64,000 nt of DNA from Caecibacter massiliensis. Lineage in GTDB: Bacteria > Bacillota > Negativicutes > Veillonellales > Megasphaeraceae. The stretch spans positions 186,001 through 250,000 of the forward strand of contig LT608311.1 in the NCBI GenBank assembly GCA_900095875.1, given 5' to 3'. Positions 1-64,000 of this stretch are shown piece after piece. Position numbers and translations under genes: made by a program. The first letter of the stretch is position 1; every line of letters starts with the position of its first letter. The notes below the pieces were generated by a model. The model saw nothing but the letters and a program-made list of their open reading frames with translations. It was not told where the DNA came from and searched no databases.

Positions 1-462
1 GGAATAGCCAAGGTAGATGGCGTATCCCAAGTGGGCTGGTTTATAGATGTCGATTTGTGTAATCAGCTTCTGGAGTGTCGCATCATCCTCGTCGTTTAGA
101 ATGCAGTAGACGCGGAAATAATACTCCTCATTGACCTCCTCGATATGGCCGACGCTGTATAAATTAATGATGGAATTCATGAACGCCTCCGTCGATACAT
201 CGACGTGCTGCAGCTTAAAGAGAATCCGCTGCCGCCGGATGTCGTCGGTGTCCTCGGCTTCTGGCTCTATCCCTAAGAAATGCTCGTATAAGGGAATGGC
301 CCAGGTGGCCGTATGGACGAAGAGGTTATCGGCAAAGTCCTGCAACGCCAGACGCAGCCGGTTATGCTCGGTACTGCAGGTATCCGCTGCCTTATGGAAC
401 ATAGGGTCTTTCGAGAGAAATCTTGGTAAATACGATAAGACGTCAATCGGGTACTGTCTCAT
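1..462 (-). CDS. DUF2313 (YmfQ/XkdU-like) phage baseplate protein, 3' end missing
   Basis: Not a complete reading frame: the gene runs off the left edge, leaving 154 codons from the ATG at 462. The translation starts MRQYPIDVLSYLPRFL and has a PAHLG motif near its end, both typical of the DUF2313 proteins that follow baseplate J protein in Mu- and PBSX-type phages and link baseplate to tail fibres. The start lies four bases past the stop of the baseplate J gene, so the two are probably translationally coupled. Role is inferred from family and position. Confidence 0.85.
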   Translation of the reverse strand, partial: MRQYPIDVLSYLPRFLSKDPMFHKAADTCSTEHNRLRLALQDFADNLFVHTATWAIPLYEHFLGIEPEAEDTDDIRRQRILFKLQHVDVSTEAFMNSIINLYSVGHIEEVNEEYYFRVYCILNDEDDATLQKLITQIDIYKPAHLGYAIYLGYS

Positions 463-466
463 CCAC

Positions 467-1537
467 TCATTCGCTGGCAAGGGTGAGCACCACCTTTCCG
501 ACAACGGGCAGTTGCTCGTTGGTAAGTTCCACATTGGCTGCCTTTCCGTTTAGCAGTAAATCTTTATAATCCTTGATGCCATCCACGCCCAGGATGAGCT
601 TTCCGATCTGGGCGAGACTCACGTAGGAAAGGGAAAAGCCGGTTTGACGGAAATAGGCCATCAATGCTTCCTTTACGGCATCCACATCGGCAGCGCCATA
701 GACGGTAACTGAGATATCAATCACTAAGGGAGCCGGCGAAACGACCGTAACCGTCGCTCCGATCGGCCGCTGGGATTCGATATAATCGTAGACCGTCTGG
801 ATAAGCTCGGACGAGGCTGACTCGTTCTGGGCTGTAACGATGATGACCTTCACGGTACCGTTCCCGTTCCAAAGCGGGATGACCTTGCAGTTGCCAACGC
901 CATCCACGGATAACGCCCAGTCCCGGTAATGGTTCGCATTGCCACTCGTGATGGGCTGACGGACACGAAACAGGAGCCGTTCGAGTAAGGCGGCATCGGT
1001 TTCTTCATTGGCGCCGTCCGTGCATTTCTCGGGATTCGTCACACTATAAACGTTCGGAATGGAGTATGGGATTTCCGTAATCGTTCCGGCCGTCGCATTG
1101 GAAGCGATACCGGCTGCGTCGGCCTGGATGGGAATGGAAACGCTCGTCTCTCCTTCCGGGATGGTCGCAGATTCCGTGGTGTAGAACTTGAGTCCTTCCT
1201 TCGTCTGGAACAGGCTGCCACGGATGATGTAGGCCCCGGACTGGCCGGTGACGGTAACACTCCCTACGGCCTTCACAGCCTGCTTGCGCTCGATGCCAAA
1301 CTCCGCAGCTCGTAGTGTGAGGTACTCGCCCCAGGCGGTCTCAGCAAAGGCGGCATCCCGCAGCATGGCCATTTCTGCGTAGCTGTTCTCGAACTCCACG
1401 GCATTCGTATCGATCATGTCTCTGGCAAAGTTCCCTTCGATGGCTGTCTTGTCAGCTCGCGCCAGGGTATGGAAAACTTGTGTCATGCGCTGCTCGATCG
1501 TATCTTTCGTCTGCGCATCAAATAAATCTGCCATCAT
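467..1537 (-). CDS. Baseplate J / gp47-like protein (XkdT family)
   Basis: A 356-residue protein of normal length for the baseplate J family, which forms the wedges of contractile tail baseplates. The N-terminal half has the family pattern (short helical lead, a GSLFQT segment, a run of small beta segments) and the middle holds TDAALLERLLFRVRQP, close to the usual family core. It overlaps the DUF2634 gene before it by four bases (ATGA) and lies in the order DUF2577, DUF2634, baseplate J, DUF2313, the standard PBSX-like baseplate order. Expression is expected with the late tail operon. Confidence 0.93.
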   Translation of the reverse strand: MMADLFDAQTKDTIEQRMTQVFHTLARADKTAIEGNFARDMIDTNAVEFENSYAEMAMLRDAAFAETAWGEYLTLRAAEFGIERKQAVKAVGSVTVTGQSGAYIIRGSLFQTKEGLKFYTTESATIPEGETSVSIPIQADAAGIASNATAGTITEIPYSIPNVYSVTNPEKCTDGANEETDAALLERLLFRVRQPITSGNANHYRDWALSVDGVGNCKVIPLWNGNGTVKVIIVTAQNESASSELIQTVYDYIESQRPIGATVTVVSPAPLVIDISVTVYGAADVDAVKEALMAYFRQTGFSLSYVSLAQIGKLILGVDGIKDYKDLLLNGKAANVELTNEQLPVVGKVVLTLASE

Positions 1538-1986
1538 ACACTCCTTCCTGCGGTTACGGTGAGGGAATCGTCGCTGTAAATCGAGGTCACATTGACGGTA
1601 ATTTCCAAGTCATCGTTCTCCCGCTTCGTAATGGTAATACTGTTAATCTTGGCTATATACGGATTGATGGAAAGTCCCTCGCGGATGTTCTGCCGGATGC
1701 GGTCCGCCGTATAGACGTTATTCGGCATCGTCCCTTGATAGGGCTCGACGGTAATGCCATACTCGTCATGGTAGGCAAGGTACCTATACCGTTCGGTGAG
1801 GATAGCTTTATAAATCCACACCTTGAGGGCTTCGTCCTCGGTGACGGTGACGTTGTTACCGTTCTCATCATAGAGGAACTGCTGGGTATCGAAGTCGTAG
1901 CCGTACTCCGTGAACAGTGGCAACGTATCTGCTGCCGATTGGATTGTCTGTGTATTTCGTGCAATGAACGGATCAGCCATGGCCAT
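1534..1986 (-). CDS. DUF2634 (XkdS-like) baseplate wedge protein
   Basis: A 150-residue protein matching the XkdS/DUF2634 group, distant relatives of T4 gp25, a wedge component next to the sheath. The N-terminal half is acidic and ends with FLYDENGNNVTVTEDEALK; the C-terminal half has the family pattern of a conserved IREGLSINPYI segment followed by an alternating beta stretch. Two starts are possible, 1986 or 1980 (MADPF); both overlap the end of the DUF2577 gene. Assignment rests on family resemblance and gene order. Confidence 0.88.
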   Translation of the reverse strand: MAMADPFIARNTQTIQSAADTLPLFTEYGYDFDTQQFLYDENGNNVTVTEDEALKVWIYKAILTERYRYLAYHDEYGITVEPYQGTMPNNVYTADRIRQNIREGLSINPYIAKINSITITKRENDDLEITVNVTSIYSDDSLTVTAGRSV

Positions 1987-2392
1987 CTAACCTCACAATT
2001 TCGTCTAAAAGTATGTACTGCTGCTTCCTGCCGTTGATGAGCATCGGCATAATCGCTACATACATGCCCGGCTTCAACGTATCCGTCGTAATGACGGAAT
2101 CGGTGTAATCGTTGTCGATATCGTGGTTATGGGAGGCATACTCTGCATCGCCACTGCCGCCAGAACGATTCTGCGTCGCCGACACCAGGTGCCCCTTCGC
2201 CGTCCGGGGATAGTTTGCCAGAAGGTAATGAGAAATCCACAACTCTTCCTTCGTCAGGATGATACCGTTATAATCGACTTGGATTTCCGGCGGCGACTGG
2301 ATAATCTTCCCGATCTGGATAGACGGGCTATTGCAGCCTTTACTGATGCCCTCCATCAGATTCAGGATTTCGTTATAGGGATTCTTGTCCAT
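1973..2392 (-). CDS. DUF2577 (XkdR-like) tail/baseplate protein
   Basis: A 139-residue protein of the DUF2577/XkdR group found between the hydrolase-like XkdQ protein and the gp25-like protein in PBSX-like tails. It begins NPYNEILNLMEGISKG, carries an internal IQVDYNGIILTKEELW segment and a short histidine- and aspartate-rich stretch, then a C-terminal beta segment (LKPGMYVAIMPM) that looks like an OB-type core. It starts three bases after the stop of the preceding gene. The precise role within the baseplate is not known to me. Confidence 0.85.
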   Translation of the reverse strand: MDKNPYNEILNLMEGISKGCNSPSIQIGKIIQSPPEIQVDYNGIILTKEELWISHYLLANYPRTAKGHLVSATQNRSGGSGDAEYASHNHDIDNDYTDSVITTDTLKPGMYVAIMPMLINGRKQQYILLDEIVRLDGHG

Positions 2393-2395
2393 ACC

Positions 2396-3952
2396 TTACC
2401 CCCTCGATGTCTTGATGATTGTTGCCGGATAATAATCGCCGCCCATGTCAATGCTGCCCTCGTAGTGGTGAAAGCATTTATACACGTTCGAGCTGTTGCC
2501 CCAGCACCCGCCGTTGCCGTCATACACAACGACATGCCAGTTCGGGTCGGACTTACTGTAGCGGTTGTACATGATGATATCTCCCTTTTCGAGCTTTTCC
2601 GGGTCATACGGAATGGCAAGTCCCGCCGCCTCCGCATCGGCCCGCAGCTGGTCACAGTCCTTGACGTCGTTGTTGTATTCCCTGGCGGCAAAGGGCGAAT
2701 AGCCAGCCGCGGCAATCGTCGCCCGGTCGACACACCCATTTTCGCCATACGGAGAGACAGAGCCTTCGAAGCCCTGCATACAGCTATCGACGGTATCACC
2801 GCCGGCAGCTGTGCCACCTCCTGTGTAGGATGAACCGCTCTGTGGTTCCTTCGGCGGCACATAGTCGGGATTGGCATTGTACGAGGCGCTGTCGAGCTGC
2901 TTTTTCTGCTCATCCAGGAGCTGGTTGAAAACGACATGCAGTTCCATGGTGTGTTTGTTACCCTCGATACTATGGCTATCGGACTTGATGAAGAACTGGC
3001 CCTTGAGCTGTTCTTCCTGGATTTTGACGGAAAAGCCTGCGATGCATTGGATATTACCCAAGGCATGAACCGTCATGTCATGGGCCACGGTCTTGAGCAT
3101 GGCCCGGGCCTGAGAGGCGTCGTCCTGCTTGGGGTCCGCCTTGCAGATGGCCTGGATGGTACCGAACTTTTCAATGTCGAGGGTATTGGGCATGTCCCCT
3201 TTGACCTGGCCCGTGCTATCAATCACGACGACCTTCGATATCATGTCCTCAATAGATTCTGACACGCTGGCTCCGGTCAGATTTGTTTCGTCACTGATAG
3301 AAAACGACTCCACCACCTGGTCGTTCGTGCAGACAACGTTGAACTTTCCATCCGCCATGTAGATGTGGTAGCCTTTTCCATCCTGCGCCGACTGGTAGGA
3401 AAGAGCCTGCTTGATGGCTTCTGTCGCCGAGATGTCATCCGCAATGAAGTTGCAGACGACAGAAAGGTCCGGAAACGTCCCTGCTTCGATGCCGAAGTCA
3501 TTGATGGTCTGCTTGATGGCATCGGCCACGGTGACGTTCGTGTATTTCTTCGTGATACGGGACTTGGCAAGATAAATAATGCCGTCAAAGGCTACAAAGT
3601 GCATGAGGTAGGATTCGCTATCTCGGCTGCGGGAGAAGATGCGTCCCTGGAAAATGGGATATGCTTTCTGCGTCGTATCGTCAGTATAGGTGAGTGTCAC
3701 TTCGTCACCCAGTTCTAACTCGGCATTGGTCCAAGTCTTATCCTTTGTCGTATAGGCCAGGTCGAATTCCAGCTTCCGTCCGGCCTGCTCGACATCGCCG
3801 GACCAGTGCAGGTTCAGCATGTACGGCGAAAGGTCCGTATCCTTCGGCTTTTCTTCCTGCTTCGTTTCACTATCCGTCGATGCCGTCTTCGTGGAATCTG
3901 TCGATTCACTTGTCTGTTTGGCTTTCTTTTGTAACTGAAACATCGGTACCAT
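2396..3952 (-). CDS. XkdQ-like tail hub protein with C-terminal NlpC/P60-like hydrolase domain
   Basis: A 518-residue protein. Residues 1-40 are a charged, low-complexity leader rich in Ser, Thr, Lys and Glu. Residues about 45-365 match the XkdQ/YqbQ hub family. Residues about 400-518 look like a papain-fold peptidoglycan hydrolase: Cys407 in an NGCVDRAT segment, His473 in NWHVVVYDG, and a KGDIIMY strand between them. In related phages these activities are often on separate proteins. A fused hydrolase would sit on the tail spike and open the wall locally during infection. The start overlaps the LysM gene by 47 bases; MFQLQKK three residues in is an alternative. Confidence 0.85.
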   Translation of the reverse strand: MVPMFQLQKKAKQTSESTDSTKTASTDSETKQEEKPKDTDLSPYMLNLHWSGDVEQAGRKLEFDLAYTTKDKTWTNAELELGDEVTLTYTDDTTQKAYPIFQGRIFSRSRDSESYLMHFVAFDGIIYLAKSRITKKYTNVTVADAIKQTINDFGIEAGTFPDLSVVCNFIADDISATEAIKQALSYQSAQDGKGYHIYMADGKFNVVCTNDQVVESFSISDETNLTGASVSESIEDMISKVVVIDSTGQVKGDMPNTLDIEKFGTIQAICKADPKQDDASQARAMLKTVAHDMTVHALGNIQCIAGFSVKIQEEQLKGQFFIKSDSHSIEGNKHTMELHVVFNQLLDEQKKQLDSASYNANPDYVPPKEPQSGSSYTGGGTAAGGDTVDSCMQGFEGSVSPYGENGCVDRATIAAAGYSPFAAREYNNDVKDCDQLRADAEAAGLAIPYDPEKLEKGDIIMYNRYSKSDPNWHVVVYDGNGGCWGNSSNVYKCFHHYEGSIDMGGDYYPATIIKTSRG

Positions 3953-4652
3953 TCCTCTTCAAATTCATCGTCGTGAGCTTGATGATATCGCCCACCTTGA
4001 GTCCGCCATTACGGACGATGCTGCGATAGATTTCAAATTTACTGAACTGTTCATTGTTGAGTGTGACGGATTTCCCCACCGCCCGGCCGATCACGCTACC
4101 GATACTGTCTCCGGGATAGTAGGTGACGTTCTTCTTCACCTTTGACCAGAAGGATTCCGGCCGCTTCTTAAGGCCCGTCGTACTGTCCGGCTTTGCCGCT
4201 GTCTGGCTCTGGACGTAGCGGTATTCCGTCAGGGCCAGCTCGTAATACACATCGCCGCTACCGTCCTTTTCTCCGAACTTGAACGAGCTGATGAGGCACG
4301 GCATGGAAAGGGATGTGTCAGAGACGTTAAACTGGCAGACCTCGCCGCCCGTCCGCATGACTTCTAGGGTATCGACGTAGGTGTATGGTGCAATCAAATA
4401 CTGCGCAAAGGGATAGTTCTGTGCCGGGAAGAAGCCCGAAAGCGTCAGCGTCTTGAGGCCGGTTTTGCCCATCATTAGGTAATCGCCATAGTTGTTGATA
4501 TTGACGGTGCCATGATTGGTGCTAACCGACACCATGAGCTCTGACGGCAAAACCGGAAAGGTTACGGTCTGCGTCCCGGCCGAGAGCGTGATCGTCATGG
4601 CTGTGGACGACCGGCCGATTGCGGATAATATAGACTGTAAGAATGAGGCCAT
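3906..4652 (-). CDS. XkdP-like tail protein with LysM-like C-terminus
   Basis: A 248-residue protein. Residues about 15-140 contain the conserved beta-rich tail domain (FPVLPSELMVS, then GDYLMMGKTGLKTLTLSGFF), which recruits the baseplate hub in PBSX-like phages. Residues about 185-240 read YYPGDSIGSVIGRAVGKSVT... GGLKVGDIIKL, the layout of a LysM-type peptidoglycan-binding domain. It starts at the stop of the tape measure gene (ATGA-type overlap), which supports coupling. Family role is established; wall binding here is inferred. Confidence 0.88.
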   Translation of the reverse strand: MASFLQSILSAIGRSSTAMTITLSAGTQTVTFPVLPSELMVSVSTNHGTVNINNYGDYLMMGKTGLKTLTLSGFFPAQNYPFAQYLIAPYTYVDTLEVMRTGGEVCQFNVSDTSLSMPCLISSFKFGEKDGSGDVYYELALTEYRYVQSQTAAKPDSTTGLKKRPESFWSKVKKNVTYYPGDSIGSVIGRAVGKSVTLNNEQFSKFEIYRSIVRNGGLKVGDIIKLTTMNLKRNGTDVSVTKESQTDK

Positions 4653-6766
4653 TAGACCACGGCTCCTTTCATGCGGTTCATACCATAGAGACGGATTTTT
4701 TCAGCCAATGCCTGCGCTACGGCATCAATGTCCTGCTCTTTACGGACGTTCATCGTATCGATGTGAATGGTAATGTTGCCGCTGGAATAGGCCTCCCGGA
4801 TACTTTCGTCATGCGGGACAACGGTACTACCGTTCGGCAGGTGAACGAGTTCGCCACGACGGTCCTCGTTGATGACAGCAAAGCCACCCTGGAAGTTTTC
4901 GACGCCTGTGGCAAAGTGACTGATGCGTGGGATGTCAAAGCCCACGTGTGTGGATGGCCCACCTTTGATGGAAGGGATGTCGATGGAGAGGCTATTCACG
5001 GAATCGATGAGGCCATTGATCTGGTCAATGACCCAGTTCACGCCACTCTTAAACGTGTCCTTGATACCTTCCCATATACTCGTCGCCGTACTGCTGATGC
5101 TTTCCATGGCACTGTTCCAGGCAGACGACACCCACTGCATCCCGGCATCGACGGCATCCGAGACGACCTGGATGGCTTCCTGGATATATTTGGAAACGGT
5201 ATCCCAGTTCGCCCAGAGTAAATACAGTGCGCCGATAATGGCAGCAATAACGAGGATGATCGGATTGGCGAGAATCGCTGCCCCGACAGCCCGGATGACG
5301 GTAATCATCAATTTCCCCGCCGAAAGGAAGGTCGAACCCATGGCCTTGGCCACGATACCGATGCCCTTGCAGACCGGGATGAGGCCTTTAAACTGTGTGG
5401 CGAGGTACTTCGAGACGCTGCCGGCCTTGCTGATGCCGGTCGCGATCGAGTTGAACGTCCCGAAGGCCTTACCCCCGACCGTCAGCATGCGGCCCAGCGT
5501 CGAGCCGAACAATTGGAAGGCCACGATGCCAAAGGCGATATTTCCGACGACGGCTTTTCCTGCCGGTGAGAGTTCCTTGAACCAGGCAGCAAGCTCCTTC
5601 ACGCGCATGGCCATCATCTTGAAGTACGGCCCAAAAGCGACAGCCAGGTCCATGCCGGCGTTCTTCAGCTGGTTCATGGCGATGGCCATCTGCTCGGACG
5701 GCGTCAGCATCTTTTCATACGCTTCCTGCGTCATGCCGGCAGATTCTCCCATCTGGGACATGACCTTGGCGAAGTCTCCACTTCCCTTCCCTGTCAGGAC
5801 GAGGACGCTGTTGAGGGCTTCGACAGAACCAAAGAGCTGTGCCATCTTCTCGGCATCGCCGCCGGTCGCAGTCTTCACTTCATCCAGGAACTTCACCCAG
5901 CCGACGCTTTTTAAGTGTGCCGCACTAAAATCCATCCCCAGAGACGCAGCCAGTTTACCCGCCTCCGACGAGGGCTTGAGGATATTACTGTAGGCGGCCT
6001 TGAGGCCCGTGATGGCTTCACTCGTCCGGATACCATTCTTCGTAAGGACAGCGATGGAACCGAACAGTTCCTGTGTACTGACATTGAGCTGTGCGGCAAT
6101 CGGGATAACGTTCCCCATGGACTGTGCCATTTCGCCGAAGGATGTCTTCCCGAAGTTCTGGGCAAGCAGCATCTGGTCGGTGATGGCCGTGGCCTCTTCG
6201 GCACTTTTGCCATAAGCGTTCAATACGGTCGTGACGCCATTGACGGCGGTCGTCGTATCGGTAAATCCAGCCTTGGCGGCAATCGTCATTTCCTTGACAA
6301 AGCCCACAGCATGGCCGGCATCGACACCAGCAGAAATGGCCTGATAGGTAGATTCTGCAAGGTCAGCGACACCCGCACCCGTTTCGTCACTGACGGCACG
6401 GATTTCTTCGCTCACCTTCTGCATGGATACCACGGTCGTATCGACCAGGGTAGACACCTTGGCGATGCCATTGGCAAAGTCGCTATGGAGTTTAAAGCCT
6501 GCCGTCGCAGCGGCCAGAATCGGAGCTGATAAAAGCGCCATCTTATCCGACATGCCGGAGATTTTCTTCCCGGTCGATTCGATGCTCTTCGCTGTCCGCT
6601 TCTGGATACGCTCGTGCTCTGTGAGTTTCCCGGACAGACCGCTGACGGACTGCTTGGCGGCATCCATCTGTGTTTTCATCGTACCGATGCTGGCGTTGAC
6701 GCTTTTTACCGTCGGTGTGAACAAATCCTTGAGCCGGATGGCCGCATCAATGACGTTATTGGCCAC
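4652..6766 (-). CDS. Tail tape measure protein (TP901-type)
   Basis: About 704 residues, a short tape measure, so the tail should be modest in length. The N-terminal third is helical with a coiled-coil run (residues about 20-60) and the family core with VSDETGAGVADLAESTYQAIS. Residues about 490-520 form a hydrophobic patch (GAAILANPIILVIAAIIGAL) as in most tape measure proteins. I prefer the GTG at 6766, which has GAGGTG six bases upstream; the frame stays open to an ATG at 6796. The protein sets tail length and is ejected through the tube. Confidence 0.93.
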   Translation of the reverse strand: MANNVIDAAIRLKDLFTPTVKSVNASIGTMKTQMDAAKQSVSGLSGKLTEHERIQKRTAKSIESTGKKISGMSDKMALLSAPILAAATAGFKLHSDFANGIAKVSTLVDTTVVSMQKVSEEIRAVSDETGAGVADLAESTYQAISAGVDAGHAVGFVKEMTIAAKAGFTDTTTAVNGVTTVLNAYGKSAEEATAITDQMLLAQNFGKTSFGEMAQSMGNVIPIAAQLNVSTQELFGSIAVLTKNGIRTSEAITGLKAAYSNILKPSSEAGKLAASLGMDFSAAHLKSVGWVKFLDEVKTATGGDAEKMAQLFGSVEALNSVLVLTGKGSGDFAKVMSQMGESAGMTQEAYEKMLTPSEQMAIAMNQLKNAGMDLAVAFGPYFKMMAMRVKELAAWFKELSPAGKAVVGNIAFGIVAFQLFGSTLGRMLTVGGKAFGTFNSIATGISKAGSVSKYLATQFKGLIPVCKGIGIVAKAMGSTFLSAGKLMITVIRAVGAAILANPIILVIAAIIGALYLLWANWDTVSKYIQEAIQVVSDAVDAGMQWVSSAWNSAMESISSTATSIWEGIKDTFKSGVNWVIDQINGLIDSVNSLSIDIPSIKGGPSTHVGFDIPRISHFATGVENFQGGFAVINEDRRGELVHLPNGSTVVPHDESIREAYSSGNITIHIDTMNVRKEQDIDAVAQALAEKIRLYGMNRMKGAVV

Positions 6767-6778
6767 TGGCCTCACCTC

Positions 6779-6807
6779 TTTCTGACAGATAGCCAAGATG
6801 ATATAAT
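6779..6807 (+). promoter_or_regulatory. Putative promoter of the plus-strand moron
   Basis: TATAAT at 6802-6807 with a weak TTTCTG -35 at 6779-6784, spacing 17. It lies 36 bases before the only plus-strand gene of the tail cluster and overlaps the start of the tape measure gene on the other strand. The -10 is perfect and the -35 is poor. Confidence 0.5.
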
Positions 6808-6842
6808 AAGATTAATTAAAATACGAACGGAGAGGCCCAATT

Positions 6843-7466
6843 ATGATTGTCAACGACTTATCGTTTCGAGATTTATACCACCAGTTTTTCTTTCTTCCTC
6901 TAAGTAAAGAAGATACCAACTTATGGAAAGTCGCAGACCAATTTCCTGGAAAAGAAGATGCAAATGGGGTAATCCTCTACGGGTATATCGACCACACAGC
7001 CGGTTTTACATTTGAATTATTATCGATGGGGAGCCTTACTCAAGGTCATCTTTCCATCTTTGAGGGAAACAGTACTATTTCTTCAAAAATACGGTACGGT
7101 GCAGTCTCTCAACACGAGATACTACCTTTAGATGAGTCTGTCCGTTCTGGTTTCTTAGAAAAAACGGCCGTTATTGATGATAATTATAAAGACTCAGCTG
7201 AAATCGAAGAAACCCGGAACATTGAATTACTCGATGAATTTCGCAGTCCCGAATATCCAGACGACGTTGCCGTTATCATTGTCCATGGAGACGCTAAACC
7301 TGAACAGTGCTGGGTTCGATGCAAAGGCTTGACCGAACACAGTATCATTGGTATTATGCTAAACGAGCCATATGGTGATTTAGGCATTCATCGTAATGAT
7401 GAGATAATCTTTGGTTTTATAAAAACTAAAGATGGCCAGATTCTCTGCGTCGGTCCTATTGAATAA
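6843..7466 (+). CDS. Moron: hypothetical protein with DUF2314-like C-terminus
   Basis: A 207-residue protein on the strand opposite to the tail operon, between the tail chaperone and the tape measure gene. It has its own promoter, a GGAGAGG ribosome site six bases before ATG, and its own terminator. No signal peptide or membrane segment is visible. The C-terminal 75 residues (CWVRCKGL... GIMLNEPYGDLGIH RNDEI in separate pieces) resemble the DUF2314 layout, a small domain found in immunity-type proteins; this is weak. Its codon and base use are more AT-rich than the flanking tail genes. It is likely expressed in the lysogen. Confidence 0.7.
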   Translation: MIVNDLSFRDLYHQFFFLPLSKEDTNLWKVADQFPGKEDANGVILYGYIDHTAGFTFELLSMGSLTQGHLSIFEGNSTISSKIRYGAVSQHEILPLDESVRSGFLEKTAVIDDNYKDSAEIEETRNIELLDEFRSPEYPDDVAVIIVHGDAKPEQCWVRCKGLTEHSIIGIMLNEPYGDLGIHRNDEIIFGFIKTKDGQILCVGPIE

Positions 7467-7475
7467 TTTTTATAT

Positions 7476-7504
7476 GAGCCCTTCATCACGAGGGCTCTTT
7501 TTTA
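7476..7504 (+). terminator. Rho-independent terminator of the moron
   Basis: GAGCCCT (7476-7482) and AGGGCTC (7491-7497) form a 7-bp stem with an 8-base loop, followed by seven T. On the minus strand no T-run follows the stem, so it should stop only the plus transcript and let late tail transcription pass. Confidence 0.88.
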
Positions 7505-7650
7505 TTTGCCTCCGCCTGACAGCGCACGAAGGCATAGAGTATCTGCCGTTCGCCATACCCCAGGGCCATCACCTCAGACGGCTTCATATGGTGATAGACG
7601 AAAAGCAGATACAGTGCCTGCGCCTCGCCGTCAGACTGAATCAGTTTTTT
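7486..7650 (-). other. Programmed -1 frameshift site and GT-like chaperone extension
   Basis: The minus strand reads A AAA AAC at 7650-7644, directly before the TGA of the XkdN-like gene, in the phase needed for tandem slippage (ATA AAA AAC TGA). The -1 frame is open for 52 more codons to a TGA at 7488-7486 and encodes a tail with MKPSEVMALGYGERQILYAF, the kind of segment seen in P2 E' and lambda T extensions. The long form would be about 190 residues. It has no start codon of its own with a ribosome site. The stop codon falls inside the loop of the moron terminator on the opposite strand. Confidence 0.8.
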
Positions 7651-8057
7651 ATTTCTGCATCGGCCTCACGCTGGGTGACGTACCCGTTGAGTTCCGTAAT
7701 CTGCGTCGTGAGGTCCGCGATTTCTCCAGCGAGAAACAGCTTCCCAATGACATCGGCCGGGATGACGGCACCGAGTTTTTCCATCAGGTCTTTGTTTTTT
7801 AAATCCGGATCAGCGATACCGGCAAGCAACGTCTGTGTCTGGAGCTTGTAGATATCCGTCGACTCGATGCTGCCGTTACTGATATTGACAGCCATCTTCT
7901 GGATATCGGCGTAGCGGGCCGGGTCAATGGCACGTAAGGTCACGATGAAGTCAAAGCCGAAAAGCTTACTTAGCCGCTCCATCTTGACCTTCTTCGTCGG
8001 TCGTTCGGCCAGCTTATTGGCGATATCAGCCTTTAACAATTTATCGATCATGTTCAT
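7641..8057 (-). CDS. XkdN-like tail assembly chaperone (short form)
   Basis: A 138-residue protein of the XkdN group, the chaperone that coats the tape measure during tail assembly (equivalent to lambda gpG). The N-terminus (IDKLLKADIANKLAERP) and the segment with LSKLFG FDFIVTLRAID match that group. It ends EIKN in the slippery run A AAA AAC just before TGA, so a longer product is expected by -1 frameshifting (separate entry). It lies between the tail tube and tape measure genes as in all related phages, here separated from the latter by the moron. Confidence 0.88.
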   Translation of the reverse strand: MNMIDKLLKADIANKLAERPTKKVKMERLSKLFGFDFIVTLRAIDPARYADIQKMAVNISNGSIESTDIYKLQTQTLLAGIADPDLKNKDLMEKLGAVIPADVIGKLFLAGEIADLTTQITELNGYVTQREADAEIKN

Positions 8058-8073
8058 GGTGTGTTCTTACCCC

Positions 8074-8505
8074 CTAGCCTGCTAAATCCATTAAATCCCA
8101 ATCGGAGAAGGTGAAGCTGTACGATTCTTCGCCCATCTTGTCGACTTCCCAGTCGGCCAGGATGAGGCTGTCGAAGGTGGCGTCCTTGATGACGATCCGT
8201 TCCGAGCCCACCGCGTCCTTGTCGTCCAAGACGGAAACGATGGTGACGACGGTCTGCTTGCCCGCTTTGATGTTGTCGTTCATCTTCTTGATCATGTAGC
8301 TCGATACTTTATGGAGCTTCAGTTCGCCCTTGCAGTCGTAGCCCGTGACCTTATAGCCCTTACCGACGTGGCGGAGCATCTTCACTTCTTCCTTCGTCAG
8401 GTTGACCTCGGCTTTGAAGGCGATAGCTTCTGCCATGAGGTCGCCGTCAATATACAGGTCGGCATACTTGCCGTTCATGACCCGCTTGGCTTCCATGTAG
8501 TTCAT
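8074..8505 (-). CDS. XkdM-like tail tube protein (DUF2001)
   Basis: A 143-residue protein that builds the inner tube of the contractile tail. The N-terminus (MEAKRVMNGKYADLYIDG) and the segments KMLRHVGKGYKVTGYDCKGE and FTFSDWDLMDLAG are the conserved family landmarks. I chose the ATG at 8505, preceded by GGGGGTGA at a normal distance, rather than the GTG at 8511. It follows the sheath gene by 13 bases, the usual sheath-tube order. Confidence 0.93.
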   Translation of the reverse strand: MNYMEAKRVMNGKYADLYIDGDLMAEAIAFKAEVNLTKEEVKMLRHVGKGYKVTGYDCKGELKLHKVSSYMIKKMNDNIKAGKQTVVTIVSVLDDKDAVGSERIVIKDATFDSLILADWEVDKMGEESYSFTFSDWDLMDLAG

Positions 8506-8518
8506 ATACACTCACCCC

Positions 8519-9601
8519 CTAGATATTGACATTGACCGTAACGTCTTCCATGGCATCGAGCAAGGAAGCATCTACAGCGATGAATACGTTGCTGCCGATG
8601 TTGGCCATCTTGATGTCCATTTCAGACATTTCAGCCAGCTCGTCCTTCGTGTACTTGCCATTCGATTCGAGCCAGACCTTGGTCGCATCGACATCGATAT
8701 AGGCCGTGTTCTGGTCCTTTTCAAGGAGTCCACCCATGGCCAGCTGGTCCAGGTAGCCCTGAATCGCGGTTACCAGCAGGCAGCGGTTCGCGTAGCTATT
8801 GGCATACTTACCGAGGTAGCTGTCCTGCCCGGTCGTACGGATATCGTCATGTATCATATCCATCAAATCAACGAGCTTAATTTTCTGGAAGGCTGTCCCT
8901 TTACCTTCCATGGTCGTCACGAACGAGTTCACGCCACGGGAAAGTTTTATCTTTTCTCCGTCAAAGAAAAAGAACAGCTTCCCGGCGTCGACCATGGCAT
9001 CCATTTCTTCCTGCGTCCAGACGTCACAGCCGACAACCTCCGGCAAGGGCGCATAGGTACAGGCAATCGTCATGGGTGTGCCTGCGATGATACCGGCAAT
9101 CCGGCTGCAGTACTGCGCCGTGGTGTATGTTTTACTCTTGGTCTGGATGGTGGCATTGACGAAGTTGATGACGCCTTCGTTATCCGCCGTGCAATCGGGC
9201 AGCACGGCCTTGATACGCTTGTGCTTGTTCGTCCGCATGCCTTTGACCCAAGTGGCAATGGTGTCGATGTTTTCGTCCTCAATGTCTGGGATGACGAGAT
9301 AATCAAAGCGCCGGTTTTCCAGCGTTTTCAAGATGTCTGTATACCCCTCGGCATCACTCTGGATGATTTCCGCAATGACCTTCCGCGGCGTATTGACGTA
9401 GCCCTTAAGGGCCAGCTGCAGCTGTTCCTGATTGTCTTTCGACAATTCCGACGGGATGTCATCCACGGTATACAGATTGATTTCAGTTTGCGATGGCAGC
9501 GTCTCTTCTTTCAAGATGAGAAGGACGATGCCGCGGTCGCTGCGTTCAATGGCCGTAATGCCTTTTTCCTTGAACACAACGTTGATAGATGGCATTTTCA
9601 T
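8519..9601 (-). CDS. Contractile tail sheath protein (XkdK-like)
   Basis: A 360-residue sheath subunit, a little shorter than many sheath proteins but normal for PBSX-type phages. Family segments include MPSINVVFKEKGITAIERS at the start, IAGIIAGTPMTIACTYAPLP in the middle, and a C-terminal block containing NRCLLVTAIQGYLDQL and NVFIAVDASLLDAMEDV, which forms the conserved interlocking arm. It polymerises around the tube and contracts at infection. Its presence shows that the prophage is a myovirus. Confidence 0.95.
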   Translation of the reverse strand: MKMPSINVVFKEKGITAIERSDRGIVLLILKEETLPSQTEINLYTVDDIPSELSKDNQEQLQLALKGYVNTPRKVIAEIIQSDAEGYTDILKTLENRRFDYLVIPDIEDENIDTIATWVKGMRTNKHKRIKAVLPDCTADNEGVINFVNATIQTKSKTYTTAQYCSRIAGIIAGTPMTIACTYAPLPEVVGCDVWTQEEMDAMVDAGKLFFFFDGEKIKLSRGVNSFVTTMEGKGTAFQKIKLVDLMDMIHDDIRTTGQDSYLGKYANSYANRCLLVTAIQGYLDQLAMGGLLEKDQNTAYIDVDATKVWLESNGKYTKDELAEMSEMDIKMANIGSNVFIAVDASLLDAMEDVTVNVNI

Positions 9602-9607
9602 CTAGCC

Positions 9608-10048
9608 TTACTCCCTTCCATTAATTTTTTCATGCAGGATGAGCATCAGTTCGTCTGTTTCTTCCTTCGTCGCCGCTTCGTAGTAGGAAAACGACAGCGT
9701 GATCTGGCCACCATCATTGGCCTCGCCGAGGAGTTCTTCCGTAATGGTGGAAAAGCTGATGTGGCGGTCCTGCACGGTGAGGCCGTCCATGAAGAGCTCC
9801 AACACATCGGCCAGCGTTTGGAAGATGACGAAGGTGTGAATCGTTTTCTTTGGCACGTAGGTGATGTAAATATCCGTGTCCCGATAGACCATGCCATCAT
9901 GCAGCGGCGTGGCTACGGTCATTGATTTTAAGAAAAATGCAGGTGGCTGAAAGCCTTCCTTAACCTCCTGCAGATATATCGGGCAGTCCGGCCACTTCGT
10001 CCGGAGCTGCTCCTGGACAGCCTGAAGGATATCCAAATCGTGTATCAT
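9608..10048 (-). CDS. Tail terminator-type protein (DUF6838/XkdJ-position)
   Basis: A 146-residue protein placed directly before the sheath gene. Its beta-rich core (IYLQEVKEGFQPPAFFLK, MVYRDTDIYITYVPK, HISFSTITEELL) resembles the phage tail terminator family, which caps the tail and joins it to the head. It overlaps the gp10-like gene by four bases. The family link is by pattern and position; a more distant assignment is possible. Confidence 0.75.
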   Translation of the reverse strand: MIHDLDILQAVQEQLRTKWPDCPIYLQEVKEGFQPPAFFLKSMTVATPLHDGMVYRDTDIYITYVPKKTIHTFVIFQTLADVLELFMDGLTVQDRHISFSTITEELLGEANDGGQITLSFSYYEAATKEETDELMLILHEKINGRE

Positions 10049-10461
10049 GTGCCACCTGCTTTCTTGATGAGCCGTTTCGTCAGCTTCTGCAAGCCGTCTT
10101 CGAGCTTCTCAGCCTCGAAGATCTTCACGGATTTTTCCGTATAGTGCTGTCCCTCATAGTAGCCGACGACTCTGCCGCTGGCAGTTTTCTTCACATGGCC
10201 GCTGTTGAGAAGATGGTGGACGGGATGCGTGTTCCTCAGTTCATACGTGAGTTCTTCCCCGTTATAGCCGGTGACGGTATGCTTCCAGCCTTTGCGGAGC
10301 TTACCCGTTGCACCAAGCGGTGTGTTGTTCACACATTCCTTCTTCAGCTGATTGCCGATCGTAATGAGGCCCTTCTCAGCAGTCCCCGGAAACTCGTTCA
10401 CCGTATCGAGTAATTTTTGGGAAAACTCGTCGAGACCGTGGATTTCAAAGTTATCACTCAC
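10045..10461 (-). CDS. HK97 gp10-like head-tail joining / tail completion protein
   Basis: A 138-residue protein with the standard features of HK97 gp10 relatives: N-terminal HGLDEFSQKLLDTVNEFP, a lysine-rich loop around NTPLGATGKLRKGWKH, and NTHPVHHLLNSGHVKK, a motif seen throughout the family. It acts at the neck between head and tail. It overlaps its neighbours on both sides by 4-8 bases, typical of a tightly packed late operon. Confidence 0.9.
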   Translation of the reverse strand: MSDNFEIHGLDEFSQKLLDTVNEFPGTAEKGLITIGNQLKKECVNNTPLGATGKLRKGWKHTVTGYNGEELTYELRNTHPVHHLLNSGHVKKTASGRVVGYYEGQHYTEKSVKIFEAEKLEDGLQKLTKRLIKKAGGT

Positions 10462-10789
10462 CGTCAGTCCCCCTCACGTCTTCCGTGCAGTACAGTTCGA
10501 GGGCTTCGTGACGCATATACGGGTCCACGATGTTATCGATACGGTAGGTGTGGTCCTGGTATTTCACCTTCATGTCGTGAGTGACGTTCGGCCGCCAGCG
10601 GATGGTGATGGTCACATATTCCGTCGAGTCCTTGCGCTCCATGTCGTAGAGGACCTTGCCACGAGCTGACTTTATTTCTGCCCAGCAAGTAAAGAGCACG
10701 GCCTCTTCCATCGTGTCGAAGCCGTGCTCATCTTTGGTCTTTACTTGACCAATAATCTGTATTCTCTTATTCAGTCTTCCCGTCTGCAT
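10454..10789 (-). CDS. Head closure / head-tail adaptor protein (SPP1 gp16 type)
   Basis: A 111-residue beta-barrel protein of the phage head-tail adaptor group. It begins TGRLNKRIQIIGQVKTKDEHG and has CWAEIKSARGKVLYDMER and IDNIVDPYMRHEALELYC, the three landmarks of this family. It closes the portal channel after DNA packaging. Gene order connector, closure, gp10, terminator is standard. Confidence 0.88.
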   Translation of the reverse strand: MQTGRLNKRIQIIGQVKTKDEHGFDTMEEAVLFTCWAEIKSARGKVLYDMERKDSTEYVTITIRWRPNVTHDMKVKYQDHTYRIDNIVDPYMRHEALELYCTEDVRGTDGE

Positions 10790-10800
10790 GGCGCGCCTCC

Positions 10801-11082
10801 TTAAAACCGGCTACGGCGCACCCCGAAGAGCAGCCATCGCAGCATGGTAAGAAGCGCTGTGTAGTCGGCTTCCTCCCTGTGCTCATACATGAAGGCCGCT
10901 GCATAGAGGATGGCCTCATGAAAGATGGAAGCGTTTGCTTCGGCATCGGCTTCCTCGCACCTGGCAATGTCCAGGCACAGGCTTTGCGCAGCCTCCAGGG
11001 ATGAGACGATGACCTCGTCGTTGGACGTGTCATCGTCGTCAATCCGAAGGTACTGCCGCGCTTCTTCCAGCGTGACCAGCAT
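10801..11082 (-). CDS. gp6-like head-tail connector protein
   Basis: A short all-helical protein of 93 residues with LEEARQYLRIDDDDTSNDEVI at the start (given here without its first residues), the hallmark of HK97 gp6 / SPP1 gp15 connectors that dock to the portal ring. It starts two bases after the stop of the capsid gene. The C-terminus ends in VRRSRF, a small basic patch. Confidence 0.88.
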   Translation of the reverse strand: MLVTLEEARQYLRIDDDDTSNDEVIVSSLEAAQSLCLDIARCEEADAEANASIFHEAILYAAAFMYEHREEADYTALLTMLRWLLFGVRRSRF

Positions 11083-11084
11083 GA

Positions 11085-12275
11085 CTATGCCTTTGCTTTC
11101 ACTTCGAGGGCCTTGATGGCTTCGTTCAAAGTCAGGAACCCATCGACACGCTGGCTGGCAAGGAAGCCTACCTGGCCGTTCGGTGCATACAGTTCGTTGA
11201 GTCGCTTAAAGGAACGGTACTCCCGATCGGCAATCCAGTAGTAGCTGAAGTCGCCAAAGAGAATCGGGCGGTTCCCAGCTGCCAGTTCCGGCGCAAAGGA
11301 CGTGCTGTAGCACGGACGGTTCAAGATCGTATCAGGCTGACCAGCCTGGACAGAGGGCTGCCAGATGTAGTTGCCATTACCGTCTTTCACTTTGCGCAGG
11401 GCTTTAATCGTAGAGTCATTGAGCAGCCATACGGCCTTTCTACGGTACGGGATGCGCAGGGAGTGGTAGAGGTCGATGACGTCATCGAAGGTGATGGTCG
11501 TATTTGCGGCAGTCACACCAAGGTCAGCCGTCGGAAATACCCCGGTCGGTTTGCTCTTACCGTCGCCGACGAGGAAGGCTTCTTCTTCCTTCGTGCCGAT
11601 ACGGCGGGCGAATTCGCCGGCGATATAGCTCGGAAGGTCGAAGACAGAGTCGTTTAAGAGTTCTTCCGATACACGGATGGCCGTGCCGAGCTTGTACGCC
11701 CCGATGGAAATCTGGCCGAACGTATCCTGGCTTTCCGGGTAGAGCCCATTTTCTTCCATCCAGGCCGCTTCCCCATGGCCGGTGACGACGGGAATCTTGC
11801 GTTCGCTGCCCGTGTGGATGACCGTTGCCAAACTTCTGAAGAAGTTTTCTTCCTGGAGCTTATCGATGAGCATCTTTTCGTATTCTTCCGGGACGAGATA
11901 GCCACCATCGGCATCGGTGCCAACGGAGAGGGCGTTCTGTACGTCAATAAAGTTCTTACGGCGGATGCTGTCCCAGAATGCCTGGGTGTACGTGGCGGAA
12001 GCGCGGCCTGTCTTTTCGTCTTCCTGTACATGGGCGCCAGGGGTTTCGACGATAGGCGTCGAGACGGGCTTTGCTAGTTCTTTGTCGAGTCGTTCCTGTC
12101 GCTCCAAACGCTCGATTTCTTTTCCCAGGTTCACCACCTCGGCTTCCATCTTGTCATAGCGGGCCGCGTCATCTGCCGAGATGAGGCCGTCCTGGTCACG
12201 GGCCGTTTCGAGGAAGGCTTTGGCTGCTTCCCAGGTCTGCTGCCGTTTTTCACGGAGTCGTAAAATCATATCCAT
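11085..12275 (-). CDS. HK97-type major capsid protein
   Basis: A 396-residue capsid subunit. Residues 1-75 form a coiled-coil delta domain (RLREKRQQTWEAAKAF, then alternating charged heptads) that is normally removed by the prohead protease; a linker rich in Pro and Thr follows at about 70-95. The rest is the HK97 fold with the N-arm (FIDVQNALSVGTDADGGYLV), spine helix and P-domain. It lies directly after the ClpP-like protease gene, as expected. Confidence 0.95.
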   Translation of the reverse strand: MDMILRLREKRQQTWEAAKAFLETARDQDGLISADDAARYDKMEAEVVNLGKEIERLERQERLDKELAKPVSTPIVETPGAHVQEDEKTGRASATYTQAFWDSIRRKNFIDVQNALSVGTDADGGYLVPEEYEKMLIDKLQEENFFRSLATVIHTGSERKIPVVTGHGEAAWMEENGLYPESQDTFGQISIGAYKLGTAIRVSEELLNDSVFDLPSYIAGEFARRIGTKEEEAFLVGDGKSKPTGVFPTADLGVTAANTTITFDDVIDLYHSLRIPYRRKAVWLLNDSTIKALRKVKDGNGNYIWQPSVQAGQPDTILNRPCYSTSFAPELAAGNRPILFGDFSYYWIADREYRSFKRLNELYAPNGQVGFLASQRVDGFLTLNEAIKALEVKAKA

Positions 12276-12289
12276 AATGTGGTCCTCCT

Positions 12290-13000
12290 TTAATGAATCA
12301 GTAAATGGAGCCGCTTCTCAAGGTCAGCGGCCTTGACTTTGTGTTCTTGTAGTTGATGCGGTTTGAGTTTCTGAACGAGCGAGTTCGTTACCGTCATTGG
12401 CGTATAGAGCATCGCTGCAGGTTCGCTATCATCGTCTTTTTCGTCATCGAAAAGAATCGAGTCAGCAAAACCGAGCTCGACGGCCTTCTTGGCATTGAGC
12501 CAGGTCTCGGCATCCATCATCTTCGAGATTTGTTTCCGCTCCAGCCCCGACTTGATTTCGTAGGCATTCATGATGCTTTCCTTCACCTCGTTCAGCATAT
12601 CGATGGCCTTTTGCATGGCCGAGCGATCACCCATGGCAACGGTCGCCGGGTTATGGAGCATCATGATGGCTACGGGTGACATACAGACCGTCGTACCGGC
12701 CATGGCGATGACGGAGGCCGCCGAAGCTGCCAGGCCGTCAATCTTGACGGTAATGTTGCCGGCGTAATCCATGAGCATGTTATAGATTTGGGCCGCAGCA
12801 AAGCAGTCACCGCCAGGACTGTTAATCCAGAGCGTGATGTCTCCCGTACCGGCATTCAGCTCATCTCGGAACTGCTTAGGCGTCACTTCGTCTCCCCACC
12901 AGGTCTCATCGGAAATTTCGCCGTTCAAAAAAAGAGTCCGGCTGCTGCCGAACTCGTCAGGTGCCTCGTTATGCACCCACTTCCAAAATTTATGTTTCAT
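12290..13000 (-). CDS. ClpP-like prohead protease
   Basis: A 236-residue serine protease of the ClpP fold that matures the capsid. Visible motifs are SPGGDCFAAAQIYNML, the catalytic Ser region GLAASAASVIAMAG, the catalytic His in MMLHNPATVAMG, and an acidic partner region near DAETWLNAKKAVELGFAD. I chose the ATG at 13000, which has GGAG six bases upstream; the frame stays open further upstream but that part is portal sequence. It overlaps the portal gene by 11 bases. Confidence 0.92.
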   Translation of the reverse strand: MKHKFWKWVHNEAPDEFGSSRTLFLNGEISDETWWGDEVTPKQFRDELNAGTGDITLWINSPGGDCFAAAQIYNMLMDYAGNITVKIDGLAASAASVIAMAGTTVCMSPVAIMMLHNPATVAMGDRSAMQKAIDMLNEVKESIMNAYEIKSGLERKQISKMMDAETWLNAKKAVELGFADSILFDDEKDDDSEPAAMLYTPMTVTNSLVQKLKPHQLQEHKVKAADLEKRLHLLIH

Positions 13001-14246
13001 TCGTTTCTCCTTTCCCGGCAAAGGCACCGGCATCCTTGAGCTTCGTCATGCTACCGTTCACGAGGTACAAATCGCCGCCTTCTTCCGCCGGCACTGGGTT
13101 CATATCTTCCATTTCCCGGATGTCATTAGCGGACAGCCAGCCGTTTTGCCGACCGATACTGTAGCCTGTCATCCGGCTTTCGTAGTCACCGCGCATGAGG
13201 CCGTTCACGTTGAAGCGCAGGAAGTACCGTTTCTTTTCTTCTGGAAGAAGCAAGGAACGCTGCATCGCCTGTTCCCACCGGACGACCCATGGGTCCAGTG
13301 TGTATTTGACGAATTCCATCGACTGCTGCTCGATGTTGTTGAAGGAACTCTTGTCAAGGTCGCCAATCATGTGTGGCGGGATGCGATAGAGCCTTGCGAT
13401 TTCATCCAGTTGGAACTTCCTCGTTTCCAAAAACTGTGCTTCCTCTGGTGGAATGCCGATCTGCTGATACTTCATCCCCTCTTCAAGGACAGCGACCTTG
13501 TGGGCGTTATTGGAACCCTGGTAGACGGCGTTCCACGAATCGCGGACCTTGCCTGGGTCCTTGAGGACGCCTGGATGCTCCAGGACGCCACTCGGACTGG
13601 CGCCATTGGCAAAGAAGGATGCACCGTATTCTTCGCAGGCCATCGTCATACCGACAGCGTTCCGTGCCATGGCAATAGGAGAATAGCCGACGAGGCCGTC
13701 AAAGCCGAGCCCTGGGATATGCAGCACTTCTTCCTTCTTTAACGGTACTTGACCATAAGGTTTGACGTTCGGATTTTCATCAGACGTTTTCGTGTAGATA
13801 TAGAAAATCGTGCCGCCGGCATCGCGAGCCACCTGCATCTTGTCCGGCCGGAGCGGATAGAGACACACGACACGGCCCAGGCCGTCACGGATGATCTGGG
13901 CGTAGGCATTGCCCCAGATGAGCAAGTGGCTCATCAGCGTTTCCCTAAAGATGAACGACGTCATTTCCGGATTCGGCTCATCGTGCAGCAGATGGTACAG
14001 CGGATGGTCGTAGACGCGCTCCTTCCCGGTCGGTGTGAATCGGTACAGCTGCAATGGCAAGGCGGCCAAGGTCTCGGCCAGGATGCGAACACAGGCATAG
14101 ACAGCCGTCGTCTGCATGGCCGTGAATTCATTCACCCGCTTGCCGCTGGTCGACGGGCCAAACAGATAGCGCATGTCCGTACCGACGTAGTAATCCTTGG
14201 GTTTATCTCTAGATTTGAACAGATGGGATAAAAATGGGATGCTCAT
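12990..14246 (-). CDS. Portal protein (HK97 family)
   Basis: A 418-residue portal subunit of normal size. The N-terminal region has the family signature around FTAMQTTAVYACVRILAETL and PLYHLLHDEPNPEMTSF; the stem region has FQLDEIARLYRIPPHMIGD. It forms the ring through which DNA enters and leaves the head. The ribosome site AGGAGG precedes ATG. Immediately upstream the AbiE operon begins on the opposite strand, so the usual terminase-portal continuity is broken here. Confidence 0.95.
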   Translation of the reverse strand: MSIPFLSHLFKSRDKPKDYYVGTDMRYLFGPSTSGKRVNEFTAMQTTAVYACVRILAETLAALPLQLYRFTPTGKERVYDHPLYHLLHDEPNPEMTSFIFRETLMSHLLIWGNAYAQIIRDGLGRVVCLYPLRPDKMQVARDAGGTIFYIYTKTSDENPNVKPYGQVPLKKEEVLHIPGLGFDGLVGYSPIAMARNAVGMTMACEEYGASFFANGASPSGVLEHPGVLKDPGKVRDSWNAVYQGSNNAHKVAVLEEGMKYQQIGIPPEEAQFLETRKFQLDEIARLYRIPPHMIGDLDKSSFNNIEQQSMEFVKYTLDPWVVRWEQAMQRSLLLPEEKKRYFLRFNVNGLMRGDYESRMTGYSIGRQNGWLSANDIREMEDMNPVPAEEGGDLYLVNGSMTKLKDAGAFAGKGETNET

Positions 14247-14272
14247 AGAATACCTCCTAATGTTTCTTATGG

Positions 14273-14312
14273 ACTTTCATGCTTATTTCATTTATAATAT
14301 AAGCATGAAAGT
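14273..14312 (+). promoter_or_regulatory. AbiE promoter enclosed by a perfect 14-bp inverted repeat
   Basis: ACTTTCATGCTTAT at 14273-14286 and its exact reverse complement at 14299-14312 flank a perfect TATAAT (14293-14298); a TGGACT -35 sits 17 bases upstream of the -10. The transcript leads to the AbiEi-like gene starting at 14324. AbiEi proteins are known to repress their own promoter by binding inverted repeats, so this is the expected operator. Confidence 0.85.
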
Positions 14313-14323
14313 TGGTGATACAA

Positions 14324-14905
14324 ATGAATACCATTCAAGCATGTATGGATGCCTCCGGCATGCTCCTTACCGAAAATGCACGGAAAAACGGCATCAAGAA
14401 ACATGAATTTTATCAATTTGTACAAAGCCATCAGTTTGAAAAACTCGCGCATGGGATTTACCTTTCCCCAGATGCCTGGGAAGACGAATCCTATGTACTT
14501 CATATGCGATATCCGCAGGCTGTCTTTTCCCATGACGAAGCACTGTATTTCCATGACCTTGTAGATCGGGAGCCCTTGCAACCAACCGTCACCTTGTATT
14601 CCGGGTACAACACAAAGACACTGAAAGCTTCTGGAATCAAAGTTTATACAGTCAAGAAAGACCTTTTGCCACTCGGAAGGATTATGGTGACAAATTCCTT
14701 TGGCCATGAAATTCCGATGTATGATCTCGAACGGACAATCTGTGACCTTGTACGCAGCCGCAGCCATTTTGAATTTCAGGATTTCCAATCCGCCCTCAAG
14801 CGTTATGCCAAGCGAAAAGACAAGGACCTGAACAAGCTAATGCAGTACGCAAAACAGTTTCGTGTCCAAAATGTTCTCAAAAACTATCTGGAGGTACTTC
14901 TCTGA
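14324..14905 (+). CDS. AbiEi-like antitoxin (type IV toxin-antitoxin)
   Basis: A 193-residue protein resembling AbiEi: an N-terminal winged-helix DNA-binding part (residues about 1-50, including GIKKHEFYQFVQSHQFEKLA and HGIYLSPDAW) and a C-terminal part with PMYDLERTICDLVRSRSHFE, a typical family segment. The ATG at 14324 follows GGTGAT; an in-frame TTG at 14312 lies inside the operator and is less likely. The gene shares one base with the toxin gene. It would both repress the operon and counter the toxin. Its base composition is more AT-rich than the flanking head genes. Confidence 0.88.
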   Translation: MNTIQACMDASGMLLTENARKNGIKKHEFYQFVQSHQFEKLAHGIYLSPDAWEDESYVLHMRYPQAVFSHDEALYFHDLVDREPLQPTVTLYSGYNTKTLKASGIKVYTVKKDLLPLGRIMVTNSFGHEIPMYDLERTICDLVRSRSHFEFQDFQSALKRYAKRKDKDLNKLMQYAKQFRVQNVLKNYLEVLL

Positions 14906-15747
14906 TGAAACTCTCACCTGCCCAGCTCAAAGGGCGCATCAAAAGCCTTTCCCAAAAGAACCATGCCGACGCCAGAGTACTGATGCGCATCTACATGATG
15001 GAGCGATTTCTGGAACGTCTGTCTGTTTCGAAGTACCGTGACCATTTCATCATAAAAGGCGGCATTCTCGTCACCTCTATGATTGGCATCGCACTACGTT
15101 CGACCATGGATATTGATGCTTGTATCAAAAATGAAAATCTGTCCGAAGAACATCTGCTCGAGATGCTACAAAGCATCAGTAGTATTGATCTGGAAGACGG
15201 TGTTTCCTTTCGGGTAAAGCATACAGAGCAGATTATGGATGAGATGGAATATCCTGGCATCCGCGTTGCTATGGAAGCGACGATTGGACCTATGCCTATT
15301 CCCCTGAAACTCGATATTTCAACGGGTGATGTCATCACGCCGCGTGAAGTCGAATATGACTATCACCTTCTGATTGAAGACAGAAGTATCTCCCTCTGGT
15401 CTTATAATCTTGAAACGGTTCTGGCAGAAAAGCTGCAGACCGTATTAGCCCGTGGCATCCTTAATACCAGAATGCGTGATTTCTACGATATTCATGAGCT
15501 TTCTCGTCTTTATGCCGATTCCATTGACAAAGGAATTTTTCGGTCTGCGTTTGATGCAACCTGCAAAAAACGAGGTACTGAAAAACTGGTTACAGAGGGC
15601 AGTCATATTTTGCAGGCATTATTGGATGATTCCGGATTGCACCATTTATGGCAGTCTTATCAGAAGAAGTATGCCTATGCAAGTGAAATTCCCTACCAGG
15701 ATGTTCTTCAAAGTGCCTTTTCCCTTTTTCAAATACTAATGGCTTAA
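14905..15747 (+). CDS. AbiEii-like nucleotidyltransferase toxin
   Basis: A 280-residue protein of the AbiEii/MenT group. The nucleotidyltransferase core is visible: FIIKGGILVTSM (residues 48-59) and LRSTMDIDACIK, with Asp69 and Asp71 as likely metal ligands, then a late conserved segment around ETVLAEKLQTVLARG, with LNTRMRDFYDI just after it. Family members transfer nucleotides to targets such as tRNA and cause growth arrest, including abortive infection. It is coupled to the antitoxin by a TGATG overlap. All key residues appear intact, so the pair is probably functional and may exclude other phages. Confidence 0.9.
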   Translation: MKLSPAQLKGRIKSLSQKNHADARVLMRIYMMERFLERLSVSKYRDHFIIKGGILVTSMIGIALRSTMDIDACIKNENLSEEHLLEMLQSISSIDLEDGVSFRVKHTEQIMDEMEYPGIRVAMEATIGPMPIPLKLDISTGDVITPREVEYDYHLLIEDRSISLWSYNLETVLAEKLQTVLARGILNTRMRDFYDIHELSRLYADSIDKGIFRSAFDATCKKRGTEKLVTEGSHILQALLDDSGLHHLWQSYQKKYAYASEIPYQDVLQSAFSLFQILMA

Positions 15748-15773
15748 ATCAAATCTTGCATGAGGTGATTATC

Positions 15774-15890
15774 ATGAAAACATGGAAAGATTATAAAAAT
15801 CACGCCAAGTCCATCAGCAAAGAGGAAAAGCGCAATATAGTACGCATTGAAAAAACTACTGAAACATATGCCAGCTGCTTCGTCAAGTGA
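15774..15890 (+). pseudogene. 38-codon remnant resembling the start of an XRE-type antitoxin
   Basis: A short frame with a good ribosome site (GAGGTG before ATG) encoding MKTWKDYKNHAKSISKEEKR and ending in TGA after 38 codons. The sequence looks like the N-terminal lead helix of small XRE-type antitoxins, but the helix-turn-helix part is absent. It is probably a truncated leftover downstream of the AbiE operon. It could also be a genuine small protein; evidence is thin. Confidence 0.4.
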
Positions 15891-15896
15891 AATCCA

Positions 15897-17486
15897 TCAA
15901 AACGAAATAACTCCTCTTTCATCATAAACGCTGCCGCCGTTATCGTTCCGGATACAACGGTCCAGTGCCATGATGGTAGCTACAATTCCGTCGATTTTTT
16001 CGACGGATTTTTCTTTGTCCGGCTTGATGTTACCAGCCGGGTCCTGCCGCATGACGACGTTCCCCGCCATCCACTTGAGGACGGGATTGCCGCCGTGGAT
16101 AATATTACCTTCCATCAGGAGCTTGTAGAGTTCCTTCGACGGAGGCGACATATCCTTGTAGCCCTGGCCGAAGGGCACGACGGTAAAGCCCATATCCTCC
16201 AGGTCTTGGACCATCTGTGTCGCATTCCACCGGTCAAAGGCAATCTCATGGATGTTGTAAATCGTCCCCAGGTTCTCGATGAACTTCTCGATGAAGCCAT
16301 AGTGGATGACATTCCCTTCCGTCGTCTGAATGTATCCTTGACGCTTCCACACGTCGTAGAGCACGTGGTCCCGCCGACAACGGAGCTCCAGTGTATCCTC
16401 CGGCAGCCAGAAGAACGGCAGGATGATGTATTTCTCATCCTCCGTCCGTGGTGGAAAGGCTAATACCAATGCCGTGATATCGGACGTACTGGAAAGGTCG
16501 AGCCCGCCGTAGCACATGCGGCCACGCAAGGAATCCATATCGATGGGAATATTTCCCCGATCGTAAATCTGCTCCGGTATCCAGCGGATGCTAGCCGACG
16601 TCCAGATATTCAGCCGCAGCTGCTTGAAGACGTTTTCTTCGGCCGGGTTTTCGAGGGCGTTTTTGAAGGCCTCTCGGACGCGGTCGATCTGGATGGTGTA
16701 ACCAAGTGACGGATTCGCTTTGTACCAGTTTGCCTCATCGGTCCAGTCGTCTTGCTCCGTTAGGCCATAGACCACCGGGTAGAAGGTCGTGTCTTTTTTC
16801 CGGCCCTCCATGATATCGAGGGCCTTGGTATGAAGCTCATAGCAGATGCTGTTCTTGTCGTTCCCCGCCGTCGTGATAATGAAGAACAATGGCTGTTCTC
16901 GAGCGTCCCCAGAGCCTTTCGTCAGGACGTCGTAGAGCTTTCTATTCGGCTGAGCATGGATTTCGTCGAAAATCAGACCAGATACGTTAAGGCCGTGCTT
17001 GGTCCCTGTTTCGGCAGATAGCACCTGATAAAAGCCGGCATTTCGGTAGTTAATGATCCGCTTACCTGCTGTCCGAATCTTAGACCGGCGCATCAGGGCT
17101 GGGCTCATCTCAACCATCTGCCGGGCTACATCAAAAACGATGGATGCCTGGTTTCGGTCGCAGGCTGCGCCGTACACTTCGGCGCTTGGCTCGTTATCAG
17201 CGTACAAAAGATACAGTGCAACAGACGCAGCAAGCTCACTTTTACCATTTTTCTTCCCGATTTCGATGTAGGCCGTCAGGAACTGTCGTTTCCCATCAGC
17301 TTTGACGATACCAAACAAGTCCCGGACTATCTGTTCCTGCCAAGGCAGCAATTTAAAAGGCTGCCCAGCCCATTTTCCTTTCGTGTGACACAGGTTTTCG
17401 ATGAAAGCCACCGCCCGGTCTGCCTTCTCTGCATCGTAATGGGAATCAGGCAGCATGAATTGGGACGGTGTATATTTCCACTCCAT
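15897..17486 (-). CDS. terL: Terminase large subunit
   Basis: A 529-residue packaging motor. The ATPase part has an atypical Walker A region near EIGKKNGKSELAASVALYLL, a Walker B with GLIFDEIHAQPNRK, and the coupling motif FIITTAGND. The nuclease part carries GGLDLSSTSDITALVLAF and later acidic residues. It cleaves concatemeric DNA and drives it into the head. It starts at the stop of the small subunit gene (one-base overlap). Confidence 0.95.
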   Translation of the reverse strand: MEWKYTPSQFMLPDSHYDAEKADRAVAFIENLCHTKGKWAGQPFKLLPWQEQIVRDLFGIVKADGKRQFLTAYIEIGKKNGKSELAASVALYLLYADNEPSAEVYGAACDRNQASIVFDVARQMVEMSPALMRRSKIRTAGKRIINYRNAGFYQVLSAETGTKHGLNVSGLIFDEIHAQPNRKLYDVLTKGSGDAREQPLFFIITTAGNDKNSICYELHTKALDIMEGRKKDTTFYPVVYGLTEQDDWTDEANWYKANPSLGYTIQIDRVREAFKNALENPAEENVFKQLRLNIWTSASIRWIPEQIYDRGNIPIDMDSLRGRMCYGGLDLSSTSDITALVLAFPPRTEDEKYIILPFFWLPEDTLELRCRRDHVLYDVWKRQGYIQTTEGNVIHYGFIEKFIENLGTIYNIHEIAFDRWNATQMVQDLEDMGFTVVPFGQGYKDMSPPSKELYKLLMEGNIIHGGNPVLKWMAGNVVMRQDPAGNIKPDKEKSVEKIDGIVATIMALDRCIRNDNGGSVYDERGVISF

Positions 17487-17959
17487 CAGCGGCCTCCCAG
17501 GATGAGTTCCATTTCATCCACTGTATTTTCGTTGCCGTTGGCTTCTCCAATCAGTCGGCTCCGGGCAGACGGCGTAAGACCGAATTGTTCGCAGAACTTT
17601 AGCATGATTTTGAGATTCGTCTGGGCGATGGAAACCTGCGGTACCTGCTGCAAGTAGCCGTTCGGCGTCCGGACCATATCACCATGCTGAGTGATGAACT
17701 CTTCTGCCGCCTTCCACCTTGCGTAGGCCTGGCAGTAGCCAGCGAAGGCTGCCATATCCATTTCGGTCAGCATCCCCATCTCGGCCAGAGCCTTGCCGAG
17801 CCGTTTCCATTCTGTCTTGGCATCGTCTTCAAGCCAAGACGGACACTTGGGAAGTTTGCCCTTCATCAGTGGGTCCTTCTTGTTGAGCGGCCGATGACCG
17901 GGATTCCCTTCTAATATTTTAAGCGCCGTAGGCTTTGGTTTTCGTCCTCTCGTAGCCAT
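17486..17959 (-). CDS. terS: Terminase small subunit (P27 family)
   Basis: A 157-residue protein of the P27 family: basic start ATRGRKPKPTALKILEGNPG, then CPSWLEDDAKTEWKRLGKAL and the QTNLKIMLKFCEQFGLTPSARSR type C-terminal helix (given in part). It recognises the packaging site. P27 small subunits usually work with an HNH endonuclease; that gene is present but 9 kb upstream in transcription order, separated by the cargo block. Confidence 0.92.
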   Translation of the reverse strand: MATRGRKPKPTALKILEGNPGHRPLNKKDPLMKGKLPKCPSWLEDDAKTEWKRLGKALAEMGMLTEMDMAAFAGYCQAYARWKAAEEFITQHGDMVRTPNGYLQQVPQVSIAQTNLKIMLKFCEQFGLTPSARSRLIGEANGNENTVDEMELILGGR

Positions 17960-18021
17960 AGCCGTTCACCTTCTTTCTGTATAGGAAAGGCATCCGCCGG
18001 CAAGCGGATGCCTTGTGCTTT

Positions 18022-18246
18022 CTAATTGTACTTTTCCATCAGTTGCTTGAATACTTTCTTTGCGATGGCGCTCTTCGGTTTCTGGCACCAGCCGCGTTCG
18101 TACATGACTTCCGGTTCACCGTTGATGGCGATCCAAAGTTTGGAAATCCGGCCTTCGTTGATGCCGAAAATCGAGCCTTCGTCGAAGTGTTTGACTTCCC
18201 ACCGTACCGTGTTTTTTCCAATCTGCATTCTGCCCTTTGTCCACAT
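18022..18246 (-). CDS. Small hypothetical phage/ICE cargo protein
   Basis: A 74-residue protein starting MWTKGRMQIGKNTVRWEVKH, with CGGAGG eight bases before the ATG. It reads as a small beta-rich domain (VRWEVKHFDEGSIFGINEG, ISKLWIAING) followed by a basic helix. Such proteins occur in small-gene clusters of gut Firmicute mobile elements; no function is known to me. Its own promoter-like element lies at 18289-18326. Confidence 0.7.
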   Translation of the reverse strand: MWTKGRMQIGKNTVRWEVKHFDEGSIFGINEGRISKLWIAINGEPEVMYERGWCQKPKSAIAKKVFKQLMEKYN

Positions 18247-18288
18247 AGTTTGTACCTCCGTTTGTCGTTTGTGTGTTTTCCCTTTCGG

Positions 18289-18326
18289 TACTATATATAT
18301 CACTCTGAATGGACATAATAGCAAGT
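18289..18326 (-). promoter_or_regulatory. Cargo promoter element, copy A
   Basis: Minus strand reads ACTTGCTATTATG, 9 bases, then AGAGTGATATATA. TTGCTA and the TGATATATA block have the same spacing in all six copies of this element. It lies upstream of the 74-residue protein gene. Confidence 0.7.
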
Positions 18327-18404
18327 CTTTTATGCAAGAAATGTAAATAAAAATATGTAAGGAAAAGGCACCCGCCTACCTGCGGATGCCCGTTCCCTTT
18401 TCTC

Positions 18405-18599
18405 TTAGTACAAGGCTTCGAGGGCTTCGTATTCCTTCTTCAGCCGAATCAGGTCCTGCGCGATGCAGGTCTGGCGGAACCGATTCTTGCAACCTCGGCC
18501 TTCCTTCGTGAGTCGGTCGATTTCGGCTTTCCGTTTCTGGAGGACCTTCAGGCCCGTGCCCTTCTTCAACGTTTCGCAGTCTTTTTCAAATCTCGTCAT
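18405..18599 (-). CDS. Small basic coiled-coil hypothetical protein
   Basis: A 64-residue, almost entirely helical protein rich in Lys, Arg and Glu (FEKDCETLKKGTGLKVLQKR, later AQDLIRLKKEYEALEALY). GGAGG lies eight bases before the ATG at 18599; a GTG three bases earlier could also serve. It lies 15 bases downstream of the 90-residue protein gene and is likely cotranscribed from promoter copy B. No family recognised. Confidence 0.6.
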   Translation of the reverse strand: MTRFEKDCETLKKGTGLKVLQKRKAEIDRLTKEGRGCKNRFRQTCIAQDLIRLKKEYEALEALY

Positions 18600-18614
18600 C
18601 ACCAGTCCCTCCTT

Positions 18615-18887
18615 TTACAGTTCAATGATTCCGTAAATCCGGCTTTCACTTTTGTAAATTTCTCTGCCGTCTGAAGTGGTCTTCCAAAAGGTGTAACGTA
18701 CTTCCTGGTCCATGCTGCCTTTGTAGGTTACGCGCTTGCCGTATTTCGCTTCAATCCCGTCCAGGTGTACCCGGATGCTTTTCTTGTTGACCTTGATGAT
18801 GGTGCCCGTCCAGGTCGTTGCCTGAATGATGATGCCGATGCAGTCGCCTCTGTAAGCCTTGATTTTCATTCCCGTGTTTGCCTTCAT
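18615..18887 (-). CDS. Small hypothetical cargo protein, beta-rich
   Basis: A 90-residue protein with GGAGG before the ATG. The sequence alternates basic and hydrophobic residues in short strands (IIIQATTWTGTIIKVNKKSI, VRYTFWKTTSDGREIYKSES), compatible with a small SH3-like or OB-like barrel. No catalytic motif is visible. Promoter copy B lies 42 bases upstream of the start. No family recognised. Confidence 0.62.
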   Translation of the reverse strand: MKANTGMKIKAYRGDCIGIIIQATTWTGTIIKVNKKSIRVHLDGIEAKYGKRVTYKGSMDQEVRYTFWKTTSDGREIYKSESRIYGIIEL

Positions 18888-18928
18888 GATGTTTGCCTCC
18901 GTTTGTTTAGTGTGTGTTCCCTTTCGGT

Positions 18929-18965
18929 ACTGTATTAATCACTCTAAACGCACATAATAGCAAGT
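18929..18965 (-). promoter_or_regulatory. Cargo promoter element, copy B
   Basis: Minus strand ACTTGCTATTATG, 9 bases, AGAGTGATTAATA. Same spacing as copy A; precedes the 90-residue gene. Confidence 0.7.
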
Positions 18966-18979
18966 CATTTTGAGAAAGA

Positions 18980-19189
18980 TTATTCATAACTATCCATAAA
19001 CTTGTGCATCACGGCGAGGATTTTTTCCTGCTCGTCCGGCTCGATGCCGAGGGTCGTAAGTGCCTCCCTCGTGCCGCAGTCGGGGCAGATGAGGGTCTGG
19101 CCGTCCTTTCGGGAAAGCGCCGGTACGGCGCGGTAGGCTTTGCCACAGATTGGGCAGATACGTTCGGGTTGTCTTTCGTTTGTCTTCAT
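18980..19189 (-). CDS. Small zinc-ribbon protein
   Basis: A 69-residue protein with two CxxC pairs (ICPICGKAYRA and LICPDCGTREAL) that should hold one zinc ion, and an acidic C-terminus. Proteins of this kind in mobile elements are usually small nucleic acid- or protein-binding adaptors. It lies 88 bases downstream of the amidoligase gene and is probably in its transcript; the gap holds a GACCGC-TTCG-GCGGTC hairpin. Confidence 0.72.
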   Translation of the reverse strand: MKTNERQPERICPICGKAYRAVPALSRKDGQTLICPDCGTREALTTLGIEPDEQEKILAVMHKFMDSYE

Positions 19190-19277
19190 GGTGGTTTCCT
19201 TCCTTTCTGAAGGGATTACCCTTCTACCACCTCAAGACCGCCGAAGCGGTCGAGGGAGGAGGCAGAAGGCTGATTCC

Positions 19278-20219
19278 TTAGCGTCCGAAGCGGAAGGCCG
19301 TGTCGCCGGCGAGGCGCTTGGTGAGGATTTCGCGGGCCGTCTTAAATTCGTCCCCGATGAATCCGAGGCGAAGGAGCCAAGTCCGCATCGCGAATTTCGG
19401 GTTCTCCGTCTGTTGGGGTTTCGGGCTGGCGGTTTTTACCGTCTTGGCCATCTGGGAAAGGGCCATGCAAAGCTGGATGTAGCTTTTCAGTTGGCCGGCG
19501 TGGAGGCCGTTCTTCTTGCCGTTCGCCGGTGCGTCGAATTGGAAGAGACGGAACTCGATGGTGCCTTTCGTGAAGGTGGCGTGGAAGTTCAGCATATGGT
19601 ACCGGCTGTCGTTGTAATGTTGGTGGCGGCCGTAGTCGGCACCGTTTGCCGTGTACCAGACGTCTGCGAAGGCGGCCATGGTCTTGGGCTTTTTCTTGTT
19701 GACCTGTTCGAGGAACTTCGGGTCGACCGTGCGGCAGTAGTGGCTCATGCGGCGGCGGTCCAGGTCGAGGGCGTCGGCCAGAAGGTGTTCGTGGCTCGCC
19801 ATGATGTTGGCGAGGTTCCGCATCGTCTGCGGCGTGTGGCCCTTGGCGCCGATGTGGATGTGCACCCCGCAACCCCGTGTGGCGTCGCTCTTGGCGCCGG
19901 CCTTGCGGAGCTTCCGAACCAGTTCCTGCAAGGTTTCCATGTCGGCGTAGGTCAGAATCGGCGTGACCAGTTCGCATTTTTCTGGTTCCGGTCCGGCGAT
20001 CGAACCGTCGCGTTGGAATTTCCATTCCCGGCCTTGTCCGTCCCAGGCGCTCCAGGTGTCGTAGCCGTTGCGGCGGGCGGTGTATTCGTAGCGGCGTGTG
20101 CCGAAGAAGTCGGCGGCCAATTTTGCGGCCTTTTCGCGGCGGATGCTGTTCATTTCAATTTCGACCCCGATGGTCTGCTTCTTCATATTTTCGACTTGCT
20201 TCATCATTTTTTCGTTCAT
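19278..20219 (-). CDS. Amidoligase-family protein (putative ATP-dependent carboxylate-amine ligase)
   Basis: A 313-residue protein with the layout of the amidoligase family: QTIGVEIEMNSI near residue 18, a DGS segment with CELVTPILTYADMETLQEL, GCGVHIHIGAKGH, then TIEFRLFQF before the C-terminal part. These are the expected ATP- and metal-binding segments of glutamate-cysteine-ligase-like folds, which form amide bonds to peptides or other carboxylates. The substrate is unknown. The last 70 residues (MAKTVK..., WLLRLGFIGDEFKTAREIL) recur in the 22125-22892 gene. AAGGAGG precedes the start, and promoter copy C lies 48 bases upstream. Confidence 0.85.
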   Translation of the reverse strand: MNEKMMKQVENMKKQTIGVEIEMNSIRREKAAKLAADFFGTRRYEYTARRNGYDTWSAWDGQGREWKFQRDGSIAGPEPEKCELVTPILTYADMETLQELVRKLRKAGAKSDATRGCGVHIHIGAKGHTPQTMRNLANIMASHEHLLADALDLDRRRMSHYCRTVDPKFLEQVNKKKPKTMAAFADVWYTANGADYGRHQHYNDSRYHMLNFHATFTKGTIEFRLFQFDAPANGKKNGLHAGQLKSYIQLCMALSQMAKTVKTASPKPQQTENPKFAMRTWLLRLGFIGDEFKTAREILTKRLAGDTAFRFGR

Positions 20220-20266
20220 GGTATGTGCCTCCTTGTTTTAAGCCTTTCGGCTTTTCCTTCTTGCAT

Positions 20267-20301
20267 GTGTATATTCGCTCTAAAGGCACATAATAGCAAG
20301 T
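20267..20301 (-). promoter_or_regulatory. Cargo promoter element, copy C
   Basis: Minus strand ACTTGCTATTATG, 9 bases, AGAGCGAATATAC. Slightly diverged -10 side; precedes the amidoligase gene. Confidence 0.65.
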
Positions 20302-20329
20302 CTTATTTGAGAATAAATATTAAAATAAT

Positions 20330-20716
20330 TCAATCATCGCTGCATACATTCCACCCTTCTTTCAGCTTCTGGAAGATAGTCAGGTAGCGGTCTTGTTCGC
20401 TCCCCTCGGTGGCACAGACACCCTGCCAGAAAAAGTCCATGGCTTCCTTCCGGCTCGGCCACACCCGTTCTTTGCCGTAGCAGATGGTACGGACAGCATC
20501 GACTTTCCGGACGGCGTCCTCGCCGTAGATGACGTTCAGGCTGGAGCCGTTGTCCCAACGGACGAGGAGCGACCCCGTGGCGTCCACGCCCCGTACAGTG
20601 CCCTGTGTGCCCGCAGGTGGGGCTTGTACGTCCTCCATGCGAATCAGTTCGACCCGTGTTCCTTTTGGGTATTCTCGGCGAAGTTCTGCAATGATTTCTC
20701 TGTTCGGCATCTTCAT
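20330..20716 (-). CDS. DUF4314 domain protein
   Basis: A 128-residue protein. Residues about 5-60 match DUF4314 (PNREIIAELRREYPKGTRVE, GTQGTVRGVDATGSLLVRWD, NGSSLNVIYGED), a small SH3-like domain common in Firmicute mobile elements. The C-terminal half is helical, of unknown family. I chose the ATG at 20716, nine bases after GGAG, over an upstream ATG at 20737 that directly overlaps the ribosome site. It follows the 150-residue paralogue gene and may share its transcript. Confidence 0.82.
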   Translation of the reverse strand: MKMPNREIIAELRREYPKGTRVELIRMEDVQAPPAGTQGTVRGVDATGSLLVRWDNGSSLNVIYGEDAVRKVDAVRTICYGKERVWPSRKEAMDFFWQGVCATEGSEQDRYLTIFQKLKEGWNVCSDD

Positions 20717-20777
20717 GATTGGCATCTCCTTTGGCATATCACCGGCAGGCTCTCAGGCCCGCCGGCTTCGGTTTTTC

Positions 20778-21230
20778 TTAGAATGTGAAGGCGAGGGCCG
20801 CCGTCGTTTCGTATTCGCGGGTGTGGAAGTCCTTCGTCCATTTCTTGATGGTGATCAGGCCTTGGAGTTTGCAACCGAGGCTCTGGAAAATCATCGCCTG
20901 ATTCAGGGCATCCGTCGCCGTGCTGGAGTAGGTGAATTCCGTAATTCCGTAGGCCTTGAGGGCTTCAAGTGTCTGCGGAATCCGGTCATCCCAAAGGGTG
21001 AGGCTTCCGCCGAGGTCGATGCGGTCGTTGCCGCGTTCCTTCATTTCTTCATAAAGTTTGTAAACCTGAACGTAGGTCCGGCCCTTGCCTTCCTGCCCCT
21101 GCCGCAGGGCCTTCATCTGTTCGCGGCATTCATCCATCGCCTGTTCGTCCTTGGCGTGGTAGGCCTTGTCGTAAGCCTTCTTGATTTCCTGTTCCCTGCT
21201 GTAGTCCTGTTCGAAGTAATTGTTTATCAT
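20778..21230 (-). CDS. Hypothetical protein, first copy of a tandem pair (DUF7698-like)
   Basis: A 150-residue protein beginning INNYFEQDYSREQEIKKAYD, with a helical, highly charged first half and a mixed second half ending TREYETTAALAFTF. It is a paralogue of the 21463-21915 product: same length, identical FEQDYSREQEI and MKERGND segments. No catalytic motif or membrane segment is visible. Function unknown; the family is found in small-gene cargo of gut Firmicutes. Promoter copy D lies 40 bases upstream. Confidence 0.75.
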   Translation of the reverse strand: MINNYFEQDYSREQEIKKAYDKAYHAKDEQAMDECREQMKALRQGQEGKGRTYVQVYKLYEEMKERGNDRIDLGGSLTLWDDRIPQTLEALKAYGITEFTYSSTATDALNQAMIFQSLGCKLQGLITIKKWTKDFHTREYETTAALAFTF

Positions 21231-21269
21231 GGTGGTTTCCTCCTTGTAGGTGTTTGTTTTTTCCTTCTG

Positions 21270-21305
21270 ACATATTAATCACTCTTTTCGGGACTAATAG
21301 CAAGT
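21270..21305 (-). promoter_or_regulatory. Cargo promoter element, copy D
   Basis: Minus strand AACTTGCTATTAGTCC, then AAAGAGTGATTAATA. Same spacing of TTGCTA to TGATTAATA as in copies A and B; precedes the first paralogue. Confidence 0.7.
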
Positions 21306-21462
21306 TAATTATGTAGATATTTTGCAAGTTTATACATATTTATTTAAGAGGAAATCGAACCGATCAGATTGATTGCACATACGTTCGATTTGCGGTCCTG
21401 AAGATGCCGTAACATGGTAAAAGCCGGAAACACTCTGGTCTCCGGCAGCTTGATGCCCCTGC

Positions 21463-21915
21463 TTAAAGGCTAAAAACGATTGCCCCTTTCTTTTCATACT
21501 TGCGTGTAAAGGTGTTTTTATAACAGCTGTTGATTTCAGTCAGGCCCTCCATCCTGCACCCAAGTTTCTGTAACTGTAATGCTTTATCAATGGCATCGGT
21601 CACGTTGTCGGAATACGTAAACCGTGCAATCCTAAATGCTTTCAACGTTTCAAGCAGTGCGGGAATCTGCTCGGTTCTGATGGAGTACCGTGAATCAAAG
21701 TCGATGCAGTCATTGCCGCGTTCCTTCATGGATTTATAAAGTTCATACACCTTGAGGTAGGCCTGGCCGCGATTCTGTTGCTGGATCTTGAAAGTTTCGT
21801 AGTCGTTCCTGGCCATTTCCATCCTCTGTTCATCGTTTGCCGCTTCTGCTTTATCAAATGCCATTTCAATTTCCTGTTCCCTGCTGTAGTCCTGTTCGAA
21901 GTAATTGTTTGTCAT
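21463..21915 (-). CDS. Hypothetical protein, second copy of the tandem pair (DUF7698-like)
   Basis: A 150-residue protein starting TNNYFEQDYSREQEIEMAFD, paralogous to the 20778-21230 product. The ATG at 21915 has GGAGG at a good distance; the frame stays open upstream through promoter sequence, which is not coding. Shared segments are the N-terminal 15 residues, MKERGND and a C-terminal TRKYEKKGAIVFSL. More Asn- and Ile-rich than its sister, so it may be the older or foreign copy. Function unknown. Confidence 0.75.
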   Translation of the reverse strand: MTNNYFEQDYSREQEIEMAFDKAEAANDEQRMEMARNDYETFKIQQQNRGQAYLKVYELYKSMKERGNDCIDFDSRYSIRTEQIPALLETLKAFRIARFTYSDNVTDAIDKALQLQKLGCRMEGLTEINSCYKNTFTRKYEKKGAIVFSL

Positions 21916-21952
21916 GGTGATTTCCTCCTTGTATGTGTTTCTTTTACCTTCT

Positions 21953-21989
21953 GACATATTAATCACTCTTCTCAGGATAAATAGCAAGC
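21953..21989 (-). promoter_or_regulatory. Cargo promoter element, copy E
   Basis: Minus strand AGCTTGCTATTTATCC, then AGAAGAGTGATTAATA. Spacing kept; precedes the second paralogue. Confidence 0.68.
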
Positions 21990-22124
21990 TAATTATGTAT
22001 ATATTCTGCAAGTTTACACATAGTTATTTAAGAGGAGATAGTGGCTGTCAGGTCACTTGCACATACGTTCGATTCTGGGTCCTATGGGGTCTCAACGTAC
22101 CAGAACCCCATAGGAAGGAAATCG

Positions 22125-22892
22125 TCAGGCTTCGTAGGCCGACTGTTCGATCTGCAAGTCTTTCTTCGCCTTACCGTTCTTGAAGGCCGCGCTTCCTGTA
22201 AAGTTGTGCAGTAGGACCTTCCGGTCAACTTTGTACTGCGGCCCGATAAAGCCGAGGCGCAGGAGGAAGCACCGGAAGCTGTACTTCTCGTTCGTCACGG
22301 CATGCTCTGTGGCATTCACCCGCTTCACTGTCTTAGCCATATGGCAGAGTTTCTCGATGAGGTGCGTCGTGGCCTGACACCGTTCGGCTCCGGCATCGGC
22401 AGGAATCCAGCCAAAGGAGATGGCCTCATCCGTTTCCCCAATAATCAGGTCATCTGTCGTACCGAGTGCTTTCTTGAGAAGCGTGTGTTTCGAGCGGATG
22501 ATCTGGCGAAGTTTGTCGAGGTCGGCTTCTGTGAAACCATCCCTTGGCATCTTAATGGTTACTATTGCCTGCGGTGCTTCTGTTTCCTGCGGGATAATCA
22601 TCGGCAGGTATGAAGCTGTTCCCGCTTCTTCAGTTTCGGCTGTTCCTTCGTTCGATTCGTCCGGTATGAAGCCTACTGCCGCCAGTTGGATGAGCAACCG
22701 GCGCAGTTCTTCGGTGCTGACGCTGTCGGCCACTTCCATCGTACCCCTGCAGTCGATAGTGTACGGGCCTACCTCAAATGCGAATTTCGGCTTGCCCGGA
22801 TGGTAGACAGCCCGGTTATTTGTCAGTGCGCTGACGGTATCCACTAAGGTCTTGCGTTCCTGTCCTTCTACATGGAATGATAATGTTTTCAT
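22125..22892 (-). CDS. Hypothetical protein sharing a C-terminal module with the amidoligase
   Basis: A 255-residue protein with AAGGAGG before the ATG at 22892. The N-terminal 75 residues (TLSFHVEGQERKTLVDTVSA...) form a mixed domain without known motif; the centre is acidic and Glu/Thr-rich. The last 80 residues contain CHMAKTVKRVNATEH, then CFLLRLGFIGPQYKVDRKVL, matching the C-terminus of the amidoligase at 19278-20219. It lacks the amidoligase catalytic segments. Probably a partner or regulator using the same docking module; this is inference. Confidence 0.7.
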   Translation of the reverse strand: MKTLSFHVEGQERKTLVDTVSALTNNRAVYHPGKPKFAFEVGPYTIDCRGTMEVADSVSTEELRRLLIQLAAVGFIPDESNEGTAETEEAGTASYLPMIIPQETEAPQAIVTIKMPRDGFTEADLDKLRQIIRSKHTLLKKALGTTDDLIIGETDEAISFGWIPADAGAERCQATTHLIEKLCHMAKTVKRVNATEHAVTNEKYSFRCFLLRLGFIGPQYKVDRKVLLHNFTGSAAFKNGKAKKDLQIEQSAYEA

Positions 22893-22916
22893 GGTTTGTA
22901 CCTCCTTGTTTTTCGG

Positions 22917-22954
22917 TACTACATATATCACTCACCTTGGGAATAATAGCAAGC
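22917..22954 (-). promoter_or_regulatory. Cargo promoter element, copy F
   Basis: Minus strand GCTTGCTATTATTCC, then TGAGTGATATATG. It starts directly at the stop codon of the C5 methyltransferase gene and precedes the 255-residue gene. Confidence 0.68.
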
Positions 22955-24601
22955 CTATTCTGTGGATTTTTCAGAAAAATATACGATGCCGGCCAGTACG
23001 AAGAAGACACAGGGAAGGGCCACACCGTTTCCCCACATCTTGTAAGCCGCCGAGTCTCGATACGGCTCCTTCAACCACTTGATGATCTGGTTCCGAGTCT
23101 TCGGTTTCTTCGCCTTCCCTACCGCCAGACGATGCTCCTCGAAGACATCCATCCAGAACTGTATCTCCTTCTCCGTCGGTGCCAGCTGCTCCAGCCCGTC
23201 GCACCACCATCCGGGGAAGCCTTGGAGGCGGGCGCACTCGATTGGAGTCAGTCGGCGGACCGCGCTGTGACGGTTCACCAACGGCGGATCCTTGTAGTCC
23301 GTCGCTACTAGGGAGCCAGCCACTTCTTCCGATGCCGATGTGAAGTAGGAGTTCTTGCTGGCACAGTAAGCCAGTTCGACCACGGCAATGCCGCCGTGGT
23401 TCGTCCCGGGGACGTTGCCGGTGCGGTCGACCGTCCGGCTCGTGTCGCTCTCGTAAGCATGCGTACGGCGGTTAATCGTGCCGTCCGAAGACTGCCTGAC
23501 ATCAAAGGTCTTCACTTCTTCCACAATGGCAATGCCGCCCTGGTTGCAGCCGGGATTTCCACCATTAGCATCGAGCGTCCTCGCCGTATCAGCCTTATAG
23601 AATCCAGAGTGTGGGTTCGACGATTTCATGGCATTGCTGTCTTTCGAGCTGATGCCATAGGCCTCACGGCTGACTACCAAAGGCTGGTTGTTGCCGCCCG
23701 TGCCATAGTGCGCCGTCAGCGTCGTATTGACTTCGAGCGGCCCGGTGTACCTGGCGTCCTTGCCGTGGTTCTCGAATACATCCTGCCTGCGGCCCATCAC
23801 CAACGGCGGGTGATGGGATTCGGCCCGGAGAGTGTTTGCCACGCCTTCAGTCACGTCCATGCGGATACCGCCCTGGTCATTCAGGCAGAGCAGGCCTGGT
23901 TCCGCAGCGCTGCCTCCAGTACATCCGGCAGCTTCTTGCCACGCTCGGAAGCCCGCCGCAGAATACCCTGACAGGCCCTCGGACTCAAATAGTATTTCTC
24001 CGGCACCTCGTCCAGCAAAATCTGCGACAAGGTAGATGCGTTCTCTTCGTTGGGGTACGCCCCAATACTGGGCGTCAAGGAGCCGCCAGGCCACGGAAAA
24101 GCCGTCACCCAGCACAATCCCGGCGTTCTGCCACTTCTCGTATCGAGGTATTGGAACCCCGGGCTTTTTGATCTGGCAGACCTCTTCGAGGACCGTACGG
24201 AAGTCTTCCCCGCCGTTGCTGGAGAAGGCGCCCTTGACGTTCTCCCAAACAATGTATCTTGGATATAGTCCATTCGTTTCTTCCCTCATTTCCCTTACGA
24301 TGCGGATGGCCTGGTGGAAGAGGCAGGACTGCTGCCCTTCGAGGCCTTCGCGCCGTCCTGCGATTGACATGTCCGTGCAGGGGCTGCCGAAAGTGATGAT
24401 GTCCACCGGCTCCAGTGTGTGTCCGTCGAGCTTGTTGATGTCCCCGTAGTGCTTCACGAACGGCAGCCGCTTCGTCGTCACCCTTATAGGGAACGGCTCG
24501 ATTTCCGAGTTCCACACTGGGGTGATGCCCGCCAGCATGCCGCCGAGTTCGAAGCCTCCGCTGCCGGAAAACAGGCTACCCAGCGTCAGTCCGTCATTCA
24601 T
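22955..24601 (-). CDS. Phage DNA (cytosine-5) methyltransferase
   Basis: A 548-residue C5 methyltransferase. Motif I is SLFSGSGGFELGG, the catalytic motif reads FGSPCTDMSIAG (SPC in place of the common PCQ context), motif VI is WENVKGAF, and motif VIII lies in VPQRRERIYLV. The C-terminal motifs are RRLTPIECARLQGFP and KMWGNGVALPCVFFVLAGI. Between about residues 220 and 430 lies a long variable region with internal repeats, probably target recognition. The start at 24601 has GAGGTG seven bases upstream and overlaps the next methyltransferase gene by 8 bases. Likely role is protecting phage DNA from restriction. Confidence 0.93.
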   Translation of the reverse strand: MNDGLTLGSLFSGSGGFELGGMLAGITPVWNSEIEPFPIRVTTKRLPFVKHYGDINKLDGHTLEPVDIITFGSPCTDMSIAGRREGLEGQQSCLFHQAIRIVREMREETNGLYPRYIVWENVKGAFSSNGGEDFRTVLEEVCQIKKPGVPIPRYEKWQNAGIVLGDGFSVAWRLLDAQYWGVPQRRERIYLVADFAGRGAGEILFESEGLSGYSAAGFRAWQEAAGCTGGSAAEPGLLCLNDQGGIRMDVTEGVANTLRAESHHPPLVMGRRQDVFENHGKDARYTGPLEVNTTLTAHYGTGGNNQPLVVSREAYGISSKDSNAMKSSNPHSGFYKADTARTLDANGGNPGCNQGGIAIVEEVKTFDVRQSSDGTINRRTHAYESDTSRTVDRTGNVPGTNHGGIAVVELAYCASKNSYFTSASEEVAGSLVATDYKDPPLVNRHSAVRRLTPIECARLQGFPGWWCDGLEQLAPTEKEIQFWMDVFEEHRLAVGKAKKPKTRNQIIKWLKEPYRDSAAYKMWGNGVALPCVFFVLAGIVYFSEKSTE

Positions 24602-25841
24602 CGGCACTCACCTCGCTGAACGGCAGTTCGTTTCCAGCCCGCAGGACTTTCACATTATCAGAAGAGCCTGCCTGCTCGATGTACCGCTTCACGATGACAT
24701 CGACAAACTTTTCGTCAAGTTCGATGCCGCAGCAGATACGCTGTGTCTGTTCGCAGGCAATGAGCGTGCTACCGCTGCCAAGGAATGGGTCCAGTACGAT
24801 GCAGTTCGTCATGGTCGAATTCTGTATCGGATAGGCCATGAGTGCCACCGGTTTCATGGTCGGATGGTCCTTACTTGCCCGCGGTCTGTCGTATTCCCAG
24901 ACAGTAGTCTGTTTCCTATCCGAATACCACTGATGCTTGCCGCCCTTCTTCCATCCGAAAAGGCACGGCTCATGGATCCATTGGTATGGGCTGCGGCCCA
25001 GGACCAGGGCGTTCTTCTTCCAGATACAGCAGCCGGAAAGGTAGAAGCCGGCGTCCTGGAAAGCCTTACGGAAGTTCAGCCCCTGGGTGTCAGCGTGGAA
25101 CACATAAATGGAGCCATCGGCTGCCAGGTTCTGTTCCATGTTGACAAAGGCGCTGAACAGGAAGGTGTAGAACTTATCGTCTGGCATGTTGTCGTTCTTT
25201 ATCTTGCCTGCGGTTTCCTCGACGTTGACGTTGTACGGGGGATCCGTCAGCACCAGGTTTGCCGTTCGGCCATCCATCAAACGATGATACGTTTCGGGAA
25301 TCGTAGCATCGCCACAGATGACCCGGTGTCTGCCCAGGAGCCAGATATCACCCGGCTTCGAGAACGCCGGCTTCTCCAGTTCCTTCTCGACATCGAAGTC
25401 ATCTTCCTCGATTTTCTTGTTATGGACCTTGGAGAAAAGCTGCTCGATTTCCGGGGCTTCGAACCCGGTGAGGTCGACGTTGAAGTCGACGCTTTGCAAA
25501 TCGACGAGCAAGTCAGCCAACAGCTGTTCATCCCAGGCACCAGTGATTTTATTGAGCGCCACGTTGAGAGCCTTGACCTTGTGTTCGTCCTCGATGTGGA
25601 CCATGACACACTGGACTTCCGTGTAGCCCAGGTCCTTCAATACAGTCAGCCGCTGGTGGCCGCCGATGACCGTCATATCGTAGTTGACGATGATGGGTTC
25701 CACATAGCCGAATTCCTGTATCGAGTTCTTGATTTTTTCGTATTCCTTATCCCCGGGCTTGAGCTTCTTGCGCGGATTATAAGCTGCGGGCTTCAGGTCG
25801 CCGACAGGGATGGTCTTCCATTCCATACTGTTCTTGTTCAT
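24594..25841 (-). CDS. ParB-domain DNA (N4/N6) methyltransferase
   Basis: A 415-residue fusion. Residues about 10-110 are a ParB-like nuclease/NTP-binding domain (IPVGDLKPAAYNPRKK, VIGGHQRLTVLKDLGY). Residues about 175-400 are an amino-methyltransferase with LVLTDPPYNVNV and, later, DPFLGSGSTLIACEQ; catalytic DPPY before the SAM motif marks a beta-class order. Such fusions are common in phages with terminase genes nearby. The ATG shares an ATGA overlap with the preceding small gene. It probably modifies adenine (or N4-cytosine) in phage DNA. Confidence 0.92.
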   Translation of the reverse strand: MNKNSMEWKTIPVGDLKPAAYNPRKKLKPGDKEYEKIKNSIQEFGYVEPIIVNYDMTVIGGHQRLTVLKDLGYTEVQCVMVHIEDEHKVKALNVALNKITGAWDEQLLADLLVDLQSVDFNVDLTGFEAPEIEQLFSKVHNKKIEEDDFDVEKELEKPAFSKPGDIWLLGRHRVICGDATIPETYHRLMDGRTANLVLTDPPYNVNVEETAGKIKNDNMPDDKFYTFLFSAFVNMEQNLAADGSIYVFHADTQGLNFRKAFQDAGFYLSGCCIWKKNALVLGRSPYQWIHEPCLFGWKKGGKHQWYSDRKQTTVWEYDRPRASKDHPTMKPVALMAYPIQNSTMTNCIVLDPFLGSGSTLIACEQTQRICCGIELDEKFVDVIVKRYIEQAGSSDNVKVLRAGNELPFSEVSADE

Positions 25842-26014
25842 GTCTCCATTCCTTTCTGCATAGCGGCGATGCAACGTCCGTAGCCTGCCAGGCCGTGCAG
25901 GCGGCAGTACTGGCGGACGCTGTCCCGGGAAAGCTCCGTAGCATTGGCGATGGCCTTGTAGCCCATCCCTTCACGCCGCATCTGTTCGATTTTCTGCCGC
26001 TGACGGTCGGTCAT
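25838..26014 (-). CDS. Small helix-turn-helix protein
   Basis: A 58-residue protein starting MTDRQRQKIEQMRREGMGYK, with GYKAIANATELSRDSVRQYC forming a clear helix-turn-helix. AGAGGTG precedes the ATG. Its stop overlaps the start of the ParB-methyltransferase gene (ATGA). Similar small HTH proteins precede phage methyltransferase genes; it may regulate this operon. Too short for the usual gene-length cutoff but well supported. Confidence 0.75.
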   Translation of the reverse strand: MTDRQRQKIEQMRREGMGYKAIANATELSRDSVRQYCRLHGLAGYGRCIAAMQKGMET

Positions 26015-26033
26015 GCGCTTCACCTCTTGCAAC

Positions 26034-26065
26034 AAAAAAGCAGCCCGGCCGATAGCCGAAGCTGC
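26034..26065 (-). terminator. Hairpin with T-run upstream of the methyltransferase operon
   Basis: On the minus strand GCAGC ... GCTGC (26065-26040) with an inner GGC/GCC pairing is followed by six T (26039-26034). It would stop or attenuate transcription entering from the HNH/tRNA side. Confidence 0.72.
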
Positions 26066-26067
26066 AA

Positions 26068-26190
26068 GAAAAAAAATATATTCCCCCGGAGGGGTATCCC
26101 CCCTATTGAATTTCGCGTTTTTGCACGTTTGAGGGGGCGCCGGTCCTGGGCTGACGGGCTGTAGAGATTTGATACCCCCGCCCGGTACCG
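26068..26190. other. GC-patterned non-coding stretch, candidate cos region
   Basis: Non-coding sequence with CCCCCGGAGGGGTATCCCCC, TTTCGCG, then GAGGGGGCGCCGGTCC. G-rich and C-rich runs of this kind next to HNH genes mark cohesive-end sites in several HNH/P27-terminase phages. No cleavage site can be shown from sequence alone. Confidence 0.35.
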
Positions 26191-26273
26191 TGTTTCAGTA
26201 CATGTTGTCATGCTTTTTATTTTATAGTAAGCTATAAGAAAGAACTCGTTTTTTCTGAAAGGTCGTGTTGTTC

Positions 26274-26774
26274 GTGAAGAAAGTCTTCTTGCTTCTTTTA
26301 TCCTTATGCCTGTTCCTAATAGGTGGCACAGCCAATGCAAACATGTATCAGCACTTCCTTGATGGCGACACCAACTACGTCATGGTAGATGGTCACACAG
26401 GGGAAGCCTGGTACCTTGACCGTAGTTCGCTGTACGTCGAAAAGTATGATCCACCGCAATACATCATCGTTGCTAACATCTGCTATGTTCCTAAAGCAAT
26501 CAATGGCAGCACAACTATTACAAAGGTCACTACTCACCGCTTCTTCTACAACTGGGACATGCGTAAGATGTATTGGGATAAAGGTGGTAATTCAAACTGG
26601 GTCTATCTAGACCCGCAAGGTGACTGGGCTCACACTGGTATCGTCATGCCAGCCGGTGAAATGGCATTTTATCTGGCATACAGAATGAAGTTCTATGGTT
26701 CACTTCTTTTCTACAACTCTTATGATAAAAAATACTTCCCACGCTATAGCGACAGATTCTACGAAGGCGTCTAG
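26274..26774 (+). CDS. Secreted hypothetical protein (probable lysogenic-conversion gene)
   Basis: A 166-residue protein on the strand opposite to its neighbours. The first 20 residues are a clear signal peptide: KKVFLLLLSLCLFLIGGTAN with a likely cut after ANA. The mature part is rich in Tyr, Trp and Asp (GDTNYVMVDGHTGEAWYLDR, and later a repeated aromatic pattern) and has no catalytic motif I recognise. I prefer GTG at 26274; GTG at 26265 is possible. Gene and base use differ from the phage late genes, fitting a moron expressed from the lysogen. Confidence 0.75.
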   Translation: MKKVFLLLLSLCLFLIGGTANANMYQHFLDGDTNYVMVDGHTGEAWYLDRSSLYVEKYDPPQYIIVANICYVPKAINGSTTITKVTTHRFFYNWDMRKMYWDKGGNSNWVYLDPQGDWAHTGIVMPAGEMAFYLAYRMKFYGSLLFYNSYDKKYFPRYSDRFYEGV

Positions 26775-27130
26775 TATTTATACTCGACGTTCCTGTCTTC
26801 CGTCATCGTCTTCTTGTCATGGCAGCTCTTACACAAGGGCTGCCAGTTTTTTTCATCCCAGAAAAGTTCCGGGTCACCCCGGTGTGGTTTGATGTGGTCG
26901 ACGACCGTCGCGGGCGTCAGTCTTCCCTCGGCCTTGCAGCGGACACACCACGGATGCCTGCGGAGATACCATGCCCTTGCCTTCTGCCATCGCCGGTCGT
27001 AGCCACGCTCGGCTGCCGTCCGTCTGTCATGGCTGTGTTCCCTAGCATGTACCTCGCAGTACTTCTGCCCGTACGGTACGAGCTTAGGACAGCCAGGATG
27101 CGCGCAGGGCGTCTTCGGTCTATGCGGCAT
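26771..27130 (-). CDS. HNH homing-type endonuclease (packaging-associated)
   Basis: A 119-residue HNH protein: zinc-binding Cys pairs (TPCAHPGCPKL, KYCEVH; WCVRCKAEG, CKSCHDKK) and the HNH core VVDHIKPHRGDPELFWDEKN. In P27-terminase phages this enzyme helps the terminase cut at cos. Its 3' end overlaps the convergent secreted protein gene by four bases. It follows the tRNA gene on the same strand. Confidence 0.93.
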   Translation of the reverse strand: MPHRPKTPCAHPGCPKLVPYGQKYCEVHAREHSHDRRTAAERGYDRRWQKARAWYLRRHPWCVRCKAEGRLTPATVVDHIKPHRGDPELFWDEKNWQPLCKSCHDKKTMTEDRNVEYKY

Positions 27131-27152
27131 CGAATCATCTCCTCATCAATTA

Positions 27153-27227
27153 TGGCAGGCACAGCTGGACTCGAACCAACACCAACGGTTTTGGAGACCG
27201 TCATGCTCCCGATTACATTATGCGCCC
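27153..27227 (-). tRNA. tRNA-Trp (anticodon CCA), prophage-encoded
   Basis: A 75-base cloverleaf on the minus strand: acceptor GGGCGCA with TGTGCCT, D stem ATG/CAT, anticodon stem ACGGT/ACCGT enclosing CTCCAAA, T stem GTTGG/CCAGC with loop TTCGAGT, and an encoded 3' GCCA. The anticodon reads UGG. It lies between the early regulator and the HNH gene and would be transcribed with the late genes. Confidence 0.92.
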
Positions 27228-27229
27228 AT

Positions 27230-27264
27230 AAAAAAAGCTCCTGCAGATTTCTCTACAAGAGCTT
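27230..27264 (-). terminator. Terminator directly upstream of the tRNA
   Basis: Minus strand AAGCTC (27264-27259), an 18-base loop, GAGCTT (27240-27235), then a seven-T run ending two bases before the tRNA. It lies after the regulator gene at 27339-27761 and may separate early from late transcription. Confidence 0.75.
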
Positions 27265-27338
27265 GTGTCTTTCTTCTTTTTCACTATGACTATCATACCA
27301 CATATGGCATGTGAAGTTCTAGTGTTGGAGTGTGCAGT

Positions 27339-27761
27339 TTAGTGCTGACCTTCTAATATTTTATCGACTTTCTCCAAGGCTTCTTTATGAACGTCCAACA
27401 CCCTGCGTCGGCTCTTACCAAGGACCTCGGCGATATCGTCCCACTTCTCGAAGTGGATGTACCGGTGCCGTAGGAGAAGCCGGCACTCCTCGTCGTCAAC
27501 AAGGTCGATGGTCCGTCGAATTTCTTCCTTGAGGTCGACCAAGGCATCCACCTCGTCATCAATCTGCTGCTCCATCTCCCAGATGCGCTGCAGCGTCCGG
27601 GTGAAGGGCGCCTCGGTCGGATGGTTCGGGTTATGGTGTTCGCTGAGGCTTGCCGCCGGGACGCTCAGCACCAAGCGGCGGAGCGACGCCTTCTCCAATA
27701 GGTCGCTCTCGATACGGCGGTCCAGGTAATAGGCCTGCTTCAGATATTCTTTTGCGTCCAT
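27339..27761 (-). CDS. Phage sigma-70-like transcriptional regulator (DUF1492/ArpU type)
   Basis: A 140-residue protein: long N-terminal helices (YLKQAYYLDRRIESDLLEKA), an acidic coiled coil in the middle, and a C-terminal sigma region-4-like helix-turn-helix (RHRYIHFEKWDDIAEVLGKS then RRRVLDVHKEAL). This group controls late gene expression in many Firmicute phages and sits just before the packaging genes, as here. It starts three bases past the helicase stop. Activation of the late operon beyond the terminator is inferred. Confidence 0.87.
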   Translation of the reverse strand: MDAKEYLKQAYYLDRRIESDLLEKASLRRLVLSVPAASLSEHHNPNHPTEAPFTRTLQRIWEMEQQIDDEVDALVDLKEEIRRTIDLVDDEECRLLLRHRYIHFEKWDDIAEVLGKSRRRVLDVHKEALEKVDKILEGQH

Positions 27762-27763
27762 GT

Positions 27764-29143
27764 CTATCCCTCCAGTTCAGCTTTCACGGCATCAATCAAT
27801 GCCGTCTGTGTCCGTTCTTTCTTCTCCAATGCTTTCATGATTCGTTCGTCAATCGTGCCTGCTGTGATGATGTGCTGCACCACCACAGTTGATGCTTTTT
27901 GTCCTTGCCGCCAAATCCGGGCGTTGGTCTGCTCATATAGTTCAAGTGACCAGTTGAGCGCGAACCAGACGATGATATTCCCACCTTTCTGCAGATTCAA
28001 TCCGTGCCCGGCAGATGCCGGATGGATGAGGCCGACCTGGTACTTCCCGTCGTTCCAGTTACGGATACTTGCCTCTGTCGAAATCCGGCTGTATGCCACC
28101 TTCAGCTGCTGCAGCCGTTCCTCGATCCGGCTCAGGTCATGCTGATACCAGTAACAGACTAGCATCGGTTGTTGGGCCGCTTCGATGAGGTCCTCCAGGG
28201 CATCCAATTTCTTGTCGTGGATGCGGACGACGTCACCGTTATCGGCATAGACAGCACCGTTGGCCATCTGGCAAAGCTTCCCTGAGAGGGACGCCGCATT
28301 GGCCGCCGTAATGTCATCTTCGTCCTGGTACGGCAGGATGAGGTCCTTCTTCATCGTTTCATACTTGTTGGACTCATCCTCGTCCATATAGACGGGATAC
28401 CGGTTCGAGATGAGTTCCGGCATCTTCAGATGGTCCATCGCCTTCATCGAAATGGTGATATCGGAAATCTTCTCATAGATTGCATCGGCAGCACCCGGCA
28501 GTGGTTTATAGGAATACACGACCTGGCCATTCGTCTTGTCCGGCATGAAATAGGTACTGCGGTACTGGGTGATGAACCGTCCGAGCCGCTCACCCATATC
28601 GAGACACTTGAATTCGGCAAAGAGATCCATCAGGGAGTTCGGTGCTGGTGTGCCGGTAAGCCCTACGATGCGGCGGACCTTTGGCCGGACCTTCAGGAAC
28701 GCCCTAAACCGTTTCGACTGCCAGCTCTTGAACGAGGACAGCTCATCCAGGACGACCATGTCGTAGTCGAAAGGCATCCGGGATTTCTCGATAAGCCACT
28801 GCAGGTTCTCCCGGTTGATAATCGTGATATCGGCCTGCTGCCGCAAGGCTGCCATGCGCTCTTTCACGCTGCCGACGGCGACAGCGTAGGTAAGGTGCTG
28901 CAAATGCTGCCACTTCGTGATTTCATCCTTCCACGTCACCTTCGCAACGCGCAGCGGCGCAACAATCAGGACCTTGCTGACGTCGAAGCTGTCATACATG
29001 AGCCGTTCGATAGCCGTCAGGGTGATGACGGTCTTCCCGGCACCGAGGAATAAAATCACGGCACTGATGGGATGCGTCAGGATAAAGTCCGTCGCGTACT
29101 GCTGATAGGCGTGTGGTCTATAGATTTCCTTCTTGGATTCCAT
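27764..29143 (-). CDS. SNF2-family (DEAD-like) helicase
   Basis: A 459-residue helicase. Walker A reads FLGAGKTVITL near residue 40, the DEAD-equivalent box is VVLDELSSFKSWQSKRF, motif III is VGLTGTPAPNSLMDL and the C-terminal half has VGLIHPASAGHGLNLQ and the arginine-finger segment NARIWRQGQKASTV. This is the usual phage replication/recombination SNF2 protein. The ATG at 29143 follows GGAGGTG. It overlaps the VRR-NUC gene by 26 bases. Confidence 0.93.
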   Translation of the reverse strand: MESKKEIYRPHAYQQYATDFILTHPISAVILFLGAGKTVITLTAIERLMYDSFDVSKVLIVAPLRVAKVTWKDEITKWQHLQHLTYAVAVGSVKERMAALRQQADITIINRENLQWLIEKSRMPFDYDMVVLDELSSFKSWQSKRFRAFLKVRPKVRRIVGLTGTPAPNSLMDLFAEFKCLDMGERLGRFITQYRSTYFMPDKTNGQVVYSYKPLPGAADAIYEKISDITISMKAMDHLKMPELISNRYPVYMDEDESNKYETMKKDLILPYQDEDDITAANAASLSGKLCQMANGAVYADNGDVVRIHDKKLDALEDLIEAAQQPMLVCYWYQHDLSRIEERLQQLKVAYSRISTEASIRNWNDGKYQVGLIHPASAGHGLNLQKGGNIIVWFALNWSLELYEQTNARIWRQGQKASTVVVQHIITAGTIDERIMKALEKKERTQTALIDAVKAELEG

Positions 29144-29402
29144 CAAGGACACCTCCAATCTCTTCTATCCCATCCAGGACATACACGGGAAAGCCTAAGC
29201 GTCTCAGCTGCCGGTGCCGTTTCAGCTGCAGCGGCCTAGGCTTTTTGCCCGGGCGCTTCACTTCCACGAAGCCGGCCTTCCCATCAGGGAATAAACAGAT
29301 ACGGTCGGGCCATCCCGAACTGCCTGACGTCCACTTCTCACACAAACCATCTCGCATCTCCACGGCCCGTTTCAGCCGCTGCTCTATCTTATTTTCTCTC
29401 AT
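29118..29402 (-). CDS. VRR-NUC domain nuclease
   Basis: A 94-residue stand-alone VRR-NUC protein. The nuclease core is SSGWPDRICLFPDGKAGFVE and VEVKRPGKKPRPLQLKRHRQ: Asp and the E-x-K pair are the metal-binding residues, followed by the conserved Gln. Family members are PD-(D/E)XK structure-specific nucleases, usually next to a SNF2 helicase in phages, as here. Confidence 0.93.
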   Translation of the reverse strand: MRENKIEQRLKRAVEMRDGLCEKWTSGSSGWPDRICLFPDGKAGFVEVKRPGKKPRPLQLKRHRQLRRLGFPVYVLDGIEEIGGVLDGIQEGNL

Positions 29403-29429
29403 ATCTGCCTCCTACTCTTCAAAGAGTGA

Positions 29430-29634
29430 GTGACAGTCGTGACTCTCGCCCCTTAAAACCCCTATATAAGATATTTTCCTAAAAATCCTTCTATACGACT
29501 TTTTAGAATGGAATATCACGACTGTCACTTTTGCTGTTTTTTAACTGTAAATAGTTTTAGATATGTCCTTCACGACTTGCACTTTGCAATAAGTCTGACA
29601 GACTTTTTCATTTAAACCTGCACGACCTGCACCT
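29430..29634. repeat. Repeated CACGAC-type motifs and palindrome in a non-coding gap
   Basis: GTGACAGTCGTGA (29430-29442) has an exact inverted copy TCACGACTGTCAC (29516-29528). Related direct copies are CACGACTTGCACTTTGC (29571-29587) and CACGACCTGCACCT (29621-29634). A palindrome AAGTCTGACAGACTT lies at 29591-29605. The gap separates the primase-helicase gene from the nuclease gene on the minus strand and holds no gene. Confidence 0.75.
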
Positions 29635-31922
29635 CAGTCTAGGAAGTCCTGGCCATCTTTGAGCTTCAATCCGAAGACAATGGCACCTTTGTTAGTCTTA
29701 CGTTTCGTGTAACCGCACTTTGCAAGGGCTTGATAGAAGTCCGTCGTAGAACGGACAAACTCTCCTGATGAAATACAATACGCCCGGTATGATTGATACA
29801 GCTGCCCGGAACGTTCCTGGAGTTCCGGGCCGACATCGCAACAGTCGTTCAGGAACTGGCCGAGCCAATCATTGTCTTCACGGTACGCTTCGATTGCATC
29901 CTTGACGACCTTCGGCTGCTCGATACGGAAATCAGCAGCTATGGCTTTCCGGGCACCTTCGATGATCCACGTCATGACGTAAGGGCCGGCCTTGGCGAAA
30001 AGGTAGTCTGCATAGTTCTTGATATCGGACTGGCCGGTAATCCTGGCATTGAAAGGAATAACGACGAGCCGCCGCCAGATGCCATCGTCGTTGGCACCGA
30101 CCTTCGGGAGATGGTTCGTATACAGGACCAGCGTATGCGATGGAACGAAGGCAAAGGGATCTTTGTACTTCTTCTCGGCCTGGATTTCATCCGTCGAGCA
30201 GAGTTGCTTGACCGTCGCCGTATTGAGCCGCATGCCCTCTTCCATCTCGGAAGCGATGATGAGGCGCTTGCCCTTAAGCTCTGCCATTTCCGGCTTGACG
30301 TTACGCTTACAGTTCATGGTGAGCGCTTCAGCAGAGATTTTCCCGGCGTAATTTCCCAGGACGCGATAGATGGTATTCCAGAATGTAGACTTCCCATTGG
30401 CACCGCCACCATAGGCGATAATCATGTGCTCTTGGTAGACCTTTCCGACAGCAGCCACACCGACCGTCTTCTGTACATAATCGATAAGGTCACTGTCCCC
30501 GCTGAAGAACAGCTGCAGCGCAGCTTCCCAGAATTCCCGGCCATCCTCGCCGGGTGATTTCTCGGTAATCTTGGTAATCAGGTCCTTGGGATCATGTGGC
30601 TGCTCACCCGCCAGGCCTTTCGACATATCGTATGTCGCTTTCGGCGTGTTGATGAGGAATGGGTCCTTATCGAGTTCGTTGACGTCGATGGCGAGCATTG
30701 GCTTGGCCGCATGCTGGAAATTGATCATATTCCTGTAGTTCCGGCATTTCATGACGAATTTCAAATAGGCCTGTGCCCCGACCAGACGATACCAGAGCGG
30801 CAGCAGCGTATCGGACTGGCAGACCTTCTGCAGCGCCTTCCCGCCGTCCCGGACGATTTCCTTATCGACACCAGCATCTATGAGTGCCTGCATGGCAGAC
30901 TGCACGGCATCCTTGGCGTCTTCGAGTTGCAGGTCGAGGAACTCTTCGGCAGCACCAATGGCCATCTGCTTATCTTCACGCCAGCAGTCGCCGTCGAAGC
31001 GGAGGTAGTCCGTAGCGCTCGTGTAGATGAGTTCGCCGCCGTATTCCCTGGCGAGGATTTTTGCTTCGCCGATATCAGAGTAATCATCCGGTTTCAAAGA
31101 TGCCGCACCGAAGTCTGCGTTATATTCATCCGGTGATACATAGTCTTCCCGGGTCACGACCTTCTTATGGAAGAAGCGGACAGCGCTGTTCCAGATGGTG
31201 TCGAGCTCGGCTTGCTCCAATGGTGGATCACATTTTTTCGAGTGTTCCAGATAGATGGACCGGGCCTTCTCCGTATCGCCATATCGTTTGAGAACCTTGC
31301 CTGCAAAGAGGCTCATGGTCTTGTTCCTGCTGCCTTCCAAGATGACACCGGCTCTGTATGCCGCTTCGGACGGGTCTTCTTCATAGTCCTCCTCATCCAA
31401 TAAATCATCGATATGGAGCCAGCCTTCATGCCAGTATACCTGTTCGGCAGATACTGCCGTCCCGAACAGGAAGCGGGCTGCATCGAGCGCATTACCGTCA
31501 AAGAAAGTGAACTTCTTCTGGACGGCTTTCTTCATCGCGACGTAAGTATCCGGGTCATTGCATTCGTTGATTTCTGCGAACAGGTGGAAACGCGGCCGGG
31601 CAGACTTATTGTCTTTGGGCAGGTTGTTATGCCGACTCGGTGTCGTAGCAAAGGAAATATCGGACAGTATGCCCTCTCCCAGGCTTTCCGGCGTCACCCA
31701 GTCCTTCGGGTCATCGGAGTGGTCATTGTCACAGTCCCATACACCAAGCCTCGAGCAGATGAAATTGTCCTTGCTGCGGTACTGATTCCGGTAAAGCGCG
31801 CAGACATGGTCATAGCCTACGGCCCTGGCAAGCTGCTCCGGCCCCGTGATAACCGCCGTGTTGGGATAGCTGCAGTTGCCGGCGTCACCGGTGCAGTTGG
31901 CTGTAAATATTTCGAATCGCAT
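29634..31922 (-). CDS. Phage primase-helicase (D5/P4-like, superfamily 3 helicase)
   Basis: A 762-residue replication protein. The N-terminal 250 residues hold a primase-like region with GVWDCDNDHSDD and RPRFHLFAE, acidic and basic segments of the archaeo-eukaryotic primase type. Residues about 290-480 form the D5 N-terminal linker. The SF3 helicase has Walker A AYGGGANGKSTFWNTIYRVL near residue 500 and LIIASEMEEGMRLN then LVLYTNHLPKVGANDDGIWR (sensor and arginine finger). It opens and primes DNA for the phage polymerase. It overlaps the upstream gene by one base. Confidence 0.93.
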   Translation of the reverse strand: MRFEIFTANCTGDAGNCSYPNTAVITGPEQLARAVGYDHVCALYRNQYRSKDNFICSRLGVWDCDNDHSDDPKDWVTPESLGEGILSDISFATTPSRHNNLPKDNKSARPRFHLFAEINECNDPDTYVAMKKAVQKKFTFFDGNALDAARFLFGTAVSAEQVYWHEGWLHIDDLLDEEDYEEDPSEAAYRAGVILEGSRNKTMSLFAGKVLKRYGDTEKARSIYLEHSKKCDPPLEQAELDTIWNSAVRFFHKKVVTREDYVSPDEYNADFGAASLKPDDYSDIGEAKILAREYGGELIYTSATDYLRFDGDCWREDKQMAIGAAEEFLDLQLEDAKDAVQSAMQALIDAGVDKEIVRDGGKALQKVCQSDTLLPLWYRLVGAQAYLKFVMKCRNYRNMINFQHAAKPMLAIDVNELDKDPFLINTPKATYDMSKGLAGEQPHDPKDLITKITEKSPGEDGREFWEAALQLFFSGDSDLIDYVQKTVGVAAVGKVYQEHMIIAYGGGANGKSTFWNTIYRVLGNYAGKISAEALTMNCKRNVKPEMAELKGKRLIIASEMEEGMRLNTATVKQLCSTDEIQAEKKYKDPFAFVPSHTLVLYTNHLPKVGANDDGIWRRLVVIPFNARITGQSDIKNYADYLFAKAGPYVMTWIIEGARKAIAADFRIEQPKVVKDAIEAYREDNDWLGQFLNDCCDVGPELQERSGQLYQSYRAYCISSGEFVRSTTDFYQALAKCGYTKRKTNKGAIVFGLKLKDGQDFLD

Positions 31923-32323
31923 TATTCTCCCTCCTTGAAGCTACTATCGAAGTATCGCAAACGATAGCCCTTACGCTTGGCCCGCTGAATCTCCTCGTTC
32001 ATGCCGGGTGAAATGACATCCCCACACACCCAAATCTCGGCGCATTTCGACATCAGCGCACAGCCAAAGAAAATCCCCAAGGCACGTTCTTTTTCATCAC
32101 TATCGTCCAAAAACTGAGGGAACAGCAGATGCGGCGCCAATGGGATATATCCTTTCTTTACGGCAAAACGGCAGTACCGTCTTGCCTTCCAGATATTCCC
32201 ATCGACGTCGCCGGCAAAGGGCGAACAGATATAGACGAACGGCCTAAAACTGAAACGCTCCGTTTTTAGCGCTTCGTATGGCGTTGGGTCAGGATAGCCT
32301 TCATGGTTGTATTTACTCACCAT
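31922..32323 (-). CDS. DUF4406-type nucleoside 2-deoxyribosyltransferase-like protein
   Basis: A 133-residue protein with PFVYICSPFAGDVDGNIWKA at the start, then ARRYCRFAVKKGYIPLAPHL and CAEIWVCGDVISPGMNEEIQ. These fit the deoxyribosyltransferase-like fold of DUF4406, common in phage early regions and thought to act on nucleotides or ADP-ribose. GGAGG favours the ATG at 32323. It overlaps the zinc-ribbon gene by 11 bases. Confidence 0.83.
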   Translation of the reverse strand: MVSKYNHEGYPDPTPYEALKTERFSFRPFVYICSPFAGDVDGNIWKARRYCRFAVKKGYIPLAPHLLFPQFLDDSDEKERALGIFFGCALMSKCAEIWVCGDVISPGMNEEIQRAKRKGYRLRYFDSSFKEGE

Positions 32324-32525
32324 CGTCATCCACCTCCATGAACTCCTTCGCGCAGTCCCTGCAGAGCAGGGCCGTGTTCGTCAGGTTGCTATCCCAGTCG
32401 TGGAACAAGGCATTAAGGTCTACGGCGATTTCTTCCCCGCAGACGGGGCAGCGCGTGAAGACGTTGTCCTCTGTGATGTCCACAGTAACTTCGACATTGT
32501 TAAAACATTCCTTGACGTAAAACAT
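32313..32525 (-). CDS. Small zinc-binding protein of the early operon
   Basis: A 70-residue acidic protein with two CxxC pairs (TRCPVCGEEIAVDL and ALLCRDCAKEF), likely one zinc site. It is the first minus-strand gene at the divergent replication centre. GGAGG precedes the ATG. Function unknown; similar small ribbons accompany phage early genes. Confidence 0.72.
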   Translation of the reverse strand: MFYVKECFNNVEVTVDITEDNVFTRCPVCGEEIAVDLNALFHDWDSNLTNTALLCRDCAKEFMEVDDDGE

Positions 32526-32539
32526 ACTTCATCCTCCTT

Positions 32540-32775
32540 CGGGAATTTGGTTTAGATCCGGAGAAAATTCTCCTCCTATCTTTCCTAAGGAGGTTTCGTC
32601 TCTATTTTTCCGGTGATTTGGAGAAATTAAATAAAAAATTCCGGGTTAGCATCATACCTTATATTCCTTATAAGGCAGATGCTGACCCGGATATTTTTTT
32701 TGAGCCGGAAAAAAATTTTTAAAATTTCTGAAAAAGCCGGAAAAATTCTCCTGAAACCTCCTTAGGAAAGGTAGA
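32540..32775. repeat. Nested inverted repeats between divergent early operons (origin candidate)
   Basis: Outer 22-bp inverted repeat: 32576-32597 pairs with 32753-32774 with one mismatch. Inside it, ATTTTTCCGG on the left pairs with CCGGAAAAAT on the right, and a 13-bp hairpin arm at 32641-32653 pairs with 32678-32690. A separate palindrome GGAGAAAATTCTCC lies at 32560-32573, and CCGGA-type motifs recur five times. The stretch is AT-rich and non-coding, between primase-side and polymerase-side operons. Confidence 0.85.
32641..32701. terminator. Central hairpin with T-runs on both strands
   Basis: CCGGGTTAGCATC (32641-32653) and GATGCTGACCCGG (32678-32690) plus an inner CCTTATA/TATAAGG make a 20-bp hairpin. 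Eight T follow on the plus strand (32694-32701) and AATTTTTTAT on the minus strand. Shape is that of a bidirectional terminator, yet no transcript is expected to converge here. Confidence 0.6.
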
Positions 32776-32812
32776 AGGGCAAATAAAGGCCTTCGGAAAG
32801 AGAGGTAAAAGC

Positions 32813-32974
32813 ATGAATACGGTCACGAAAGACAGAGCCAGCCTGGCAACACGCAAGAATGAGGAACTCATCGCCATCCTGATGGCCATCAGCGTCGTAG
32901 CCAGCCTGCTGGCAGACAAACTCAGACAACAGCAGCAAATAAAGGAGGAAAGACATCATGGAAAAGAAACCTGA
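32813..32974 (+). CDS. Small protein with hydrophobic helix, start of replication operon
   Basis: A 53-residue frame with AGAGG before ATG, encoding a basic N-terminus and one hydrophobic helix (ELIAILMAISVVASLLADKL). It overlaps the next gene by 17 bases. It is the first plus-strand gene of the replication operon. It could be a small membrane protein; no family recognised. Confidence 0.6.
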   Translation: MNTVTKDRASLATRKNEELIAILMAISVVASLLADKLRQQQQIKEERHHGKET

Positions 32975-33338
32975 TGCAGCACAATTCTTCGATGACATCA
33001 TCGAAGCAAACGAAGAAATCATTAAATCCGGGACCTACATGCTGTCCTGCGCAGAAGTCATGGTCCAGGCACTCCGGGGACTGAAGGAACTCTACACGTC
33101 CCCCGCAGCGGCAACACCACAAGAAACGCAGCCCGCCGAAACGCCAGATTCTGCGCAAGAGGAAAAGACATACAATTTCCAAGAAGTGCGCGGCATCATG
33201 GCCGGCCTTGCCGGCAAGGGCAAGAAAGCGGAAGCAAGGGCGCTACTACAGAAGTTCGGCGTCACCCGCCTGAGCGAACTGGATGAAAAGGACTACGGGG
33301 CACTTGTCAAGGAAGCCAAGGTGATCGAACATGGCTAA
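32958..33338 (+). CDS. Phage early protein of unknown function (rrp5-like annotation group)
   Basis: A 126-residue protein preceded by AAAGGAGG. Residues 1-45 are helical and acidic, residues about 50-75 a Pro/Ala/Glu-rich linker, residues about 75-126 a conserved helical unit (FQEVRGIMAGLAGKGKKAEA, RALLQKFGVTRLSELDEKDY). It always accompanies DUF2800 and DUF2815 genes in phages of this type, so a role in replication or recombination is likely. It overlaps the DUF2800 gene by eight bases. Confidence 0.78.
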   Translation: MEKKPDAAQFFDDIIEANEEIIKSGTYMLSCAEVMVQALRGLKELYTSPAAATPQETQPAETPDSAQEEKTYNFQEVRGIMAGLAGKGKKAEARALLQKFGVTRLSELDEKDYGALVKEAKVIEHG

Positions 33339-34470
33339 GCACGCCTTCCTCTCTGCCTCGGCATCGAGCCGTTGGCTGGCCTGCCCGCCTTCTGCCAGAC
33401 TCTGCGAGGACGTCCCGGATACATCCAGCACCTACGCACAGGAAGGCACGGACTGCCATGCACTCTGCGCCTTCCTCGTCGAAAAAGCGCTCGGCCGGGA
33501 TGTACAGAATCCAACACCGGGCCTTACCTACTACAACGCTGAGATGCAGGATTGCGCCGACGAATACTGCGCATACGTCCTGGAACAGTTGGAAGCATCC
33601 AAGCAATACTGCCCAGACCCGCGTGTCTTCATCGAGCAGCGGTTGGATTTCTCTCGTTGGGTAGAAAACGGCTTCGGTACAGGTGACTGCATCATACTGG
33701 CTGACCAGGTGATGCAAATCATCGACTACAAGCACGGCGTGGGCGTTCTCGTCGATGCCGAACACAACAGCCAGCTCATGTGCTACGCCCTCGGTGCCCT
33801 GGACGCCCTCGGTGCCCTGGACACCTTCGATGACCTGTACGATATCGAACATGTCACCCTGACGATATTCCAGCCACGACGCGGAAACCTTTCATCATGG
33901 ACAATTAGCAAGGAGAAGCTCCTGCGCTGGGCTGATACAGTCCTGGCCCCGACAGCAAAGCTTGCTTATGAAGGCAAGGGTGAATTCGCCGCCGGCAAGC
34001 ATTGCCAATTCTGCAAGGTGAAAGCAACGTGTCGCAAGCGCGCTGAGTATAACCTCGAGCTGGCCAAGTACGACTTCGCCATGCCGGATACACTGGACGA
34101 AGTGGAGATTGCTGCCATTCTGGGACGCATCGACCAACTGATGGCCTGGGGCGGCGACGTCAAGGATTACGCCCTTTCCCAGGCACAGGCCGGCACACAC
34201 TTCGAAGGCTGGAAGGTCGTCGAAGGCAGATCCAATCGGAAATACACCGATGAAGATGCCGTTGCCGAAGCCGTGCAAAAAGCAGGCTTTGATCCGTACG
34301 AGCAAAAGCTCCTCGGCGTTACGGCCATGAGCAAACGGCTCGGCAAGAAGCAGTTCGAAGAGCTCCTGGGCGGACTCGTCTATAAACCGCCAGGAAAACC
34401 TACACTGGTCCCGGACTCAGATAAAAGGCCGGCCATGAATTCAGCAGCAGACGATTTCAATGAAAACTAA
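33331..34470 (+). CDS. DUF2800 protein (RecB-like PD-(D/E)XK nuclease)
   Basis: A 379-residue DUF2800 protein. It begins AKHAFLSASASSRWLACPPS, typical of the family, and has the nuclease core GTGDCIILADQVMQIIDYKH with Asp and Asp-x-Lys residues, then a four-Cys iron-sulphur-like arrangement around HCQFCKVKATCRKRAEYN. It is a RecB/AddB-like exonuclease presumed to work with the DUF2815 protein. An 18-base direct repeat duplicates ALGALD at residues about 153-164. Confidence 0.92.
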   Translation: MAKHAFLSASASSRWLACPPSARLCEDVPDTSSTYAQEGTDCHALCAFLVEKALGRDVQNPTPGLTYYNAEMQDCADEYCAYVLEQLEASKQYCPDPRVFIEQRLDFSRWVENGFGTGDCIILADQVMQIIDYKHGVGVLVDAEHNSQLMCYALGALDALGALDTFDDLYDIEHVTLTIFQPRRGNLSSWTISKEKLLRWADTVLAPTAKLAYEGKGEFAAGKHCQFCKVKATCRKRAEYNLELAKYDFAMPDTLDEVEIAAILGRIDQLMAWGGDVKDYALSQAQAGTHFEGWKVVEGRSNRKYTDEDAVAEAVQKAGFDPYEQKLLGVTAMSKRLGKKQFEELLGGLVYKPPGKPTLVPDSDKRPAMNSAADDFNEN

Positions 34471-34483
34471 GGAGGACAAAATT

Positions 34484-35053
34484 ATGTCTAAAATCAAGAA
34501 TCCCATGAAGGTCATCACCGGAGTCAATACGCGTTGGAGCTATGCCAATGTATGGCAGCCCAAGTCCATCAATGGCGGCAATCCGAAATACAGTGTCAGC
34601 CTAATTATCCCGAAAAGCGATACGGTCACGCTGAAGAAAATCCACGCAGCCATCCAGGCCGCTTACGAAGAAGGCGAATCGAAGCTCAAGGGCAACAGCA
34701 AACGGGTACCGGCGCTTGAAGTCATCAAAACGCCTCTGCGTGATGGCGATAAGGAACGTCCGGGCGACCCGGCCTATGCCGACAGCTATTTCATCAACGC
34801 CAACAGCGCGACCGCACCGGGTATCGTCGATGCCGACCGCAACCCTATTCTGGAGCGCTCCGAGGTTTACTCCGGTGTCTACGGCCGCGCCAGCATCAAC
34901 TTCTACGCCTTCAATACCAATGGCAACAAGGGCATTGCCTGCGGCCTCAATAACCTGCAAAAAATCCGGGACGGCGAACCCCTCGGCGGCAAGTCCCGCG
35001 CTGAAGATGACTTCGCTAATCTGGACGATGATGATGACGATTTTCTGGACTAG
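34484..35053 (+). CDS. DUF2815 protein (single-strand DNA-binding/annealing type)
   Basis: A 189-residue DUF2815 protein. Conserved parts include NTRWSYANVWQPKSINGGNP, KYSVSLIIPKSDT and GVYGRASINFYAFNTNGNKG, a beta-barrel layout like gp2.5-type single-strand binding proteins; the C-terminus is an acidic tail (EDDFANLDDDDDDFLD), also typical of such proteins. AAGGAGG precedes the chosen ATG at 34484. It follows DUF2800 by 13 bases. Confidence 0.92.
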   Translation: MSKIKNPMKVITGVNTRWSYANVWQPKSINGGNPKYSVSLIIPKSDTVTLKKIHAAIQAAYEEGESKLKGNSKRVPALEVIKTPLRDGDKERPGDPAYADSYFINANSATAPGIVDADRNPILERSEVYSGVYGRASINFYAFNTNGNKGIACGLNNLQKIRDGEPLGGKSRAEDDFANLDDDDDDFLD

Positions 35054-35065
35054 GAGGTGGTTACC

Positions 35066-35209
35066 ATGGAAGCATCCTATCTTATCCTGGGGGCAGCCAT
35101 CTGCGGTCTGGGAGCACTGCTTGGCATGTATGTAGCAGACGAAGATAAATCGTTAAAAGATTTGCTTTGCTGCCGTACCATGCAGCGATTACTTCGAAAG
35201 TTTAAATAA
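35066..35209 (+). CDS. Small single-pass membrane protein
   Basis: A 47-residue frame with AGGAGGTG before ATG. Residues 3-23 (ASYLILGAAICGLGALLGMY) are a strongly hydrophobic helix, followed by a charged tail with a double Cys and an arginine-rich end. It lies 12 bases after DUF2815 and ends just before a terminator. Function unknown. Confidence 0.68.
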   Translation: MEASYLILGAAICGLGALLGMYVADEDKSLKDLLCCRTMQRLLRKFK

Positions 35210-35216
35210 ATGACGG

Positions 35217-35245
35217 GAAGGCGGATTTGCACTCCGCCTTCTTTT
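35217..35245 (+). terminator. Terminator before the DNA polymerase gene
   Basis: GAAGGCGGA (35217-35225) and TCCGCCTTC (35233-35241) form a perfect 9-bp stem with a 7-base loop and four T. It stands 21 bases before the polymerase start, so polymerase expression may be lowered or depend on antitermination. Confidence 0.8.
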
Positions 35246-35265
35246 CATACAAGGAGATGATGAAA

Positions 35266-37275
35266 TTGAAGACGCTTTCTTTGGATCTGGAAACGTACAG
35301 CAGCATAGACCTTACGAAGGCTGGCGTCTACAAATATGCTGAATCACCTGATTTCGATATCCTGCTATTGGGCGTATCCATCGATAGCGGCCCGGTTCAG
35401 GTCATCGACCTCGCTTCCGGCGAGACGATTCCGGACAAACTCATCGACGCCATCGCCGGCGACGACATCATCAAATGGAGCTTCAATGCGTCCTTTGAAC
35501 GGGTCTGCCTGTCGTCCTGGCTGCTGCGGCACTATCCTCACTATCTCGATAATACGGATGATGGCTTCATGCCCTGCCGTTACAGCATCACGGAAGACAC
35601 AGTCGGCCATTACCTGAACCCGATATCATGGCGCTGCAGCATGGTCCTGTCGGCATACAACGGGCTGCCGCAATCCCTGCAGCAGGTCGGTGAAGTCCTC
35701 GGCTTTGACAAGCAGAAGCTAAGGGAAGGCAAGGAGCTTATCCGTTACTTCTGTATGCCCTGCAAACCGACGAAGGCAAATGGCGGCCGGACGCGAAATC
35801 GACCTCAGGATGCACCGGACAAATGGGAATTGTTCAAGTTCTATAACCAGCGAGACGTCGAGGTAGAAATGCAGATACATAAGCGTCTGCAGCACTTCCC
35901 TGTCCCCGACAGCGTATGGCGGGAATACCATCAGTCGGAAGAAATTAATGACCGAGGTATCCTCATCGACCGGCAGCTCGTTGACAATGCCATCCGCATC
36001 AGTGAACACACCCAGGAGATGTTGACGCAGCAGATGAAAGACAAGACGGGCCTGGAGAATCCGAACTCTGTCGTACAGCTGAAAGATTGGCTGTCCCAAA
36101 AAGGCGTCATCATGGAAACTCTCGGAAAAAAAGATGTCGCCAAGGCGCTGCCTGACGTCCCGGATGAGGTAGCGGTTGTCTTAAAACTCCGACAGCAGTC
36201 CTCGAAGAGTTCCATCAAGAAATACGTCGCTATGGCCACGGCAGCTTGTGAGGACAACCGCTGCCGTGGCATGTTCCGTTTTTACGGAGCAAGTCGTACC
36301 GGGCGGTTTGCCGGGCGTATCGTCCAGTTGCAGAATCTTTACCGTAATTCCATGCCAGACCTCGCCGAAGCCCGTGAACTCGTCCGCCAGGATTATTACG
36401 AAAGTCTTGATATGCTGTACGACAACATCCCCGACGTCCTATCTCAGTTGATCCGGACGAGCTTCATCCCCCGGCCTGGGTACAAATATGTCGTTTCCGA
36501 CTTCAGCGCTATCGAAGCACGGGTGCTCTCCTACCTCGCCGGCGAGCAGTGGCGGATGGACGTCTTCGCCAACAACGGCGATATTTACTGCGAAAGCGCA
36601 TCGCACATGTTCGGCGTCCCCGTCGTCAAACATGGTGTGAATGGTCACCTACGGCAGAAAGGTAAAATAGCAGAACTGGCCCTTGGCTACGGTGGCAGTA
36701 CAGGCGCACTGAAGGCCATGGGCGCACTGGAGATGGGCCTTTCCGAGGATGAGCTTCCCGTTATCGTCGAATCGTGGCGCATCTCGAATCCACATATCGT
36801 AGAGTACTGGTGGGCCATCGACCGAGCCGTCAAGACAACTATCAGGCAGCACATCTCGACGAAAGTCGGCCTCGTACAATTCCGCTGGCAAAGCGGCATA
36901 CTTTTTGTTGAGCTTCCCTCAGGCCGCCATCTGGCATACGCCAAGCCACAAATTGGCGAGAACAAGTTCGGCGGCGAAAGCATCACCTACCTCGGTACAG
37001 ACAGTACGAAGCACTGGTCCCGCATCGAATCTTACGGGCCAAAAATCGTGGAAAACCTGGTCCAGGCTATCAGCCGCGACATCCTCTGCTACGCCATGCA
37101 GACACTTTCACACTGCTTCATCGTTGGCCATGTACACGATGAGCTTATCATCGAATGCAGTCCGAACGTAGATGTACAAGCCATCTGTAAGCAGATGGGC
37201 CGGACACCATCATGGATTCCAGGACTGCTCCTCCGGGCAGACGGTTATGAATGTATGTTCTATCGGAAGGATTAA
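35266..37275 (+). CDS. Phage DNA polymerase I (family A) with 3'-5' exonuclease
   Basis: A 669-residue polymerase. The exonuclease part starts at once with TLSLDLETYSSIDL (Asp and Glu of motif I). Polymerase motif A is VVSDFSAIEARVLSYLAGE, motif B lies in RQKGKIAELALGYGGSTGAL, motif C is GHVHDELIIE. There is no 5'-nuclease domain. I chose TTG at 35266, nine bases after GGAG, giving the family-typical KTLSLD start; ATG at 35257 and 35260 sit too close to the ribosome site. Confidence 0.95.
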   Translation: MKTLSLDLETYSSIDLTKAGVYKYAESPDFDILLLGVSIDSGPVQVIDLASGETIPDKLIDAIAGDDIIKWSFNASFERVCLSSWLLRHYPHYLDNTDDGFMPCRYSITEDTVGHYLNPISWRCSMVLSAYNGLPQSLQQVGEVLGFDKQKLREGKELIRYFCMPCKPTKANGGRTRNRPQDAPDKWELFKFYNQRDVEVEMQIHKRLQHFPVPDSVWREYHQSEEINDRGILIDRQLVDNAIRISEHTQEMLTQQMKDKTGLENPNSVVQLKDWLSQKGVIMETLGKKDVAKALPDVPDEVAVVLKLRQQSSKSSIKKYVAMATAACEDNRCRGMFRFYGASRTGRFAGRIVQLQNLYRNSMPDLAEARELVRQDYYESLDMLYDNIPDVLSQLIRTSFIPRPGYKYVVSDFSAIEARVLSYLAGEQWRMDVFANNGDIYCESASHMFGVPVVKHGVNGHLRQKGKIAELALGYGGSTGALKAMGALEMGLSEDELPVIVESWRISNPHIVEYWWAIDRAVKTTIRQHISTKVGLVQFRWQSGILFVELPSGRHLAYAKPQIGENKFGGESITYLGTDSTKHWSRIESYGPKIVENLVQAISRDILCYAMQTLSHCFIVGHVHDELIIECSPNVDVQAICKQMGRTPSWIPGLLLRADGYECMFYRKD

Positions 37276-37327
37276 AAAGATGGCATGGTCGCCTTCTCAT
37301 GAATGCTTCCATGCCACCTTTCCTATT

Positions 37328-37924
37328 TTACAGGTCTTTTTCCCAAATCTCTTTTGCTTTTTTCTGGGCTTTCTGTATAAAAACATACCCTTGAGACTTC
37401 TTTGTTCCCAGGTTGATTCTGCCGAGAACCTCACTTTTTGTGTACCCTGCCGCTAATAAACTGATAATCTTGCCATAGTTTGGGTTCAGTTCGTTCAGCT
37501 TTTCTAACAGTAGTTGAAAAGTTTTTTCCAAGAAAAACAAATCTTCGTTTTCTGTTGTAGCTGTTGGATCGACACTTTTGCGATCTTCATCTCTGACGGC
37601 ATCGAGCAATTCATCGAGCGATTCTAACTTATCCCATTTTGTCGCCTCGAATCGCTTCAAATACCTATTGACTTGTTTTTTATAACAAATCATTGCAGTT
37701 TTCTTCTCATTAATCTTGACTGGGATGAATGCAACAGGCACCGTTTTCCCATTCCCGTAATGCCATGTCCTAATGTTGCATCTTTTTAGACCCTGCATCT
37801 TTAAATATGCCTTGAAATCATCATCGACAACTACCGGCATCAATGTTTCTCCTGTACCACAAGGGATATCATTGAAAGAAGCGTATTTCGAAAAATCATT
37901 GTATAATCCATCATAACCTGCCAT
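37328..37924 (-). CDS. Sigma-70-like regulator
   Basis: A 198-residue protein with GGAGG before the ATG. The N-terminal 110 residues form a mixed domain with a VVVDDDFKAYLKMQGLKR segment; a conserved basic stretch KKQVNRYLKRFEATKWDKLE links to the C-terminal helix-turn-helix (LAAGYTKSEVLGRINLGTKK, SQGYVFIQKAQKKA). It belongs with sigma-factor-like regulators of Firmicute mobile elements. It faces the polymerase gene convergently. Its target promoters are unknown; the six cargo promoters would be worth testing. Confidence 0.75.
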   Translation of the reverse strand: MAGYDGLYNDFSKYASFNDIPCGTGETLMPVVVDDDFKAYLKMQGLKRCNIRTWHYGNGKTVPVAFIPVKINEKKTAMICYKKQVNRYLKRFEATKWDKLESLDELLDAVRDEDRKSVDPTATTENEDLFFLEKTFQLLLEKLNELNPNYGKIISLLAAGYTKSEVLGRINLGTKKSQGYVFIQKAQKKAKEIWEKDL

Positions 37925-37994
37925 TCCTGTTTCCTCCATTGGTTTGCATGGAGAAGCCAAAATAGCAGCTCTTGTCTTTTGCGATACTGACCAT
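37911..37994 (-). CDS. Possible 27-codon leader peptide
   Basis: A short frame with GGAGG seven bases before the ATG, encoding VSIAKDKSCYFGFSMQTNGG and a few more residues. It overlaps the start of the sigma-like gene by 14 bases. It may only couple translation. Weak evidence; coding is not proven. Confidence 0.35.
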   Translation of the reverse strand: MVSIAKDKSCYFGFSMQTNGGNRNGRL

Positions 37995-38155
37995 TGAGAT
38001 TCCTCCATCTCGTTTGGTCAGCCGTTCATCATTCTGACATAAACCCTTATGTTGCCCGTGAAGCTTAATGAACGATGCCGAACGTCTTCGGCAAGCCTTC
38101 GCGGTAGGCATGAGAGCGACAACTTTTCTGTATACAGAAGTACATATTGGGAAAA

Positions 38156-38223
38156 TAAAAAAAGCCCGACAACCAGTTACTAACCTTATCCGAAGAAAAG
38201 ATTACATAACTAATTGTCGGGCT
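38156..38223 (-). terminator. Terminator downstream of the zinc-ribbon gene
   Basis: Minus strand AGCCCGACAA (38223-38214) pairs with TTGTCGGGCT (38172-38163), extended by an inner AGTTA/TAACT pairing, with a run of seven T after it. The 41-base loop is long. The 38233-37995 gap holds nothing else except a small palindrome TGCCGAA-CGTC-TTCGGCA at 38076-38093. Confidence 0.75.
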
Positions 38224-38258
38224 CGTCTGTCGCATTCGCAGCGTGCTCCGTACAATTT

Positions 38259-38432
38259 TTATAACTTGATATTAATTGCCTGCTTACAATGGCGGCACTT
38301 TACTTGAACCGTCTGAGGTGGGCATTTCTTGTCTGCATAGACTTTAGCATGCTCTCGCGTTTCTGCCGTCATATCAGCAATGCGTGATCCACAAATTGGG
38401 CATTTGATAGATACTTGCTGACCATTATCCAT
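38259..38432 (-). CDS. Com-like zinc-ribbon protein
   Basis: A 57-residue protein with AAAGGAGG before ATG. Two CxxC pairs, IKCPICGSRIADM and KCRHCKQAINI, and a PPQTVQVKC segment resemble the phage Mu Com translational regulator group and other short zinc ribbons. An operator-like palindrome lies 41 bases upstream, so it may belong to the immunity circuit. Confidence 0.78.
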   Translation of the reverse strand: MDNGQQVSIKCPICGSRIADMTAETREHAKVYADKKCPPQTVQVKCRHCKQAINIKL

Positions 38433-38472
38433 TAAACTCCCTCCTTTCTTTAATAAATTTAATATTTTAAGC

Positions 38473-38494
38473 TTATACGCTTAATAGCGTATAA
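38473..38494. promoter_or_regulatory. Operator-like palindrome upstream of the zinc-ribbon gene
   Basis: TTATACGC-TTAATA-GCGTATAA, perfect 8-bp arms. Its half-site matches those at 39597-39616 and 46475-46497. Confidence 0.7.
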
Positions 38495-38500
38495 CACTGT

Positions 38501-38540
38501 GAAAAAGAAACTTTTACTACATTTTATTGCAGTAAAAGTT
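38501..38540 (-). terminator. Terminator of the XRE-ImmA operon
   Basis: AACTTTTACT and AGTAAAAGTT (38509-38518 and 38531-38540) make a perfect 10-bp stem; TTTCTTTTTC follows on the minus strand. The stem overlaps the stop codon of the ImmA-like gene. Confidence 0.72.
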
Positions 38541-39204
38541 AAAGTAGCTTGCATTCTTTAAGTCTAATCGCTACTGATTGTTTTGAAACGTCAAAGAAAT
38601 CTGCAAGAGTCCATATGGATTCGTTATTATTTCTGCCATAAGATATCCCTAAATACTCTGCAGCTTCAATAAAAGGTTCACGTGGCATCAATATTCTTGG
38701 AGCAATTCCAATTGCTTGGCATTCCATAATATTTTCATCATCACTCGCATAAGGTAAATCATTTACTTTACATTTACAGTATTTCGCATACCGCGGAAGT
38801 GTAAAATTTTGCATTTTATAATAATATCTATGTTTATACCAGTGAACACATTCGTGTGCTAGTGTGTTATTTCTACAGCCGATATTGGTTTTCTTGACGG
38901 CTTCAGGATCAATTAGCACTGTCTTTGCTTTAAAACTTTTCGTTTCGTATAACATTTCCTCCGGGTCATATATTTCTAAAAAGCCATCTGTAAAAATAGT
39001 CATACCATAGATTTCCAGCTCTTCCGAAATGCCCACATACTGAACATCAAGACCAAGTCCATTTTGCGCAATGTCTTCAATCGGCACCCTCATTGGTTTT
39101 TGTAATGCCTCTGGGTAAAATTCTCTTAAAAATTCGGTTGCAATTTTATCATAATCTTCTCGCGGAATATATGGAATCAATTTGCTTGCATTAAAATCTC
39201 TCAT
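38539..39204 (-). CDS. ImmA/IrrE-type metallopeptidase
   Basis: A 221-residue zinc peptidase with HECVH at residues 117-121 (TLAHECVHWYKH), the HExxH signature. ImmA proteins cleave the phage or ICE repressor encoded beside them to allow induction. It overlaps the repressor gene by four bases (ATGA), the usual pairing. The C-terminal 60 residues contain a SIWTLADFFDVSKQSVAIRL helix-turn-helix-like segment, a common addition. Confidence 0.92.
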   Translation of the reverse strand: MRDFNASKLIPYIPREDYDKIATEFLREFYPEALQKPMRVPIEDIAQNGLGLDVQYVGISEELEIYGMTIFTDGFLEIYDPEEMLYETKSFKAKTVLIDPEAVKKTNIGCRNNTLAHECVHWYKHRYYYKMQNFTLPRYAKYCKCKVNDLPYASDDENIMECQAIGIAPRILMPREPFIEAAEYLGISYGRNNNESIWTLADFFDVSKQSVAIRLKECKLL

Positions 39205-39578
39205 TTCCTATCCTTCCTTTCATCAATGATTTTATTAACTTCCTGCCAAAAATCGTCACCTAAATTTTGCTTTTTTGCACGACGAAGTGCAACACGCGCA
39301 TTAGGAAGAGATTCGTCCATAATATAATCCGGTAAATCAGGGGAAACCTGATTGCGATCCCGTCCAGCAAGATCAAACATTTCATCTCGCTCCTTCTCAT
39401 CGAGTTGTAAGGCTTGAGCTAAGGCCTCAAGGCCGTCTTTATCAGGAGGATTTCGTCTTCCCTTAATAATATCCGAAAGATATGTAACTGAAACACCCAT
39501 CTTTTCCGCAATCGGCTTTAATTTAATATCCTTTTCTAATCTTTTCCGCGCTATAAAAGAACCAAATTCACCCGCCAT
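39201..39578 (-). CDS. XRE-family repressor
   Basis: A 125-residue protein whose first 60 residues are a lambda-repressor-like helix-turn-helix (KPIAEKMGVSVTYLSDIIKG). The rest is helical and ends in a charged tail. Position next to ImmA marks it as the immunity repressor cut by that protease. It has a strong promoter with a palindrome over the transcription start, so it should repress itself. Confidence 0.92.
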   Translation of the reverse strand: MAGEFGSFIARKRLEKDIKLKPIAEKMGVSVTYLSDIIKGRRNPPDKDGLEALAQALQLDEKERDEMFDLAGRDRNQVSPDLPDYIMDESLPNARVALRRAKKQNLGDDFWQEVNKIIDERKDRK

Positions 39579-39596
39579 AATAACTCTCCTTTCGCA

Positions 39597-39649
39597 ATTA
39601 CGCTTATTTGCGTAATAATATTATACTCCTTTCATCTTATATATGTCAA
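39597..39649 (-). promoter_or_regulatory. Repressor promoter with palindromic operator
   Basis: Minus strand TTGACA (39649-39644), 18-base spacer, TATAAT (39625-39620). Directly downstream lies ATTACGC-TTATTT-GCGTAAT (39597-39616), a perfect palindrome placed over the expected transcription start, fitting autorepression. Confidence 0.85.
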
Positions 39650-39682
39650 TATGATTAATAGCATTATTTTTGATTAAGGGCA

Positions 39683-39711
39683 TTGCTAATTCAACTTAGC
39701 CATGCTATACT
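39683..39711 (+). promoter_or_regulatory. Promoter of the C5 methyltransferase gene
   Basis: TTGCTA at 39683-39688, 17-base spacer, TATACT at 39706-39711, 30 bases before the ATG. It carries none of the operator half-sites, so the methyltransferase may be expressed constantly while the nuclease operon is controlled. Confidence 0.8.
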
Positions 39712-39740
39712 ATGAACATGTTAAAAAGGAGTCTTTAGCA

Positions 39741-41195
39741 ATGTCACAACGAGGTGGAAAAAGGGATGGATCTGGTAGAACCCCCCTCCCTATAAACGAA
39801 AAAAAAATACCCAAAACAATTTATATAACACCTTCCCTCCAAGGAGATATAGATCAGTATGCTTTTGGTAAAAATTTCTCAGAAAAGTGTACCGATTTAA
39901 TAAGTTCCCAAATTGCCCGAAGAAAAAGAGGCAAAAATAAAACTGTAAAATTTATCGACCTTTTTGCTGGTCTGGGTGGTATAAGAATTGGATTTGAAAA
40001 TGCATTTCGAAAAAAAGGTTTTGATCCAATTTGTGTGTTTAGTAGTGAAATAAAGGACTATGCAGTAAAGGCCTATAAAAACTATTTTAATGATGACTAT
40101 GTCGCAGGAGACATTACTAAGATACCCGCCTCAGATATTGAAGATTTCGATTTCTTGCTCGCTGGATTTCCATGTCAACCATTTTCTGCTGCTGGATTAG
40201 GTCTAGGATTTGAAGATACTAGAGGAACACTTTTTTTTGAAATAGAACGAATCTTAAAAGAAAAACATCCATACGGTTTTCTTCTTGAAAATGTCGAAGG
40301 ACTTATTAACCACGATGATGGTAGGACTTTATCCATCATCGTGAACCACTTGAAGAAATTGAATTATTACGTTTCTTATAGACTAATTGACAGTCAGTTC
40401 TTTGGTCTCGCACAATCACGTAAGAGAGTTTATATTGTTGGCACCCGAGATGCCCATATCTCGCTTGATGGTTTTGAAGAACATACAGCCGTACTGGGAG
40501 ATATATTGGAACACGGACTTCCCACCGTTAATTCGGATTTCACACATAAATTATTCGCTCATTTTACCCCAGACCAGGTTATTGGTAAAGCAATCAAGGA
40601 TAAGCGTGGAGGAGCAGACAATATCCATAGTTGGGAGATTGGATTGAAAGGGAATACTACAGATGAACAAGCAAAATTCCTTAATTTACTACTACTTGAG
40701 CGTAGGAAACGAAAATGGGCGGCCGAAATTGGCATAGATTGGATGGATGGTATGCCGTTGACAGAAAAACAAATATCCACGTTTTATCCACGAAAAAATT
40801 TAAAGCAATTCCTCGACAATCTTGTGGACATGGGGTATTTAACGCTAGAATATCCACGTAAGAAAGAAAACAATCGTCGGGTTCCCGATAAAACGAAATC
40901 AAAAGGTTACAATATCGTAGCAGGTAGACTATCATTTGAATTCACAAAAATATTAGACCCCTCAGACCTCGCACCAACGCTTGTAGCTATGGATGTTTCT
41001 CACTTAGGCGTAATAGATAATGGTGGATTACGCAGGTTATCAATTCGTGAAGGGGAACGTCTTTGTGGATTTCCAGAAGACTACGATTTGTCCTTTCTCA
41101 AAGAGAGTGAAGCATTTGATCTACTAGGCAATACAGTCTGCATTCCAGTAATTACTGCTATTGCTGACCGTCTTGCAGAAGCATATGCAAATTAA
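39741..41195 (+). CDS. DNA (cytosine-5) methyltransferase of the restriction island
   Basis: A 484-residue C5 methyltransferase with all main motifs: FIDLFAGLGGIRIGFE (I), catalytic Cys145 in AGFPCQPFSAAGLG (IV), FLLENVEGL (VI), QSRKRVYIVGT (VIII), LRRLSIREGERLCGFPEDY (IX) and LGNTVCIPVITAIADRLAEA (X). The first 60 residues are a basic extension (GGKRDGSGRTPLP...) that may bind DNA like a ribbon-helix-helix. AAGGAG precedes the ATG at 39741; upstream in-frame codons contain the promoter. It faces the restriction operon across a terminator and should protect host DNA. Confidence 0.95.
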   Translation: MSQRGGKRDGSGRTPLPINEKKIPKTIYITPSLQGDIDQYAFGKNFSEKCTDLISSQIARRKRGKNKTVKFIDLFAGLGGIRIGFENAFRKKGFDPICVFSSEIKDYAVKAYKNYFNDDYVAGDITKIPASDIEDFDFLLAGFPCQPFSAAGLGLGFEDTRGTLFFEIERILKEKHPYGFLLENVEGLINHDDGRTLSIIVNHLKKLNYYVSYRLIDSQFFGLAQSRKRVYIVGTRDAHISLDGFEEHTAVLGDILEHGLPTVNSDFTHKLFAHFTPDQVIGKAIKDKRGGADNIHSWEIGLKGNTTDEQAKFLNLLLLERRKRKWAAEIGIDWMDGMPLTEKQISTFYPRKNLKQFLDNLVDMGYLTLEYPRKKENNRRVPDKTKSKGYNIVAGRLSFEFTKILDPSDLAPTLVAMDVSHLGVIDNGGLRRLSIREGERLCGFPEDYDLSFLKESEAFDLLGNTVCIPVITAIADRLAEAYAN

Positions 41196-41200
41196 TTATT

Positions 41201-41229
41201 AGCGGGTACAAATAAAGTACCCGCTTTTA
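41201..41229 (+). terminator. Terminator between methyltransferase and restriction operon
   Basis: AGCGGGTAC (41201-41209) and GTACCCGCT (41217-41225) make a perfect 9-bp stem with a 7-base loop and a T-run on the plus strand. It also overlaps the stop codon of the convergent NO VEIN gene. Confidence 0.88.
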
Positions 41230-42162
41230 TATTTTTTGAATACGATAAGAAGCTGTATTAACCATCCACTGGTCGTTGTTAAAAATAACTTCATATGGAT
41301 TATAAATATATTCCGGTAGATATCCAGGCTTTCCAATTTGTTCATAATCAACAAGACAAAGGATATATTTATCACCTTTTATTCTTGCTACATCGCTTTC
41401 ATTTTCTGACCAAAAAAATCGTTCTACCCCAAGATAGCATTTTACTTCAATAAATCGATCGTAATTCTGGCTATCTTCAGTCTTAAAAGAAACTAAATCA
41501 TATCCCGCCGTTACATCAAAATCTGATATTCGTTTAATCATTTCAGATTTTGATGGAAGCCTCTTTTTTTCTAATTTAAGGACAAACTCTTCTGCTTCTA
41601 ATCCTCTTTTACTCTGTTCTTCTTTCTTTCTCAGTAATTGTTCAAGTGTAAATTTTCTTCTTCTACTTCGTAGTTTTGAAGTCCAATCATCTTCATAATT
41701 CTCTGGAACGCTGATAACCCCATTCTCATCTTTATCTAGGGCGTTTGCAGAAATAAGAAAATTTCTAATAGCAGCATAAGCCAATGGAAAAGCTGACCTC
41801 TTAATTGTTAAATGCCCCTTCTCAGCATCAAAACCGGTAGCATCTTTATCAAAAATTCCATCTTCAATTAATTTATTTATTGTCAAAGTTATGAGTTTAT
41901 TTATTTTTTCATCTTTTTTGAGCCCTATCATGGCATTTAATGACTCGGCTGGGCTTACAAAGCCCCCTTCTACTTCTACTAAGCATAAATATTCTAAAAA
42001 TGCAATTGCGCCTGGGCAATTAATTGTTATTCCGTTTTCTAAGGCACATCTATTTCGAATTTCATCTCGGCTCACTCTTTCTTTTCCTTCAATGATGGAA
42101 ATCAAAAACAGTAAGCCGTCAATATTCCCTACTGAATTACACCTTTTTAGTTCTATAAACAT
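41227..42162 (-). CDS. NO VEIN (DUF3883) domain nuclease-like protein
   Basis: A 311-residue protein. Residues 1-130 are helical without known motif. Residues about 185-300 form a DUF3883 domain: Glu191 in RGLEAEEFVLKLE, Asp222 in AGYDLVSF, and Glu239-x-Lys241 in RFIEVKCYL, the metal-binding set of a PD-(D/E)XK nuclease, then FFWSENESDVARIKGDKYIL. DUF3883 is common next to helicases in restriction systems. It overlaps the helicase gene by 26 bases, so the two are likely made in equal amounts. Confidence 0.88.
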   Translation of the reverse strand: MFIELKRCNSVGNIDGLLFLISIIEGKERVSRDEIRNRCALENGITINCPGAIAFLEYLCLVEVEGGFVSPAESLNAMIGLKKDEKINKLITLTINKLIEDGIFDKDATGFDAEKGHLTIKRSAFPLAYAAIRNFLISANALDKDENGVISVPENYEDDWTSKLRSRRRKFTLEQLLRKKEEQSKRGLEAEEFVLKLEKKRLPSKSEMIKRISDFDVTAGYDLVSFKTEDSQNYDRFIEVKCYLGVERFFWSENESDVARIKGDKYILCLVDYEQIGKPGYLPEYIYNPYEVIFNNDQWMVNTASYRIQKI

Positions 42163-44095
42163 ACTCTTTAATCAAAGCCTTGATGTCTTCATCTCCAGTT
42201 TCCAATCCAACATTTTCAAATAATGGGATAGGCATACTTTCAATGATTTCCCTAAGCCTTGTCTCCTTTTCAATCAATCTACTATGGATTACTTCATCTA
42301 TTGAATCTTCTGAGAGCAGATAATAATAATTTGTTTCTGTTCCCGGTTTAAGGCCATAGCGGTGAATACGATCTTTTGACTGTATAAAATGAGCAGCATT
42401 GAAGCTCCGTTCCATATAAATTGCATTATGGCATGCCTTGTGAAGAGAAATTGATTCTGAAACAGCAAAAGGGTTTGCAATAATAACCTTAAAAGAAGAA
42501 TCTTTTTTATGAAATTCTGCGATAATTTGTTCTCTGGTATCTATCTCATTTTCATCTTCATCTCCAGTGGAAACCGGCGTTGCTCCATATAAAGTTTTGC
42601 ATGAAATTCCACTTTTTTGAAGATAGGCTTGAAAATCAAGTATGTTCTTAATATATATCGCCCATACGATGACCTTTTCACCTTTATTTATTATATTCTC
42701 AATTATTTCTTTAGCCTTTTCAAACTTAGGTGGTATTTCATCTCGTGAATACCGCAATATATCTGCAATTAATGAAGAATCTTCATTAACAGATTCTGGA
42801 TTAAAACAATCTATCGCCGCAAATTGCCTTAATGGTACACTTAATAAATTGGGATTAGTTGCCGCTTGCATTAGCCTTATTAGTCTAGCTTTGACAAGAT
42901 TCTGCCTGAACCAGTTATCTTTACTAGAAACTATATCATCCATATATTTTTTTTCAATAATGTCATAGATTTTACGTTGTATTGCTCCCATGGGAACTAT
43001 AACGGGAGGATGTTCTGTTGCCGGTGGTATTCCCAAATCACTTTTCTTAACCCTTATAAAAAAAGGTTCAATACAATGAAGCAAATTATCCACCCTGGAG
43101 TCAGATTCCGATTTACTCATATCTTTTAGTTGATAAACTTCATAAGGGATTATTTTTTTAGTAGGCCATATAAACTTATACAGGTTATATAAGTCTTCAA
43201 ATCCATTTGGTGCTGGGGTTCCTGTTAAAACAACCCTTGATGAGCAATACGGTGCTATATCAAGTACACTTGCAGCCATTATGCCACCATCCGTGTTCTT
43301 GATTTTGTGAGCCTCATCAAGCACTACCATTACTTTATTATTACGAAGGAAATAAATTAGTTCCTCCTTTAAAGAATTTACTGATGCGTATGATAATAAC
43401 GTTATTTTTGCTGGTTCAACAGAATACAAGTATTGTTTTTTATCTTGTATTGATACCTTTCCATTAAGTCTTTTTATAGTAGGCATCTGTCCAAAGCATT
43501 CTTTATATTCAAGTTCCCAAGGCCCAAACGCGCTTAAGGGGGAAATAATGAGTAACTTATCAACATATTTTTTTTCATCAGGAGGCAGATTAGATAGATA
43601 CGCGAAAGCACCGTAGACAACACTAGTTTTCCCCGCCCCTGGAGCGGAAAAATTGCATGAATTTTGAGAAAAGGCTAAATGGTATGCCGATAAAAGTTGC
43701 AGTTTATATAAACTTCTATTAGGCAAGTTTTTACATACTGAGTCAATGAACTCTTGAAACTCCTCTTTATCGCAATGGTTATCGCGAATAAGCCTAGCCT
43801 TTTCAGCAAATTCATCAAACTTTACTTCTTCTTTCTCATAATTATTAACCGCTTCAGACACTTTTTCAGAGTATTCCAAATTGGCTGATATATATCCACA
43901 AATTTTCTTAATACGATCAATTGTTTTATCTATATTATCCCCAACATTTATAACAAGACTTTGGCTTGTTCGCTGGAAATTAACTGCATCCTTCAGAAAC
44001 CGTGCCGCCCTTCTGTTATGGAAGATTAAATCAATATCTCCAGTAACAATCAATTCGGTATCATTTTCGCTTGATTCAAGACGAAGTTTCTTCAT
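42137..44095 (-). CDS. SNF2-family helicase of the restriction island
   Basis: A 652-residue superfamily 2 translocase: Walker A APGAGKT at 151-157, DEAH box at 260-263 (VVLDEAHKIKN), motif III LTGTPAPNGFEDL, and a full C-terminal half with KVIVWAIYIKNI, NPFAVSESISLHKACHNAIY and RIHRYGLKPGTETNYYYLLS. The first 140 residues are a separate helical domain. It is longer than and clearly different from the prophage SNF2 gene at 27764. A translocase in a type II-like cluster suggests ATP-dependent scanning before cleavage. Confidence 0.93.
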   Translation of the reverse strand: MKKLRLESSENDTELIVTGDIDLIFHNRRAARFLKDAVNFQRTSQSLVINVGDNIDKTIDRIKKICGYISANLEYSEKVSEAVNNYEKEEVKFDEFAEKARLIRDNHCDKEEFQEFIDSVCKNLPNRSLYKLQLLSAYHLAFSQNSCNFSAPGAGKTSVVYGAFAYLSNLPPDEKKYVDKLLIISPLSAFGPWELEYKECFGQMPTIKRLNGKVSIQDKKQYLYSVEPAKITLLSYASVNSLKEELIYFLRNNKVMVVLDEAHKIKNTDGGIMAASVLDIAPYCSSRVVLTGTPAPNGFEDLYNLYKFIWPTKKIIPYEVYQLKDMSKSESDSRVDNLLHCIEPFFIRVKKSDLGIPPATEHPPVIVPMGAIQRKIYDIIEKKYMDDIVSSKDNWFRQNLVKARLIRLMQAATNPNLLSVPLRQFAAIDCFNPESVNEDSSLIADILRYSRDEIPPKFEKAKEIIENIINKGEKVIVWAIYIKNILDFQAYLQKSGISCKTLYGATPVSTGDEDENEIDTREQIIAEFHKKDSSFKVIIANPFAVSESISLHKACHNAIYMERSFNAAHFIQSKDRIHRYGLKPGTETNYYYLLSEDSIDEVIHSRLIEKETRLREIIESMPIPLFENVGLETGDEDIKALIKEYVYRTKKV

Positions 44096-44109
44096 TTAAC
44101 ATACTTCCT

Positions 44110-45396
44110 TTACAAACCAAGGATATCCTTGAACTTATTAACATAATCCTGTAAGGTCTGAACACATCCACGCACTTGCTTATCCGTTGAGAAGCTCGGC
44201 TGATTCACATCAACTACTTCCAGCGCTTGGCAAGCTTTAATAAGTTGCTGCAAAGGCTTAGCAGCGTTAGCGTGGTTTTCAAGTAAATCTTTACTCTGAA
44301 TATAGTTGTCATCAAGAGCTTCTTCAACTTTCTGCCGCCACTGCTGATCCCTGGCTTTTAAAGCACGGCTAAGGTCTGGCGGATTCTTAGCCATAATGTC
44401 TTCAACCGTTTCTTCATCGACATTTTCTGTTAATTTAAAATGCTTATCTCTAAAAGGTTCCCATACTTCCTTTTTAGCAAAGAAGCTAGAAGCAGGATTC
44501 TTGGGAGTTGGTGCAGATATAATATCACGGAATAAAGTCTGTTCAAAGTTAGCACGGATATAATCAAAAGCTATGAGCTTTAAGTCGCTAACATCCGCTT
44601 CAGGATCATAATCCCACATGGAAGCTACCCCGGCCTTATACTTTCTTAAGGCGGAATCCAATTTCAAAAAAGAGTCTTCATTTTTATCAAGTTGTGTATA
44701 CATCCCAGAATATTCGTATTCGTCTAAGTATTCATCCATTAGTTCCAAAGCGGAAAGCATTGTACGTATTTCCCCAGGTTTGCAATCCATCATATTGGCA
44801 ATATCATCATCTGTAAATCCTGCGTCTTTAAGGTCTTTTGCTTTCAAGTACTTTTCAATAGGATTATAATCTACCTTAGCGTCTTCACCCATCTGATAGG
44901 TTGTTTCAAGTGCTAAGATTTCTTTTTTATCTGCATCATCAGGGAGAATGATTGCAATAAAAAATCGGCAGTGCCCTTTTTCTGTATAAGGAATGGATTC
45001 ATCTTCCATTATATTATTTAGAAGACTTGCTCGACGGTTACCATCAATAATGATACCATCAGATGTAACAATACCATGTTTCTGTTGATGTTCTTTCAGA
45101 AGTCGCATTTTGGTTTTCTTATTCGCATCTGGTTTCGAATCCCAAAGAAACTTCTCTATAACCTTTTTGTCAGCAGGGTCTTCCGGATTAAGTTGATGAT
45201 GTTGTCTTTCATACGATTTGACAACACTCCCAATTCTCCCATTATACGGGTTATATACGAGATATTCTAACGGAATTGCATATGCGTTCAAAGTAATGAT
45301 ACTGCCATGGTACGTAATAGGAATGCCCGTACGGCAGGCCAAATCTGGATGGTCAGTAAATTCTTTAAGCTTAGCTTTTCTTTCTTCTGCATTCAT
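44110..45396 (-). CDS. ParB/Srx-like protein of the restriction island
   Basis: A 428-residue protein. Residues about 25-150 resemble a ParB-like domain: a conserved PLEYLVYNPYNGRI segment and GIIIDGNRRASLLNNIM, in which DGNRR replaces the GHRR motif of true ParB. Residues about 155-240 hold a helix-turn-helix (KDAGFTDDDIANMMDCKPGE); the remaining 190 residues are helical. It is not near a parA gene, so chromosome partition is unlikely. ParB-like domains of this kind act as nucleases or CTP/ATP switches in defence islands. Ribosome site GGAGG fits the ATG at 45396. Confidence 0.8.
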   Translation of the reverse strand: MNAEERKAKLKEFTDHPDLACRTGIPITYHGSIITLNAYAIPLEYLVYNPYNGRIGSVVKSYERQHHQLNPEDPADKKVIEKFLWDSKPDANKKTKMRLLKEHQQKHGIVTSDGIIIDGNRRASLLNNIMEDESIPYTEKGHCRFFIAIILPDDADKKEILALETTYQMGEDAKVDYNPIEKYLKAKDLKDAGFTDDDIANMMDCKPGEIRTMLSALELMDEYLDEYEYSGMYTQLDKNEDSFLKLDSALRKYKAGVASMWDYDPEADVSDLKLIAFDYIRANFEQTLFRDIISAPTPKNPASSFFAKKEVWEPFRDKHFKLTENVDEETVEDIMAKNPPDLSRALKARDQQWRQKVEEALDDNYIQSKDLLENHANAAKPLQQLIKACQALEVVDVNQPSFSTDKQVRGCVQTLQDYVNKFKDILGL

Positions 45397-45413
45397 AACG
45401 ATATACCTCCAAA

Positions 45414-46334
45414 TCAAAATTCATCAATGTGTGCATCAATAATATCTTCTAATAGCCCCATGTTTTGAAAGTTCAGGACATAATCGGAACATCTATGAAT
45501 TTCTTTAAGATCAGCCTGTCTTCCAATCCAGCCGGCCCCATCCAAGAAGTTCACATAAATTATATTCCTTCCTGCTGCCCGTTCTTTTTTTATCGTCTCC
45601 ACAGTTTTTCTAGCAGCGGTTTTTTTGCTTCCTTGGCTACTCGATGTCGTTACACTATATGAAACGTCCAGAATCAATCTTGGTTTAGTTGGTGATTCCA
45701 ATACGAAGCTAACTGCTCGATCCAAAATAGGAACCCTCACATTGCTTTGATATTCCAGCCCATATTTCGAGCAAACTCTTTTCAGTTCCTTTTCTATGTC
45801 AGCTAAAATACAATCACCAACGCCATTGCTATACCTACCTTCCAGTCCACGTTTAACAAGTTGTCGAACATTATTGACATCCTGAAGTTTTAGCAAGGTT
45901 GTTTTATCCATCGACAAATTTTCAAGGTAGAAAGCAGGAATGCAAGCCTTCATTTTCTCATCATTTTTACCGTCCCAAAGAAGGTTAAGGATGCTTTCCA
46001 TCATTGCAGGGCTTTCCATCATTGCCGTTCTGATTTTACTGAGCCCCCACTCCGTAGCAAAATGAAAACCTCGATCCTTTCGAATCATAGATACCATCCT
46101 TTTAAAACGTTCAACAGATATCTCTGCTACAGATGTAAGATTATCGAGAGAATCCTTGTGGTCGATAATGTACCGCTTAAGCGATTCTTTATCCCTAATG
46201 GTACGCAAGCCCATGGAAATACTTGCCGTTTTTGCCTGAACTTCTTTTTCAATTTGGGCTTCATATGCTGGATTAATGTAAAACATCGTCGTAGAGTTAA
46301 ATAATTCCTCATAAGACATTTTTTTTGCGCTCAT
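45414..46334 (-). CDS. Putative type II restriction endonuclease (DpnII-like fold)
   Basis: A 306-residue protein. The C-terminal third has RLILDVSYSVTTSSSQGSKK, a metal-binding strand with downstream Lys, then IIYVNFLDGAGWIGRQADLK, a segment found in DpnII-like and related type II endonucleases. The N-terminal 200 residues are helical and likely bind the target. It is the first gene of the four-gene minus operon, directly behind a promoter. The recognition sequence cannot be read from the protein. Confidence 0.8.
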   Translation of the reverse strand: MSAKKMSYEELFNSTTMFYINPAYEAQIEKEVQAKTASISMGLRTIRDKESLKRYIIDHKDSLDNLTSVAEISVERFKRMVSMIRKDRGFHFATEWGLSKIRTAMMESPAMMESILNLLWDGKNDEKMKACIPAFYLENLSMDKTTLLKLQDVNNVRQLVKRGLEGRYSNGVGDCILADIEKELKRVCSKYGLEYQSNVRVPILDRAVSFVLESPTKPRLILDVSYSVTTSSSQGSKKTAARKTVETIKKERAAGRNIIYVNFLDGAGWIGRQADLKEIHRCSDYVLNFQNMGLLEDIIDAHIDEF

Positions 46335-46370
46335 TTAGGGCACCGCCTTTCTAAGATTTGATTTAACACC

Positions 46371-46399
46371 AGTATATCACCCAAGTTTGTTAAAGGCAA
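46371..46399 (-). promoter_or_regulatory. Promoter of the restriction operon
   Basis: Minus strand TTGCCT (46399-46394), 17-base spacer, TATACT (46376-46371), 37 bases upstream of the endonuclease start. Confidence 0.78.
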
Positions 46400-46474
46400 T
46401 AGAAAAATTACACTTTTTTGCGTATTTTTTAGAGTTCCATATTTTCTTATTTTAATCGCTGTAAGGACAATGAA

Positions 46475-46497
46475 ATTACGCTTATACGCTTATGTGC
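46475..46497. promoter_or_regulatory. Three tandem operator-like half-sites
   Basis: ATTACGC, TTATACGC and TTATGTGC in direct succession, 76-98 bases upstream of the restriction promoter. Same half-site type as the palindromes at 38473 and 39597. Confidence 0.6.
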
Positions 46498-46544
46498 TTA
46501 CTTATAAGTATCATATCGAATATATTGAATTCCCCGGCTATTGA

Positions 46545-47012
46545 TTACTTATATTCATCTTCGCATTCGTAAATATCATATTCGTTCAACATGTTATCAA
46601 AAATAACCTCTTCTATCACGCGTATACATTCATCAAGTTTTTTGTCAATTTCACTCCCCCAGAAATGAATTACATTCCACCCTAAAAATAATAATTGTTT
46701 ATCAACTTCATTGTCTCGCTGCATGTTTCTTTCTATTTTTTTTATCCAGAACTCTGGATTACGTCCTTTCTCAAGTCTTGGTTTCAAAACCGTATACCAA
46801 TCTTTCCCATGGAAAAAATCGCTGTCACAAAAAATAACAATTTTCTGTTTTGTCATTACGATATCCGGACTTCCTGGTAAGTCTTTGTAGTTTTTGCGGT
46901 ATCTATATCCTCTATGCCAGAGCGCTTTGCGTAAAGTTAACTCAATTGATGTATCCTTCGAGCGAATATGTGACATGCACTTTTTACATTGTTCTGGTGT
47001 CAATCTATCCAT
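46545..47012 (-). CDS. vsr: Very short patch repair (Vsr-like) endonuclease
   Basis: A 155-residue Vsr homologue of normal length. Conserved parts: CMSHIRSKDTSIELTLRKAL, HRGYRYRKNYKDLPGSPDIV with Asp50, KIVIFCDSDFFHGKDW with His68 and a variant DSD in place of DGC, and the WIKKIERNMQRDNEVDKQLL tail. Vsr nicks beside T:G mismatches that arise when 5-methylcytosine deaminates, so it fits the C5 methyltransferase of this island. It has its own extended -10 promoter. Confidence 0.93.
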   Translation of the reverse strand: MDRLTPEQCKKCMSHIRSKDTSIELTLRKALWHRGYRYRKNYKDLPGSPDIVMTKQKIVIFCDSDFFHGKDWYTVLKPRLEKGRNPEFWIKKIERNMQRDNEVDKQLLFLGWNVIHFWGSEIDKKLDECIRVIEEVIFDNMLNEYDIYECEDEYK

Positions 47013-47137
47013 ACCCTTATACTTCCTTCGCAGATTCTTAGGAAACTATTTACGCCGATTTAGATTAAAATGTTAAGTACATAAAATAATCTATCTTCAT
47101 TTCCCTTTTTATCTTATCTTTGTTTTATATAGTCACT

Positions 47138-47146
47138 ATTATATCA
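47138..47146 (-). promoter_or_regulatory. Extended -10 promoter for vsr
   Basis: Minus strand TGATATAAT with a perfect TATAAT, 126 bases upstream of the vsr start. No good -35 is visible. Confidence 0.5.
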
Positions 47147-47214
47147 TGATACATAGTTTATTACACAGCGAATGACATTTAGTTAGCCCCTAAAAAATAT
47201 ATATATCAAAATGC

Positions 47215-47262
47215 AAAAAACGACGGCCCTGTGAATGCGTAGGTGCAGACACAGAAGCCGTC
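47215..47262 (-). terminator. Terminator after the SEL1-like gene
   Basis: Minus strand GACGGC and GCCGTC with an inner CTGTG/CACAG pairing, loop about 18 bases, then six T. It closes the transcript from 47952. Confidence 0.83.
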
Positions 47263-47277
47263 CCATTATTGTTTATC

Positions 47278-47952
47278 TCATTTAATTATTCTTTCGAAAA
47301 AATCCCTGTTTAGGAATGCTTCACCGTCTTCATTGAATCGTACCGTTACGCTTTCACCTTTCATCGCCAGGACGTTCATCAAGGCTGATGCCCTGAGTCG
47401 GCCCTTGCACCAGTCCTTAAGTGTCTGGTGTATATCGATAATGATTGTCTGGTCTATTTCCGGGATGGATACCGTTACATCCAGTGCCCGTGCGTCAACT
47501 TCGTTGCTAAAATATTCCAAGCCGTGCTGGAACGGCCCACTTGCACTTTTCCTTTCATACCCGTCAACTCCCACAATATAGCCACGGTAATGCTCATCAT
47601 TGCAACAGGCTTCGAGGTGGAAATCATCGAAATTACATATTTTGTGCGCATGCAGTTCCGCCAGCTGCCTTTCATACTCTGCGCTCTTTTCTACGGACTT
47701 CTCCACGCCGATTCCATGCCGGTATATGTACGACAGGTTCTCGATGGCGTCCACGCTATCCAGATCAGCGGCCTTTTCATACCATGCTATAGACTTTTCC
47801 GGGTCTTTGCCATAGTACATCATGCCCAACATGCACATTGCTTCCGTGTTGCCATTGCGAGCTGACTTCTCGTACAGTTCAATAGCTTCCTGCGTCCTGC
47901 CTTCCAAGTCCAAGAGCCATGCACGGTCTAAGATAGAATCTTGCTTAATCAT
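47278..47952 (-). CDS. SEL1-like repeat protein
   Basis: A 224-residue protein. Residues about 5-85 hold two to three TPR/SEL1 repeats (EGRTQEAIELYEKSARNGNT, EAMCMLGMMYYGKDPEKSIA, YRHGIGVEKSVEKSAEYER), a scaffold for protein contacts. The rest is a globular part of unknown family. No signal peptide is visible, so it acts in the cytoplasm. GGAG precedes the ATG at 47952. Its position beside the island suggests cargo, but the base composition is close to the host. Confidence 0.8.
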   Translation of the reverse strand: MIKQDSILDRAWLLDLEGRTQEAIELYEKSARNGNTEAMCMLGMMYYGKDPEKSIAWYEKAADLDSVDAIENLSYIYRHGIGVEKSVEKSAEYERQLAELHAHKICNFDDFHLEACCNDEHYRGYIVGVDGYERKSASGPFQHGLEYFSNEVDARALDVTVSIPEIDQTIIIDIHQTLKDWCKGRLRASALMNVLAMKGESVTVRFNEDGEAFLNRDFFERIIK

Positions 47953-48066
47953 AAGTTGCTCCTTTCCATTTAAAATCACTCGATTACACATCTTCTTGTA
48001 TTGTAACATGGAAATTATGCAATTTATGAAATTCTAATCAAAGATTTATCATTTTGTTATATTTTA

Positions 48067-48999
48067 TCAGTTGTTACCATCCCTAGCTATCTTCTTTAGG
48101 ATTACGGCTTCTTTCATGAACCAGTCATAGTATGCCGTATAATTCTTGTCATCAAAATCTTTCTCCAATTTCCGGGATACGAGCATCCTTGCATCCTTTT
48201 CCCCTTCCGACCATTCAATGGATTGACCTAATTGACTTTCTAATTCGGAAGCCCTGTCCTTCAATCCGTCGTAAAGGTCTCTCCGTTTGGCAAAGATATA
48301 CAGTCCGGCAGTAGCTCTTCTCCGGGATGTATTGATCGTAAATTCAATTACAACCGATGAAATGCCTATGCTCAAATTATACCAGTTCATTGCAAATGCT
48401 TTCCTACGGCTAAAGGACTTCCGGAAATCTTTGTCGTCCTTGAATGCATAATCAGAGAACTGCTGCCAGAACGAAAGCTGGAATTTCTTCAACGGCGTCA
48501 ACGTTTCTGCCGCCTTGACCGTCTTCGCCCACTCGTTCGGCCTTTCTACGATGTTGAATTTAGGTGCCGGAAGTGAGTCACCAATACGCCACAGTTCGAT
48601 TTCGATGAGGAAGATACCGATGTTGTCATCAGTATGCTGGTTCAGCCAGGCAACAGCCTGCTTATGCTCATCCCTTGCACGTTTAACAATCCAGATAATG
48701 ACTTCTGCATCCTTGCCGGCGGCATAGGTAATGATTTTACCCAGATGATCGTGGTCCGTATCTTCTAACTGGTTTTCGATGATGACGCCCCTGGAACTGC
48801 CGCTTTCACGAGCAAATATATCGACGCTAAAATCACCAACAGCAGATTCCGTCTCTTCCAGTTCCAAATCAAGACCTACGGTTTCACCCAGGGCAGACAG
48901 ATTCTCTTCACGGGCAAGCCACTTAGAGAAATCATATTCTTCATGTGGCCATATAGTCCTCAAATCTTCAATCCGTTCCATGCGGCCTAATTTTTCCAT
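48067..48999 (-). CDS. DUF4268-type protein with PD-(D/E)XK-like N-terminus
   Basis: A 310-residue protein. Residues about 45-115 look like a nuclease core (AVGDFSVDIFARESGSSRGV then IIENQLEDTDHDHLGKIITY): Asp and Glu-x-Gln in place of the usual E-x-K, the form seen in DUF4268-linked proteins. The C-terminal 140 residues (KKFQLSFWQQFSDYAF...) are the DUF4268 domain. Such genes occur alone or in defence islands. Its start lies 65 bases beyond one copy of the tRNA-like RNA element. Confidence 0.82.
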   Translation of the reverse strand: MEKLGRMERIEDLRTIWPHEEYDFSKWLAREENLSALGETVGLDLELEETESAVGDFSVDIFARESGSSRGVIIENQLEDTDHDHLGKIITYAAGKDAEVIIWIVKRARDEHKQAVAWLNQHTDDNIGIFLIEIELWRIGDSLPAPKFNIVERPNEWAKTVKAAETLTPLKKFQLSFWQQFSDYAFKDDKDFRKSFSRRKAFAMNWYNLSIGISSVVIEFTINTSRRRATAGLYIFAKRRDLYDGLKDRASELESQLGQSIEWSEGEKDARMLVSRKLEKDFDDKNYTAYYDWFMKEAVILKKIARDGNN

Positions 49000-49063
49000 T
49001 TATTTTCACTTCTTTTCTTTAAAGTTCTGTGCTATAGCTTTATTATAGCATACCCCTGTCTAC

Positions 49064-49215
49064 AAACCAAAAAGCAGGGCCGCATCAACGGTCCTGCTTT
49101 TACAGGCGCTCGGAGTCGCACCGGGGTCTCCTCTTTCGAGGCGTAATCCTTCTAATACCACTACCTGTCACTTATAGTATCCCATACGGCCACATACTTT
49201 TCAAGACTACGAATA
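49064..49215 (-). ncRNA. Structured tRNA-like RNA element, copy 1, with terminator
   Basis: Read on the minus strand it begins at the stop codon of the 49216 gene. A closing helix pairs 49164-49168 with 49102-49106 (ACAGG/CCTGT) around three hairpins: GTA/TAC, CCTC-gaaa-GAGG and CGG/CCG with a 7-base loop. A terminator AGCAGGACCG...CGGCCCTGCT (49098-49073) with T-run follows. Nearly the same 150-base element recurs at 50374-50523. Confidence 0.72.
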
Positions 49216-50010
49216 TTACTCTTCGCCTGCAAAATTTTCCAGAATCCATCGTAACCCTTTTTCTACACTACCGTTGCACCATTTTTCGTATGGAACGATA
49301 ATCGCACTCCTTCCCCCGCCGTAGACAAGTATGCCGTTCCTGCGGTTGATCCAGAAGGTCCTGCAATCGAACCAGTCGTAGGTAAAAGTTTCCTTTTTGC
49401 ATAGCCCCATGATAGCCAGTGTATGTGTCGAACCGCCAGTATATCCAGTAGAAAGGCCGAGGATAGGCGTCTCTTTCACTCCATACCCCATCAGAATTTG
49501 ATGGATTGTCAGGTATATATCGGCGTCTTTTTTGTGCTGACAGCCCGTGCAGTTGCATTTTGATGGCCAGCCACCGACCGCAGCGAGAGTTGCCCGTTCC
49601 AGGAGGCCGATGGGATTTGCCCCGGCTTCGAGTTCCTTGGACAAGATAATCTTCGGTCCGGGATAATCACCATCTACTCTGCCGGAGCTGGTTGCAAGCA
49701 AGCTTAGTTCTTTCTCCTCCTTGACCTGCTTACAATTGTACGGATGGATGCAGACTTTCCGGCCATAGCCATACATGCCACCGATGGAAAGCGGCAGGAC
49801 ATCGATGCCACAGCGCTTATAAAAAGCCTGCAGGATATGGTTGTCTAAGAGCCACATGATTTTCATGGATTGAGCTGCACAAATCTCATCCCACATCTCA
49901 GACCTTTCCCAACAGCGAAGGGCAAGGTTCGTCCGGGCCAGTGCCCTGGCAAAGTCAGCGTTCCGTTCGCGCATGCGAATATATTGGTCAAAGGTCATTT
50001 TCTGTTCCAT
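49216..50010 (-). CDS. Hypothetical protein, cysteine-containing
   Basis: A 264-residue protein I cannot assign. The N-terminal half is helical (FDQYIRMRERNADFARALAR) and the second half holds WPSKCNCTGCQHKKDADIYL, a possible metal site with three Cys and a His, followed by a glycine-rich stretch (GLSTGYTGGSTHTLAIMGLC). No membrane segment or signal peptide. The start at 50010 (MEQKMTF) is preferred. Ends exactly where copy 1 of the RNA element begins. Confidence 0.65.
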   Translation of the reverse strand: MEQKMTFDQYIRMRERNADFARALARTNLALRCWERSEMWDEICAAQSMKIMWLLDNHILQAFYKRCGIDVLPLSIGGMYGYGRKVCIHPYNCKQVKEEKELSLLATSSGRVDGDYPGPKIILSKELEAGANPIGLLERATLAAVGGWPSKCNCTGCQHKKDADIYLTIHQILMGYGVKETPILGLSTGYTGGSTHTLAIMGLCKKETFTYDWFDCRTFWINRRNGILVYGGGRSAIIVPYEKWCNGSVEKGLRWILENFAGEE

Positions 50011-50057
50011 GGGCACCCCCCTAACTTTAAGGCTACATATACTACTCGATGAAACTT

Positions 50058-50309
50058 CTACGTCTCCACTATGACATCTTCTACGTCTTCAAAAATATCT
50101 TTCATGGTCTTTCCGTCAAATAGTGGCGCATTCATGAGCTCTTCTTTCGTATCAAAATCATGGTATGATTCAGGAATCACTTTGTCCTTATTCCCGCTAT
50201 CCTCATACGCTTCAATCATCCACCAGCCGGAAGCAATATAATAGGTTCCGTGATAATGAAAATGTACGGCCTGAACCATGTCGACGTGCATAGCCTCAAT
50301 GAGATTCAT
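50058..50309 (-). CDS. Small hypothetical protein
   Basis: An 83-residue acidic protein, GGAGG before the ATG at 50309. The first half is aromatic and histidine-rich (QAVHFHYHGTYYIASGWWMI), the second acidic. It looks like a small enzyme-fold or immunity-type protein, but no family is recognised. It lies downstream of copy 2 of the RNA element, 65 bases past its terminator. Confidence 0.6.
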   Translation of the reverse strand: MNLIEAMHVDMVQAVHFHYHGTYYIASGWWMIEAYEDSGNKDKVIPESYHDFDTKEELMNAPLFDGKTMKDIFEDVEDVIVET

Positions 50310-50373
50310 TTTTTCCTCCAATCTTCAGTAGTCCTTTCATCCTATACGTTGATTATATCACGCTGGCTTCTAT

Positions 50374-50523
50374 AAACCAAAAAGCAGGGCCGCATCAACG
50401 GTCCTGCTTAGCAAGCGCACGGATTTCAACCGTGGCCTCCTCCATCAAGGCGTACTCACCCTATACGACTACTTGCCACTAATATTATCTCATTCGGCCA
50501 CATGCTTTTCAAGACTACGAATA
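50374..50523 (-). ncRNA. Structured tRNA-like RNA element, copy 2, with terminator
   Basis: Closing helix GCAAG/CTTGC (50476-50472 with 50415-50411) encloses hairpins CGTA/TACG, GCCTT-7 bases-GAGGC and CACGG-TTGAAAT-CCGTG, the last like a T arm. Terminator arms lie at 50408-50399 and 50392-50383. Compared with copy 1 the helices keep pairing while their bases differ. It is a cloverleaf-like RNA but lacks a conserved position-33 U and a usual acceptor length, so it is not a normal tRNA. Confidence 0.72.
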
Positions 50524-50748
50524 TTACCTTCGTAGTAAAGGCTTCTTTTTGAGTGTTTGTTTTCCCCTGATACCCCGCCTCTGACAGCAGTTCTGTTGAC
50601 CCTCTTGGACTGCTTTTAGAACCGTATCATCAACCTGCACACAAGCGTTCGTCGGTATGTTCTCGTAAAATGAAAAATAGGGATTCCCACCGTTAAGCCA
50701 TTCTTGATGGCAAAACGGCGAGAATCCCTTATTTATCGGGGTTTTCAA
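50524..50748 (-). CDS. Doubtful 74-codon frame at the 3' end of the rRNA methyltransferase gene
   Basis: Starts with TTG overlapping the stop of the methyltransferase gene by four bases and encodes KTPINKGFSPFCHQEWLNGG. The sequence resembles repetitive non-coding DNA more than a protein, and no ribosome site is visible. Possibly a leftover of an inserted element. It ends where copy 2 of the RNA element begins, which may be the real feature. Confidence 0.25.
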   Translation of the reverse strand: MKTPINKGFSPFCHQEWLNGGNPYFSFYENIPTNACVQVDDTVLKAVQEGQQNCCQRRGIRGKQTLKKKPLLRR

Positions 50749-52139
50749 TCCTCAACTAGGTCGTTGCGTATCAGCAGAGCCACGCACTCGACGTGGTGGG
50801 TCCGCGGGAACATGTCTACAGGCTGTACTTTAGCGGTATGGTAGCCGTGCTGGTCCAGGTAGGCCAGGTCGCGGGCCAGGGTAGCCGGGTTGCACGAGAC
50901 GTAGACGACGCGTTCCGGTCTGCTCTGGGCGATGGCTTTGAGGACCGGTTCACCGCAGCCGGCCCGGGGCGGGTCGAGGACGATGATGTCGGGACGGATG
51001 CCTTCCCGGATGAGTTCCGGCAGTTTATAGACGGCGTCACCGAGGATGAATTCGGCATTTTTCACGTGATTGTCCCGGGCGTTGCGGACGGCGTCGCGGA
51101 TGGCCGGGGCGACGATTTCGATGCCGTAGACCTGTCTGGCTTTCCGGGCCAGGAACAGGGTAATCGTCCCGGTGCCGCAGTACACGTCGGCTACGGTTTC
51201 ATTTCCCTTCAGGTTGGCAAAGTCCAGGGCCTGTTCGTAAAGCCGCTGGGCCTGTTCGCTGTTGACCTGGAAAAAGGACTGGGCTGAAATGTGGAAGGTC
51301 AGCGGCCCGATAGAATCGTGAATCGTATCACTGCCGTATATGGTCCGGGTCTTTGATCCCAGTATGACGTTGGTATGGCGCTTGTTGACGTTCTGGACGA
51401 CGCTGGTCAGACCGGGGATATCCCGGCGCAGGCGCTGGACCAAATCTTTCATGTGTGGCACCATATCGCCGGCCGTGACCAGGCAGACCATGATTTCACC
51501 CGTATGGACGCCGACGCGTCCCATGATATGGCGGACAATGCCCGTCCGGGCATCTTCGTCGTAGGCCGGTATCTTGAAGTCTTTCATCCATTGGCGGACG
51601 ACACGGATGATGGCGTTGTTGTCTTCCTTCTGGATGGCACAGTCGGCCACGTCGATGACTTTGTGGGTAGAAGCGGCAAAGCAGCCGATGGCGACTTTTC
51701 CCCTGCCGGCTGCCGCGACAGGAAACTGCATTTTATTGCGGTAGTGCCAGGGAGACGGCGCGCCCAGTACGGGAAGTACGGGGACATGGCTGAGATGGCC
51801 GATACGGACGATGGCGTCTTCTACCTGCTGGCGTTTTTCCTTTAGTTCTCCTTCATAACTCATGTGCTGCAGCTGACAGCCGCCACACTGATCATAGACG
51901 GGACAGTGCGGCTTGATACGGTCCGGTGAAGCCGTGACGATTCCGGTCAGTTCCGCTATGGCATAGTTCTTTTTGATCAGCTGGATCCGTGCCCGGACGG
52001 TTTCTCCCGGCAGCGCCCGGGGTATGAATATGGTGAAATTCTCATATCGCCCGACACCTTCCCCGCTGGTGCCCAGCCGGAGAACGGGGACTTCGTAGAT
52101 TTTCCCTTTTTGTACGGGAATCGCATGTTTTTCCTTCAT
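50745..52139 (-). CDS. rlmD: 23S rRNA (uracil-5-)-methyltransferase, RlmD/RumA type
   Basis: A 464-residue enzyme with an N-terminal TRAM domain (residues about 1-65, EVPVLRLGTSGEGVGRYENF), a four-Cys iron-sulphur site (CPVYDQCGGCQLQHM and a later Cys) and a SAM-binding methyltransferase half with ADVYCGTGTITLFLA, IVLDPPRAGCGEPVLKAI and the catalytic YVSCNPATLARDL. It places 5-methyluridine in 23S rRNA. Which of the RlmC/RlmD sites it uses cannot be told from sequence. Confidence 0.9.
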   Translation of the reverse strand: MKEKHAIPVQKGKIYEVPVLRLGTSGEGVGRYENFTIFIPRALPGETVRARIQLIKKNYAIAELTGIVTASPDRIKPHCPVYDQCGGCQLQHMSYEGELKEKRQQVEDAIVRIGHLSHVPVLPVLGAPSPWHYRNKMQFPVAAAGRGKVAIGCFAASTHKVIDVADCAIQKEDNNAIIRVVRQWMKDFKIPAYDEDARTGIVRHIMGRVGVHTGEIMVCLVTAGDMVPHMKDLVQRLRRDIPGLTSVVQNVNKRHTNVILGSKTRTIYGSDTIHDSIGPLTFHISAQSFFQVNSEQAQRLYEQALDFANLKGNETVADVYCGTGTITLFLARKARQVYGIEIVAPAIRDAVRNARDNHVKNAEFILGDAVYKLPELIREGIRPDIIVLDPPRAGCGEPVLKAIAQSRPERVVYVSCNPATLARDLAYLDQHGYHTAKVQPVDMFPRTHHVECVALLIRNDLVED

Positions 52140-52163
52140 ATAGATCCTTTCCCGGATATACGA

Positions 52164-52212
52164 AAGCCTCTCCGCAGGTAACGGTATGCTCTATCCTTGC
52201 CGGAGAGGCTTT
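52164..52212 (-). terminator. Hairpin between pdp and rlmD genes
   Basis: Minus strand AAGCCTCTCCG (52212 side) pairs with CGGAGAGGCTT (52164 side), 11 bp, loop about 27 bases, T-run short. It likely reduces read-through from the nucleoside operon. Confidence 0.6.
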
Positions 52213-52214
52213 GG

Positions 52215-53519
52215 TTACATAATAATTTCTGAAACGACCGGTTCCTGTACGGGAGCCGGGCCGTCTGATATGGTAATCTGTTCTGCCGCCTGCCGTGCCA
52301 GTTCTTCCATCGGCGCCTGAGAATTGCCGTAGAGCGTGAATAACGGTTCCCCGGCCCGGACCGGGTCATACAATTCTTTGAACAGGCGTATGCCGACCAT
52401 CGGGTCGATGGCGTCTTCCTTGCGGGCCCGGCCGGCGCCCATGCGCATGGCCAGTTCTCCCAGTGCCCTTCCATGGACGGCCGTGATATAGCCCGTTTCG
52501 GCTGATACGGCGGTGTACATCTTCGGGGCCCTGGTAAGGGGCTGCTTCCCGATCCAGGACGCACTGCCGTGCTGGGCCCGGACGAACTGGCGGAATTTTT
52601 TCAGGCCTTCCCCGTTCTCTACCAGCCGGCGGATACAGGCCCTGCCTTGTGCTTCATCTGGCACTTTGCCGCCCAGGATGAGCATCTGGCTGCCGATGGC
52701 TTCTACGACTTCCATCAGCCGGCGGCCGCCTTTTCCCGACAGGGCTTCTACAGCTTCATCCACTTCCAGGCTGTTGCCGATGGCCGTCCCCAGGGGGGCT
52801 TCCATGGAGGTCAGGACGGCCCGCGTCGGACGGCCGGCCAGACGGCCGATATCGACCATAGTCCGTGCCAGCTGACGGGCCCGTTCTTTCGTCTTCATGA
52901 AAGCCCCGTCGCCGTATTTGACATCAAGGACGATGGCGTCGGCACCGGAAGCGATTTTCTTGCTCATGATGGAACTGGCGATGAGGGGGATGCTTTCGAC
53001 AGTCGCCGTCGCATCGCGCAGGGCATAGAGCAGTTTGTCTGCCGGGGCGATTTCACCGGACTGGCTGATAACGGCCATTCCCATGTCCTGCATCTGCCGG
53101 AGGAAGGCGTCTTCTGAAAGTTCCGTCTGAAAGCCGGGAATGGACTGGAGTTTATCGATGGTCCCGCCCGTAAATCCCAGGCCCCGGCCGCTCATCTTGG
53201 CCACGGGTACACCGGCGGCAGCAACCAGGGGCGCCACGATGAGCGTCGTCGTATCGGCGATGCCGCCCGTACTGTGTTTATCTACTTTGATTCCCGGGAT
53301 AGAGGACAGATCGACGAGGTCGCCGCTTTCTGCCATGGCCTTTGTCAGGGCTGTCGTTTCCCTTGCATCCATGCCCTTCAGGTACACGGCCATGCACCAG
53401 GCAGCGGCCTGATAGTCGGCGATCCGGCCTGCCGTATAATCCCCGATGAAACGGGCAATTTCTTCGTCCGTCAGCACCAGGCCATCCCGTTTATGGGCAA
53501 TGCAATCGATAGGCCACAT
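52215..53519 (-). CDS. pdp: Pyrimidine-nucleoside phosphorylase
   Basis: A 434-residue enzyme of normal length, converting uridine, thymidine and deoxyuridine with phosphate to base and (deoxy)ribose-1-phosphate. The thymidine/pyrimidine phosphorylase signature is present: SGRGLGFTGGTIDKLQSIPG, and KVDKHSTGGIADTTTLI for the phosphate site. GAGGTG fits the ATG at 53519. It follows deoB by five bases, so salvage of nucleosides runs as one operon. Confidence 0.95.
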   Translation of the reverse strand: MWPIDCIAHKRDGLVLTDEEIARFIGDYTAGRIADYQAAAWCMAVYLKGMDARETTALTKAMAESGDLVDLSSIPGIKVDKHSTGGIADTTTLIVAPLVAAAGVPVAKMSGRGLGFTGGTIDKLQSIPGFQTELSEDAFLRQMQDMGMAVISQSGEIAPADKLLYALRDATATVESIPLIASSIMSKKIASGADAIVLDVKYGDGAFMKTKERARQLARTMVDIGRLAGRPTRAVLTSMEAPLGTAIGNSLEVDEAVEALSGKGGRRLMEVVEAIGSQMLILGGKVPDEAQGRACIRRLVENGEGLKKFRQFVRAQHGSASWIGKQPLTRAPKMYTAVSAETGYITAVHGRALGELAMRMGAGRARKEDAIDPMVGIRLFKELYDPVRAGEPLFTLYGNSQAPMEELARQAAEQITISDGPAPVQEPVVSEIIM

Positions 53520-53524
53520 AGGCG

Positions 53525-54697
53525 TCACCTCAGTTCAGAAAGAAATCCCGTACCGGCCGGAAGCTGCCCCAGGGAGAAGTTATCCATGATGGTCTGTCCC
53601 AGGTCGGCATAGGTCTTGCGGATGCCCAGATCGACCGCTTCCGTAAGGGCCGGACTGTAAACGACGAGGGGCACCCGTTCCCGCGTATGGTCTGTCCCTT
53701 TCCAGGTCGGGTCATTGCCGTGATCTGCCGTAATCATGAGCAGTTCATCAGGCTGGACCAGGGGCAGGAAATGACCGAGCATATCATCAAATGCTTCGAT
53801 GCAGGCGGCATAGCCTTCGACGTTACGGCGATGGCCATACTGGCTGTCGAAATCGACGAAGTTGGCCATGAGCAGGCCTTCCTGGTCCCGGTGGGCCAGC
53901 AATTGTTCCGTCAGGGCTTTCATGTCTGCCGGATTATCCCCCGTATGGTACGATTCGGTGAGGCCGATGTGTGCGTATATATCGCCGATTTTCCCTACGC
54001 CGGCGACAAAGCGTCCCGATTCGGAAAGATAGGAAAAGACCATCTTTTTCTTGGGAAGACGGCTGTAATCCCGGCGGTCACCCGTACGGATGAAATGGCC
54101 CTGTGTCCCGATAAAGGGACGGGCGATGATGCGCCCTACTTCATAGGGGCCGACGCAGACTTCCTTCCGCGTGATTTCGCAGATGCGGTACAGTTCGTCA
54201 AGAGGAATGACATCGTTGTGGGCGGCAATCTGAAATACGCTGTCGGCCGATGTGTAGATGATGGGAAGGCCCGTGCGGAAATGATCCGGTCCCAGCCGTT
54301 CGATGATTTCCGTACCCGATGCAATTTCGTTACCGATGTAACTGTATCCTGTCTTTTCCGTAAAGGCCTGCAGCAGGTCCGGGGGAAAGGCATGGGGGAA
54401 TGTGGGGAAGGGCGTTTCCACGATATTCCCCATAAATTCCCAGTGGCCGCTGGTCGTGTCCTTGCCGGCCGATTGTTCTTTCATCAGGCCATAGGATCCG
54501 ATGACTTCCGTAGGTTCCCGGTGAATATGGGCAATGTTTCCCCAGCCGAGACGGCGCAGATTAGGTACGCGCAGCGGCACCCGGGCATCGATATGTCCGA
54601 CCGTATCGGCCCCTGCATCTCCAAAGGCTGCCGCATCGGGGGCATCGCCGGCACCGACACTATCCATGACGATGACAATGATTCGTTTAAATTTCAT
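53525..54697 (-). CDS. deoB: Phosphopentomutase
   Basis: A 390-residue metalloenzyme of the alkaline phosphatase superfamily: IVIVMDSVGAGDAPD with metal-binding Asp, the phospho-threonine loop SAGKDTTSGHWEF, and ITADHGNDPTWKGTDHTRER with His and Asp ligands near the end. It interconverts (deoxy)ribose-1-phosphate and -5-phosphate and feeds the products of pdp into sugar metabolism. It is first in its operon; an extended -10 promoter lies 37 bases upstream. Confidence 0.95.
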   Translation of the reverse strand: MKFKRIIVIVMDSVGAGDAPDAAAFGDAGADTVGHIDARVPLRVPNLRRLGWGNIAHIHREPTEVIGSYGLMKEQSAGKDTTSGHWEFMGNIVETPFPTFPHAFPPDLLQAFTEKTGYSYIGNEIASGTEIIERLGPDHFRTGLPIIYTSADSVFQIAAHNDVIPLDELYRICEITRKEVCVGPYEVGRIIARPFIGTQGHFIRTGDRRDYSRLPKKKMVFSYLSESGRFVAGVGKIGDIYAHIGLTESYHTGDNPADMKALTEQLLAHRDQEGLLMANFVDFDSQYGHRRNVEGYAACIEAFDDMLGHFLPLVQPDELLMITADHGNDPTWKGTDHTRERVPLVVYSPALTEAVDLGIRKTYADLGQTIMDNFSLGQLPAGTGFLSELR

Positions 54698-54733
54698 ATG
54701 ATTCACCCCTTTGGGAAATATGTTCTATCTTTT

Positions 54734-54742
54734 ATTATACCA
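54734..54742 (-). promoter_or_regulatory. Extended -10 promoter of the deoB-pdp operon
   Basis: Minus strand TGGTATAAT (perfect TATAAT with TG two bases upstream) 37 bases before the deoB start. The -35 is weak. Confidence 0.65.
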
Positions 54743-54778
54743 TAGGGTTGTTCCGGGTGTGCGGAAAAAGGGAGTGTC

Positions 54779-55333
54779 TCAGAAAAGATATTTTCTGGCT
54801 TTCTGGAAATTGGCGATGGTCTTGGCATCGACAATTTCATTTTTGTCGATTAATTGTTCCACTTCTTCCGGCGTATAATATTCCAGGTTCATGAATTCGT
54901 CTTCATCGAGGTGCTGATGGCCTTTTTTCAGGTTTTTGGCCAGATAGAGGTATATCCGTTCGTTGCAGAATCCCGGCGACGTATACACGTAGCCCAGGGG
55001 CTGGATATCGTCGGAAGAAAAGCCCGTTTCTTCTTCCAGTTCCCGGTGCGCGCATTCTGCCGGATTTTCCCCGTCGTGTTCGATTTTGCCGGCCGGGACT
55101 TCCAGCATGGGCTGGGCAGCAGCATAGCGGTACTGGCGGACGAGGATGATTTTGCCATCATCGGTCACCGGTAAAATCGCGCAGGCGCCAAAATGCCATA
55201 CGGCTTCCCGGGTGGCCATCTTCGGTTTGCCGCCCTGTCCGTCGTCGATTTCTACCGTATCGACAGTGACATGGAGGACCCGGCCATGTAAAATTTCTTT
55301 TCTCGCAATCATGCGTTCTGTACTGATACTCAT
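54779..55333 (-). CDS. nudF: NUDIX hydrolase, ADP-ribose pyrophosphatase type
   Basis: A 184-residue NUDIX enzyme. The NUDIX box is in AGKIEHDGENPAECAHRELE and EEETGF, with one residue more between the first Gly and Glu than the usual G-x5-E. Other landmarks are ILVRQYRYAAAQPMLEVPAG and the C-terminal PEEVEQLIDKNEI. The family hydrolyses ADP-ribose and related nucleoside diphosphate sugars. The substrate call is by similarity. Confidence 0.87.
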   Translation of the reverse strand: MSISTERMIARKEILHGRVLHVTVDTVEIDDGQGGKPKMATREAVWHFGACAILPVTDDGKIILVRQYRYAAAQPMLEVPAGKIEHDGENPAECAHRELEEETGFSSDDIQPLGYVYTSPGFCNERIYLYLAKNLKKGHQHLDEDEFMNLEYYTPEEVEQLIDKNEIVDAKTIANFQKARKYLF

Positions 55334-55389
55334 GTGTATTTCCTCCTCTTTTTTAGTGGCTAGTGGTTAGTGGCTGGTCAATTTTACAC

Positions 55390-55434
55390 CAAAAAGGCTG
55401 TCGCATGATGGCGGAACCCTTCTTGCGACAGCCT
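55390..55434 (-). terminator. Terminator downstream of dut
   Basis: Minus strand AGGCTGTCGCA pairs with TGCGACAGCCT (arms at 55434-55424 and 55405-55395), 18-base loop, then five T. It ends the pnp-dut transcript. A short tandem TAGTGG repeat lies between it and the NUDIX start. Confidence 0.88.
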
Positions 55435-55464
55435 CTCGTTATATCTGACATCAAAGATTAGTCA

Positions 55465-55911
55465 TTATTGGCCCGTACTGCCTATACCGCCCATGCGGAT
55501 GCCTGATGCATCGTCATTATCGGTGGTCAGGTATTTCATAAAAATCCCCTGGGCAATGCGTTCCCCTTTTTTTATGGTATAGGGAACGTCTTTTGTATTG
55601 TAATAGGCAATCATGATATGGCCTTCGTTATCGGGATTGTTGTAATAATCGCAGTCAATGATTCCCGTGCTGTTGGCCAGCATGAGGCCCTTTTTGAAGG
55701 CCAGGCTGGAACGGATGAAAATGGAAAGATATTCGTTCAGTTCCATATACGCTTTGAGGCCCGTCGGCACGACCGTCACGGCATGGGGAGCCAGGGCGGT
55801 GTCGGCTGCGGCTTCCAGGTCATATCCGGCGCTTTTTGCTGTTTTCCGCTGCGGCACGTGAATATCCTTTCCTTCATATGCCGTAACGACTTCAAATCCC
55901 CGGTGTCTCAT
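55465..55911 (-). CDS. dut: dUTP diphosphatase
   Basis: A 148-residue trimeric dUTPase. Motif 1 is SAGYDLEAAAD, motif 2 IRSSLAFKKGLML, motif 3 GIIDCDYYNNPDNEGHIMIA, motif 4 KKGERIAQGIF, motif 5 GGIGSTGQ at the C-terminus. It breaks down dUTP to keep uracil out of DNA and supplies dUMP. It overlaps the pnp stop (TAATG), so it is translationally coupled. Confidence 0.95.
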   Translation of the reverse strand: MRHRGFEVVTAYEGKDIHVPQRKTAKSAGYDLEAAADTALAPHAVTVVPTGLKAYMELNEYLSIFIRSSLAFKKGLMLANSTGIIDCDYYNNPDNEGHIMIAYYNTKDVPYTIKKGERIAQGIFMKYLTTDNDDASGIRMGGIGSTGQ

Positions 55912-58067
55912 TATTGCACCTTCTTGCGGTCATTCTGGCGGCCGCGGTTATTGCGCGGGCCGTGATTGTGGTGTGCCGGTGCGTCCCCGCCGCCGAGCAG
56001 TGCCTTGCGCGACAGGTTGATACGGCCCTTGTCATCGATTTCTACGCATTTGACCATGATTTCATCGCCGATATTGACGACGTCTTCTACTTTTTCTACC
56101 CGTTCTTTGGCCAGCTGGGAAATGTGGACTAGGCCTTCTTTACCCGGCAGGATTTCCACAAAGGCGCCGAAGTTCATGATGCGCGTGACTTTGCCGAGGT
56201 AGGTTTCCCCTACTTCCACGTCTTTCGTCAGGTTTTCAATCCATTCTTTTGCCTTTTCGCCGCCGGCGGCATCGACAGAGGCGATATAGACCAGGCCGGA
56301 GTCATCGATGTCGATTTTGGCTCCCGTTTCTTCCGTAATCTGTTTGATTACTTTGCCGCCCGGCCCGATGACATCGCGGATTTTATCGGGGTCGATGTGC
56401 ATGGTGATGATGCGCGGTGCATAAGGAGACAATTCCTTGCGCGGTTCGCTGATGCATTCCAGCATCTTGCCCATGATGAAGATACGGCCTTCATGAGCCT
56501 GTTTCAGGGCCTTGTCGAGGATTTCCCGGCTCAGTCCCTTGATCTTGATATCCATCTGGATGGCCGTGACGCCTTTCATGGTACCGGCTACTTTGAAGTC
56601 CATGTCGCCGAGGGCATCTTCCATTCCCTGGATATCGGTCAGGATCGTAAAGTCGTCGCCTTTTGTTACCAGGCCCATGGCCACGCCGGCCACAGGGGCC
56701 TTGATAGGTACGCCGGCATCCATCAGGGCCAGGGTGCTGCCACAGGTACTGCCCATGGAGCTGGAGCCGTTCGATTCGAGGACTTCTGATACGACACGGA
56801 TAGCATAGGGGAATTCTTCCTCACTCGGCATGACCTGGGTCAGTGCCCGTTCAGCCAGTTTGCCATGACCAATTTCGCGGCGGCCGGGGCCACGGGACGA
56901 TTTGGTTTCGCCGACGCAGAAGCTCGGGAAATTGTAATGATGCATGTAGCGGCGGTCCGTTTCCAGGCCGACGCCATCGATGTGCTGGCATTCGGAAAGC
57001 GGTGCCAGGGTGCAGAAGCTCAGTACCTGGGTCTGGCCGCGGGTAAAGAGGCCCGTGCCGTGGGTGCGCTTGAACAGGCCGACTTCGCAGCTGACCGGGC
57101 GGACTTCATCGACGCGGCGGCCATCGGGACGGATTTTATCGACGGCGATCATATGGCGGACGATTTCTTTGATCATCTTCTGGGTGATTTCAGCGACGTC
57201 GTCCTGGTTGTCGGGATAAATATCGGCAAAGTGTTCATAAATGTCCGTTTCTACGGCATTCATCTTTTCTTCGCGGGAAATTTTATCGGCGTTGCAGATA
57301 GCTTCTTTCATGCTGGCTTCGCCATAGGCATGAACGGCTTCTACAATATCGGCGGGTGGTTCTTTTTCGACGAATTCCTGTTTGGGCACGCTGATCTGCG
57401 GCAGGAATCCCAGCTGGAATTCGACGACTTTTTTGATTTCTTCATGAGCAAACATGATGGCATCGAGGATATCTGCTTCCGGTACCTGTTTGGCGCCCCC
57501 TTCGACCATAAGGATGGCGTCTTTCGTACCGGCGACGACGATATCCATATCGCTGGCTTCGCTCTGTGCCACCGTCGGATTGACGACAAACTGGCCATCG
57601 ACGCGGCCTACGCGGACACCGGCGATCGGGCCGGCAAAGGGAATGTGGGACATGCACAGTGATACGGAAGCGCCGATCATGGCAGCGATTTCCGGTGCGT
57701 TGTCGTGATCTACGCAGAAGTCATAGGCTACGACGTGGACGTCATGACGGTATGTCTTGGGGAACAGCGGGCGGATCGGGCGGTCGATCAGGCGGGCAAA
57801 GAGCGTCGCCGATTCAGGCGGTTTGCCTTCCCGTTTGATGAAGCCGCCGGGAATCTTCCCTACGGAGTACATTTTTTCTTCATAATCTACCGTGAGCGGA
57901 AAGAAATCGGCATCTTCCCGTGCTTCTTTCGATCCCGTAGCGGTAACAAATACAGCCGTATCGCCATAGCGGACCAGAGCAGCACCGCTCGCCTGTTTGG
58001 CAAGCTGTCCTACTTCGATGACCAGGGGACGACCGGCAAAATCCATCTGGAATACCTGTTTTTCCAT
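55911..58067 (-). CDS. pnp: Polyribonucleotide nucleotidyltransferase
   Basis: A 718-residue PNPase of normal length: two RNase PH domains ([20 protein letters not shown] in the first; [20 protein letters not shown] and [20 protein letters not shown] in the second), a KH domain ([20 protein letters not shown]) and an S1 domain ([20 protein letters not shown]), then a basic tail. It degrades RNA from the 3' end by phosphorolysis. It follows rpsO, the classic rpsO-pnp order. Confidence 0.97.
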
Positions 58068-58105
58068 TCGTTTTCCTCCTTATGAAGAGTCATACAAGAA
58101 ATTCA

Positions 58106-58172
58106 GACAGGCTGTAGGTCATAGGTCAGTATCGCCGGGAAGCGGTACTGACCTATAACCTACCAACCTGTA
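58106..58172. repeat. Long inverted repeat downstream of rpsO
   Basis: Around TAGGTCATAGGTCAGTA and TACTGACCTATAACCTAC the arms pair over about 20 bases with a 15-base loop in the rpsO-pnp gap. It may be a small repeated element or an RNA-processing hairpin; no open reading frame is present. Confidence 0.65.
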
Positions 58173-58189
58173 ACATACACTATGTTCTG

Positions 58190-58221
58190 AAAAAAGAGGC
58201 TGATGCGTACACATCAGCCTC
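58190..58221 (-). terminator. Terminator of rpsO
   Basis: GAGGCTGATG and CATCAGCCTC pair perfectly over 10 bp with a 6-base loop; six T follow on the minus strand (58195-58190). Confidence 0.9.
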
Positions 58222-58232
58222 ACACAACGCGA

Positions 58233-58499
58233 TTATTTACGCAGGTTCAGTTTTTCGAGAATAGCACGATAACGGCCAAGGTCATGTTTCTGGAGATAAG
58301 CAAGCAGGTTACGGCGCTGGCCAACCAGTTTGAGCAGGCCGCGGCGGGATGCATGGTCTTTTTTGTTGCTGCGGAGATGTTCCGTCAGATAGACGATGCG
58401 GGCCGTAAGAAGCGCAATCTGTACTTCCGGAGATCCTGTGTCGTTTTCATTTGCGCCGTATTTGGCGACGATGGCTTTCTTTTCTTCTACACTTAACAT
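58233..58499 (-). CDS. rpsO: 30S ribosomal protein S15
   Basis: An 88-residue S15 of standard length with [40 protein letters not shown] and [20 protein letters not shown]. It binds 16S rRNA early in 30S assembly and usually represses its own translation. GGAGG precedes the chosen ATG at 58499. A strong promoter lies about 95 bases upstream, leaving room for a regulatory leader. Confidence 0.97.
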
Positions 58500-58592
58500 A
58501 GTTCGTTCCTCCATTTGTAAAAATAATCTATTCGCAAAGTGCTACGTGATCGTCGGAGATTCGAGACACCCGGCACCCGTACGACATCACAT

Positions 58593-58621
58593 ATTATACT
58601 ATATCCCTGCCATACTGTAAA
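58593..58621 (-). promoter_or_regulatory. Promoter of rpsO
   Basis: Minus strand TTTACA (58621-58616), 17-base spacer, TATAAT (58598-58593). Confidence 0.83.
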
Positions 58622-58624
58622 GGC

Positions 58625-59494
58625 TTAGAATGCCTTGCCTGTCAGGAGTTCATAGGCTTCTTTGTACTTCTCGATTGTCTTGTCGATGACGTCCTGGGGC
58701 AGGAGGTAATCGCTGTCAGGATTGGCTTTCAGCCAGTCTCGGACGAACTGTTTGTCATAGGACGGCTGGGATTTGCCTGCTTCATAGCCTTTGAGCGGCC
58801 AGAAGCGGGAGCTGTCCGGCGTCAGCATTTCATCGCCGAGGACGATATTTCCCTTGTCATCCAGGCCGAATTCAAATTTCGTGTCGGCAATGATGATGCC
58901 CCGGGAGAGTGCATAATCAGCGCATTTCTTATAGAGGGCGATGGTATAGTCGCGGATGGCTTCGGCATATTCTCTGCCTTTTCCCGGGAAGGTTTTGTCG
59001 AGGAATGCCGCTCCTTCTTCGAGAGAAACATTCATATCGTGTTCTCCCAGTTCGGCTTTCGTAGATGGTGTAAAAATCGGTTCCGGCAGTTTTTCCGATT
59101 CCTTGAGACCAGCCGGCAGCTTAATGCCGCAGACGGTACCGTTTTCTTTGTAGCTTTCCCAGCCGCTGCCAGTGATATAGCCGCGGACGATGCATTCCAT
59201 AGGAATCATGGTCAGCTTCTGGCATTTCATGCTGTTGCCATCGAACTGGGGCTGCTGGAAAAATTCCGGCATATCTTTGACATCGACGGAAATCATGTGA
59301 TTGGGGATGATGTCTTTCGTAAAATCAAACCAGAAGCGGGACATCTGTGTCAGAACAGCGCCTTTCTGGGTAATCTTGTTCTTGAGGATATGGTCAAAAG
59401 CAGAAATACGATCGGTTGCTACCATGACGATGCTGTCACCGATATCGTATACTTCGCGGACCTTGCCCGATTTAAACGGTTTATATTCTTTCAT
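58625..59494 (-). CDS. purC: Phosphoribosylaminoimidazole-succinocarboxamide synthase
   Basis: A 289-residue SAICAR synthetase, longer form. ATP site motif KVREVYDIGDSIVMVATDRI (residues 10-30, in part), the signature IPMECIVRGYITGSGWESYK and the C-terminal IADTKFEFGLDDKGNIVLGD are clear. It joins aspartate to CAIR in purine synthesis. It stands apart from the purMNHD cluster, with fumC as the next gene upstream and its own leader. Confidence 0.96.
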   Translation of the reverse strand: MKEYKPFKSGKVREVYDIGDSIVMVATDRISAFDHILKNKITQKGAVLTQMSRFWFDFTKDIIPNHMISVDVKDMPEFFQQPQFDGNSMKCQKLTMIPMECIVRGYITGSGWESYKENGTVCGIKLPAGLKESEKLPEPIFTPSTKAELGEHDMNVSLEEGAAFLDKTFPGKGREYAEAIRDYTIALYKKCADYALSRGIIIADTKFEFGLDDKGNIVLGDEMLTPDSSRFWPLKGYEAGKSQPSYDKQFVRDWLKANPDSDYLLPQDVIDKTIEKYKEAYELLTGKAF

Positions 59495-59545
59495 GCTGCG
59501 CCTCCATCACCAAATAGTAATTAACATGTACACGAGAACACACTT

Positions 59546-59554
59546 ATGATACCA
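59546..59554 (-). promoter_or_regulatory. Extended -10 promoter of purC
   Basis: Minus strand TGGTATCAT with TGGCAG 17 bases upstream of the -10, about 52 bases before the purC start. Confidence 0.5.
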
Positions 59555-59603
59555 TAAAGCATTTTATCCTGCCAGTATCAGTTTGTACTTTTAAGCAGGA
59601 TTT

Positions 59604-60989
59604 CTACTTCACGCCCGCCAGTTTCGCCGGATCCATATGGGCATCGAATTGTTGCGCCGTAACCCACCCACTTTGAAGGGCCGCTTCCCGCAGGGTCAGT
59701 CCTTCTTTGGCCGCTTTTTTGGCAATGAGACAGGCTTTGTCATAGCCTACGACGGGAACCAGACCGGTTACGAGGATCAGGGACTGGTGAAGATTATAGT
59801 CGATTCTGGCCAGATTCGGACGGATGCCTGTCACGCAGTGGCTGCGGAAGGAATCCATGACATCGCTGAGAAGGCGGATGGACTGAATGAGGTTATAGGC
59901 GATGACCGGCATGAAAACGTTCAGTTCAAAGTTCCCCTGGCTGGCGGCAAATCCCATGGCCGCATCATTGCCCATGACCTGGACGGCCACCATGGTAACG
60001 GCTTCGCACTGGGTCGGATTGACTTTGCTGGGCATGATGGAGCTGCCCGGTTCGTTTTCCGGTATGAAGAGTTCCCCGATGCCGCAGCGCGGGCCCGAAG
60101 ACAGCCAGCGGACATCGTTGGCGATTTTCATGAGGTCGCAGGCCAGGGCCTTCAGCATGCCATGGACGACGACCAGTTCATCCTTGCTCGTGAGGGACTG
60201 GAACTTATTGGGTGCCGTGTGGAAGGCCGTGCCGGTCAGCTGGCTGACGATTTCCGCAAAGCGCACGTCATAGCCTTCGGGGCAGTTGATGCCCGTTCCG
60301 ACAGCGGTCCCGCCCATGGCCAGGTCGCGGAGGAAATCGACGCCGCGGGTCAGCATTTCTTTATCGCGCTGGATCATGCGGGCCCAGCCGCTGAATTCCT
60401 GCCCCAGTGTCAGCGGGGTGGCATCCTGAAGATGGGTACGGCCGATCTTGACGATATCCTTAAATGCCACTTCTTTTTCGTGAAGGGCTTCATAGAGCCG
60501 GTCCATGGCGGGGAACAGCTGCTGTTCGATGAGCAGCACTCCTGCCATGTGCAGTCCCGTCGGGAAAGTATCATTGGAACTCTGGGAATGGTTGACGTGG
60601 TCATTGGGATGGACCGTTTCTTCCATGCCCTGTTCTTTCAGGATCTGAACGGCACGGTGGGCCACGACTTCATTGATGTTCATATTGAACTGGGTGCCAC
60701 TGCCAGTCATCCAGACGGACAGCGGGAAATTGCCATCGAGTTTTCCGGCGAGGATGTCATCGCAGGCCTGTACGATGGCATCGGCCCGTTCGGGCGTGAC
60801 GACGCCCAGTTCCTTGTTGGTCAGGGCTGCGGCTTTTTTTAAATAGGCAAAGACCGTCACCATTTCCGGCGGGATTTTTTCTGTCCCGATACGGAAATTT
60901 TCAAAACTGCGCTGTGTCTGGGCGCCCCATAATTTATCGGCAGGAACCCTGATTTCTCCCATTGAATCTTTTTCTATACGATATTCCAT
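59604..60989 (-). CDS. fumC: Fumarate hydratase, class II
   Basis: A 461-residue class II fumarase. It begins EKDSMGEIRVPADKLWGAQT and has the superfamily signature GSSIMPSKVNPTQCE around residue 318; HVNHSQSSNDTFPTGLHMA gives the substrate-site residues. It interconverts fumarate and malate. Neighbouring purC and the purine cluster make fumarate indirectly in the next step of the pathway, which may explain the position, but no shared operon is shown. Confidence 0.96.
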   Translation of the reverse strand: MEYRIEKDSMGEIRVPADKLWGAQTQRSFENFRIGTEKIPPEMVTVFAYLKKAAALTNKELGVVTPERADAIVQACDDILAGKLDGNFPLSVWMTGSGTQFNMNINEVVAHRAVQILKEQGMEETVHPNDHVNHSQSSNDTFPTGLHMAGVLLIEQQLFPAMDRLYEALHEKEVAFKDIVKIGRTHLQDATPLTLGQEFSGWARMIQRDKEMLTRGVDFLRDLAMGGTAVGTGINCPEGYDVRFAEIVSQLTGTAFHTAPNKFQSLTSKDELVVVHGMLKALACDLMKIANDVRWLSSGPRCGIGELFIPENEPGSSIMPSKVNPTQCEAVTMVAVQVMGNDAAMGFAASQGNFELNVFMPVIAYNLIQSIRLLSDVMDSFRSHCVTGIRPNLARIDYNLHQSLILVTGLVPVVGYDKACLIAKKAAKEGLTLREAALQSGWVTAQQFDAHMDPAKLAGVK

Positions 60990-61016
60990 ACAGTATCTCC
61001 CCTGTCATCCAGACAG

Positions 61017-61047
61017 AAAAAGCCCAGGACCCTCGTGGATCCCGGGC
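61017..61047 (-). terminator. Terminator of the purine operon
   Basis: Minus strand GCCCGGGATCC and GGTCCTGGGC (61047-61037 and 61031-61022) with a 5-base loop and T-run downstream. It closes the transcript after purD. Confidence 0.85.
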
Positions 61048-61061
61048 CTCATTGCCTGGTG

Positions 61062-62339
61062 TCAATTATTTTTTAAATGACGCAATCCCTTGGCGCCGAT
61101 ATCGGAGCGTACCTGCTGTCCGTCAAAGGAAATCCTGCGGACATTGGCATAGGCTTTATCGATGGCTTCCTGCAAGCTGTCTCCGACAGCGGTCACGCCG
61201 AGGACGCGGCCACCGTTGGTCTGGTACAGGCCATCTGCTTTTTTCGTTCCCGAATGGAACACGACGATATCGTCATCCACGGCGTCGAGGCCGGAAATGA
61301 CATCGCCTTTATGGCTGGAAGCCGGATACCCCTTGCTGGCCATAATGACGCAGCAGGCAGCGCCCTGTTTCCAGTGAACCATGTCGCGGCGCAGCGTCCC
61401 CTGGGTGCAGGCATACATGATCTGTGCCAGGTCACCGTCGAGGAGCGGCAGGACGGCCTGCGTTTCCGGATCGCCGAAACGGCAGTTGAATTCTACGACT
61501 TTCGGGCCACCGGCTGTAATCATCAGCCCGGCGTACAGGCAGCCCTGATAGGTGATGCCTTCGTTTGCAAGACCCTGGACGACGGGGACCAGTATCGTAT
61601 CATACACGGTCTGGACCAGTTCCGGCGTCATTACCGGAGCCGGGGCATAGGCGCCCATGCCGCCCGTATTGGGTCCTTCGTCATTATCGAAGATACGCTT
61701 GTGGTCCTGGGCAGAAATCATGGGTACAATCGTTTTGCCATCGACAAAGGCCAGGAGGCTGGCTTCTTCGCCGACCATACATTCTTCAATGACGATGCGG
61801 CCGCCGGAAGCGCCAAAAATATGGTCTTCCATCATGGCATTGACGGCATCGACGGCTTCTTCCACGGTCTGTGCCACGACGACGCCCTTGCCGGCAGCCA
61901 GTCCGTCGGCCTTGACGACGATAGGAGCCCCCATTTTATGGATATAGTCTTTTGCCGCATTGCCATCGGTGAAAGAAGCATAGGCCGCCGTCGGCACATG
62001 ATACTTCTTCATGAGATTCTTGGCAAATACTTTGGACCCTTCCATCTGGGCCGCCGCCTTATTGGGGCCAAAAACGGCAATGCCTTTTTTCTGGCATACA
62101 TCGGCAATGCCTTCTGTCAGCGGTACTTCGGGACCTACAACGATCATGTCTATGCCTTTTTCTACGGCAAAATCGGCAATGCGGTCCAGTTCTTCCACCC
62201 CGATGGGCACACATTCTGCTATAGAAGCCATGGCATCGCTGCCAGGCAGGGCATACACTTTGTCTACGCTCGGACTCTGGGCCAGTTTCCAAGCCAGGGT
62301 ATGTTCACGGCCACCGCCGCCAATAACGGCTACGTTCAT
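61062..62339 (-). CDS. purD: Phosphoribosylamine-glycine ligase
   Basis: A 425-residue GAR synthetase. N-terminal VAVIGGGGREHTLAWKLAQS, ATP-grasp part with VVKADGLAAGKGVVVAQTVE, and the family signature NTGGMGAYAPAP. It makes GAR from phosphoribosylamine, glycine and ATP. Its ATG overlaps the purH stop (TGATG). Confidence 0.96.
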   Translation of the reverse strand: MNVAVIGGGGREHTLAWKLAQSPSVDKVYALPGSDAMASIAECVPIGVEELDRIADFAVEKGIDMIVVGPEVPLTEGIADVCQKKGIAVFGPNKAAAQMEGSKVFAKNLMKKYHVPTAAYASFTDGNAAKDYIHKMGAPIVVKADGLAAGKGVVVAQTVEEAVDAVNAMMEDHIFGASGGRIVIEECMVGEEASLLAFVDGKTIVPMISAQDHKRIFDNDEGPNTGGMGAYAPAPVMTPELVQTVYDTILVPVVQGLANEGITYQGCLYAGLMITAGGPKVVEFNCRFGDPETQAVLPLLDGDLAQIMYACTQGTLRRDMVHWKQGAACCVIMASKGYPASSHKGDVISGLDAVDDDIVVFHSGTKKADGLYQTNGGRVLGVTAVGDSLQEAIDKAYANVRRISFDGQQVRSDIGAKGLRHLKNN

Positions 62340-62947
62340 CAGTCAGCCGCCCCCTTTTCGACCTGTTCCGACAGGTAGGCCGCAATCGCGGTATCATACT
62401 GGGCCGTATGCTGGAAGGCTTCCCGTGCCAGTTCCAGGCGGTAGGCGTCGGTAAATTCCCCGTCTTTTTTCAGGATATCGATGATTTCGCCATACTTGGC
62501 CGGATTGGTGACGATGGCGACGTATTTGTTGTTTTTAGCCGATGCCCGGACCATGCAGGGACCGCCGATATCGATGTTTTCAATCGCTTCTGCCAGGGTA
62601 ACGCCCGGTTTGGCAATCGTCTGCTGGAAGGGATACAGATTGACGACGACCAGATCGATGGGGGTAATGCCATGATCTTTCATATCCTGGACGTGGGACG
62701 GGTTATCGCGGACGGCCAGAATGGCACCGTGAATCTTCGGATGAAGCGTCTTGACACGGCCATCCATCATTTCGGGGAAACCCGTTACGTCCTGTACTGC
62801 CATGACAGGCACACCTGCTTCTTTTAATGTCCGCATGGTGCCGCCTGTCGAAATAATTTCAATACCCAGATCTGCCAGGGCTTTGCCCAGTTCAACAATC
62901 CCCGTTTTATCAGATACACTGAGAAGCGCGCGTTTTACCTTCATCAT
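62339..62947 (-). CDS. purH: IMP cyclohydrolase domain only (purH, short form)
   Basis: A 202-residue protein equal to the N-terminal domain of Pur[37 protein letters not shown], and the active-site motif [19 protein letters not shown]. Bifunctional PurH has about 510-530 residues; the AICAR transformylase domain is missing, and the gene ends in an intact TGA that overlaps the purD start. The protein should make IMP from FAICAR. The transformylase must be encoded elsewhere. Confidence 0.93.
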
Positions 62948-62956
62948 GATTCCTCC

Positions 62957-63571
62957 TTAACCCTGAGTGCCACGAACGACGTTACCATCGATTGTCAATT
63001 TATCATCACAGAAAAGCTGTACGGCCCGGACGTAGGTCGGATGTTCCTTTGTCAGTATCCGGGCTGCCAGTGTATCTTCCGTGTCATCTTCCAGTACGGG
63101 AACGGCCGACTGCAGGATAATCGGCCCGGCATCCATGTCGGGAACGACGAAATGGACCGTACACCCGGCAATCTTGACGCCGGCTGCCACAGCCTGTCCC
63201 TGGGCGTGAAGGCCACGGAAGCTGGGCAGCAGTGCCGGATGGATATTGATAATCTTATGTTCATAATGAGAAATGAAATCACTGCTCAGCAGGCGCATGA
63301 ATCCTGCCAGGCAGATGACATCAGCCGCATACGGTGCAATGGCATCGAGGATATACTGTTCGAATGCCTGTTTGCTGTCAAAGGATTTGCGGTCGGCGAC
63401 GATGACGGGAACACCCCAGGATTTTGCCTTGTCGATGCAGGCTGCCCCGGGAATATCCGTTACGAGAGCCTTGATTTCGGCATTGATCGTGCCATTTTCT
63501 ACGGCTTCATGAAGTGCTTCCGCATTGGAACCGCGTCCGGAAGCAAAAATGACCATCCGTTTTTTAGTCAT
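62957..63571 (-). CDS. purN: Phosphoribosylglycinamide formyltransferase
   Basis: A 204-residue GAR transformylase using formyl-tetrahydrofolate. It has MVIFASGRGSNAEALHEAVE, DVICLAGFMRLLSSDFISHY, and the active-site region IINIHPALLPSFRGLHAQGQ with the catalytic His and a downstream Asp. It overlaps purM by eight bases. Confidence 0.95.
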   Translation of the reverse strand: MTKKRMVIFASGRGSNAEALHEAVENGTINAEIKALVTDIPGAACIDKAKSWGVPVIVADRKSFDSKQAFEQYILDAIAPYAADVICLAGFMRLLSSDFISHYEHKIINIHPALLPSFRGLHAQGQAVAAGVKIAGCTVHFVVPDMDAGPIILQSAVPVLEDDTEDTLAARILTKEHPTYVRAVQLFCDDKLTIDGNVVRGTQG

Positions 63572-64000
63572 CGAAAGCGCCTCCCTTGAGAGTTACGCGG
63601 ACATCGCTCTGAACGGCCCTGCCGATGACATAGGCCTTTTCGCCGCGGCTGGACAGATTTTCCAGTACGGCATCGGCTTCTTCAGGAGAAACGATCATGA
63701 TCATGCCGATACCCATGTTGAAGGTACGGTACATTTCTTCCCTGGCCACGCCGCCCCATTTCTGCAGCAGGCCGAAAATCGGGAGCTGCGGCCACGATGT
63801 CACGTCGATTTCTACGCCGATTCCCTTGGGAAGGACGCGGGGGATATTTTCATAAAAACCGCCGCCGGTGATATGTACCATGCCTTTGACGTTAAAGTTG
63901 CGGATGATCGGCAGGCACGGACGGGGATAGAGACGGGTCGGCGTAAGCAGGCATTCACCGATGGTCATGCCCAGTTCGTCGACGTACTGATCCAGTTTCA
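63564..64000 (-). CDS. purM: Phosphoribosylformylglycinamidine cyclo-ligase, 5' end missing
   Basis: C-terminal 145 or so codons of AIR synthase; the start lies beyond the right edge. It has IRNFNVKGMVHITGGGFYEN and RTFNMGIGMIMIVSPEEAD, conserved PurM segments. The annotated inner ATG at 63968 is not the true start because LKLDQYVDELGMTIGE upstream remains in frame. It is the first visible gene of the purM-purN-purH-purD series. Confidence 0.94.
   Translation of the reverse strand, partial: KLDQYVDELGMTIGECLLTPTRLYPRPCLPIIRNFNVKGMVHITGGGFYENIPRVLPKGIGVEIDVTSWPQLPIFGLLQKWGGVAREEMYRTFNMGIGMIMIVSPEEADAVLENLSSRGEKAYVIGRAVQSDVRVTLKGGAFDD

Follow-up and report, generated by a model that had tools for sequence, protein, structure and literature searches.

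A prophage locus of Caecibacter massiliensis encoding a ParB-like protein, an SNF2 ATPase and a NOV_C nuclease probably belongs to an apparently undescribed restriction-modification system

The locus lies in the window, the 64,000-nucleotide stretch of Caecibacter massiliensis DNA that was analyzed. A set of six genes encodes a C5 methyltransferase (MTase), a restriction-endonuclease-fold protein (RE), a ParB-like protein, an SNF2 ATPase, a NOV_C nuclease (NOV), and Vsr, and a pair of regulatory genes adjoins them. Gene set, gene order, coupling, spread, predicted folds, and residue conservation were computed here. The features are as follows.

38539..39204, minus strand: M78 / ImmA-IrrE-like metallopeptidase, CapP-like (PF06114, E 1.8e-8; capP, E 4.2e-9)
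39201..39578, minus strand: HTH regulator, CapH-like (PF01381, HTH_3, E 1.7e-9; weak capH match, E 0.0025)
39597..39616, no strand: inverted repeat with 7-base arms and a 6-base centre, candidate operator of the HTH protein
39620..39649, minus strand: promoter-like site ahead of the HTH gene, 12/12 consensus, 18-base spacer (a consensus match alone)
39702..41195, plus strand: C5-cytosine DNA methyltransferase (PF00145, E 2.8e-73; TIGR00675, E 1.3e-97)
41201..41225, no strand: terminator-like hairpin where the MTase and NOV genes converge
41227..42162, minus strand: NOV_C-domain nuclease (PF13020, E 6e-13, over cut-off)
42137..44095, minus strand: SNF2-family ATPase/translocase (PF00176, E 2.9e-21; PF00271, E 1.1e-6)
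44110..45396, minus strand: ParB-like protein, 428 aa (fold and profile comparison)
45414..46334, minus strand: restriction-endonuclease-fold protein, BstEII/BsoBI/BanI/DpnII-like (PF24447, E 3.2e-8; PF04556, E 7.6e-7, over cut-off)
46545..47012, minus strand: Vsr mismatch endonuclease, accessory (TIGR00632, E 1.2e-36)

The arrangement of the genes agrees largely with the initial annotation, which had named the same six genes at these positions and had described four minus-strand genes as separated by 14-17 bases or overlapping. The RE and ParB-like genes are 17 bases apart, the ParB-like and SNF2 genes 14, and the SNF2 and NOV genes overlap by 26; Vsr lies 210 bases upstream of RE. The MTase gene converges on the NOV stop, and the terminator said to separate them is found as a hairpin of 9 pairs with a T-rich tail. 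Terminator-like hairpins number eight versus 7.4 expected in shuffles, so the argument for this one rests on placement and not on number. A single promoter shared by the four genes is not supported, as promoter-like matches number 47 versus 38.2 (sd 6.8) in shuffles. The MTase may start at the ATG at 39702 or at the ATG at 39741; the second of these, the start in the initial annotation, yields a product of 484 aa, as found in several relatives. The ParB-like gene has an ATG at 45396 and also an in-frame TTG at 45417. Matches over cut-off in Pfam and NCBIfam were DNA_methylase, NOV_C, SNF2-rel_dom with Helicase_C, RE_BanI/DpnII, and Vsr. No PADLOC system was matched by the genes of the window, in line with the earlier statement that DISARM, BREX, Druantia, and simple type II sets do not fit.

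The cassette is carried by a prophage, beside rumA. Its GC content is 34-39%, versus about 53% in the surroundings, and the AT-rich block reported earlier is real, but it extends over about 37-49 kb and exceeds the six genes. Acquisition as a unit, also proposed earlier, is consistent with a cassette that rides on a prophage but not with the MTase, which comparison of family members shows to be swapped among loci.

The distribution of the genes in other genomes defines a core of four. A sample of 90 loci was seeded with the ParB-like protein alone; its counts are conditional on that seed and include near-duplicates. In this sample the MTase, ParB-like, SNF2, and NOV genes are all found in 79 of the 90 loci, SNF2 in 86, and NOV in 80. 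The ParB-like and SNF2 genes are adjacent on the same strand with a gap of at most 30 bases in all 86 loci that have both, and SNF2 and NOV overlap or lie at most 60 bases apart in 77 of 80. A reciprocal search with SNF2 matched 8 of 398 genomes, and ParB was side by side with SNF2 in all eight. With a NOV_C domain in just 20 of 149 genomes within the phylum, the co-occurrence of the core four exceeds chance, and the early reading, which had been staked on such co-occurrence, stands on this point. By gene content the core is MTase, ParB, SNF2, and NOV, and the system apparently consists of a DNA methyltransferase, C5 here, and a translationally coupled ParB-like/SNF2/NOV nuclease module. The records, many of them MAGs, are named as Bacillota, Bacteroidota, Chloroflexota, Pseudomonadota, Campylobacterota, Omnitrophota, and several Patescibacteria-type lineages.

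Methyltransferases vary within the family. A C5 MTase is found a few ORFs from ParB in 87 of the 90 loci. More distant ParB-SNF2 loci (L023 and L025-L029) lie outside the 90-locus count; the adjacency was confirmed in L023, L026, and L027. The next large ORF at L023 encodes an SMC-like ATPase, while L025 has a MutH gene and L028 a NaeI gene. The order in L026 and L027, both among the eight matches of the reciprocal SNF2 search, is N6/N4 MTase, ParB, SNF2, NOV_C, suggesting that the ParB-SNF2-NOV module outlasts a switch of MTase chemistry. The C-terminal extension of the MTase in loci without RE was rejected as a hidden nuclease: no D-ExK occurs among positions at least 85% conserved in 43 sequences (15 extensions listed), and Pfam found DNA_methylase alone in two examples.

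The ParB-like protein is recognized by its predicted structure. It has no ParB-family match in Pfam, NCBIfam, PADLOC, or PHROGs, neither ParBc (Pfam) nor TIGR00180 matches it at E 0.1, and the four TIGR00180 matches in the genome are all away from its gene. The model (AlphaFold2, pLDDT 91.6) has a nucleotide-pocket domain with the ParB/Srx N-terminal fold, an HTH, and a long helical C-terminus. Ranks 1-23 in Foldseek were all ParB, KorB, Noc, or Spo0J (E 7e-4 to 0.1). The model aligns with KorB at Z 10.1 over 200 residues (rmsd 4.3) and with Noc at Z 10.0, and structures outside the ParB/Srx fold reach at most Z 5.4 among the matches listed by VIA-align, from which absence of a fold does not exclude that fold. 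As a model, then, the protein resembles the CTP-gated clamps KorB, Noc, and ParB. Its sequence likeness to canonical ParB is marginal: hhalign gave E 4.4e-5 and a probability of 69% against 25 canonical ParBs and 0.3% against one ParB, and the best E in a solved-structure search with the ParB profile was no lower than 0.026. In the alignment with the 25 ParBs, Box I-III (NPxQPR, GERR, ENLQR..NPIEEA) pair with NPYNGR, DGNRRA, and LETTYQ..DYNPIEKY. The Gln of Box I and the Glu of Box II are replaced by Asn (N52 and N120), invariant in 78 rows. Both are positions proposed for CTP hydrolysis in ParB, so gating may differ. Specificity borne by this protein and co-varying with the MTase is not consistently supported: among MTase-swapped pairs, one SNF2-identity bin (7 pairs) shows a drop in HTH identity from 0.75 to 0.60, and the other (75 pairs) shows none (0.59 and 0.60).

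The motor and the nuclease are highly conserved in their predicted active sites. The SNF2 Walker A (K156) and DEAH are kept in 83 of 83 sequences, and D222, E239, and K241 of NOV (D-ExK) in 74 of 75. A solved-structure search with NOV gave nothing at E 0.1. We take the NOV_C domain to be the same as DUF3883. Loci L095 and L096 have a MutH-type nuclease directly behind SNF2, in the place of NOV.

The HTH and M78 genes, which the initial annotation omitted, are conserved with the cassette within the clade of the window. They resemble the HTH and protease pair of CapH/CapP regulators, in which the capP match is firm and the capH match weak. The HTH gene is divergent from the MTase gene, head-to-head, in 18 of 19 rows, and M78 adjoins HTH on the same strand in 18 of 19; L117 has the pair behind NOV, and L118 is without it. 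Because the head-to-head layout is nearly constant, these are not random phage genes. The inverted repeat at 39597..39616 is a possible operator of the HTH protein. In CapH/CapP the protease cleaves the repressor upon DNA damage.

Overall, the prophage locus probably encodes an ATP-dependent restriction-modification (R-M) system that is widespread and apparently undescribed; in it, a ParB-type clamp would recruit a motor and a nuclease to unmarked DNA. No published description of this ParB-SNF2-NOV system was found in the literature searched, and a 2025 survey of the ParB fold (PMC12704722) does not mention SNF2 in its main text. The first proposal, that several genes form one system with an ATP-driven translocase, a nuclease, and a switch of ParB type, is supported. 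We infer defence as the purpose and the following steps in this order. The MTase would mark self DNA. The ParB-like protein, as an NTP-gated clamp, would load where DNA lacks the mark, here with the RE-fold protein as a site reader. The clamp would then recruit the SNF2 double-stranded DNA translocase, and translocation would deliver the PD-(D/E)XK nuclease NOV, which would cut. Vsr may repair T:G mismatches that arise from 5mC deamination. By analogy with CapH/CapP, the HTH and M78 proteins could control the divergent MTase/HTH promoter, perhaps upon DNA damage.

The RE gene could instead suggest an ordinary type II pair of MTase and RE, with Vsr, in which ParB, SNF2, and NOV are accessory and degrade DNA after RE has cut it. 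The identities of RE and MTase co-vary (r 0.93), the two genes are adjacent in 14 of 16 cases when on a common strand, and other loci have MutH-like, BglII-like, or AspBHI-like REases near the MTase. The RE model aligns with BstEII at Z 13.6 over 252 residues (rmsd 6.4), and solved-structure searches gave nothing better than E 0.057 with the single sequence and 0.16 with the profile. However, RE lacks the canonical Lys at 225 (D223-x-225) in all 32 sequences, and the acidic positions vary (D223 in 26 of 32, D205 in 19 of 32), while the NOV site is intact. The catalytic motif is not recognizable, for which reason RE was rejected as the certain cutter, but an atypical site is possible. That there are two nuclease-like proteins, as proposed earlier, is therefore doubtful. 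In addition, RE is found in 34 of the 90 loci and in one clade of the SNF2 tree only, where a single row, L113 at a contig edge, is without it. Four-gene operons that lack RE include those of L060 (Fictibacillus enclensis) and L074 (Megasphaera paucivorans). Judged from that tree it is an addition of one clade, outside the core, and with Vsr in 23 of the 90 loci, hence optional too, the six genes do not form a unit. Finally, a labelled partner REase is missing from 46 four-gene loci. When same-strand ORFs of at least 90 aa within 150 bases of either end are counted, 14 of these loci have no neighbour and 11 have Vsr only (25 together), although some counted as partner-free adjoin another nuclease (a MutH gene at L061, an AspBHI-type methyl-dependent REase at L051). 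The type II pair is thus unlikely.

A module of the phage lifestyle, serving superinfection exclusion, packaging, or replication control with an MTase that shields phage DNA or regulates genes, is quite improbable. The window copy is on a prophage, Javan191 is a phage record, a viral scan gave 13 loci, and excluding rivals benefits prophages. Against this, copies without RE are found on long genome contigs, including the complete genome or chromosome records AP018533.1 (L076) and CP058707.1 (L106), and a defence-family scan found other defence families in the flanks of RE-less loci. PADLOC families number 110 in 128 flank ORFs versus 99 in 112 control ORFs, a qualitative comparison in which the control families are mostly Cas among the 25 listed.

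A divergent member of DISARM, BREX, Zorya, Dnd, or MORC-type R-M operons is very improbable: SNF2 matches ZorD (E 4.2e-27) and DrmD (1.6e-10), the MTase matches DrmMII and DruM (best 25 matches listed for each), and MORC operons, in the part of the account considered (PMC2292703), also combine SNF2 with a cytosine MTase, Vsr, and REases, but no further defining subunit is among the matches listed for the ten window proteins, and scores fall far below the equivalog cut-offs (for ZorD, 55.7 bits versus 1500).

The clamp-recruited R-M system may also be put in a bolder form, which is tentative. Restriction here would be of a new class, gated by a ParB-type clamp. With invariant Asn at both presumed hydrolysis positions, the clamp would perhaps stay closed on DNA for long; it would load on unmarked DNA, slide away from where it entered, and allow an SNF2 motor to deliver NOV. 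The MTase could be of any chemistry, and the RE of the window's clade would have lost catalysis and become a sequence reader. Restriction enzymes and the clamps of chromosome segregation are usually treated as separate subjects. Within an R-M operon, a ParB-fold protein that always accompanies an SNF2 motor, and almost always NOV, would give the fold a new role and would couple self/non-self recognition to ATP-driven cutting in a new way. The system may account for some 'orphan' MTases without an obvious REase.

Comparison with known systems shows shared parts in different combinations. Assignment to DISARM, BREX, Zorya, or Druantia was rejected, as partner subunits are missing among the matches listed for the ten window proteins: DrmB is absent and DrmA is matched weakly by SNF2 (8.4e-6, among the best 25 matches listed); PglZ, BrxC, and PglX are absent and BrxH alone is matched, by SNF2 (1.1e-5); and the ZorA/ZorB membrane motor is absent. 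With regard to types I and III, which have an N6/N4-type MTase with HsdS or Mod specificity, the window MTase is C5, and no HsdS or Mod match is found among the ten proteins. Type II systems with a C5 MTase, a BstEII/BanI/DpnII-like REase, and Vsr share the cognate DNA MTase (PF00145/TIGR00675), the RE fold, and Vsr with the window, which adds ParB-SNF2-NOV and has an RE that is dispensable across the family. SpyI of phage Phi1207.3, on a streptococcal prophage, has a C5 MTase and two restriction subunits, one an NTPase (PMC4260502, in part); it was ruled out as the same system, since its subunits are AAA-domain and LlaJI-type in place of SNF2, ParB, and NOV.

MORC/paraMORC operons likewise place a cytosine MTase and a SWI2/SNF2 ATPase in a single operon with Vsr and nucleases of the REase fold, and the NTPase of these operons has been proposed to form DNA loops that span the sites of recognition and cleavage (Iyer et al. 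2008, PMC2292703, in the sections considered). Their GHKL/MORC NTPase slot is taken in the window by the ParB-fold protein, with NOV_C as the nuclease, and no GHKL-type Pfam match is found among the ten window proteins at E 0.1. Similarly, SNF2 and an REase domain of the NOV_C type are linked in R-M operons where, in the portion of PMC3710099 considered, SNF2 is fused to DUF3883 beside HEPN-AAA, whereas the genes of the window are separate and the partner is ParB. The ParB/Noc/KorB CTP-dependent clamps have in common with the window protein the predicted fold and an HTH behind the nucleotide domain, and the Box I-III positions can be aligned. Unlike them, the window protein is found in an R-M operon, has Asn at both proposed hydrolysis positions, and has its own long helical C-terminus.

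The cassette is a real, conserved and apparently undescribed restriction-modification-type system. Eight linked genes lie at 38.5-47.0 kb of the window, and they are listed here in order, followed by other features of the prophage and its surroundings.

Vsr, minus strand
RE, restriction-endonuclease-fold protein, minus strand
ParB-like protein, minus strand
SNF2 ATPase, minus strand
NOV, NOV_C-domain nuclease, minus strand
C5 DNA methyltransferase (MTase), plus strand, beyond NOV
HTH regulator, minus strand, beyond the MTase
M78 protease, minus strand, after the HTH gene
47278-48009, minus strand, Sel1-repeat protein, with the cassette on one side and the DUF4268 gene on the other
48067-48999, minus strand, DUF4268 protein (PADLOC candidate PDC-S11, E 1.3e-112)
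50745-52139, RumA-type RNA uracil methyltransferase (PF05958 and TRAM)
27153-27227, minus strand, tRNA-Trp(CCA), within the prophage region

The RE and ParB genes are 17 bases apart, ParB and SNF2 14 bases, and SNF2 and NOV overlap by 26 bases. Pfam and NCBIfam matches above cut-off identify MTase, SNF2, NOV_C and Vsr, as well as a BanI/DpnII-type RE. For the ParB-like protein, searches of Pfam, NCBIfam, PADLOC and PHROGs gave no match to a ParB family. The block has 34-39% GC, versus about 53% in its surroundings. The DUF4268 gene lies in the same AT-rich block and is a second possible defence gene.

The cassette sits close to a prophage end. Between 4.6 and 37 kb of the window are genes for tape measure, portal, terminase, primase-helicase and DNA polymerase. 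When 46400-52500 was searched against 20 genomes, only two matches outside the window's own genome, one at the DUF4268 gene (G023) and a second of 98 bases (G002), lay before about 50.77 kb, where the others begin; together with the RumA gene, this places the cassette near one prophage end, beside rumA. A RumA-type gene likewise adjoins RE in locus L046, and a streptococcal prophage integrated at rum is mentioned in one paper (PMC4260502). The stretch from RE to M78 recurs at 100% identity (ParB 99.8%) in an IMG/VR record of 57 kb that stops at RE. Two neighbouring phage genes, 24594-25874 and 22955-24607 (minus strand), are unrelated to the cassette: one matches phrog_498 (E 5e-192) and phrog_620 (E 1.3e-46), of DNA-methyltransferase and ParB-like families, and the other phrog_116 (E 1.2e-78), with a DNA-methyltransferase family among its matches.

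The same genes occur together in many other genomes. Scanning genomes with a ParB alignment of seven rows gave 88 stretches encoding a relative (80 kept), a viral scan gave 13 loci, and ORFs were labelled by profiles made from the window's proteins. Removal of seven duplicates (L005, L020-L022, L110, L114, L116) from 97 rows left 90 loci, which still include near-duplicates such as L039 and L111. MTase is found in 87 of the 90, SNF2 in 86, NOV in 80 and RE in 34, along with Vsr (23), M78 (19) and HTH (15). MTase, ParB, SNF2 and NOV are together in 79 loci. Among the 11 others, five are at contig edges (L030, L039, L062, L078, L119) and L104 has a broken ParB; L094, L095, L096, L102 and L120 have a MutH-type nuclease and no NOV, and L102 lacks SNF2 too. 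ParB and SNF2 are on the same strand with a gap of at most 30 bases in 86/86 loci, and SNF2 and NOV overlap or are at most 60 bases apart in 77/80. The window's layout, RE-ParB-SNF2-NOV opposite MTase and then HTH-M78, recurs at about 60-87% identity in Streptococcus phage Javan191 and in the viral contigs L005 and L007. In L095 (12378-15138) and L096 (12369-15066) a MutH/Sau3AI-type nuclease and another C5 MTase take the place of NOV directly behind SNF2, and a GmrSD-type gene lies directly behind the system of Enterococcus sp. 669A (L064:14771-16324).

Since only 20 of 149 genomes in the phylum, including the window's own, encode a NOV_C domain, chance adjacency is unlikely. A reciprocal search of 398 genomes with a 19-row SNF2 alignment (E 1e-60) matched eight, all among the nine matched by the ParB profile, and the two ORFs overlap or are side by side in all eight. 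Three have the C5 core (G000, G227, G273) and five are distant. Two of the five, L026 (7159-12106) and L027 (6589-11938), have the order N6/N4 MTase, ParB-like, SNF2, NOV_C, with MTase and NOV matches above Pfam cut-offs; here the module is kept and the type of methyltransferase differs. The other three distant ParB-SNF2 loci have a C5 MTase, MutH nuclease and Vsr (L025:8255-14979), a NaeI-type REase (PF09126, E 6e-117), C5 MTase and Vsr (L028:1112-7295), or an SMC-like ATPase gene (L023). Outside the 398 genomes, L029 (8464-13626) has ParB, SNF2 and C5 MTase, with a PLD domain on SNF2 (38.7 bits, over cut-off); the PLD match of the L025 SNF2 is weaker and under cut-off. On the Enterococcus faecalis plasmid NZ_CP098027.1 (6941-10017), typed as mobilizable, a distant ParB-like gene overlaps a DEAD/DEAH helicase gene; Enterococcus accounts for 52 of 71 matching plasmid records.

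Tree changes, neighbour counts and identity correlations show that ParB-SNF2(-NOV) is the inherited unit and that the MTase is exchanged, with or without a REase. The partner REases of 82 SNF2 proteins were labelled BstEII-like (31), MutH (5), BglII (1) or none (45), the last meaning no RE-profile match and no known MutH or BglII gene, with other REases sought in some flanks only. This label needs six changes on the SNF2 tree and the BstEII-like group two, the sole RE-less row within the clade of that group being L113, whose contig begins just before ParB; MTase length class needs 5 changes, phylum 15 and Vsr 17. Two "none" loci have a REase after all, L051 (AspBHI-type) and L061 (MutH; its split SNF2 is too short for the tree). 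The L051 enzyme (13268-14455; PF18062 and Mrr_cat), presumably modification-dependent, lies directly behind the four-gene operon. Among 46 four-gene "none" loci, 14 lack any same-strand ORF of at least 90 aa in the 150 bases beyond each end, 11 have Vsr only, 15 another ORF or a split SNF2, and 6 a contig edge. Identities correlate at 0.94 for ParB-SNF2, 0.75 for MTase-ParB and 0.93 for MTase-RE.

Conservation of the active sites points to NOV as the safer candidate for the cutter. Its residues D222, E239 and K241 are each kept in 74/75 sequences, and the SNF2 Walker A K156 and DEAH in 83/83. The RE site is variable (D205 19/32, D223 26/32, Lys at position 225 in 0/32), with T229, T230 and Q234 in 32/32. 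The RE model (pLDDT 91.6) aligns with BstEII (Z 13.6, 252 residues, rmsd 6.4) and BsoBI (Z 11.0, 248 residues, rmsd 5.4). RE is thus a nuclease of atypical kind, or else one that has lost its activity and serves as site reader.

The ParB-like model (78-row alignment; pLDDT 91.6, pTM 0.84) has the ParB fold. Foldseek ranks 1-23 are all ParB, KorB, Noc or Spo0J (E 7e-4 to 0.1, rank 1 alone below 0.001). The structural Z scores are 10.1 for KorB (200 residues) and 10.0 for Noc, against at most 5.4 for rows outside the ParB/Srx fold. Profile comparison with one canonical ParB gave no support; with 25 of the phylum it gave E 4.4e-5 (as a single comparison) and probability 69%, with Boxes I-III and the HTH in register. 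Two Asn residues that are invariant in 78 rows, N52 and N120, align with the Gln of NPxQPR and the Glu of GERR, respectively. Going by motifs, these would be the positions of C. crescentus Q58 (P-motif 1) and E102 (P-motif 2), proposed in CTP hydrolysis, with E102A clamp-locked (PMC8367383). Since CTP, ATP or GTP can bind ParB folds (PMC12704722), the nucleotide cannot be named.

The flanks of the RE-less loci are at best suggestive of a defence setting. The 128 ORFs flanking 45 such loci, among which are the MutH partner genes in L087 and L094, matched 110 defence families (E 1e-10), versus 99 for 112 control ORFs (118, less 6 overlapping ones removed by hand) from 14 arbitrary stretches, a count that does not separate two sets of differing taxa. 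The 25 flank families listed include AriA, MADS (mad2, mad3, mad8), AbiE, AbiL, DRT, PbeA, MzaA, SoFic and type II/IV enzymes; the 25 control families listed are mostly Cas genes, with a type IIG enzyme.

The anatomy of the ParB-SNF2-NOV-MTase system is strongly supported, and the mechanism that we infer is reasonably probable. No such system is described in the literature searched, subscription journals and REBASE apart. The HTH gene is the divergent neighbour of MTase in 18/19 rows (14/15 without duplicates L005, L020, L110 and L114; L117 is the exception), also where the unit sits at the operon's other end (L043, L044, L049). In front of HTH are a promoter match (12/12) and a 7-6-7 inverted repeat. 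Upstream of MTase, two 14-base direct repeats 19 bases apart (39652-39684) are possible regulatory sites. The HTH and M78 pair of the window is similar to CapH/CapP.
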